DNA of 24,855 nt, taken from positions 1 to 24,855 of IMG/VR virus record IMGVR_UViG_3300008459_000361. The stretch is one strand, 5' to 3'. Below are positions 1 to 24,855 of the stretch, piece after piece. Position numbers and translations under genes: made by a program. The DNA comes from a virus. The notes below the pieces were generated by a model that ran no database searches, was not told the origin of the DNA, and worked only from the letters and a program-made list of their open reading frames with translations. How positions within the stretch are numbered: position 1 is the first letter of the stretch; each line of letters starts with the position of its first letter.

Positions 1-213
1 TAGTACAGTATTAACCTTTTGATTTAAACGAATCAAATCGTTGTCTAACATGCGGATGCGGTCAATAAGAGCAATCAACACGGTATTTGCTTCGCCTATA
101 ACAGGCTTAACTTCTTTTGTGGCCCATTCCCAAACATATTTGATAATGAAACCCATCCCAACCGCCATAACGATTGGGAAGCCATATTTGTTAACTAACT
201 CTACGACATCCAT
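1..213 (-). CDS. Small membrane protein, holin-like topology (3' end cut by window edge)
   Basis: At least 71 residues are visible, and the C-terminus lies outside the window. It starts at an ATG 1 nt after the stop of the gene upstream (TAAAATG context), with GAAAGG as a possible ribosome site. Residues about 10-30 form one hydrophobic segment after a short polar N-terminus. The rest is a heptad-like amphipathic stretch (IALIDRIRMLDNDLIRL). The same order of G-[MF]-P-[VI], hydrophobic segment and IAL..R......D..R....V...L recurs in the protein at 397-678, so the two look like diverged paralogues in one operon. One transmembrane segment plus a coiled-coil-like tail is compatible with a small phage holin or membrane accessory protein, but no family was firmly recognised. 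Confidence 0.75.
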   Translation of the reverse strand, partial: MDVVELVNKYGFPIVMAVGMGFIIKYVWEWATKEVKPVIGEANTVLIALIDRIRMLDNDLIRLNQKVNTVL

Positions 214-214
214 T

Positions 215-397
215 TTATGCCTTTCCAGCAACAACAAATTGTTCTAGCTTGTCTACTTTTCTTAAAACTTTCCTACCATTACGGTCAACTACTTTCCAAT
301 AGTCGCCTTCTTTCCACTCTAGTTGATCCGTGTTTAATTCTGGATCAGGGATCATTACGGTAGGAGTTAAATCCCAATTGTAATCTAGATATAACAT
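215..397 (-). CDS. Hypothetical 60-residue phage protein
   Basis: A small acidic protein with no hydrophobic segment, cysteine motif or family signature I recognise. The middle (WKEGDYWKVVDRNGRKVL) reads like a short beta-rich SH3-like strand pattern, which is only an impression. Its ATG overlaps the stop of the upstream gene (TAATG) and is preceded by AAGGAGAG, so it is almost certainly translated. It sits between two related small membrane proteins and is cotranscribed with them. Confidence 0.75.
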   Translation of the reverse strand: MLYLDYNWDLTPTVMIPDPELNTDQLEWKEGDYWKVVDRNGRKVLRKVDKLEQFVVAGKA

Positions 398-678
398 TAG
401 TCTCTCCTTGCATCATTCTTGCCATCTGCACGGGCAATACGGTCAACATCCGGCTTTAAGCCTAGTGCGTTTGATACAATAGTATCAATACGAACTACAT
501 CGTGATTCATTGTTTTCACACGATTGTCCAAAGCAATGATAATTCCTTTCATACCATTGATAGAACCTAACACACCTTGTAATAATAATTTGATTGTTAG
601 GTATACAAAGTATCCACCTGCAAGAGCCGCGGCAACTGGCATGCCCAGATCACCAATAATTTTAAATATCTCTCCCAT
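397..678 (-). CDS. Small membrane protein, holin-like topology
   Basis: 93 residues. Residues about 11-35 are hydrophobic (PVAAALAGGYFVYLTI) and form one predicted membrane span. Residues 45-70 form an amphipathic, probably coiled-coil segment (IIIALDNRVKTMNHDVVRI), and the tail is charged. The start ATG has a very good AAGGAGG site 7 nt upstream. It is the first gene of a three-gene minus-strand operon, and the third gene (1-213) shares its architecture and spaced residues. Single-span proteins of this kind are common near phage lysis or virion-assembly genes, but no lysis gene is in the window, so function is unassigned. Confidence 0.8.
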   Translation of the reverse strand: MGEIFKIIGDLGMPVAAALAGGYFVYLTIKLLLQGVLGSINGMKGIIIALDNRVKTMNHDVVRIDTIVSNALGLKPDVDRIARADGKNDARRD

Positions 679-737
679 TGTGGCCTCCTTGGTTCTGTAT
701 TTACTGGGTAGTTTATTCTAAAAATATTGGTACTTAA

Positions 738-766
738 TTGACACAGTATTAAATATGTGTTATAAT
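738..766 (+). promoter_or_regulatory. Sigma70-type promoter for tRNA-Arg(TCT)/methyltransferase
   Basis: TTGACA at 738-743, a 17-nt spacer and TATAAT at 761-766, which is a full consensus match to a bacterial housekeeping promoter. The spacer contains TTAAAT, as in the other promoters of this window. Transcription would start about 774, at the first base of tRNA-Arg (775). Confidence 0.85.
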
Positions 767-774
767 AAACTATA

Positions 775-849
775 CTGGCGTTAGTTCAATGGATAGAACA
801 AGGGTCTTCTAAACCCTAAATACAGGTTCGATTCCTGTACGCCGGACCA
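775..849 (+). tRNA. tRNA-Arg(TCT)
   Basis: Acceptor ctggcgt pairs with acgccgg (one G-T). D-arm gttc..gaac. Anticodon loop CTTCTAA at 806-812 gives TCT (AGA/AGG). T-arm acagg-ttcgatt-cctgt, discriminator A, CCA encoded at 847-849. It lies about 9 nt after a consensus -10 box, so it is the first transcribed element. A second Arg(TCT) lies at 17117. Confidence 0.95.
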
Positions 850-869
850 AACATCTTAAGGATAATAAA

Positions 870-1493
870 ATGAATGAAACAAGCAAGGCGTTAATCCGAC
901 GATTGCAAGATGCAAGATTCGCCAACACTTATATTAAGGGCGAGGGTATCGATATTGGCGCCGGGCCAGATCCTTTATCAAAATATCAACAACAATTTCC
1001 GTTAATGACCGGCCTAAAAGTTTGGGACATCCCAGACGGTGATGCTCAAAAGATGGAAGGAGTTCAAGACAATACATATGATTTTGTTCACAGTAGTCAT
1101 TGTTTAGAACATTTGAATGATCCCTACGAGGCATTTGAAAACTGGCTACGCATTACTAAACCGGGCGGGCATATCATTACAACTATTCCAGATGAGGATT
1201 TGTATGAACAAGGAGAGTTTCCTAGTTCATTTAACGGTGATCATAAAGTAAGTTGGACTATTCTTAAAGAGTCTAGCTGGAGTTCTGGAAGCATTAACGT
1301 TGTTGAATTTCTGTATCAATTTCGAGATCAGATCGAAATTCTTAAAATTGAACTGATCAATCAGGCTTTTATCTATGGTGTACAACGATTTGATCAAACA
1401 TATCATAGCATCAGTGAATGTGCTATTGAGTTTATTGTACGCAAACGTCCTACAGACGAGTTGTTAAGAAAAGGCAGACTACCTGCTAGATAA
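870..1493 (+). CDS. Class I SAM-dependent methyltransferase
   Basis: 207 residues. The Rossmann-fold methyltransferase signature is clear: motif I IDIGAGPDP at residues 27-35, the post-motif segment DFVHSSHCLEHLNDP at 71-85 (HxxEH type, as in the Methyltransf_11 group) and KPGG at 97-100. Substrate cannot be read from sequence. Similar enzymes sit in phage surface-sugar modules, and a large sugar cassette lies directly downstream on the opposite strand. The ATG at 870 has AAGGA upstream. It is cotranscribed with the preceding tRNA-Arg from the 738 promoter and ends at the palindromic terminator. Confidence 0.85.
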   Translation: MNETSKALIRRLQDARFANTYIKGEGIDIGAGPDPLSKYQQQFPLMTGLKVWDIPDGDAQKMEGVQDNTYDFVHSSHCLEHLNDPYEAFENWLRITKPGGHIITTIPDEDLYEQGEFPSSFNGDHKVSWTILKESSWSSGSINVVEFLYQFRDQIEILKIELINQAFIYGVQRFDQTYHSISECAIEFIVRKRPTDELLRKGRLPAR

Positions 1494-1520
1494 AAAAAAG
1501 CACCCTAGGGTGCTTTTTTA
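1492..1520 (+). terminator. Bidirectional rho-independent terminator
   Basis: AGCACCCTAGGGTGCT (1499-1514) is a perfect 16-nt palindrome flanked by an A-run on the left and a T-run on the right, so it can terminate in both directions. It lies between the convergent ends of the methyltransferase (870-1493) and the sugar cassette (last gene ends at 1518). Confidence 0.9.
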
Positions 1521-2285
1521 TTGACTAATCTCTCGATCATTAAACGGTGCGCCTTCTTTATGCTCGTCCCAGTTATTGAAGGTCCAACTGGACAAACTAG
1601 GATAGGCCGCCCAGGCAGTTGGATTCCCTGAACCCGACCAACTCTCTACTTCGTGTCTGGGATGTTCCCATGCAATAGGAAAACCAGTCCATTCATTAAA
1701 ATGTGTAGGCAAAGGCATATAACCTAGCCGTTTGATATAGCTACTTCTTACCCAATATATATTTCCGCCGGCATGTGCAAAATATTGAGTAAGCCACTCA
1801 TTGGCAACAATTTCTACTTCTTCTAATTTTTTAGTCATCAACTCCCATCTTTCAATATTCCAATAGTAGACAAGGTCTCGCCAAAGGAACGGAAATGTTC
1901 TATCAAAATTGTAATCCCCATTAGGTGGAGTATAAGAACTACCAGGGGGTACATTGTTAGGATCGTAATAATTTGAACTTTTATTATGCAATCTTAACAC
2001 CGCCCATTCTTCGGTATCTTTATCGCATACTTCTTTTAGTTTATTATTGGTCCAAGTTTCGCCTCGACGTCTAACTGAATCACTAAAAACATGACAAGTT
2101 ATCCTTTTATCTTGAGACATTGTTTCAACGAACTCGGAAAATTTTTCTGGTTCATAGTGACAGCACAAATGAATATCATCAAAGTTATCCCATAGCCCGT
2201 CGGCCTTCATTTTGTTTATCGTGAATTCTGTAGCCACTTCCCAATATGGCTGTGCTACTATATGATAGACTAATCTTTTTTTCAT
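1518..2285 (-). CDS. Glycosyltransferase-like protein of the phage sugar cassette
   Basis: 255 residues from the ATG at 2285 (MKKRLVYHI). A GTG three codons earlier is possible but overlaps the upstream gene. The N-terminal half alternates strands and helices as in GT-A folds. Residues 171-187 contain HAGGNIYWVRSSYIKRL, resembling the GNFWWA.. segment of a group of glycosyltransferase-like hypothetical proteins in surface-polysaccharide loci. A clear DxD is not obvious, so activity is uncertain. It is the last gene of the minus-strand cassette, follows the epimerase gene without a gap, and ends at the bidirectional terminator. Confidence 0.7.
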   Translation of the reverse strand: MKKRLVYHIVAQPYWEVATEFTINKMKADGLWDNFDDIHLCCHYEPEKFSEFVETMSQDKRITCHVFSDSVRRRGETWTNNKLKEVCDKDTEEWAVLRLHNKSSNYYDPNNVPPGSSYTPPNGDYNFDRTFPFLWRDLVYYWNIERWELMTKKLEEVEIVANEWLTQYFAHAGGNIYWVRSSYIKRLGYMPLPTHFNEWTGFPIAWEHPRHEVESWSGSGNPTAWAAYPSLSSWTFNNWDEHKEGAPFNDREISQ

Positions 2286-2287
2286 TA

Positions 2288-3232
2288 TTACCACACAAAA
2301 TTATTTTTATAATAGTCAACTATACTTTTTAGTTCAGTATCAAAATCAGCAGTCGGTGACCAGCCAAGCGCCTTTAATTTTGTATCGTCGATTGCATAGC
2401 GAACATCTTGTCCCGGACGAATAAGTTCCGTTGTATAAGAATTTACATCTTGAATTTTATCATAATGCCATAGTATCTTTTTAACTACAGTAAGATTAGT
2501 GTCCTCGTAGTTACCTGATATATTAAAAATATCATTCTGTACACCGCTCTTAATAATAGTCATTATAGCTTCGGCCGTGTCGCTTACATGTAACCATGTA
2601 CGAACAGGTGTACCTTGTTGATGTAGATCAATCTTACGACCTATTGATAGATACTTAACACTTTTAGGAATAAGTTTTTCTACATATTGTCCTATTCCGT
2701 AATTATTAGTAGGCCGAACAATAACATACGGAATGTTAAATGTTCTAGCCCATGCTAACACTAACATATCTGCTGCCGCTTTGGTAGCAGAATATGGATT
2801 ACTAGGTTTTAACAAATCTTTTTCAGTGTGAAATCCCTCTACAATGTCTCCGTATACTTCATCTGTACTAAAATGTAATAGTATTGGTTTAGAATAGATA
2901 CTACCTTTTTCTTTAATAAGATTGAGTAAATGATGTACTCCGTTGATATTACTCTTAAGGAACACGTCATTACTAACAATGCTATTATCAACGTGAGTTT
3001 CTGCGGCAGTATTAATTACATAATCACAGTCTACTAGGCGTTCAATGTCATTAATGTCGCAGTCGTTATATCTAAATGTCGGATACTTTAATAGTTCTGG
3101 TAAGAATTGCGGATTAGATGCATAAGTCTGCTTATCAATTCCATACACATAGAAGCCTTCATTAAGACATCTTATAGTTACGTGGTAACCAATAAACCCT
3201 AAACATCCTGTTACATATACAATTTTTTTCAT
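2288..3232 (-). CDS. NAD-dependent sugar-nucleotide 4,6-dehydratase (RmlB-like)
   Basis: 314 residues. Extended short-chain dehydrogenase fold: dinucleotide motif TGCLGFIG at residues 8-15, STDEVYG at 122-128 with the Asp-Glu pair typical of 4,6-dehydratases, and catalytic YSATK (Y147, K151). It would convert an NDP-hexose to the 4-keto-6-deoxy sugar, the entry step for deoxysugars. The N-terminus resembles dTDP-glucose 4,6-dehydratases (..DK.TYASN..). The nucleotide (dTDP, CDP or UDP) cannot be decided. Its ATG shares a base with the stop of the upstream methyltransferase (TAATG), preceded by GGGAG. The position next to an RfbH-type dehydrase suggests it may supply that enzyme's 4-keto-6-deoxy substrate. 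Confidence 0.85.
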   Translation of the reverse strand: MKKIVYVTGCLGFIGYHVTIRCLNEGFYVYGIDKQTYASNPQFLPELLKYPTFRYNDCDINDIERLVDCDYVINTAAETHVDNSIVSNDVFLKSNINGVHHLLNLIKEKGSIYSKPILLHFSTDEVYGDIVEGFHTEKDLLKPSNPYSATKAAADMLVLAWARTFNIPYVIVRPTNNYGIGQYVEKLIPKSVKYLSIGRKIDLHQQGTPVRTWLHVSDTAEAIMTIIKSGVQNDIFNISGNYEDTNLTVVKKILWHYDKIQDVNSYTTELIRPGQDVRYAIDDTKLKALGWSPTADFDTELKSIVDYYKNNFVW

Positions 3233-4020
3233 TATACTCCCAATTTTGCTAATACACATAGGCAGTCGCCGCCCATGGTTGGATTGATTAAATGATCAAC
3301 AACATCAATTCCGTTTCGATTTAATAATGCAGTCATTGATCTTATATTGAATCTATTAATGTGTTCGTGAAATACGCCACCTTGTAATGGAAATGTAAAG
3401 TTAGGAACCTCAACATATAACCATGTACTTGGTTTCATACATAGCTTTAATTCTTTTATTAAGATATCCGGATCTGATTTATGTTCAAGTACATGACAAC
3501 ACATTAAGAAGTCCGCTACTAGATTACCTAACCTTGGATTATAAACCTGTATTCCGGGCAAAGGAGTCACACCACTTATATCAGATACAAACAATTTTGA
3601 TTTTATAAACCGATCAGGAATATGTGAGCCAGTATCTCCGCCGTAATCTAATACATAATTAATTGGGAGTACATCAGTGATGTGTTTATCTAACAGTTGA
3701 TTAATTCCAGCCTTACGTTCCAGCATGTATTGATCCGAACTGAACTTGTCTACCGAAGCTTGATAAAATGGTTCACAGAATATCCGTTTATTATTGTATT
3801 CTTCGCCTCTGTAATCTCTGTAGAGATTAGTTTCTTCGTCATCTGTTAATCTATGTTGGCTAGCTACAAAAGAACATTTTTTACAGACAACTCCGTGTGT
3901 ATCGACATTTTCGTAAACAAAATTATTGGTAGCTTTCCAAATAACAAATTGTGCCATTTTAGCTGGCTCAAGTTTTATATCAAGTGTTTTACAGGCTAGG
4001 CAATGATCTATAGTATACAT
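3232..4020 (-). CDS. Sugar C-methyltransferase-like SAM enzyme with N-terminal zinc ribbon
   Basis: 262 residues. An N-terminal CxxC pair (C7, C10) and a second pair (C46, C49) form a putative zinc site as in the sugar C-methyltransferase family (NovU/TylCIII type). The class I SAM domain follows: motif I VLDYGGDTGSH at 123-133 and a CCHVLEHKSDP acidic/helical segment near 173-183. FHEHINRF further on matches the FHEH..Y.f. segment of that family. Likely role: C- or O-methylation of an NDP-deoxysugar made by neighbouring genes. It is coupled to the RmlB-like gene by TAATG overlap. Confidence 0.8.
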   Translation of the reverse strand: MYTIDHCLACKTLDIKLEPAKMAQFVIWKATNNFVYENVDTHGVVCKKCSFVASQHRLTDDEETNLYRDYRGEEYNNKRIFCEPFYQASVDKFSSDQYMLERKAGINQLLDKHITDVLPINYVLDYGGDTGSHIPDRFIKSKLFVSDISGVTPLPGIQVYNPRLGNLVADFLMCCHVLEHKSDPDILIKELKLCMKPSTWLYVEVPNFTFPLQGGVFHEHINRFNIRSMTALLNRNGIDVVDHLINPTMGGDCLCVLAKLGV

Positions 4021-4021
4021 C

Positions 4022-4819
4022 TTATTCTTTCAGGTAGTTGGCTAGACCTCGATCTAATCCGATTAAGTTAAAGTTGAGACCCTCTAACAGTTCTCCGCTA
4101 CCTGTATAATTAGTACTTGAGGTAGAAGTTATATTAAATTCTGAAGGAAGTTCATTTGCTATACAGAATTTTTCCAATACTTGACTTATTTTGAACTTTT
4201 CTTTATATACACAATTTACATCTTTAACTGATTGACTGTTAGTTGCAAATTCTTTTACAACTGTACAGAGATCTTGTATACAGAAATAATCAAAGTATCG
4301 ATCATTTGTAATTTCCAACGGACCGGATCTTGCTAGATATCTAGGGAAAATTCTAGTAGGTATTTCTCCATTACCAAAACAGTTAAAAATGCGAAGATTG
4401 TAAAAGTTATTTTTTTCATGGCACAATCTACTTTTTACATTTTGACTAAACCCGTAACTATCCGACGGTAATCTATCAAATAGTTCTATTTCTTTAACAT
4501 TGAATAAGTCACGATCTCTATCAAATTCTGCCCCAGAACTTATGTTTATAAATTTGCCAAATAAATCTGAATTGTTATAAAAACTCATAAACAATCCTAG
4601 ATCGTTTCTTACATCAGAAAAACTAGTAAGACTGGAAGTATGTGATGCACAATTAATGACAACATCATAATTAGATACTTTAAGTGAATTAGCAACTTGA
4701 ACAGGGTCAAGCATGTTAATGTTACTTCTTTTAAAAGGTATTACGAAATTATCTTTTGAAAAATAATTAAAGATAGAAGAGCCAACAAACCCGTTTGCAC
4801 CCAATACCGCTATTCTCAT
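4022..4819 (-). CDS. NAD(P)-binding SDR/epimerase-like protein lacking the canonical catalytic Lys
   Basis: 265 residues. The N-terminal Rossmann motif GANGFVG (7-13) is intact and ISSGAEFD (93-100) sits where the SDR catalytic Ser/Thr strand lies. The expected YxxxK is YGFSQ (Y122, Q126), so the conserved Lys is replaced by Gln, and the nearest Lys is K129. It could be a reductase with a shifted active site or a non-catalytic member. It is coupled to the ThDP enzyme gene by a 4-nt ATGA overlap. In yersiniose-type pathways an SDR reduces the product of an acetolactate-synthase-like enzyme; the neighbourhood fits that role but does not prove it. Confidence 0.75.
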   Translation of the reverse strand: MRIAVLGANGFVGSSIFNYFSKDNFVIPFKRSNINMLDPVQVANSLKVSNYDVVINCASHTSSLTSFSDVRNDLGLFMSFYNNSDLFGKFINISSGAEFDRDRDLFNVKEIELFDRLPSDSYGFSQNVKSRLCHEKNNFYNLRIFNCFGNGEIPTRIFPRYLARSGPLEITNDRYFDYFCIQDLCTVVKEFATNSQSVKDVNCVYKEKFKISQVLEKFCIANELPSEFNITSTSSTNYTGSGELLEGLNFNLIGLDRGLANYLKE

Positions 4820-6594
4820 AATTTTTTAGCTGACTCTCTTACAGCATTAACTTCGGATGCATCTAGAAACGGGAACATATCATCTAAAAATTGTGGAATA
4901 AATTTTCCATGTTCGTCTAATCGCGCTTTCATCCTTGGACTAAAATTTTGTTTAGGGTCAACTTTAATATCTAATAGTAGTGGACCTTCTCTGTTCATTA
5001 AATTTTTAATTGTAGATAGTTCTGATTTATGTGATATAGTATATGAAGGTATTCCGTAGGCTTCTGCAACTTTAGCAAAGTTTGGAAATTCAACTCCTGA
5101 CTCCGGAGTTGCCCCGACAATAGTACCAAAAAAGTTTTCGTGAGTTTGTCTTATTGAAAGATATCCACTATTGTTAAGAACAATTATAACAACATTGGTA
5201 CCTAATGTTTTTAAAGTTTGAAGTTCTTGTATGTTCATTTGCAGACTGCCATCACCTGCAAAACAAATGACTCTGTCAGCTACAGTACTAGCACCAATTG
5301 CAGTTGGTAAGTCGTGACCCATAGATGCCGAACCGCTGTTACTAAACAATCGTTGACTACCTTTAATAGTTCCAACTTGCCAAGGTAGAATACAGGCACT
5401 GGCATTTCCGCAAACAAATACATCGGTGTTATTTGAATTATCAAAAATTTCTTTTACAACCAAATAGGGATTGATTGCATTGGGAGGATGACTATGTTCA
5501 TTAACAACTGAATATTTTTCATTAATATTCTTACACCAGTTGGCCCATTCACTATAGTTAGGAAGTGAATGATTTTCTAATAGGACTTCTATAACATCCA
5601 AAAATTGTCTAGCATCAGCATGGATGGGTTGGTCTGCTTTAAACGTAGGTTTTTTTAATTCTTCTGCATCAACATCGACTTGTACTACGTGAGCATCTTT
5701 GGCAAATCCGTCAAAGTTATAACCAGTTTGTCTTATGTTAAGTCGAGAGCCAATAACCAATACTAGGTCTGCGCCTTGCAAACAAAAATTACCTGCCCTA
5801 GTTCCTATACTGCCTGGCCTTCCTGCAAACAATGGATGATCGGTGGAGATAAGATCGTGTGTCCAAGCTGTGGCCATAGGTATGCCAGTTTTTTCTATAA
5901 AGTTAAGTAACCTATCTTTAACTCCTGCCAACCTTACTCCGGTACCTGCAAGTATTAATGGTCGACGTGATGTTTTAATTTTGTCAATTAGATCTTTACA
6001 TTCCGTTTCTAATGCAGGATTGACTACACTAGTATAAGTTTTAACAATTTTAAAATTTAAATGTTCTGTAGAATTTTGTATGTCTAACGGAATATCTAAC
6101 CATACAGGTCCAGGACGACCAGAGACTGCTTCTGAATATGCCTCCGGCAACGCTTGTTCTAATTCCTGGGGAGTCTTTACAAGTGTAACAAATTTTGTAA
6201 TGTGTTGTGCCATCTTAACTATGGGACCTTCCTGATCCCCTAGTTGTCTTAAATCAGGCAAGTCATAAAAATCAACACATGTATCTCTCTTTACTTGCCC
6301 GGATAGCACAATCATCGGAATACTATCAGTATAGGCGCCAAACACACCATTCATTGCGTTAATGGCACCAGGGCCCGTAGTAACCATAACTACCGCAGGC
6401 TTGTTGGTAACACGAGCATATCCTTCTGCTGCCATAGCACAGGCCTGTTCGTGATGCATAAAGGTACATTTTAGTTTAGGATGTGTACCTAGAGCAATGT
6501 TTAAAAACATTGCTCCGCCACCTGTTACTGCAAATACCTGTTCAACTCCCTGTTCAACAAGCCAATCTGCTACTTGCTCTGAAACTTTTTTCAT
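4816..6594 (-). CDS. Acetolactate-synthase-like ThDP-dependent enzyme
   Basis: 592 residues, full length for the ThDP (thiamine diphosphate) decarboxylase/ligase family. The activating Glu lies in HHEQACAMAAEGYAR (E49). The central domain 190-340 has a dinucleotide-like fold. The ThDP-Mg motif runs from GDGS (447-450) to NN (474-475). Such paralogues without a regulatory subunit occur in O-antigen loci. In yersiniose A synthesis YerE, an AHAS homologue, adds a two-carbon unit from pyruvate to a 4-keto-3,6-dideoxyhexose. Because an RfbH-type dehydrase that makes such a sugar lies two genes upstream, a YerE-like role is attractive. That is inference, and other AHAS-like enzymes cannot be excluded. 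It overlaps the NeuB-like gene by 4 nt. Confidence 0.88.
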   Translation of the reverse strand: MKKVSEQVADWLVEQGVEQVFAVTGGGAMFLNIALGTHPKLKCTFMHHEQACAMAAEGYARVTNKPAVVMVTTGPGAINAMNGVFGAYTDSIPMIVLSGQVKRDTCVDFYDLPDLRQLGDQEGPIVKMAQHITKFVTLVKTPQELEQALPEAYSEAVSGRPGPVWLDIPLDIQNSTEHLNFKIVKTYTSVVNPALETECKDLIDKIKTSRRPLILAGTGVRLAGVKDRLLNFIEKTGIPMATAWTHDLISTDHPLFAGRPGSIGTRAGNFCLQGADLVLVIGSRLNIRQTGYNFDGFAKDAHVVQVDVDAEELKKPTFKADQPIHADARQFLDVIEVLLENHSLPNYSEWANWCKNINEKYSVVNEHSHPPNAINPYLVVKEIFDNSNNTDVFVCGNASACILPWQVGTIKGSQRLFSNSGSASMGHDLPTAIGASTVADRVICFAGDGSLQMNIQELQTLKTLGTNVVIIVLNNSGYLSIRQTHENFFGTIVGATPESGVEFPNFAKVAEAYGIPSYTISHKSELSTIKNLMNREGPLLLDIKVDPKQNFSPRMKARLDEHGKFIPQFLDDMFPFLDASEVNAVRESAKKL

Positions 6595-7697
6595 AAACCT
6601 CTATTTAGAATAAGCGTCTTAAGACTTGGATTTTCATTGTAAGGCCCGTCGATATGATCAATTGTAAGGCTTTCGTTTGATTTAATTGGCAGTATAAGTT
6701 TCTCGCCATTCATAATCTCCCTACAAGACAACTGTCCTTTGAGCAGAGGGACCGCAAGATAAAAATCTTTATCGAAGTTTTCTTTATGAATAATATAACC
6801 CGGTTCAAGATTTCGTTTTGCATAGGCACCACGAACAAGTTGGTCCAGATATTCAGTTTCTTTTCTAGAAATAATTCTACGAGATTGTGAATTACCGCCG
6901 CACATTTCTCTTGCCTTGTGAAATGCTTTAAACCAAGTGTCACAATGTTGTGGTAAAGAACAGTATGATGACACTGGCACACCTTCATACTCAATATCAA
7001 TATGACGTTCCCATGTTCTAGCACCTTTAGCATAAGACATCATAATTGAAGATGACCAATCGTGATACTCGTGTGTGCTCAAACCAATAACATGATCGGG
7101 ATATCTATTGCGAAGATAATCAATTTGATCTAATTCAAGTTCATCATCCTCGGATGGGTATAACGAAACACAATGATTAATAGCTAATGGGATATCTCTT
7201 TTTTCAAAGTAACGAACAATGTCGTCGAGATCTTTTTCGCTTGCGCCTCCTGTGCTTATAATAGTAGGGCGGCGGGTTGATGCAATCTTTGAAATAAGAG
7301 GCCAATCATTAACATCAGAACTTGCAATCTTAATAATAGGCATTCCAAACTCAATACATAAATCAACTGAACGTTCGTCAAATGGAGTTGCCATAGGAAT
7401 GCAACTTAAATTTTTAATTTCGTCAACCATTTTAGCAAAGTCTTCTTTACTTACTTTAGTATCTTCAGTCTTTTTAATGTATCGAAGTTCTGTATTTCCT
7501 TTGAACTCTGGATGAATGAATTCATCAACATCTCGAAATTGTAACTTGATTGCGGCCTTAATACCGTTGACCCGGGCAACTGCTCCGTGATCTCGAATAA
7601 TTTTTAATCCTCGATGTAGTTTACCCCAATGATTATTGGCCAGTTCAAGAACAAATAAATTCTCAAATATATCTCTGTCTCTTTGTTTAATAGTCAT
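6591..7697 (-). CDS. neuB: NeuB-family nonulosonate synthase with SAF domain
   Basis: 368 residues. The TIM-barrel part has ELANNHWGKLHRG (18-30), matching the ..EIGNNHNG.. start of NeuB/LegI/PseI enzymes, then IASSDVND, STGG and WERHID, the counterpart of the VERHFTLD loop. The last about 70 residues form a SAF (antifreeze-like) domain (RGAYAKRNLEPGYII). The family condenses phosphoenolpyruvate with a six-carbon amino sugar to a nine-carbon sialic-acid-like sugar. No CMP-sugar synthetase or hydrolysing epimerase is in the window, so the pathway would depend on host or other phage genes, or the enzyme may act on another acceptor. Its stop overlaps the ThDP enzyme start. Confidence 0.88.
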   Translation of the reverse strand: MTIKQRDRDIFENLFVLELANNHWGKLHRGLKIIRDHGAVARVNGIKAAIKLQFRDVDEFIHPEFKGNTELRYIKKTEDTKVSKEDFAKMVDEIKNLSCIPMATPFDERSVDLCIEFGMPIIKIASSDVNDWPLISKIASTRRPTIISTGGASEKDLDDIVRYFEKRDIPLAINHCVSLYPSEDDELELDQIDYLRNRYPDHVIGLSTHEYHDWSSSIMMSYAKGARTWERHIDIEYEGVPVSSYCSLPQHCDTWFKAFHKAREMCGGNSQSRRIISRKETEYLDQLVRGAYAKRNLEPGYIIHKENFDKDFYLAVPLLKGQLSCREIMNGEKLILPIKSNESLTIDHIDGPYNENPSLKTLILNRGL

Positions 7698-7707
7698 AAT
7701 TTTTCCT

Positions 7708-9027
7708 TCATACCATTAGGCTCATGAACCCGTCAACCTTTTCTCCAATGTAGGCAATTTGCTCTGGAGTAATAACAGGGCTAGTACCGTGGAAGAATGT
7801 ATGTGTCATAACGTGGGTTGCAACTGGAAAGTTATCTCTAGCATCTGCAGGGTTCATTAAGTGACTATAAGCAGGCTGAAGCATAATATTACCAGCAAAA
7901 TAAGGACGAGTCTGAATGAGATTTTCTTCGAGATAATCCACAATATCAGATCTTGTAAATGGGGCACCTTTGCGTACGGTGAGTGGGAACGCAAACCAAC
8001 TAGGGTCAGACTTTGCCTGAGCTCTTGGTAGGTGGAAGAATTCTTCATATTTTTCATAAATGTTAAACAATAATTGATAATTGCGTCTACGCAAGGAATG
8101 AATCTGATCAAGTTTTTCTAACTGAACCAATCCCATCGCTCCCTGTACTTCAATTGGTTTTAGATTATAACCAATTTCGTCGTACACATATTTGTGATCA
8201 AAAATTTCACCAGGCATTTCTGGGATCCATTCTTTAAAACGATTGCCACAGGTACCGCATTTTAATTTATTGGCTTCTGGTCCTACACAGTAACAACCAC
8301 GACCCCACTCACGGAAACTACGAAGGATTACTTCTTGTTCATATGTGTTACAGGCAACATAACCACCTTCACCCATGGTCATATGATGTGCAGGATAGAA
8401 ACTGCAACTGGCCATTTCGCCATAGCTACCTAGTGGTTTTCCATCGTAGGTACTGCCCAAAGCATCACAGCAATCTTCAATAAGGATAAGATTATGTTTC
8501 TTAACTAACTCCATAACTTTATCCATATTAGGCGGATTACCTAGTACATGAGCAAAGGTAATAATTTTAATATCTGGATTTTCTGCCAGTACACGTTCCG
8601 CATGATCAGTATCAATATTGAGTGTATCTATTTCAATATCTACAAAGACAGGAGTAAATCCTACCTGTAGAGTTGGATTAAGTGTTGTTGGAAAGCCTGC
8701 AATGGGCATCAATACCTTTGTACCTTTTGGCAAGTTAGCACCCCTCTTACTGGTTAGACTTGCCATCATTAACAAGTTGCTACTAGAGCCACTGTTAGTT
8801 AAAATACCATTGAGTTTACCAAACTGTTTTGGGAACTCTCTTTCAAACTTAAGACATTTGTCTCCCATAACTAACCAACCGTTTAAAAGGGTTTCAGCGG
8901 CACTTACAATTTCTTTTGAATCGAAATAAGGGCCTGCATAGTTAACAAAGTCTTTTCCAGCAACCCAGGTTTTATTAGATTGCTTGGTATCGATGTACGT
9001 TTTAATTTGATCTAGGATTTCTTTCAT
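7708..9027 (-). CDS. rfbH: RfbH-type NDP-4-keto-6-deoxyhexose 3-dehydrase ([2Fe-2S]/pyridoxal enzyme, E1)
   Basis: 439 residues, the usual RfbH length. It has the DegT/StrS aminotransferase fold, but the PLP lysine is replaced: YPAHHMTMGEGG (211-222) has the two His of E1. Cysteines C187, C245, C247 and C257 are placed for a [2Fe-2S] cluster: C187-X57-C245-X1-C247 matches the spacing I recall for E1, and the last gap is nine residues rather than seven. E1 removes the 3-OH of CDP-4-keto-6-deoxyglucose with reductant from a flavo-ferredoxin partner (RfbI/E3), which is not seen here. It is upstream of, and cotranscribed with, the NeuB- and AHAS-like genes and downstream of the GT34-like gene. 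Confidence 0.9.
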   Translation of the reverse strand: MKEILDQIKTYIDTKQSNKTWVAGKDFVNYAGPYFDSKEIVSAAETLLNGWLVMGDKCLKFEREFPKQFGKLNGILTNSGSSSNLLMMASLTSKRGANLPKGTKVLMPIAGFPTTLNPTLQVGFTPVFVDIEIDTLNIDTDHAERVLAENPDIKIITFAHVLGNPPNMDKVMELVKKHNLILIEDCCDALGSTYDGKPLGSYGEMASCSFYPAHHMTMGEGGYVACNTYEQEVILRSFREWGRGCYCVGPEANKLKCGTCGNRFKEWIPEMPGEIFDHKYVYDEIGYNLKPIEVQGAMGLVQLEKLDQIHSLRRRNYQLLFNIYEKYEEFFHLPRAQAKSDPSWFAFPLTVRKGAPFTRSDIVDYLEENLIQTRPYFAGNIMLQPAYSHLMNPADARDNFPVATHVMTHTFFHGTSPVITPEQIAYIGEKVDGFMSLMV

Positions 9028-9028
9028 T

Positions 9029-9673
9029 TTATCTCACTATAAGGGTTGAATAATATTCTGCTAATTTAACTCGTTCTGGAAGGAAGATACCTGGCCATTG
9101 GATTACCCAATCACCGTGTTGCCATTGTCCGTTAGTTCCAAGAAAGTCATATGGTTTATAACGATCTCCATAGATCTTATAATCATAAGAATTGATATCT
9201 CTTTGGGGAACTACTTTAATTTGTTTCTTGTAATTTGGATAGCTATCCTTAATTGCCTTTTGTTCGCCTTCCCAATGCCAGTGCAATGTTGCAGTAACAT
9301 CTCGAATCATTCCCCAGTACTCTTTACTTTCGGGGGAGTTCTTTATAAGAATACTATCAGAGTTAAAGCCATTGCAATCGGTTGCTATAATCATTTGGTA
9401 ATTATCGTCAACTTTATCCTCCATTCTAGTAGTCATGTTGGTAATCATAAGATCACAACCCGTCCACCATACCCATTCGTAGTTTGCAGGATCATGCAAC
9501 ATTCGATTAATAAAGTCTACTTTATGCATCTGACCACCGTGACCATGCACAGTTAGAATTTCGTGTACTGCGGCATAGCCATGACGTTCACAATATTCTT
9601 TTTTATTTTGAAACCAAGTTATATCAGCAAGAGGCTGATATCCTTCGTCGTGGAAACTTATAATTGCATTCAT
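9029..9673 (-). CDS. Glycosyltransferase, GT34-like (GMA12/MNN10 type)
   Basis: 214 residues from the ATG at 9673 (MNAIISFHD), which has AAGGA 8 nt upstream. An in-frame longer start would run into the upstream gene. Features of galactosyl/mannosyl-transferases of the GMA12/MNN10 group: WVWWTGCDLMITN near 75-87 (acidic metal-binding strand), NSDSILIKNS (acceptor strand) and HGDWVIQWPG near 185-194. It probably transfers a hexose onto a phage- or host-surface glycan built by the same operon. Confidence 0.8.
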   Translation of the reverse strand: MNAIISFHDEGYQPLADITWFQNKKEYCERHGYAAVHEILTVHGHGGQMHKVDFINRMLHDPANYEWVWWTGCDLMITNMTTRMEDKVDDNYQMIIATDCNGFNSDSILIKNSPESKEYWGMIRDVTATLHWHWEGEQKAIKDSYPNYKKQIKVVPQRDINSYDYKIYGDRYKPYDFLGTNGQWQHGDWVIQWPGIFLPERVKLAEYYSTLIVR

Positions 9674-9684
9674 GTCTCGATCCT

Positions 9685-10497
9685 TTAAAAATAATGTCCG
9701 TTTATTCTTGGGAACCAAACATCGCCCCAGCCATGCGGGCTTTTAAATGCATGCCAATCTTTTCTTGTTTCGCACCAGAATGTTTTACCTAATCCAATTG
9801 CAATACATAATGCTACAGATTGATTTCCCATAAACTGCTCACAACCTTGAATGATTTGAGCCATTTCGAGAAGATCTTTAATTGGACGATATTCTATTTT
9901 AACATTGAAATCTTTTTCAAATGCTTCGTGTTCGTCGGGTGTACCAATGAATACAGCATAATCTCCAAGTCCCTTGCTGACCCAATCTACCCATTGTTCG
10001 CCATTGCAGCCATACAAATAACGATTGGTTCTATTAATTACGACAGGTTTACCTGGAATTTTAATAGGATCTACAGGTGTAAGCCATGGTTCTAAAAGAA
10101 GCTTTTTGCTGAGTGCAGGATCATATATGTCCCATCCTTGTGTAAGGGCATAGCACTCTGTTTGATTACCTTGCCAGCCTTTAAGAAGGTGCATTTTCCA
10201 GTGGTCTTCAAAAGTATGTGTAGTTTTTTGATCAGTGTAGATTCCAACTTTAGTAAGATAGTCCTGTGCTTCTAGCAAAGGAATAAGCATTTCTGCATCT
10301 TTTTGAGTGTATCTTCCTTTATGGTACCCTTCCGGTTCCCTACCAAATAATTTTCTTACACCTTCATCCATTGCGTTGAGTTTAACGTACATTTCTCCAC
10401 CGCCTAGTATTTTAACTACACATAAGCTGTAGAGGGAGTCGCCAAATGACCCGCCGGTCATAAAAATATTGTTATTGTTAGAATTCATAGTATTCAT
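9685..10497 (-). CDS. GT-B-like glycosyltransferase (heptosyltransferase-fold) protein
   Basis: 270 residues. GGSFGDSLYSLCVVK near the N-terminus resembles the GxxGDxxxxxP segment of GT9-like enzymes, and QFMGNQSVALCIAIGLGKT near 235-253 resembles their C-terminal donor-site SxxxHLAxALG strand. It is the first gene of the minus-strand sugar cassette. Start choice is open: ATG 10497 overlaps the -10 box of the only promoter seen, so translation may really begin at ATG 10488 (MNSNNNN) on a nearly leaderless transcript. Neither start has a convincing ribosome site. Confidence 0.7.
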   Translation of the reverse strand: MNTMNSNNNNIFMTGGSFGDSLYSLCVVKILGGGEMYVKLNAMDEGVRKLFGREPEGYHKGRYTQKDAEMLIPLLEAQDYLTKVGIYTDQKTTHTFEDHWKMHLLKGWQGNQTECYALTQGWDIYDPALSKKLLLEPWLTPVDPIKIPGKPVVINRTNRYLYGCNGEQWVDWVSKGLGDYAVFIGTPDEHEAFEKDFNVKIEYRPIKDLLEMAQIIQGCEQFMGNQSVALCIAIGLGKTFWCETRKDWHAFKSPHGWGDVWFPRINGHYF

Positions 10498-10525
10498 TAT
10501 ATAAGTATTTAATAGTCAATGTCAA
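10496..10525 (-). promoter_or_regulatory. Sigma70-type promoter of the sugar cassette
   Basis: On the minus strand TTGACA (10525-10520) is followed after 18 nt by TATAAT (10501-10496). The spacer carries ATTAAAT as in the other promoters of the window. It drives the whole 1518-10497 operon. The -10 box overlaps the first possible start codon of the leading gene. Confidence 0.7.
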
Positions 10526-10558
10526 GCCCCAATAAATATCTTCAACGTTAAGGACTAC

Positions 10559-11374
10559 ATGCGTAAACTTGATTTTTTCTCTGCCGAACAACAAGACGAA
10601 TTTGTTGCCAATGTGTTTCGTCTTAAAGAAAATGGAATATTTTTGGACGTAGGGTCTGCACATCCAATTGTTGCTAACAACACCTATGCCCTAGAATATA
10701 ATTTTAATTGGACGGGGTATTGTTTTGACCTGTACCGTATCATGCCCGGATATTGGGATGGTAAAGAAAAAGTTTGGGTAGATAGTAATTGGTATGACAA
10801 ACGGCAGGCTCCTTGGTGTCAGCTAGATGTAACTTCTGAAGAATTTACAGATTTTTTAAGAAACCATTTTCCTAAAGGAACTATAGTTGACTATATATCT
10901 CTTGACGTTGACATGCCAGACCGCAGCCTTTCTTTAATAGCATTAGAACGAATTTTAAATTCTGAAATTGAATTTAAATGTTTAACTTTTGAACACGAAG
11001 TTTATAAATGGGGACATTCGTACAAAGAGGCAGCGGCTGATCTACTTCGTAAGAGAGGATTCGTATGTATAATAGAAAATACTCGGATGTACGGTGGCGG
11101 TATGTTGCCAGACGCCCAGCAGTACAACGAAGATTGGTGGGTCCACAAAGATCATTTTGATCAGGCTGTACTAGATTTCTATGTTCGAAATATGTATTAT
11201 TTTGATGCCGTACAGGCACTCCGGAGATCTTTAGGAAATGACTACACAGCCCATCGCCACTCTAATCAAGCCTTTCCAACTCAGATGGATTACTTTATAT
11301 CCGACACGCATCAACAGTCACATGTATGTTTAAACCATCCGTGGAAACCGGCGTACAATTTAGATTTAATTTAA
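10559..11374 (+). CDS. FkbM-family-like methyltransferase
   Basis: 271 residues. Motif I is IFLDVGSAHP (27-36), followed by NNTYALEYNFNWTGYCFD, which corresponds to the SNTYxLExxLGWxGxxIE segment of FkbM proteins. VDYISLDVDMPD (110-121) matches the IDFLSIDVEG strand. The C-terminal 100 residues have no recognised family. FkbM enzymes O-methylate sugars or lipid-linked glycans, so this may cap the glycan made by the divergent cassette. ATG 10559 is preceded by AAGGA. It is transcribed away from the cassette out of the same intergenic gap. Confidence 0.8.
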   Translation: MRKLDFFSAEQQDEFVANVFRLKENGIFLDVGSAHPIVANNTYALEYNFNWTGYCFDLYRIMPGYWDGKEKVWVDSNWYDKRQAPWCQLDVTSEEFTDFLRNHFPKGTIVDYISLDVDMPDRSLSLIALERILNSEIEFKCLTFEHEVYKWGHSYKEAAADLLRKRGFVCIIENTRMYGGGMLPDAQQYNEDWWVHKDHFDQAVLDFYVRNMYYFDAVQALRRSLGNDYTAHRHSNQAFPTQMDYFISDTHQQSHVCLNHPWKPAYNLDLI

Positions 11375-11403
11375 AATGTTGTAAAAAAGCCACAAAATAG
11401 TAG

Positions 11404-11432
11404 TTGACACAGGGACTAAATAAATATACAAT
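11404..11432 (+). promoter_or_regulatory. Upstream promoter of the tRNA array (P1)
   Basis: TTGACA at 11404-11409, 17-nt spacer, TACAAT at 11427-11432. Positions from -35 to beyond -10 are nearly identical to a second promoter 93 nt downstream, and the following leader is also partly repeated. Confidence 0.85.
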
Positions 11433-11471
11433 AGACACATAGATAGTTAAAAGGTTAAGTGGAACAAATTA

Positions 11472-11492
11472 TTTTTGCCAAAATAGCAAAAA
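11472..11492 (+). other. Hairpin between the two array promoters
   Basis: TTTTTGC (11472-11478) and GCAAAAA (11486-11492) form a 7-bp AT-rich stem with a 7-nt loop, just before the second promoter. It could be a weak terminator or pause for P1 transcripts, but no T-run follows. Confidence 0.45.
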
Positions 11493-11496
11493 GAGG

Positions 11497-11525
11497 TTGA
11501 CACAGAGACTAAATAACTGTACAAT
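11497..11525 (+). promoter_or_regulatory. Downstream promoter of the tRNA array (P2)
   Basis: TTGACA at 11497-11502, 17-nt spacer, TACAAT at 11520-11525. It shares TTGACACAG.GACTAAATAA with P1. Its leader holds a small hairpin ACAGCA-atgg-TGCTGT (11536-11551). Confidence 0.85.
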
Positions 11526-11582
11526 TAACACATAGACAGCAATGGTGCTGTTCATGTAAACAAAAGGTTTAGAGAGAAACAA

Positions 11583-11729
11583 ATGCAATCGTTCAATAGA
11601 CATCAACAATTTAATACGATGCCCAAACAGGCAGGCGTTATAGCCTGTTCTTGGTTATCGATTAATGCGGGAAGTCTATCATATGATCGTACACCAGAGA
11701 TTTCAAGGGTCCGGAGGACTGTCGTGTAA
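11583..11729 (+). CDS. Small hypothetical protein (48 residues), first gene after array promoters
   Basis: ATG follows GAGAGAAACAA, a plausible ribosome site. The product is basic and Ser/Gln-rich with no recognised motif. The DNA also contains an internal inverted repeat (ACAGGC/GCCTGT near 11627-11648) and a GGGTCC that can pair with GGACCC about 11759-11764, so the stretch may instead be, or also be, a structured RNA. A T-rich terminator-like hairpin follows. Confidence 0.5.
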   Translation: MQSFNRHQQFNTMPKQAGVIACSWLSINAGSLSYDRTPEISRVRRTVV

Positions 11730-11771
11730 CACACACAAGTATACACAACAAACTTCAAGGACCCTAGGATT

Positions 11772-11797
11772 AAAAACCCTGGGGTTTTTTGTTTTTT
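11772..11797 (+). terminator. Terminator-like hairpin
   Basis: AAAAACCC followed by GGGGTTTTTT and more T's forms an A/C-G/T stem with a U-tract. It lies between the 48-residue and 55-residue genes. If it works fully the tRNA array downstream would need readthrough, so it is probably an attenuator. Confidence 0.6.
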
Positions 11798-11807
11798 AGA
11801 TTGGAAA

Positions 11808-11975
11808 ATGATAGAACAAGATAGTAAGAAACAACGAGAGATAGAATTTACGCGGCAGCACACGCTATCGCCTGAGCAGTTTAAAAAGCTGATTGAGGGA
11901 AAGATAGCTCGTGCCCAAGTATATTCTAAATCGGTAAGAAAGCGAGAGACGGTCCTTCAACAAGACTATCGTTAG
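11808..11975 (+). CDS. Small basic hypothetical protein (55 residues)
   Basis: A highly charged, helix-prone protein (SPEQFKKLIEGKIARAQ) ending in TAG. It has no hydrophobic segment and no family I recognise. The start ATG is preceded by TTGGAAAA, a weak site. It is the last protein gene before the tRNA array, which follows on the same strand without another promoter. Confidence 0.55.
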   Translation: MIEQDSKKQREIEFTRQHTLSPEQFKKLIEGKIARAQVYSKSVRKRETVLQQDYR

Positions 11976-12041
11976 AATCGCAGACGTGTTTATAGGAAAC
12001 GAGATCCTAGTCCGCACGTAAAATATGGACGAATGGGCGGC

Positions 12042-12164
12042 CTACCGGATGGATTATCCTTGTGTGGATAAAAAAATGGTAGCGTATTAAAGCATTCTCA
12101 GGCCGCAAGGCAAGTGGGTTCATCCATGAAGAGTGCTTTAATACACACATTCGCAAGAGTGTGT
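12042..12164 (+). ncRNA. Structured leader RNA ahead of the tRNA array (candidate)
   Basis: Three consecutive structures are visible. CTACC (12042-12046) pairs with GGTAG (12078-12082) and encloses the 6-bp hairpin TTATCC/GGATAA (12054-12071). A 15-bp helix (12084-12098 with 12130-12144, one G-U pair) encloses GCC-GCAA-GGC (12102-12111, GNRA tetraloop) and TGGG-TTCA-TCCA (12115-12126). ACACAC/GTGTGT (12143-12164) ends 3 nt before tRNA-Tyr. No open reading frame or known RNA family fits. Base pairing was assigned by eye. Confidence 0.45.
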
Positions 12165-12167
12165 TAT

Positions 12168-12256
12168 GGAGCTTGATCCCTACGGCGGACTGTAAATCCG
12201 TTGCCTTAATATGTAGGGTGGTTGGCAATTAGGTTCGATTCCTTCAGGCTCCACCA
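12168..12256 (+). tRNA. tRNA-Tyr(GTA), atypical, without a normal D-arm
   Basis: Acceptor ggagctt/aggctcc, anticodon arm gcgga-CTGTAAA-tccgt (GTA, Tyr), T-loop TTCGATT, A73 and CCA are present. Only about 10 nt separate the acceptor from the anticodon stem, so no D-arm can form. CCCTAC (12178-12183) there is complementary to GTAGGG (12213-12218) in an unusually long 27-nt variable region. The T-stem has only three good pairs. It may be functional with an unusual fold, or decaying. Confidence 0.7.
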
Positions 12257-12261
12257 GTTTT

Positions 12262-12320
12262 AGGATGTTTTCAGCAAATTAAAATCTTTTCTTGAAAAAA
12301 AGCCAAAAATACATCCTGTT
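12262..12320 (+). ncRNA. E1: T-armless tRNA-like spacer element
   Basis: Closing stem AGGATGT (12262-12268) / ACATCCT (12311-12317). D-like hairpin TTT-CAGC-AAA. Anticodon-like arm CTTTT-CTTGAAA-AAAAG (loop C-T-TGA-A-A, a Ser-like triplet). An 8-nt A-rich segment sits where the T-arm would be. It ends in G-TT, with no CCA. It lies between tRNA-Tyr and tRNA-Ile and is a member of a five-copy family (E1-E5). Confidence 0.55.
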
Positions 12321-12326
12321 GTATTT

Positions 12327-12400
12327 CCTCTTGTAGTTAAATGGTATAACAGTCGGCTGATAACCGGCCATTACAAGTTCGATTCTTGTCGAGAGGACCA
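12327..12400 (+). tRNA. tRNA-Ile(GAT)
   Basis: Acceptor cctcttg/cgagagg, D-arm gtt..aac, anticodon arm gtcgg-CTGATAA-ccggc, T-arm acaag-ttcgatt-cttgt, A73, CCA encoded. It decodes ATT/ATC. Confidence 0.95.
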
Positions 12401-12407
12401 AGTTTAT

Positions 12408-12485
12408 GTAGGAGTGGCCGAGTGGTCCAAGGCAACTGATTGCAAACCAGTAAAACCGCCAGTTCAAATCTGGCCTCCTACTCCA
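12408..12485 (+). tRNA. tRNA-Cys(GCA)
   Basis: Acceptor gtaggag/ctcctac, D-arm gccgag..ggc, anticodon loop TTGCAAA with an A-C mismatch at the loop-closing pair 31-39, T-arm gccag-ttcaaat-ctggc, discriminator T (usual for Cys), CCA encoded. Confidence 0.93.
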
Positions 12486-12490
12486 GTTTA

Positions 12491-12565
12491 GGTCTCAAAG
12501 TGTTCATGGACGCACACAAGCCTGTCACGCTTGAAGAAGGGGATCGTTACCCCTTGGGACCGCCA
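12491..12565 (+). tRNA. tRNA-Asp(GTC) with unusual T-loop
   Basis: Acceptor ggtctca/tgggacc, D-stem gtg/cac, anticodon arm caagc-CTGTCAC-gcttg (GTC), discriminator G (Asp identity), CCA. The T-stem AGGGG/CCCCT closes a loop ATCGTTA instead of TTCGANN, so the T54-A58 pair is replaced by A54-T58. A second, normal Asp(GTC) lies at 12879. Confidence 0.85.
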
Positions 12566-12573
12566 AGTTTTAT

Positions 12574-12648
12574 TCCACAGTAGCACAGCGGTAGTGCAGT
12601 TGGCTGTTAACCAATTGGTCGTAGGTTCGATCCCTGCCTGTGGAGCCA
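12574..12648 (+). tRNA. tRNA-Asn(GTT)
   Basis: Acceptor tccacag/ctgtgga, anticodon loop CTGTTAA in a TTGG/CCAA stem, T-arm gtagg-ttcgatc-cctgc, discriminator G, CCA encoded. Confidence 0.95.
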
Positions 12649-12653
12649 ATTTT

Positions 12654-12728
12654 GCCCTTTTATCCTTAATGGTAGAGGTCCTGTTTTGTAATCAGGGTGT
12701 GTGGGTTCGATTCCTGCAAAGGGCACCA
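12654..12728 (+). tRNA. tRNA-Thr(TGT)
   Basis: Acceptor gcccttt/aaagggc, anticodon arm cctgt-TTTGTAA-tcagg (TGT, one T-T mismatch at the loop end), T-loop TTCGATT, A73, CCA. Followed after 5 nt by element E2. Confidence 0.93.
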
Positions 12729-12733
12729 GTTTT

Positions 12734-12789
12734 AGGATACTTTCAGCAAACTCAAATCTTTTCAATGGATGAAAAAAGCGTATCCTGTT
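12734..12789 (+). ncRNA. E2: tRNA-like spacer element
   Basis: Closing stem AGGATAC (12734-12740) / GTATCCT (12780-12786), then GTT. D-like hairpin TTT-CAGC-AAA as in E1. The central hairpin is CTTTTCA-ATGGA-TGAAAAAG (one bulge), without a canonical 7-nt anticodon loop. It lies between tRNA-Thr and tRNA-Glu. Compared with E1 the closing stem differs at paired positions (TGT/ACA to TAC/GTA) and stays complementary. Confidence 0.5.
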
Positions 12790-12797
12790 ATTTTTAT

Positions 12798-12874
12798 ACT
12801 TCGTTCGTCTACTTGGTTTAGGACACTAGACTTTCAATCTGGAAAAACGGGTTCGAATCCCGTACGAAGTACCA
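12798..12874 (+). tRNA. tRNA-Glu(TTC)
   Basis: Acceptor acttcgt/acgaagt, anticodon arm ctaga-CTTTCAA-tctgg, T-arm acggg-ttcgaat-cccgt, A73, CCA. One of two Glu(TTC) genes (the other at 14913), which differ in acceptor and discriminator. Confidence 0.93.
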
Positions 12875-12878
12875 ATAT

Positions 12879-12954
12879 GCCGTTGTAGTCCTCTGGGTAG
12901 GGCACCTGATTGTCTATCAGATTTAGGCGGGTTCGATTCCCGTCGGCGGCGCCA
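12879..12954 (+). tRNA. tRNA-Asp(GTC), canonical copy
   Basis: Acceptor gccgttg/cggcggc, D-stem gtcc/gggc, anticodon loop TTGTCTA (GTC), T-arm gcggg-ttcgatt-cccgt, discriminator G, CCA. Confidence 0.93.
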
Positions 12955-12957
12955 AGT

Positions 12958-13170
12958 TTTGTAAGTGTCAGCAAGAGAATGTCATGCTGTCTAGGTTTCT
13001 TCGAAGGACCGAAACAGTAGAAGGTGATGGGTTCAACTCCCAACCACTCGGAAGGGTGGTGTCTGTAACGGAGACAAACTGGACTAGTATCTCAAGTGAC
13101 GTACCGAGTCCCGGCCGGCTTAATTACACGGGTGAATGGTGTCAATAACGATGGTGATACTACTTACAAA
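12958..13170 (+). ncRNA. Long structured spacer RNA between tRNA-Asp and tRNA-Ala (candidate)
   Basis: TTTGTAAGT (12958-12966), 4 nt after the Asp CCA, pairs exactly with ACTTACAAA (13162-13170), 9 nt before the Ala tRNA. The 195 nt inside contain several local stems: CAGCA/TGCTG, GTTTC/GAAAC, TGGG-TTCAACT-CCCA, ACCAC/GTGGT and GTCT/AGAC. Just inside the 5' strand is TCAGCAA, the word conserved in the E elements. No credible open reading frame and no tRNA with CCA was found. Confidence 0.45.
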
Positions 13171-13179
13171 TTCAATATG

Positions 13180-13253
13180 GGGGGAGCCGAGGGCGGCGGC
13201 GTTGCCTTGCAAGCATCGTGACTACAAGGGTTCGATACCCTGGTCCTCCACCA
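13180..13253 (+). tRNA. tRNA-Ala(TGC), divergent
   Basis: Six of seven acceptor pairs (gggggag/gtcctcc), anticodon loop CTTGCAA (TGC) on a stem with one mismatch, T-loop TTCGATA, A73, CCA. The D-arm is reduced (gcc-gagggc-ggc) and GC-rich. A canonical Ala(TGC) lies at 13403, so this copy may be free to drift. Confidence 0.75.
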
Positions 13254-13259
13254 AATTTT

Positions 13260-13334
13260 GCCCCTGTCGTTCAATGGACAGGATACTACGCTACGAACGT
13301 GGGGATGGAGGTTCGATTCCTTCCGGGGGCACCA
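13260..13334 (+). tRNA. tRNA-Arg(ACG)
   Basis: Acceptor gcccctg/cgggggc, anticodon arm ctacg-CTACGAA-cgtgg. ACG is normally edited to ICG to read CGN. T-arm ggagg-ttcgatt-ccttc, A73, CCA whose last A begins the next spacer helix. Confidence 0.94.
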
Positions 13335-13402
13335 ATTAAAAAACATTCTAAAGACGTATAACGCAATGCCCTTTGACGGCTAGAATAGAGTGTTTCTTAA
13401 TT
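13334..13402 (+). ncRNA. Long-helix spacer element between tRNA-Arg and tRNA-Ala
   Basis: 13334-13350 pairs with 13386-13402: 17 positions with one A-C mismatch and one G-U. The helix uses the terminal A of the preceding CCA and ends immediately before the first base of tRNA-Ala (13403). The 35-nt interior can form GCC-CTTTGAC-GGC (13369-13381) and a small CGT/ACG hairpin. Confidence 0.5.
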
Positions 13403-13477
13403 GGGGGATTCATATACTGGGTATTATGCCTGCCTTGCACGTAGGTCAAAAGAGTTCGATTCTCTTATCCTCCACCA
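13403..13477 (+). tRNA. tRNA-Ala(TGC), canonical copy
   Basis: Acceptor gggggat/atcctcc, anticodon arm cctgc-CTTGCAC-gtagg, T-arm aagag-ttcgatt-ctctt, A73, CCA. Confidence 0.93.
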
Positions 13478-13483
13478 ATTTAT

Positions 13484-13558
13484 GGCTCTTTAGTGTTAAC
13501 GGCAGCACGACAGTCTCCAAAACTGCTAGTGGGAGTTCGAATCTCTCAGGGGTCGCCA
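13484..13558 (+). tRNA. tRNA-Trp(CCA)
   Basis: Acceptor ggctctt/aggggtc with several G-T pairs, anticodon loop CTCCAAA (CCA) on CAGT/ACTG, T-arm gggag-ttcgaat-ctctc, discriminator G, CCA encoded. Followed after 5 nt by element E3. Confidence 0.94.
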
Positions 13559-13563
13559 AGTTT

Positions 13564-13627
13564 AGGTTGCGTTCAGCAAACTTTATACATTTGACTTTTA
13601 ATCAAAACCGTAAAAAAGCAACCTGTT
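13564..13627 (+). ncRNA. E3: T-armless tRNA-like spacer element
   Basis: Closing stem AGGTTGC (13564-13570) / GCAACCT (13618-13624). D-like hairpin GTT-CAGCA-AAC. Anticodon-like arm TTTGA-CTTTTAA-TCAAA (loop C-T-TTT-A-A, Lys-like). An 11-nt A-rich segment replaces the variable loop and T-arm. It ends G-TT without CCA. Nearly identical to E4 except in the anticodon-like triplet. Confidence 0.6.
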
Positions 13628-13635
13628 ATTTTTGT

Positions 13636-13709
13636 TCCTCCATGGTGTAATGGTAACACAACGGGCTTTGAACTCGTTATCCTTGGTTCGATTCCAAGTG
13701 GGGGTGCCA
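13636..13709 (+). tRNA. tRNA-Gln(TTG)
   Basis: Acceptor tcctcca/tgggggt with an unpaired 1-72 (T-T), compatible with the weak first pair of Gln tRNAs. Anticodon arm acggg-CTTTGAA-ctcgt, T-arm cttgg-ttcgatt-ccaag, discriminator G, CCA. Confidence 0.92.
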
Positions 13710-13717
13710 TGGTTTAT

Positions 13718-13796
13718 CTGTGTGTAATGTCAGCCAGGTCAGACGGCTCGCCTTGGAAGTGAGAGGTCGCAAGTTCGAATCTTGCCACACAGACCA
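13718..13796 (+). tRNA. tRNA-Pro(TGG)
   Basis: Acceptor ctgtgtg/cacacag, D-stem gtc/gac with a long loop, anticodon arm ctcgc-CTTGGAA-gtgag, T-arm gcaag-ttcgaat-cttgc, A73, CCA. A second Pro(TGG) is at 19523. Confidence 0.93.
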
Positions 13797-13808
13797 TTAG
13801 TTTTATGT

Positions 13809-13886
13809 GCGGCGGTAGCGCAATTGGTAGGAGGCAACAGTCTTAAACTCTGTACAGTGTGGGTTCGAATCCCATCCGCCGTACCA
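13809..13886 (+). tRNA. tRNA-Leu(TAA) with short variable loop
   Basis: Acceptor gcggcgg/ccgccgt, anticodon loop CTTAAAC (TAA) on ACAG/CTGT, T-arm gtggg-ttcgaat-cccat, A73 (Leu identity), CCA. The variable loop is only about 5 nt, whereas bacterial Leu tRNAs are class II. The D-stem is poor (two pairs). Confidence 0.85.
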
Positions 13887-13889
13887 CAT

Positions 13890-13966
13890 GCCCTTGTGGT
13901 GGAATTGGTAGACACGCATCGTTGAGGTCGATGTATCTGTAGGTTCGAGTCCTATCAAGGGTACCA
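13890..13966 (+). tRNA. tRNA-Leu(GAG) with short variable loop
   Basis: Acceptor gcccttg/caagggt, Leu-type D-arm gtggaattggtagacac, anticodon arm catcg-TTGAGGT-cgatg (GAG), T-arm gtagg-ttcgagt-cctat, A73, CCA. The variable loop is 5 nt (tatct), although the D-arm is leucine-like. Confidence 0.9.
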
Positions 13967-13978
13967 AATAGTTTCTAT

Positions 13979-14054
13979 GGTGTTAGTAGTGTAGTGGTCT
14001 GCACCTCGCTCTGTGAAAGCGATAGTATGGGATCGTTCCCCATCTAGCACCCCA
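13979..14054 (+). tRNA. tRNA-His(GTG) with unusual T-loop
   Basis: Eight-pair acceptor including G-1 (13979) with C73, the His identity pair. Anticodon arm tcgct-CTGTGAA-agcga. T-stem ATGGG/CCCAT closes ATCGTTC instead of TTCGANN, the same change as in Asp 12491. CCA encoded. Confidence 0.9.
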
Positions 14055-14063
14055 AAAAAATTT

Positions 14064-14139
14064 GCCGCTTTAGCTGATGTGGTCATAGCACCGGTTTGAA
14101 GCACCGAGGAAAGAGGTTCGATCCCTCTAGGCGGCACCA
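14064..14139 (+). tRNA. tRNA-Phe(GAA)
   Basis: Acceptor gccgctt/aggcggc, D-stem gct/agc, anticodon loop TTGAAGC (GAA) on CGGT/ACCG, T-arm agagg-ttcgatc-cctct, A73, CCA. Followed after 5 nt by element E4. Confidence 0.92.
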
Positions 14140-14144
14140 AGTTT

Positions 14145-14210
14145 AGGTTGCGTTCAGCAAACTTTTATACATTTGACTTCTAATCAAAACCGTAAAAAAA
14201 GCAACCTGTT
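14145..14210 (+). ncRNA. E4: T-armless tRNA-like spacer element
   Basis: Closing stem AGGTTGC (14145-14151) / GCAACCT (14201-14207). D-like GTT-CAGCA-AAC. Anticodon-like arm TTTGA-CTTCTAA-TCAAA (loop C-T-TCT-A-A, Arg-like). A-rich 12-nt replacement of the T-arm, then G-TT. It is a near copy of E3 with T-to-C in the triplet and one-base indels in A/T runs. It precedes a protein gene rather than a tRNA. Confidence 0.6.
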
Positions 14211-14232
14211 AAATGTTTAAAAGGAGTATAAC

Positions 14233-14493
14233 ATGAATCGATATAAAAATTTATTTCGTATAAAGCGTTTGCTCCTGGGCAAAGTAGAACACGAAATAAC
14301 TGTTCGCAACATTAACGGCAACTACCACTGCCGGGTGTTTACAAATGGCGAATTGAATCAAGAGGCAGTTTGTTTGAGTAAGAGTGACATAGGTTACACT
14401 TGCCGCAATCTGTTGCGTTGGGAAGACAAGTGTGGCAACATTAGCGAATTTGCTAGTGCGGCTCGAGCACGACAAAATACAGCATATATTTAA
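14233..14493 (+). CDS. Small hypothetical protein embedded in the tRNA array
   Basis: 86 residues, basic, with four Cys (near 33, 47, 57 and 67) that are not in obvious CxxC pairs. HEITVRNINGNYHCRVFTNGE suggests a beta-rich start and the C-terminal half is helical and Arg-rich. AAAAGGAG lies 8 nt upstream of the ATG, so translation is expected. It is not a known RNA-processing enzyme by inspection. It is preceded by E4 and followed by a 7-codon reading frame with its own ribosome site. Confidence 0.75.
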   Translation: MNRYKNLFRIKRLLLGKVEHEITVRNINGNYHCRVFTNGELNQEAVCLSKSDIGYTCRNLLRWEDKCGNISEFASAARARQNTAYI

Positions 14494-14505
14494 AAGGAGA
14501 ATGAC

Positions 14506-14529
14506 ATGAAACGTTCAGGTAAACGTTAG
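14506..14529 (+). CDS. Seven-codon reading frame (MKRSGKR) with strong ribosome site
   Basis: AAAAGGAG lies 7 nt before ATG, and the frame ends at TAG after seven codons rich in Arg and Lys. A 9-bp hairpin (14529-14537 with 14557-14565) begins at the stop codon. The leader-peptide-plus-hairpin layout resembles an attenuator. It could equally be the remnant of a lost gene. Confidence 0.35.
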   Translation: MKRSGKR

Positions 14530-14565
14530 TGTCATCCTAGACCCCCGTATGGTCCTGGATGGCAC
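14529..14565 (+). promoter_or_regulatory. Hairpin after the seven-codon frame
   Basis: GTGTCATCC pairs with GGATGGCAC (one G-T), and inside it GACC/GGTC can pair. No T-run follows, so it is not a simple terminator. It starts at the stop codon of the mini reading frame, so a ribosome stalled there would prevent it from forming. Confidence 0.45.
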
Positions 14566-14592
14566 GTAAAAGAAAATCTATTACGAATCCAT

Positions 14593-14668
14593 CCACAGCT
14601 GGCGTTAACGGTAGCGTACTCGGCTCTTAACCGATGAGGTGTCAGTTCGAATCTGACGCTGTGGACCA
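14593..14668 (+). tRNA. tRNA-Lys(CTT)
   Basis: Acceptor ccacagc/gctgtgg, anticodon loop CTCTTAA (CTT) on TCGG/CCGA, T-arm gtcag-ttcgaat-ctgac, A73, CCA. Confidence 0.94.
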
Positions 14669-14671
14669 TAT

Positions 14672-14746
14672 GGGGGTATAATTCAACGGCTAGAATAGCT
14701 GGCTTTTAACCAGTCTATCAGGGTTCGATTCCCTGTGCCCCTACCA
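14672..14746 (+). tRNA. tRNA-Lys(TTT)
   Basis: Acceptor gggggta/tgcccct, anticodon arm CTGG-CTTTTAA-CCAG, T-arm caggg-ttcgatt-ccctg, A73. Its CCA can be drawn into the helix of the following spacer element. Confidence 0.95.
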
Positions 14747-14832
14747 TATGCAAACACATTACACTGACTGCTTCAACAGTCAGACATATTTGAAGATATG
14801 CCGGATATCCATGCGGGTAGTGTGTTTACATA
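14747..14832 (+). ncRNA. Four-way-junction spacer RNA with complementary hairpin loops
   Basis: 14747-14762 pairs with 14817-14832: 14 Watson-Crick pairs, one G-U and one C-A in 16 positions. The helix can extend into the Lys CCA on the left. Inside are CTGACTG-cttcaa-CAGTCAG (14764-14783), CATAT-ttgaag-ATATG (14785-14800) and CCG/CGG (14801-14816) over the palindrome GGATATCC. Loops CTTCAA (14771-14776) and TTGAAG (14790-14795) are exact reverse complements, so a six-base kissing interaction is possible. tRNA-Met starts 1 nt later. Confidence 0.65.
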
Positions 14833-14833
14833 T

Positions 14834-14909
14834 GGTGATGTAGCATAGCGGCTAATGCAGTTCCTTCATACGGAAAAGATCGTCGGTTCGAGTCCGACCA
14901 TCACTACCA
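14834..14909 (+). tRNA. tRNA-Met(CAT) or Ile2(CAT)
   Basis: Acceptor ggtgatg/catcact (first pair G-T), D-stem gcat/atgc, anticodon loop TTCATAC (CAT), T-arm gtcgg-ttcgagt-ccgac, A73, CCA. Whether C34 is modified to lysidine (Ile, ATA) cannot be read from the gene. Confidence 0.9.
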
Positions 14910-14912
14910 AAT

Positions 14913-14988
14913 GTCCCGTTCGTCTAGAGGCCTAGGACAGCAGCCTTTCACGTTGTCAACACCGGTTCGAATCCGGTACGGGACGCCA
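14913..14988 (+). tRNA. tRNA-Glu(TTC), second copy
   Basis: Acceptor gtcccgt/acgggac, anticodon loop CTTTCAC (TTC), T-arm accgg-ttcgaat-ccggt, discriminator G as in bacterial Glu tRNAs, CCA. Confidence 0.94.
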
Positions 14989-15004
14989 ACTTTAGGAGTA
15001 AATT

Positions 15005-15178
15005 ATGAAAACAGTTTTTTTTGAAAATGTCTTTAACAGAGAAAAATTTTATTGTAAAGATACTAAAGATATTCGTATAATTGACGGTATAGAATATCTA
15101 CGAGTTTTCAGAGATGGCACTCAACGAGATTGTCTAGTTAAGAAAGACAGCCTTAAAAAAGTACCTGAAAAGAAATAA
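15005..15178 (+). CDS. Small hypothetical protein (57 residues) in the tRNA array
   Basis: ATG follows TAGGAGTAAATT, a good ribosome site. The protein is charged and probably beta-rich (IRIIDGIEYLRVFRDGTQRDCLVKKDSL), like small phage proteins with an SH3-like or ubiquitin-like strand order, but no family was recognised. It sits between tRNA-Glu and tRNA-Val with only 1 nt before the latter. Confidence 0.65.
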   Translation: MKTVFFENVFNREKFYCKDTKDIRIIDGIEYLRVFRDGTQRDCLVKKDSLKKVPEKK

Positions 15179-15179
15179 C

Positions 15180-15253
15180 GCCTCGGTCGTCTAATGGAAG
15201 GGCCCTGTTTTTACACAGCAGAGATGGGAGTTCGATTCTCCAACGAGGTACCA
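15180..15253 (+). tRNA. tRNA-Val(TAC)
   Basis: Acceptor gcctcgg/acgaggt (six pairs plus a G-A), D-stem gtc/ggc, anticodon arm ctgtt-TTTACAC-agcag (TAC), T-loop TTCGATT, A73, CCA. Starts 1 nt after the stop of the 57-residue gene. Confidence 0.9.
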
Positions 15254-15457
15254 TACAGACCCCGGTTTACACTTTTACGTTATTAAAGTGCGCGATTGCT
15301 GTAAGCGATAACAGCACGGTGCATTGGATCTACCGCAAGGTTCTCTTTAGGAACGACTTGAGAAATCACAAAGGCGGGACGCTAACCCGTCTAAATGGAA
15401 AAATACGTGGACAGAGTAACAGCTCAGTCTAGGGCTCCTGTGGTGGGAGTAGCTAGA
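15254..15457 (+). other. Gene-free structured stretch within the array
   Basis: No convincing reading frame and no tRNA. Local stems are dense: CACTTT/AAAGTG, TGCTGT/ACAGCA, GTTC/GGAAC, CGGG-ACGCTAA-CCCG (anticodon-arm-like, but with C at position 33) and GTCTAG/CTAGAC enclosing CTCC/GGAG. This may be one or more structured RNAs or eroded tRNA genes. Confidence 0.4.
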
Positions 15458-15596
15458 CACTTTATAAAAGCTCTTTGAAGTTTAACTACACTTGAGAACA
15501 CGAGTTAGGTGCGAAGTCGACTACACACCGAAAGTGCAAGGAAGATACGGAGTTAGACAGTTTGGTTCGATTCCAACAGAGAGCCTCTATAAAGTG
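15458..15596 (+). ncRNA. tRNA-like RNA inside an extended helix, no CCA
   Basis: CACTTTATA (15458-15466) pairs with TATAAAGTG (15588-15596). After a 3x3 internal loop, GCTCTTT (15470-15476) pairs with AGAGAGC (15578-15584) like an acceptor stem. A D-like AAGT/ACTT hairpin (15478-15493) and a classic T-arm with loop TTCGATT (15561-15577) follow. The anticodon region is replaced by 67 nt containing GAGTTAG twice (15502, 15550). The 3' strand is followed by CTC, not CCA. Resembles a tRNA mimic (the YrlA Y-RNA class is one possibility) or an interrupted tRNA. Confidence 0.5.
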
Positions 15597-15601
15597 AATA
15601 T

Positions 15602-15679
15602 GCGGGTAGACAGGACAAGGGGCGTCCAGCAGCCTTCCAAGCTGAAGATCGCGGAGTTCGACTCTCCCTACCCGCTCCA
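15602..15679 (+). tRNA. tRNA-Gly(TCC)
   Basis: Acceptor gcgggta/tacccgc, D-stem gac/gtc, anticodon arm CAGC-CTTCCAA-GCTG, T-loop TTCGACT with four T-stem pairs, discriminator T, CCA. Confidence 0.92.
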
Positions 15680-15684
15680 ATCAT

Positions 15685-15775
15685 GGAGGGTTATCTGGGC
15701 TGGGCCCAGCACGGTCTTGAAAACCGATGGAGTTTGAAATACAGCTTGGAGTTCGATTCTACCATCCCTCCTCCA
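15685..15775 (+). tRNA. tRNA-Ser(TGA)
   Basis: Class II, 91 nt. Acceptor GGAGGG/CCCTCC with one extra unpaired position, D-arm CTGGG/CCCAG, anticodon arm acggt-CTTGAAA-accg (TGA), long variable arm, T-loop TTCGATT on a T-stem with two mismatches, CCA encoded. Confidence 0.85.
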
Positions 15776-15782
15776 AATTATT

Positions 15783-15874
15783 GCCAGCGAGACTTGGAAG
15801 TCAGAGAGGTCTTATAAGCCTTTTAGCGCCAGATTAGCGTTCTTGAGAGGGTTCGATCCCCTCCGCTGGTACCA
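15783..15874 (+). tRNA. Class II tRNA with apparent TAT anticodon (identity uncertain)
   Basis: Acceptor gccagcg/cgctggt, D-arm GACT-tgga-AGTC, anticodon loop CTTATAA on gaggt/gcctt, variable arm agcgc-cagatta-gcgtt, T-arm gaggg-ttcgatc-ccctc, A73, CCA. TAT would read ATA (Ile), but a long variable arm belongs to Leu, Ser or Tyr tRNAs, so the amino acid is unclear. Confidence 0.75.
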
Positions 15875-15905
15875 GTTAAGGGATAGACGATAGTTTAGAG
15901 TCCCA

Positions 15906-16020
15906 CCCAACCTAGCATAGTGGCTCAGCTATGTGACAGCACAAGAACGGTTAGGAGTGGTCTTTCATTGACTTGACTATTCGAGACAATCCAGTGAGTC
16001 CTCCCAGGAGGATAGTTGGG
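15906..16020 (+). ncRNA. Structured spacer RNA between the TAT tRNA and tRNA-Leu(TAG) (candidate)
   Basis: 15906-15914 pairs with 16013-16020 (eight pairs and a bulged C). Inside are CATAG-tggctcag-CTATG (15916-15933) and TCCTC/GAGGA (near 15999-16012), with weaker GTCT/AGAC pairing between them. No reading frame. It ends 14 nt before tRNA-Leu. Confidence 0.35.
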
Positions 16021-16034
16021 CTCCCGACCTTTAT

Positions 16035-16111
16035 GCCTTCGTACGCTAATTGGTAGTGCGGATAGTTTTAGAAACTGTTGGTTGGGGGTTCGAATCCGCC
16101 CGAAGGTACCA
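16035..16111 (+). tRNA. tRNA-Leu(TAG) with short variable loop
   Basis: Acceptor gccttcg/cgaaggt, D-stem CGC/GCG, anticodon arm atagt-TTTAGAA-actgt (TAG), 5-nt variable loop, T-loop TTCGAAT, A73, CCA. Its D-arm is identical to that of tRNA-Leu(CAA) at 16445, so the two are duplicates. A class II Leu(TAG) also exists at 17698. Confidence 0.9.
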
Positions 16112-16132
16112 AATTTTTAATAGGAGGATGCT

Positions 16133-16156
16133 ATGTCATCGCTAAACGCAATGTAA
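16133..16156 (+). CDS. Seven-codon reading frame (MSSLNAM) in front of the 89-residue gene
   Basis: TAGGAGG lies 6 nt before this ATG, the strongest ribosome site in the area, yet the frame ends after seven codons. The next gene starts 17 nt downstream in the -1 frame and has no ribosome site of its own, so translation may be coupled by termination-reinitiation, or a single-base sequence error separates them. Confidence 0.4.
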   Translation: MSSLNAM

Positions 16157-16173
16157 GTAAAAAGTTTCGTAAA

Positions 16174-16443
16174 ATGTCTGAAGTCTATAAAATATTTTCC
16201 CGTCAATGGAAACATGTGCTAGACTACAGTGAAGAGTCTCTAATTGAAATGTTCAACTATGAGTCACACGGAACTGACATAACAAACAGACAACGAAATG
16301 GATACTACGTTGGCAAGCAATGGCTTAACGTCCATATCGACATGTGGAAGGAAGACTTTGAAAAAGGTTATCTACGCAAACAAGAATTATACGATGATCC
16401 AACTTTTCCCAATTGGTGGTTGGACAGCGTGTTTAAGAAATAA
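16174..16443 (+). CDS. Hypothetical protein (89 residues) in the tRNA array
   Basis: Starts at ATG 16174 (MSEVYKIF). The open frame extends further upstream but has no in-frame ATG with a ribosome site. Acidic/aromatic, Trp-rich, helical protein (HVLDYSEESLIEMFNYESHG) with no recognised family. Translation probably depends on the seven-codon frame upstream. tRNA-Leu(CAA) begins 1 nt after the stop. Confidence 0.65.
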   Translation: MSEVYKIFSRQWKHVLDYSEESLIEMFNYESHGTDITNRQRNGYYVGKQWLNVHIDMWKEDFEKGYLRKQELYDDPTFPNWWLDSVFKK

Positions 16444-16444
16444 T

Positions 16445-16521
16445 GCCCCGTTACGCTAATTGGTAGTGCGGATTCTCTCAAAAAGAGTTGGTTGTAGGTT
16501 CAAATCTTACACGGGGTACCA
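16445..16521 (+). tRNA. tRNA-Leu(CAA) with short variable loop
   Basis: Acceptor gccccgt/acggggt, D-stem CGC/GCG, anticodon arm attct-CTCAAAA-agagt (CAA), 5-nt variable loop, T-loop TTCAAAT, A73, CCA. Paralogue of tRNA-Leu 16035. Confidence 0.92.
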
Positions 16522-16522
16522 G

Positions 16523-17092
16523 TTATTTTGTTTTGTTTCGCATAACACCCCTCTCGGCCATCCAGCGTCGAACATCTTCGACACTTTTTGCACCGTTTCT
16601 GCGATAATGGGTTCTTATAAATTTATAAATTTCAGCGCGAGTTAATTCTGGTTTTATATCATAGACGCTTAATCCAATTCTGAGTTTGCCTTTTTCTATG
16701 TTATTTACAGCATGGGGAATTGTAACATTTAATTTAACCCATTGTTTTTCTGGGACAACATAACTGTCAACAAGATTATCTTCACTATCGTAGAAATCGG
16801 TAGTAACATTTGATCCACCTGTTTCAAGATGATAATTGTAAGCAACGGTTCTATCAAGGTCCGTGTGTATATCTAGGTTACCGCTGATAACCCTAACGTC
16901 AACCTTGTGTGGAAAATCAAATATACTTGATACCCATTTTGAAATTATCGCTGTTGGATCATAAATTTTTATTTGTGGAGCATATTCTATTATAAAAGTA
17001 TTTGGTTGGGATCTAGCACATTCGTAAATTGCTTTTATTACTTCTTCCGGAGGATGAGGGAAATTTTCGTAAGTTAAATTAGGCGTTGGCAT
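16523..17092 (-). CDS. Putative 2OG-Fe(II) oxygenase, inverted within the array
   Basis: 189 residues from ATG 17092 (MPTPNLTYENF). A longer frame upstream is only the complement of tRNA-Arg and is not coding. The facial triad is visible: H76-T-D78, H127 (IPHAVNN) and R138 (KLRIGLSV) for 2-oxoglutarate, with the beta-strand pattern of Asp/Asn-hydroxylase-type oxygenases. Substrate unknown. It is the only minus-strand gene in the array, its stop is 1 nt from the end of tRNA-Leu(CAA), and no promoter is obvious upstream. It would be transcribed against the array. Confidence 0.7.
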   Translation of the reverse strand: MPTPNLTYENFPHPPEEVIKAIYECARSQPNTFIIEYAPQIKIYDPTAIISKWVSSIFDFPHKVDVRVISGNLDIHTDLDRTVAYNYHLETGGSNVTTDFYDSEDNLVDSYVVPEKQWVKLNVTIPHAVNNIEKGKLRIGLSVYDIKPELTRAEIYKFIRTHYRRNGAKSVEDVRRWMAERGVMRNKTK

Positions 17093-17116
17093 GCATTTAT
17101 TTACAAAATATATTTT

Positions 17117-17193
17117 ACCGCTATGGTCTAACTGGACAAGGCAACACTCTTCTAAAGTGTCCGATGGGGGTTCGAATCCCTCTGGCGGTACCA
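17117..17193 (+). tRNA. tRNA-Arg(TCT), second copy
   Basis: Acceptor accgcta/tggcggt, anticodon arm acact-CTTCTAA-agtgt, T-arm ggggg-ttcgaat-ccctc, A73, CCA. It duplicates the decoding of tRNA-Arg 775 but the body sequence is different. Confidence 0.94.
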
Positions 17194-17199
17194 AATAAA

Positions 17200-17275
17200 G
17201 CTGATATGGCACAGTAGGTAGCGCACCTCCTTGGTAAGGAGAAGGTCGCCAGTTCGATTCTGGCTATCAGCACCA
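17200..17275 (+). tRNA. tRNA-Thr(GGT)
   Basis: Acceptor gctgata/tatcagc, anticodon loop TTGGTAA (GGT), T-arm gccag-ttcgatt-ctggc, A73. The CCA is directly followed by a -35 box. Confidence 0.95.
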
Positions 17276-17304
17276 TTGACAAATGATTAAATTTAATATA
17301 CAAT
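17276..17304 (+). promoter_or_regulatory. Sigma70-type promoter for the rpoZ-like gene
   Basis: TTGACA at 17276-17281 immediately after a tRNA CCA, 17-nt spacer with TTAAAT, TACAAT at 17299-17304. It starts a transcript 5' of the omega-like gene and the following tRNAs. Confidence 0.85.
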
Positions 17305-17325
17305 CAATACATAGGAAAACAAATT

Positions 17326-17541
17326 ATGGCACGAATTACAAGCGAACTAGCAGTTTCAAAAATTGGTAATAGATACGACCTTGTATTGGTTGCATCCTTA
17401 CGTGTAAGAGAATTACGAAAAGGACATCTGCCCATGGCAAAAAAGAAAGGTGGAGGCGACATTGTCACTGCTCTTCGTGAAATTGAAGAAGGCAAGATTA
17501 ACGGAAAAGAATATCTAGAGAAATTGCGAAAGCATAAGTAA
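17326..17541 (+). CDS. rpoZ: RNA polymerase omega subunit-like protein
   Basis: 71 residues. MARITSELAVSKIGNRYDLVLVA at the N-terminus (seen in two parts: the MAR start and IGNRYDLVLVA, residues 13-23) and ALREIEEGKIN near 49-59 are the two conserved blocks of bacterial RpoZ. Host omega is usually 70-100 residues, so this is near full length, with the loop between blocks shortened. Omega binds the beta' subunit, helps assemble the core enzyme and forms part of the ppGpp site. A phage copy could replace host omega and alter ppGpp response or promoter choice. It has its own consensus promoter and AGGA upstream of the ATG. Confidence 0.9.
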   Translation: MARITSELAVSKIGNRYDLVLVASLRVRELRKGHLPMAKKKGGGDIVTALREIEEGKINGKEYLEKLRKHK

Positions 17542-17547
17542 GTTTAT

Positions 17548-17623
17548 AGCGGTGTATGGAAGTGGTCATCCGCTTGGTCTCATAAGCCAAGAATCGCTGG
17601 TTCGAATCCAGCCTCCGCAACCA
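17548..17623 (+). tRNA. tRNA-Met(CAT), possible initiator
   Basis: Acceptor agcggtg/ctccgca has a 1-72 mismatch (A-A), the hallmark of bacterial initiators, and T6-T67. Anticodon arm ttggt-CTCATAA-gccaa has two of the three G-C pairs typical of initiators. T-arm gctgg-ttcgaat-ccagc, A73, CCA. Initiator function is inferred. Confidence 0.88.
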
Positions 17624-17628
17624 GTTTT

Positions 17629-17692
17629 AGGTTAATTACAGCGATTAAAAAAATGGCTGTCTGCTAGGACGTTAAACTAGTATTAACCTGTT
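17629..17692 (+). ncRNA. E5: divergent member of the tRNA-like spacer family
   Basis: Closing stem AGGTTAA (17629-17635) / TTAACCT (17683-17689), then GTT, with the same CCA-GTTTT-AGG context as E1 and E2. It contains ACAGCGA where E1-E4 have TCAGCAA, and a CTAG/CTAG hairpin (17663-17679) in the anticodon position. The rest is not alignable. Confidence 0.45.
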
Positions 17693-17697
17693 GATTT

Positions 17698-17782
17698 GCC
17701 CCTTTGGCGTAATTGGTAGCCGCGCCAGATTTAGGTTCTGGTATCGAAAGGTGTGTGGGTTCGAGTCCCATGGGGGGCACCA
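17698..17782 (+). tRNA. tRNA-Leu(TAG), class II
   Basis: Acceptor gcccctt/ggggggc, anticodon arm ccaga-TTTAGGT-tctgg (TAG), 13-nt variable arm, T-arm gtggg-ttcgagt-cccat, A73, CCA. It is the only Leu tRNA here with a long variable arm. Confidence 0.95.
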
Positions 17783-17946
17783 TTAGTTGATAGCACTCGG
17801 CAGGTATCGTACATGGACGCATGTACTACTCGACATCCGCTGGCATGGCGCGAAGTCTAAAATAACTGTTGTTAGATGCTTTGGAACTGTTAGCGCAGGA
17901 CTCCTAAATAGACACGTTGTCATAGACGGCGAGTACTATCAACTAA
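17783..17946 (+). ncRNA. Long-helix spacer RNA between tRNA-Leu and tRNA-Ser
   Basis: 17783-17799, starting at the base after the Leu CCA, pairs with 17930-17946: 16 of 17 positions with one C-A mismatch. The 130-nt interior has a perfect hairpin GTACAT-ggacgc-ATGTAC (17810-17827), TCTAA/TTAGA and GAC/GTC near 17911-17921. A short open frame across it has no ribosome site and is disregarded. Confidence 0.6.
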
Positions 17947-17954
17947 TGGCATTT

Positions 17955-18044
17955 GGAGCGGTCCTATAATGGTATTAGAGCAGATTGCTAATCTGTCGCT
18001 CGGCGTAATCCGGGTTCTGAGTTCGAGTCTCAGTCGCTCCGCCA
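17955..18044 (+). tRNA. tRNA-Ser(GCT)
   Basis: Class II. Acceptor ggagcgg/tcgctcc, anticodon arm gcaga-TTGCTAA-tctgt, long variable arm, T-arm ctgag-ttcgagt-ctcag, discriminator G, CCA. Confidence 0.96.
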
Positions 18045-18059
18045 AACATAAAAAAATAT

Positions 18060-18767
18060 ATGAATCAAATTTCAATAGTAATCCCCACAATGTGGAAGTT
18101 TGCACCATTTATAAACTTTCTTAAAGATTTACTAGAGCACCCACTTGTCGGAGAAGTTATTATTATTAATAACGATATCGGTAGTACTCCCCAATCTGAA
18201 GTTCTTAAACATCCAAAGGTTAAATTAAAAGTTTTCCTTAACAATATTATTGTAAATGCTTCTTGGAATTTTGGAGTAGCTATTGCAGAAAATGAAAAGG
18301 TTTGTATACTTAACGACGACATTATCTTTGACCTACGGGTGTTTAATAGAGTTTCAGAGTTTCTTGAACCGGGTAAGTTTGTAGTCACAGTGCCAGAATC
18401 ACATCTAGTTGCAAGTGGTGGGCATATTGTACAAGGGCATATTCGTATCGAACCATATCATCGAGGAGTTGATATGTTTCATTTTGGTGCGATGATGTTC
18501 ATTTGTAAACAAGATTGGATTGATATTCCTGCAGGGTTGGATATGTTTTATGGGGATTATTGGGCATTCGAAACAATGCTTACACGATTCAATCAAAATT
18601 ATATTGTAAGAGATGTATTCTTTTGGACTGAGATTGAGACAACTTCTAGTACGTTTTCAAACAAGGAAGAAATTTATAATAAAGAAACGCAGATATATTC
18701 CGCGGCGTTGGAGTTATTCAACAAAAACTTTTCAAGAAAGACCATTGACAATCCGATCCAACAATAA
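18060..18767 (+). CDS. Glycosyltransferase family 2-like protein
   Basis: 235 residues. The N-terminal GT-A fold is clear: SIVIPTMWK (5-13), NASWNFGVAIAE (66-77, the N.G...A donor-binding segment) and LNDDI (84-88) with the Asp pair for metal. GGHIVQGHIRIE and YGDYWAFETM follow, the latter with the acidic residues expected at the catalytic base. It probably adds a sugar to a phage or host surface glycan, or to a modified base or protein. It starts 15 nt after tRNA-Ser. No strong ribosome site is visible, so it may be translated weakly. Confidence 0.8.
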   Translation: MNQISIVIPTMWKFAPFINFLKDLLEHPLVGEVIIINNDIGSTPQSEVLKHPKVKLKVFLNNIIVNASWNFGVAIAENEKVCILNDDIIFDLRVFNRVSEFLEPGKFVVTVPESHLVASGGHIVQGHIRIEPYHRGVDMFHFGAMMFICKQDWIDIPAGLDMFYGDYWAFETMLTRFNQNYIVRDVFFWTEIETTSSTFSNKEEIYNKETQIYSAALELFNKNFSRKTIDNPIQQ

Positions 18768-18791
18768 TTACAATTATACAAAGGACGGTAT

Positions 18792-18968
18792 ATGTTAAAA
18801 CCCACATCTAGTTATAAAATGACCAAACAGACTAAACGCAGTCTTGCACTTATTATTGATCCGCACAAGCGCGGTGTTCAAAAACGTATGATGATACAGG
18901 CAGAACTAGCAGGCGCAATTAAAGTTAAAGATCGTAAAAAACCTGACCCCGGAGCAACAAATGAGTAA
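18792..18968 (+). CDS. Small basic hypothetical protein (58 residues)
   Basis: AAAGGACGG lies just upstream of ATG 18792. The protein is rich in Lys and Arg (TKQTKRSLALIIDPHKRG) and could bind nucleic acid, though there is no recognised motif. Its stop lies inside the first codons of the next gene (ATGAGTAA), showing translational coupling. Confidence 0.7.
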   Translation: MLKPTSSYKMTKQTKRSLALIIDPHKRGVQKRMMIQAELAGAIKVKDRKKPDPGATNE

Positions 18969-19269
18969 GGGGTCAAGGCCGCGTCCATTTAGCATAAGTC
19001 AAGAAGAATTAGGCAATAGAATGGATTCTATATTTGGCAAGAAGCAGTTGCGTGAACAATATATTCCGCCGCCATTGCCTGTTGAATTTTATAAAGAAAA
19101 TAATATGACACCAAGTGTAAAATCAATGCAGAAAGGTACCTGCGGTTGTGGGCGCAGTCCAACAGGAAATTGTTGTGGTTGGCATGCCTTAACCGAAGAT
19201 CAATTTCTAGAACGTAAAGAATTATATGAAACTGGTAAGACTGACCTTGCTGGTAGAGAAGTTAAGTAA
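18961..19269 (+). CDS. Small Cys/His protein with CDGSH-like metal motif
   Basis: 102 residues. CGCGRSPTGNCCGWH (61-75) has the CxCxxS...C.G.H order of CDGSH-type iron-sulfur motifs, with C61, C63, C71 or C72 and H75 as candidate ligands. The usual Pro-x-Cys-Asp-Gly is altered, so the metal and any redox role are uncertain. The same short motif appears in small proteins of phages and proteobacteria. The N-terminal 50 residues are basic then Pro-rich. It overlaps the preceding gene by 8 nt. Confidence 0.75.
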   Translation: MSKGSRPRPFSISQEELGNRMDSIFGKKQLREQYIPPPLPVEFYKENNMTPSVKSMQKGTCGCGRSPTGNCCGWHALTEDQFLERKELYETGKTDLAGREVK

Positions 19270-19276
19270 AGAATTT

Positions 19277-19351
19277 GCCTGGATAGCTCAGGGGTAGAGC
19301 GTTTCCTTTACACGGAAAGGGTCCGCGGTTCGAAACCGTGTCCAGGTACCA
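19277..19351 (+). tRNA. tRNA-Val(TAC), second copy
   Basis: Acceptor gcctgga/tccaggt, anticodon arm tttcc-TTTACAC-ggaaa, T-arm cgcgg-ttcgaaa-ccgtg, A73, CCA. More canonical than the Val copy at 15180. Confidence 0.95.
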
Positions 19352-19366
19352 AGTTAAGGATACTGT

Positions 19367-19519
19367 ATGCCAATGTATGAAACAACTGTAAGAACGCCAC
19401 AGGGTGAAGAAAAGAAAAAAATCTATGCGGCAACACCGCAAGAAGCTAAAAAACTTTTCGAACAACTGTATGGTGGTCCTAGGGCAGTTCCATATATACC
19501 GCATGTAGTGCCAAGTTAA
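19367..19519 (+). CDS. Small hypothetical protein (50 residues)
   Basis: ATG 19367 with AAGGA 6 nt upstream (a second ATG two codons on is possible). The product has a beta-strand, helix (TPQEAKKLFEQLYG) pattern and a Pro-rich tail, resembling very small phage proteins of unknown role. It lies between two tRNAs. Confidence 0.65.
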   Translation: MPMYETTVRTPQGEEKKKIYAATPQEAKKLFEQLYGGPRAVPYIPHVVPS

Positions 19520-19522
19520 TTT

Positions 19523-19599
19523 CGGAGTATAGCACAGCCTGGTAGTGCGCTTGGTTTGGGACCATGAGGTCGCAGGTTCGATCCCTGCTACTCCGACCA
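19523..19599 (+). tRNA. tRNA-Pro(TGG), second copy
   Basis: Acceptor cggagta/tactccg, anticodon loop TTTGGGA (TGG), T-arm gcagg-ttcgatc-cctgc, A73, CCA. Confidence 0.95.
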
Positions 19600-19615
19600 A
19601 TTATAAAGTATCGTT

Positions 19616-20230
19616 ATGAGTCTATCATTAAACCCGTTAGTAACATCTAGAGTAACCTATTCATACACATGGTGGGATGGATTGATTCCTCCTGATATGC
19701 TTGAGAAGATAATTGAGTATTGCCAATCTAACGAATTATCTGAAGGTAAGGTTATTGGAAAGGCCGGGGAAGAGGAACTTCACGATTCTTTAAGGAAATC
19801 AAAAGTTTCAATAGTTCGTATTGATAGTGAAAATCGATGGATATTTGATATGCTTGCTCAAGTAGCCGACTACATGAATAAAACATTTTATAATTTTGAT
19901 CTTATAGGTTTCGATCACTTTCAATATACTGTTTATGATGATGATGGCGACAAATATGACTATCATGTTGACATGATGTTCGGCGATGAAAGTGTAGACG
20001 TAACGCCTATTCCGAGGAAACTTTCTTTGAGTATTTGTCTTAATGACCCATCTGATTATGAAGGTGGTGAATTACAATTTTTTGTAGGTGGTAAAAATGA
20101 TCAAACTGCTACACAGGCAAAAGGCAGGGTAATAGCATTTCCGTCATACGTACTACACAGAGTTACTCCAGTTACTAAAGGTACAAGAAAATCTATAGTA
20201 ATTTGGGTGTTAGGGAATAAATTTAAATGA
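19616..20230 (+). CDS. 2OG-Fe(II) oxygenase, PKHD/prolyl-hydroxylase type
   Basis: 204 residues, single double-stranded beta-helix domain. Iron ligands H117-V-D119 (DYHVDM) and H181 (VLHRV), and 2-oxoglutarate Arg R191, with LSLSICLNDPSDYEGGEL between them as in PKHD-type hydroxylases. Such enzymes are frequent in marine myoviruses and may hydroxylate a protein or small molecule. The start codon follows tRNA-Pro by 16 nt and the stop overlaps the next oxygenase start (ATGA), so the two are translated together. Confidence 0.92.
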   Translation: MSLSLNPLVTSRVTYSYTWWDGLIPPDMLEKIIEYCQSNELSEGKVIGKAGEEELHDSLRKSKVSIVRIDSENRWIFDMLAQVADYMNKTFYNFDLIGFDHFQYTVYDDDGDKYDYHVDMMFGDESVDVTPIPRKLSLSICLNDPSDYEGGELQFFVGGKNDQTATQAKGRVIAFPSYVLHRVTPVTKGTRKSIVIWVLGNKFK

Positions 20231-20826
20231 TAGACAACATTGGTTACAAAGTAATACCAGGCCTAATAACAAAAGACGCCGCCCTCTTAACAGCATCTAA
20301 TCTAGAGATCTTAAGAATTATTACTCATATGTCTAACAACGTTCCGTTAAATTCTACTACGGCATTTAACGATTCTCAGGTCACGCAATCGTTTGCTTGG
20401 TATAGTTCTTATGCTACTGAGTCATTATTATTATACCTTCGACCAGAGATTGAGAAAATAGTAGGAAAAAATCTATGGCCTACATATTCTTACGCTCGTA
20501 TATATTGGCCAGGGGCCGAAATGGCTGAACATCAAGATAGAGCAAGTTGCGAATACTCTGTAACAATTACACTAGAAGACGATGGCGAGGAAGAATGGCC
20601 GATTTGGTTCCGACACGATGATGGTAAAACTGTTCCTCTAATTCTTAAAGAAGGAGACGGGTGTGTTTACGAAGGGTGTGTAAGACCACATTGGAGAGAA
20701 CCATACAAGGGAAAACGCCAAACACAGGCCTTCCTACATTATGTAGATGCAGACGGACCATATGCTGATTTTAAATTTGACAAAAGACAATTTGTCGGAT
20801 TACCAAAGGCTAATAATGAAAGATAA
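20227..20826 (+). CDS. 2OG-Fe(II) oxygenase-like protein
   Basis: 199 residues. H102-Q-D104 (EHQDRASCEYS), distal H155 (RPHWRE) and R164 (GKRQTQAFLHYV) form a 2OG-Fe(II) facial triad and cosubstrate Arg. GDGCVYEG before the distal His is typical of phage members. It is divergent from the oxygenase upstream, so it is not a recent duplicate. It overlaps the neighbours at both ends (ATGA with the first; its last codons contain the start of the deaminase). Confidence 0.85.
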   Translation: MIDNIGYKVIPGLITKDAALLTASNLEILRIITHMSNNVPLNSTTAFNDSQVTQSFAWYSSYATESLLLYLRPEIEKIVGKNLWPTYSYARIYWPGAEMAEHQDRASCEYSVTITLEDDGEEEWPIWFRHDDGKTVPLILKEGDGCVYEGCVRPHWREPYKGKRQTQAFLHYVDADGPYADFKFDKRQFVGLPKANNER

Positions 20827-21265
20827 ATTTATTCATTTATACATGGATTGGGCGGAACGAACAGCACAATTGAGTCATGCTCGTAGACTACAAGTTGGAG
20901 CGGTTATTGTTAAAGATGATACAGTCATTAGCTACGGGTACAATGGCATGCCGGCAGGTTGGGATAATAATTGCGAGGATGAAATAGTTGTTGCAGTAAT
21001 TGACGGAGTGCCACAGCGAGAAATTAAAGAACTCAAAACTAAACCAGAAGTGTTACACGCCGAATCCAATGCGATTGCAAAACTAGCTCGATCTCAGAAT
21101 AGCGGACTAGGTGCTACCCTGTTTGTTACTCATGCACCGTGTTTAGACTGTGCTAAACTTATCTACCAAAGCGGTATTAGACACGTTTTATATAGGAACA
21201 CTTATCGGGATACCAATGGCCTAGAATTTTTATCCAAATCAAATGTAGAAGTAAATAAAGTATAA
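20816..21265 (+). CDS. dCMP deaminase
   Basis: 149 residues from ATG 20816 inside the end of the previous gene. Zinc site: H81-A-E83 (VLHAESNAIAK) and P108-C109-x-x-C112. GYNGMPAGWDNNCEDE (41-56) is the substrate-loop segment typical of phage and bacterial dCMP deaminases. It converts dCMP to dUMP for thymidylate synthesis during phage replication. No thymidylate synthase is in the window. Confidence 0.93.
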   Translation: MKDKFIHLYMDWAERTAQLSHARRLQVGAVIVKDDTVISYGYNGMPAGWDNNCEDEIVVAVIDGVPQREIKELKTKPEVLHAESNAIAKLARSQNSGLGATLFVTHAPCLDCAKLIYQSGIRHVLYRNTYRDTNGLEFLSKSNVEVNKV

Positions 21266-21268
21266 TGC

Positions 21269-21343
21269 GCGGGCATGGTGCTAGTGGTAACACATAACTT
21301 TGCCAAAGTTAAGTTACGGGTTCGATTCCCGTTGCCCGCTCCA
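21269..21343 (+). tRNA. tRNA-Gly(GCC)
   Basis: Acceptor gcgggca/tgcccgc, anticodon arm taact-TTGCCAA-agtta, T-arm acggg-ttcgatt-cccgt, discriminator T, CCA. It lies alone inside the operon, 3 nt after the deaminase stop. Confidence 0.96.
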
Positions 21344-21357
21344 ACTTTAAAGGTTAT

Positions 21358-21777
21358 ATGGATAAAATTAAAAAAGCGTTTTGGTTTACACTAGGTATGA
21401 TTTGCCTGGGCATAGCCTATATTGGAATAGTAACACCTGGCATTCCTTGGAGCACACCTACTGTAGGTGCCGCATTTTGTTTTGCTAAAAGCAGTGACCG
21501 TTGGCATAACTGGATTATGAATCACAAGTTGTTTGGACCATTTCTACGTAACTGGGGAGAAAAACGTGTTTTCCCTACATACGGTAAATGGGCCATGATT
21601 ATTACTATGGATATCAGTTTAATTGTCCTTTGGTTTACTACTGGAAACTGGAAACTGGTTGCAGGAGTAGGACTAGGTATGTTATTATGTGCAGTATGGG
21701 CGTTACGCTATCCTAGCAGTATACAAGAATACGATCGCCGTAAACAAGCTGGAGAAAAAATAGGATGGTTCAAATAA
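21358..21777 (+). CDS. YbaN-like (DUF454) inner-membrane protein
   Basis: 139 residues. GIVTPGIPWSTPTVGAAFCFAKSSDRWHNWIMNH (in parts) matches the G.V.P.LPTTPF...AAFCFA.SS...H.W...H block of DUF454/YbaN proteins, followed by FGPFLRNWGE. Three predicted membrane spans (about 8-30, 78-95, 98-115). Function of the family is not established. AAAGG precedes the ATG, and the stop overlaps the next gene by 13 nt. Confidence 0.85.
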   Translation: MDKIKKAFWFTLGMICLGIAYIGIVTPGIPWSTPTVGAAFCFAKSSDRWHNWIMNHKLFGPFLRNWGEKRVFPTYGKWAMIITMDISLIVLWFTTGNWKLVAGVGLGMLLCAVWALRYPSSIQEYDRRKQAGEKIGWFK

Positions 21778-21953
21778 CTTTACCAAAAGAAGGTAGTAAA
21801 TGGGGTGGCAATGATAGAGATATTTTCTATGTCATGCACACTATCGAACTTGAAGGCCACACCTGGATTCACTATAAAAAACTAGATACTGAACAGGAAT
21901 ACAGTTGTTATGTAGAAAGTTTCCTTCAACGCTTTCGAGAGTTACCAGAATGA
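21765..21953 (+). CDS. Small hypothetical protein (62 residues), DUF1653-like pattern
   Basis: Starts inside the end of the YbaN-like gene. The pattern (GSKW..., FYVMHTIELEGHTWIHYKKLDTEQEYSC, ESFLQRF) suggests a small beta-barrel followed by a helix, as in DUF1653-type proteins. The resemblance is by pattern only. Its stop overlaps the ATG of the cupin gene (ATGA). Confidence 0.75.
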   Translation: MVQITLPKEGSKWGGNDRDIFYVMHTIELEGHTWIHYKKLDTEQEYSCYVESFLQRFRELPE

Positions 21954-22309
21954 CAAGATTACAAGGCCAAGTAGAGAAAGGTTGGGGCTCAGAATTAATT
22001 TGGGTTACTAATGACAAATACTGTAGTAAGTTTTTAAACTTTAATCAAGGTGCAAAATTCAGTATGCACTTCCATCGCGAGAAGGAAGAAACATGGTATG
22101 TCATGAGCGGCAAATTTGAAATTGAAGTAATTGATACAAAGAACGCTGAAATACATAAGAAGATTATCGGTGTAGGTAGTGTACATCATAATGACCCATT
22201 AGTACCACATCGAATTACATGTTTGGAAGAAGGAACAATTATTGAAGTTTCTACTCCAGACAGCGTCGAAGACAACTATCGTGTGGGTAAAGGCGACAGT
22301 CAAAAATGA
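21950..22309 (+). CDS. Cupin, mannose-6-phosphate isomerase-like
   Basis: 119 residues, a single cupin barrel. Metal ligands are probably H40, H42 and E46 or E47 (M-H-F-H-REKEETWYV) and H87 (VPHRI). KGWGSELIW (10-18) and the EVSTPD tail match the C-terminal cupin of bifunctional mannose-6-phosphate isomerase/guanylyltransferase and its stand-alone relatives. A role in sugar-nucleotide supply would fit the cytidylyltransferase-like gene just downstream. It is coupled by ATGA to both neighbours. Confidence 0.82.
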   Translation: MTRLQGQVEKGWGSELIWVTNDKYCSKFLNFNQGAKFSMHFHREKEETWYVMSGKFEIEVIDTKNAEIHKKIIGVGSVHHNDPLVPHRITCLEEGTIIEVSTPDSVEDNYRVGKGDSQK

Positions 22310-22722
22310 GAGTAATGGTCAATGGAACGTTTGACATTATTCATAGGGGACATATTGAAATGCTCAACTATGCTAGAAGTCTAGGAACATTTTTGCTAGT
22401 TGCTATAGATACTGATAGACGGGTTAAAGAACTTAAAGGTGATACCCGTCCAGTTAACTCTCAAGAAGATCGTAAATTTTATCTTCAAAATTTAAGGTCA
22501 GTTGACACTGTTCGATTGTTTGATAGTCAAGAAGAACTTATAGAAATAATGAAAGGTTGGCAACCTGACGTATATGTTAAAGGTAGTGATTGGAAGCATG
22601 ATAAAAAATCCACAGCACACCAATATTGTAATAACGTAATTTATTTTGATAGGATCAGTGGATACTCATCGACAAACATTATATCTCGCTGTAGTTCAAT
22701 GGATAGAATAGAACACTCCTAA
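22306..22722 (+). CDS. Sugar-phosphate nucleotidyltransferase (HldE-C/TagD-like) running into a tRNA gene
   Basis: 138 residues. VNGTFDIIHRGHIEML (5-20) has the HxGH nucleotide-binding motif (H13-R-G-H16), and GYSSTNII (119-126) is the second conserved motif of the cytidylyltransferase superfamily, closest in look to heptose-phosphate adenylyltransferases (HldE C-terminal domain) and glycerol-3-phosphate cytidylyltransferases. The last 12 codons (127-138) and stop lie within tRNA-Arg(CCT) (22685-22759). The native C-terminus appears to have been replaced by tRNA sequence. Confidence 0.88.
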   Translation: MRVMVNGTFDIIHRGHIEMLNYARSLGTFLLVAIDTDRRVKELKGDTRPVNSQEDRKFYLQNLRSVDTVRLFDSQEELIEIMKGWQPDVYVKGSDWKHDKKSTAHQYCNNVIYFDRISGYSSTNIISRCSSMDRIEHS

Positions 22723-22759
22723 CGTTTAGATACAGGTTCGATTCCTGTCGGCGGGACCA
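22685..22759 (+). tRNA. tRNA-Arg(CCT), overlapping the upstream CDS
   Basis: Acceptor ctcgctg/cggcggg, D-arm as in tRNA-Arg 775 (gttcaatggatagaa), anticodon loop CTCCTAA (CCT, reads AGG) with an A-C at the loop-closing pair, T-arm acagg-ttcgatt-cctgt identical to that of tRNA 775, A73, CCA. Its first 38 nt are also coding for the upstream gene. Confidence 0.9.
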
Positions 22760-22766
22760 ATACTAC

Positions 22767-22795
22767 TTGACAGTTTGGTAAAAATCTGCTATACT
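22767..22795 (+). promoter_or_regulatory. Sigma70-type promoter for the phosphatase operon
   Basis: TTGACA at 22767-22772, 17-nt spacer, TATACT at 22790-22795. It begins 8 nt after a tRNA CCA, a layout also seen at 17276. Confidence 0.82.
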
Positions 22796-22816
22796 ATATT
22801 AAGAAAGGAAAGAACT

Positions 22817-23353
22817 ATGCCATGGATTCAAAACGTTGCATTGAGCGACATCAAAAAAGGGTTTCACATTAACCCCGGTGAAAATGCTATGTTGATCCAA
22901 ATAGTGGATCCGCCCGGTGATTTTCCTACACCTTTGTACAAGTTCAAAGAAGTACATCAGTTCGAGTTCCTCGATGTTGAGGAAAAGGACGAAGTACTTG
23001 AGGAAGAAATGAAGTGCAGTCAAGAACAGGCCGGCGAGCTTGTTCGGTTGTTACAACATGCATTGGCCAACCGCATGAATGTAATTGTCCATTGTGTAGC
23101 AGGTGTATGCCGCAGTGGAGCAGTTTGTGAAGTTGGTGTTATGCTAGGCTTTGACGACACCGAAGTATTCCGTAGTCCAAACCTGCTGGTCAAGCATCGA
23201 ATGATGCAAGCATTAGGTTGGACATATGATGAGCAAGAGCCACACTCTATCAACGGAGTGTTGGTTCCTGAAGACTGGTCTAACAACAACGAAAAAGTCT
23301 TTACTCTTGCTAGAGCAAGACGTGAACGCAGATTAAGAGAAGGTGATATATGA
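22817..23353 (+). CDS. Protein-tyrosine/dual-specificity phosphatase-like protein
   Basis: 178 residues from ATG 22817, preceded by AAGGAAAG. The phosphatase loop H92-C93-VAGVC-R99-S100 (HCxxxxxRS) is exact for CX5R enzymes, followed by a helix as in the family. A general-acid Asp cannot be assigned with certainty. It would dephosphorylate a host protein, nucleotide or RNA 5' end. First gene after the 22767 promoter; overlaps the next gene by 4 nt. Confidence 0.82.
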   Translation: MPWIQNVALSDIKKGFHINPGENAMLIQIVDPPGDFPTPLYKFKEVHQFEFLDVEEKDEVLEEEMKCSQEQAGELVRLLQHALANRMNVIVHCVAGVCRSGAVCEVGVMLGFDDTEVFRSPNLLVKHRMMQALGWTYDEQEPHSINGVLVPEDWSNNNEKVFTLARARRERRLREGDI

Positions 23354-23544
23354 ATATTTCAAAAACTGATGAATTCCGAATTCGGGAATACAATCTAGAA
23401 CAAGCTAGTATTCAAAAGAAGCGAGAAGAAGACTACCGCAAGGTTGTTGAGAAACGCAACTTTGACCAAATTGTAGCAGAACGAGTAGCACGGAATATTC
23501 GCCTGGATTTGGACAAGGGACGAAGCATTGATGTTGATTGTTAA
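23350..23544 (+). CDS. Small helical hypothetical protein (64 residues)
   Basis: Very charged, almost wholly helical (NLEQASIQKKREEDYRK), likely a coiled coil. No family recognised. It starts in an ATGA overlap with the phosphatase gene and ends 1 nt before the next start. Confidence 0.75.
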   Translation: MNISKTDEFRIREYNLEQASIQKKREEDYRKVVEKRNFDQIVAERVARNIRLDLDKGRSIDVDC

Positions 23545-23545
23545 T

Positions 23546-23791
23546 ATGCGCGATTATACACCAAAAATTTCTAAAACAGATCTTGAACACGGTGCCTACT
23601 ATAACGGCAGATGTCGCAATGCCACTGAAGCTCGTTGGGACACCACCAAGCAAAGATTTGTACACTGGCGTACAAAATTTGGACATAAATTTCTAGAAGA
23701 AATTTGTCATCCAGAAGATGACAAACACTTTGATGTGTTTGTAGTTGAAAGTAAAATAGATAAACCTGAGCAGGAGATTCCGCTCAAATGA
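23546..23791 (+). CDS. Conserved-type phage hypothetical protein (81 residues)
   Basis: Starts at ATG 23546 (MRDYTPKI). Upstream in-frame TTG/ATG codons overlap the previous gene and are less likely. LEHGAYYNGRCRNATEARW and HPEDDKHFDVF are distinctive; I associate this pattern with small uncharacterised phage proteins. Two Cys and several His could bind metal. No enzymatic motif seen. Confidence 0.72.
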   Translation: MRDYTPKISKTDLEHGAYYNGRCRNATEARWDTTKQRFVHWRTKFGHKFLEEICHPEDDKHFDVFVVESKIDKPEQEIPLK

Positions 23792-23803
23792 AAGGAGCAG
23801 AAT

Positions 23804-24406
23804 ATGCCATCAGTATTTTTAGTAAGTGATACTCACTTTGGTCACATGGGCGTGTGTAAGTTCACTCGCAACGATGGTGTCACAAAGTTGAGGCCCTATT
23901 CCACTCCAGAGGAGATGGATGAGGACATGATTGCCAAGTGGAACGCAAAGGTCAAGCCTACTGACAAGGTCTACCACTTGGGTGACGTAGTTATCAACCG
24001 CAAAGCATTGCCTACATTGCATCGATTGAACGGTGACAAGGTGTTGATTCGAGGCAACCATGATATCTTCCGTGATGATGAGTACCGTAGATATTTTCGT
24101 GAGTTGCGAGCATACCACGTGATGAACGGAATGATCTTGAGTCATATTCCGTTACACAGCGACAGTATGGGTCGGTTTGGAGTTAACATTCACGGACATA
24201 CTCATGCCAACCGCGTAAAGAAAGCTCGTGGCGTCGATGTACGTACTGGGGAAGTATTGTACAGTGACGAAAACGATTTACGCTATCATTGCGTGTGCGT
24301 GGAGCAAACTGACTTTGCACCTATCTTGTTTGAAGACGTGATTGCACGTATTGAAGCAGAAGGCGGATCAGTTGGATTCAAGAATGGCAACGGGCCGACA
24401 ATGTAA
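23804..24406 (+). CDS. Calcineurin-like metallophosphoesterase
   Basis: 200 residues. All metal-binding blocks are present: D9-x-H11 (SDTHFGH), G60-D61 (HLGDVV), GNHD (84-87), SHIP (113-116) and HGHTH (130-134). Phage members of this family hydrolyse phosphodiesters or act as phosphatases; the substrate is not deducible. AAAGGAG precedes the ATG by 7 nt. It is probably in the same transcript as the PTP-like phosphatase. Confidence 0.92.
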   Translation: MPSVFLVSDTHFGHMGVCKFTRNDGVTKLRPYSTPEEMDEDMIAKWNAKVKPTDKVYHLGDVVINRKALPTLHRLNGDKVLIRGNHDIFRDDEYRRYFRELRAYHVMNGMILSHIPLHSDSMGRFGVNIHGHTHANRVKKARGVDVRTGEVLYSDENDLRYHCVCVEQTDFAPILFEDVIARIEAEGGSVGFKNGNGPTM

Positions 24407-24414
24407 ATAACGGA

Positions 24415-24855
24415 ATGTCCGATCCTACAAAATCTAATCTAGCAAAGGGTAGAACCAGTTATGATTCCACATCAACTGGTTCTTTAATTCCTTTTTTTAA
24501 TAGGAATGTATCAGAGTATCCAACAGAAGCTGGTGGGGTTAAGTTTGATCTAGTACCTGTTACTAAACAGAAAGACATAATGATCAATCATGCTAGGATA
24601 TATGCCCAGCAAGAGTACGATCGTATTATGGAACTAGTGGCGGTATTAGAAAAACAAGCACAAGCAATCAAGCGCAGACTTGATATTACTGATGCGGTAC
24701 ATGCCGCAGTATATCAGTTTAGTCCTGTTATGGGACAATCTTATTGGTTAGTATGGGACAAGAGGAAACAACATACCTTGTTATCACATAATGGACCCAA
24801 CGATTGGTCAAGTAGTGCGCCTGTGGATTACGAATATCAAGCACAGGTAAAGTAT
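24415..24855 (+). CDS. DUF2452-family protein (3' end outside window)
   Basis: 147 residues are visible from ATG 24415. EYPTEAGGVKFDLVPV (34-49), a long helical segment with KQAQAIKRR, VYQFSPVMGQSYWLVW and LLSHNGPNDW reproduce the block order of DUF2452 (YP..G..K, ..QA..I..R, Y.F.P..G..Y.L, LS...P.EW). Function of the family is unknown. The ribosome site is weak, and the frame stays open to the window end. Confidence 0.8.
   Translation, partial: MSDPTKSNLAKGRTSYDSTSTGSLIPFFNRNVSEYPTEAGGVKFDLVPVTKQKDIMINHARIYAQQEYDRIMELVAVLEKQAQAIKRRLDITDAVHAAVYQFSPVMGQSYWLVWDKRKQHTLLSHNGPNDWSSSAPVDYEYQAQVKY

Follow-up and report, generated by a model that had tools for sequence, protein, structure and literature searches.

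Phages alter host RNA polymerase (RNAP) with added small proteins. Among these, the sigma and anti-sigma factors, T4 AsiA and Alc, Xp10 P7 and T7 Gp2 are unrelated inhibitors or specificity factors, and are not homologues of core subunits. Omega is the smallest RNAP subunit and contributes one of the enzyme's two ppGpp sites. Deleting omega affects E. coli only modestly. Nucleocytoplasmic large DNA viruses (NCLDVs) are eukaryotic viruses that carry whole RNA polymerases.

The window analyzed here is a phage fragment of 24,855 nucleotides. In an earlier note, which was made from the letters of this DNA alone, an open reading frame was read as a phage-encoded omega subunit with its own consensus promoter. 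The features around this gene are as follows (loci are those of the family described below).

12327-22759, plus strand: tRNA array holding the omega gene (ARAGORN and Rfam)
17200-17275, plus strand: tRNA-Thr(GGT), 50 bases upstream of omega
17276-17304, plus strand: credible sigma70-type promoter for omega, TTGACA-N17-TACAAT with an A+T-rich discriminator (conserved hexamers, 17-base spacing)
17312-17318, plus strand: likely ribosome-binding site, AGGAAAA, before the omega ATG (reading of the sequence)
17326-17541, plus strand: phage omega (RpoZ-like) gene, 71 amino acids, ATG start (profiles and fold)
17548-17623, plus strand: tRNA-Met(CAT), starting 6 bases past the omega stop codon
18961-19269, plus strand: small Cys/His protein, CGCGRSPTGNCCGWH, found at 13 of 48 loci, no Pfam match
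22775-23353, plus strand: dual-specificity-phosphatase-like protein (HCVAGVCRSG), with PF00782 below its cut-off
23804-24406, plus strand: metallophosphoesterase, an array neighbor at 23 of 48 loci

The 71-amino-acid translation of the open reading frame at 17326-17541 (plus strand) is MARITSELAVSKIGNRYDLVLVASLRVRELRKGHLPMAKKKGGGDIVTALREIEEGKINGKEYLEKLRKHK. It matched Pfam PF01192 with 46.9 bits, above the cut-off of 26 (E-value 2.7e-12), and the NCBIfam rpoZ equivalog TIGR00690 with 43.1 bits (cut-off 23.6). The identity to enteric omega was approximately 51% across 61 amino acids, and the alignment with E. coli omega spans residues 1-61. Only a weak match was obtained in PHROGs (phrog_25312, E-value 0.2). 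An AlphaFold2 model built from 44 family members (pLDDT 85, pTM 0.72) was aligned with E. coli omega chains over most of its length at Z-scores of approximately 9-10.8. The omega chains of solved RNA polymerases that matched the model (Z up to 10.8) include that of 4jk1, a ppGpp-bound holoenzyme. Furthermore, an independent viral contig (L001) encodes an identical protein, and dozens of viral contigs encode relatives at 46-75% identity, which excludes a chance match. Thus, the open reading frame encodes a true omega with the RpoZ/Rpb6 fold, and the first reading of the gene was correct.

ARAGORN found 35 tRNAs in the window. All are on the plus strand, and one of them (775-849) lies outside the array. 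The Rfam tRNA-Sec model matched positions 15685-15771 (plus strand) with 50 bits. Since the anticodon reads TGA by eye, this gene is most likely a tRNA-Ser(TGA) that was missed by ARAGORN, rather than a tRNA-Sec. The window thus contains approximately 36 tRNA genes. Beside the array, a run of minus-strand genes at 1518-10497 resembles, by eye, a surface-sugar synthesis region with epimerases, a thiamine-diphosphate enzyme, a NeuB-like synthase and a DegT-like aminotransferase.

The omega promoter adjoins the CCA end of tRNA-Thr and scores 11/12 against the consensus, a score equalled by 1.5% of the 90-base segments of the window. Upstream of omega in four near relatives (L002, L003, L004 and L007), a 12/12 promoter was found, and L016 has an 11/12 promoter; the spacing is 17 bases in each. 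In these five relatives, the spacers have diverged and the hexamers are near-perfect. This conservation makes the promoter claimed for the window omega credible. A promoter unique to omega was rejected, because the array holds several, with 3-10 near-consensus promoters per locus. Across 13 loci, 72 promoters scoring 11-12/12 lie on the omega strand versus 7 on the opposite strand. In the L021, L027 and L034 clades, omega begins 13-27 bases after a tRNA and no good promoter was found. In clades such as these, omega is probably cotranscribed with the tRNAs.

When 2.9 million viral contigs were scanned, 79 loci that encode omega relatives were identified; they reduce to 48 clusters at 90% identity. 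Each of the 16 large records searched whole contained exactly one omega, and the terminase of the searched family was found in six of the 16 (127-354 kb). tRNAs accompany omega in 45 of the 48 clusters; they are all on the omega strand, often with gaps of less than 60 bases. No tRNA was found in the available DNA of L042, L051 and L077, and the tRNAs of L069 and L079 are few and distant. Omega is located within the tRNA span, or directly next to it, in six large records. This span occupies 2-5% of five of these records and 37% of the sixth, and the product of the fractions is 2e-8 for spans that were picked after inspection of the data. As further observations on the arrays, tmRNA genes occur in or near those of L055, L063, L066 and L070, and ARAGORN reports a tRNA-Pyl with the anticodon CTA, a possible amber suppressor, at L069:7235-7310 in an omega-bearing viral contig.

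Several protein genes recur near phage omega. A phosphatase similar to dual-specificity phosphatases is present at 23 of 48 loci, a protein with the motif CGCGRSPTGNCxGWH at 13, a DUF2828/DUF7788 protein with a VWA-like region at 12 (for example, L030:2425-3843), a PpiC-type rotamase at nine and an AAA_33 kinase at eight. The omega neighborhood therefore looks like a region for tRNA supply and for RNA and translation upkeep. RNA repair in jumbo phages has been discussed previously (PMC7824862). Two resemblances were noted among these proteins: the CGCGRSPTGNCxGWH motif, carried by the 18961-19269 protein of the window and at 12 other loci, recalls CDGSH iron-sulfur proteins, and the DUF2828/DUF7788 protein near omega and the tRNA arrays is perhaps Ro60/TROVE-like.

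RSH-type HD alarmone hydrolases (HDxxEDT) were found within approximately 8 kb of omega in eight of the 48 clusters (for example, L008:12503-13093 and L071:16223-16669, with six further loci). The closest structure to the L071-type hydrolase is the solved (p)ppApp hydrolase 7smg. Phages in general often carry hydrolases similar to the RSH type (248 records). A ppGpp hydrolase as a constant partner of omega was rejected, since it is present at these eight loci only.

The phages were also searched for partners in transcription. The beta' domain PF00623 was not detected in 15 omega-bearing phage records, and a phage polymerase that omega could join was therefore rejected. Sigma70_r4 gave no match in 12 omega-bearing records, which argues against a phage sigma partner of that kind, although sigma factors without the domain could escape such a search. 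From these results, the host enzyme would be the one that phage omega works with.

To see which residues are kept, 45 phage omegas were compared with 101 proteobacterial omegas. R26, R28, A50 and E53 are invariant in the phage omegas, and L51 is also kept. The region of R26-x-R28 and A50-L-R-E53 presumably contacts beta'. A2, R3 and T5 are mostly kept (R3 in 37 of 45), and all three are present in the window omega, whose N-terminus is MARIT. R3 is lost in approximately eight divergent phage omegas, such as L063, L065 and L069-L072 (L070 included). Thus, the residues for beta' and ppGpp contact, on which the earlier note had made its reading depend, are present in the window protein (R26, R28, A50, E53, A2, R3 and T5).

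Other positions are changed. V6, which is near-invariant in the 101 cellular omegas, is replaced by S in 41 of the 45 phage omegas. D8 and K45, both invariant in the cellular set, are replaced in the phage omegas, and only a few phages keep K at position 45. The window omega has S6 and L8 (MARITSEL) and no K45 (KKKGGGDIV). Furthermore, Q29 is replaced by E in all 45 phage omegas, and Y63 is gained in 40 of them. The window omega carries the whole signature of the phage clade, namely S6, E29, Y63 and a same-strand tRNA array. It does not have the marks of a cellular rpoZ orthologue: V6, D8 and K45 are changed, and gmk and spoT are not its neighbors.

Residues 2-5 of omega coordinate the ppGpp phosphates, and RNAP containing an omega that lacks them loses binding (PMC7676912). 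Since A2, R3 and T5 are kept, the data for the window copy do not support a simple loss of ppGpp binding, nor the desensitization to ppGpp as first suggested. The window copy may be retuned, because V6, D8 and K45 are changed. As approximately eight phage omegas lack R3, the family as a whole does not require ppGpp binding.

The origin of the gene was analyzed with trees of approximately 80 columns, with very sparse sampling outside the Pseudomonadota. In a tree of 99 proteins, a branch (support 99/94) separated the phage omegas from the rest, and they joined the Burkholderiales omegas (99/78). In a tree with 34 betaproteobacterial omegas, the phage clade (SH-aLRT 99) branched among the betaproteobacterial sequences, beside those of the Comamonadaceae type (93). 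The comparison with host RpoZ proposed in the earlier note thus gave a single phage clade next to the Burkholderiales omegas. The middle loop of the window omega, which had been singled out as shortened, is one residue shorter than that of E. coli and has the usual Burkholderiales length. Short loop and G-x-E-x-L tail are both Burkholderiales traits. The argument from the loop therefore fails, because its length was inherited from betaproteobacteria. Apparently, the phage omega was taken from a betaproteobacterial-type host once and long ago. The tree position and the Burkholderiales traits also make a Burkholderiales-like host likely. The dN/dS values were approximately 0.05-0.2 in close pairs where both rates could be computed; the phage omegas are under purifying selection.

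As a whole explanation, we propose that these proteins are a phage-altered omega family that serves as a subunit of host RNAP and as the transcription arm of a module for tRNA supply and translation upkeep; we regard this as an evenly balanced proposition. Judging from the sequences, large phages with omega probably remodel a portion of the host's transcription apparatus. In the proposed mechanism, the phage omega gene would be transcribed by the host sigma70 RNAP, and the product would bind host beta', either as a substitute for host omega or together with it. The resulting phage-modified RNAP would be stable and would still have ppGpp site 1, and the changed surface at V6, D8 and K45 possibly alters its behavior. 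This enzyme would keep transcribing the near-consensus promoters of the array while host rRNA and tRNA promoters shut down. The module would thereby sustain tRNA supply and translation at late stages of infection or when the host is starved. Promoters with A+T-rich discriminators escape inhibition by ppGpp, to which host rRNA and tRNA promoters are subject. Since the array promoters with such discriminators would tolerate ppGpp, a ppGpp-competent enzyme could favor the phage. Three observations run counter to this explanation. The RSH-type hydrolases at eight loci would lower the alarmone rather than use it, R3 is lost in approximately eight phage omegas, and a few family members (L042, L051, L069 and L079) lack nearby tRNAs or lie at a distance from them. 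More tentatively, a lineage of large phages may remodel host RNAP through a homologous omega that has evolved near the ppGpp site, and may so couple transcription and the alarmone response to the phage tRNAs. If this is true, omega replacement is a route of host takeover distinct from the sigma, anti-sigma and phage-polymerase strategies.

The main rival is that phage omega merely supplements host omega, folding and stabilizing beta' to keep RNAP active through a long infection, with no specific part in ppGpp control. Omega is a known folding chaperone of beta' (PMC5811629), the core motifs are invariant in the phage family, and the gene persists in several phages whose copy has lost R3. Such a role leaves the phage-specific replacement of the near-invariant V6, D8 and K45 unexplained. 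Moreover, host omega in E. coli is reportedly fairly constant, and only a small fraction of RNAP is without it (PMC7676912). We consider this account doubtful, and it is the strongest of the competitors to the phage-altered host subunit.

The second rival is that phage omega replaces host omega, weakens site 1 and thereby blunts the stringent response to tRNA shortage during infection. It would fit with the replacement of V6 and D8, which adjoin the ppGpp-contacting residues 2-5, in nearly all phage omegas, with the R3-lacking copies and with the alarmone hydrolases near omega at eight of 48 loci. The retention of A2, R3 and T5 in the window copy, and of R3 in most of the family, weighs against it, and the DksA-dependent site 2 would remain. 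Blunting of this kind is unlikely.

A phage copy might also free the infection from a host rpoZ mutation or from a defense that senses or targets host omega. In M. abscessus, an rpoZ frameshift gave resistance to the phage Muddy (PMC8092298); the authors of that report suggest a cell-surface change as the cause, and no omega-targeting defense system was met in this analysis. We regard this explanation as very improbable.

Contamination by host DNA is common in phage records. In a collection of 50,697 phage records, the strong omega matches were bacterial by their neighbors (gmk, pilus genes, spoT) where examined, and the remaining strong matches had scores identical to enteric chromosomal records. 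The record named Campylobacter phage A11a carries E. coli gmk-rpoZ-spoT, MT839270 carries rpoZ-spoT, and another examined record carries Acinetobacter gmk-rpoZ-spoT. The public "phage" records L204 (MG065691.1) and L205 (MT839270.1), with bacterial gmk-rpoZ-spoT or rpoZ-spoT, are thus host contamination. Even though the examined GenBank matches have bacterial genes beside rpoZ, contamination, or passive carriage of a host gene captured recently, is hardly credible for the window omega and was rejected, since a tRNA array takes the place of gmk and spoT, its relatives stand in tRNA and phage contexts on 79 viral contigs (with a terminase in six of those tested), and the phage omegas form a separate clade with low dN/dS. 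A paper on phage omega was not found in a literature search outside most subscription journals. The rarity assumed in the earlier note agrees with both searches: omega is a known protein, but no paper on its phage-only branch was found.

The closest known protein is the Burkholderiales omega (67-68 amino acids). It shares with phage omega the Pfam and NCBIfam family, the length class, the loop length, a similar C-terminal G-x-E-x-L-x-K tail and A2-R3-x-T5, and it is nearest in the trees. In contrast to it, the phage copy lies in a tRNA array instead of gmk-rpoZ-spoT, has S in place of V6 and E in place of Q29, has lost D8 and K45, and has gained Y63. UniProt has at least two entries from uncultured Caudovirales phages, A0A6J5T227 and A0A6J7WH19, that likely belong to the family; they were the best viral matches by structure, with TM-scores of 0.84 and 0.69 and identities of 42% and 36%. 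Both are automatic entries under the generic name "DNA-directed RNA polymerase", and no study of either was found. Rpb6 of NCLDVs is a virus-encoded member of the Rpb6/omega superfamily and matches phage omega weakly; unlike the setting of that Rpb6, omega phages show no detectable beta'. The jumbo phages PA5oct, MIJ3 and Paride have the nearest cultured terminases (55-56% identity) to two omega records (354 and 338 kb), and omega was not found in the three phages by tblastn. Paride needs (p)ppGpp in dormant hosts (PMC10761892), a parallel for the omega phages that is suggestive only.

Phage omega would act on host RNAP, as do sigma and anti-sigma factors, T4 AsiA and Alc, Xp10 P7 and T7 Gp2. 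Because omega forms one of the ppGpp sites, the copies that keep R3 and those that have lost it provide a natural set for judging whether this site matters in infection. The occurrence of a genuine core subunit as a conserved phage family, maintained by selection and placed among tRNA genes, suggests that part of the enzyme itself is exchanged by large phages.
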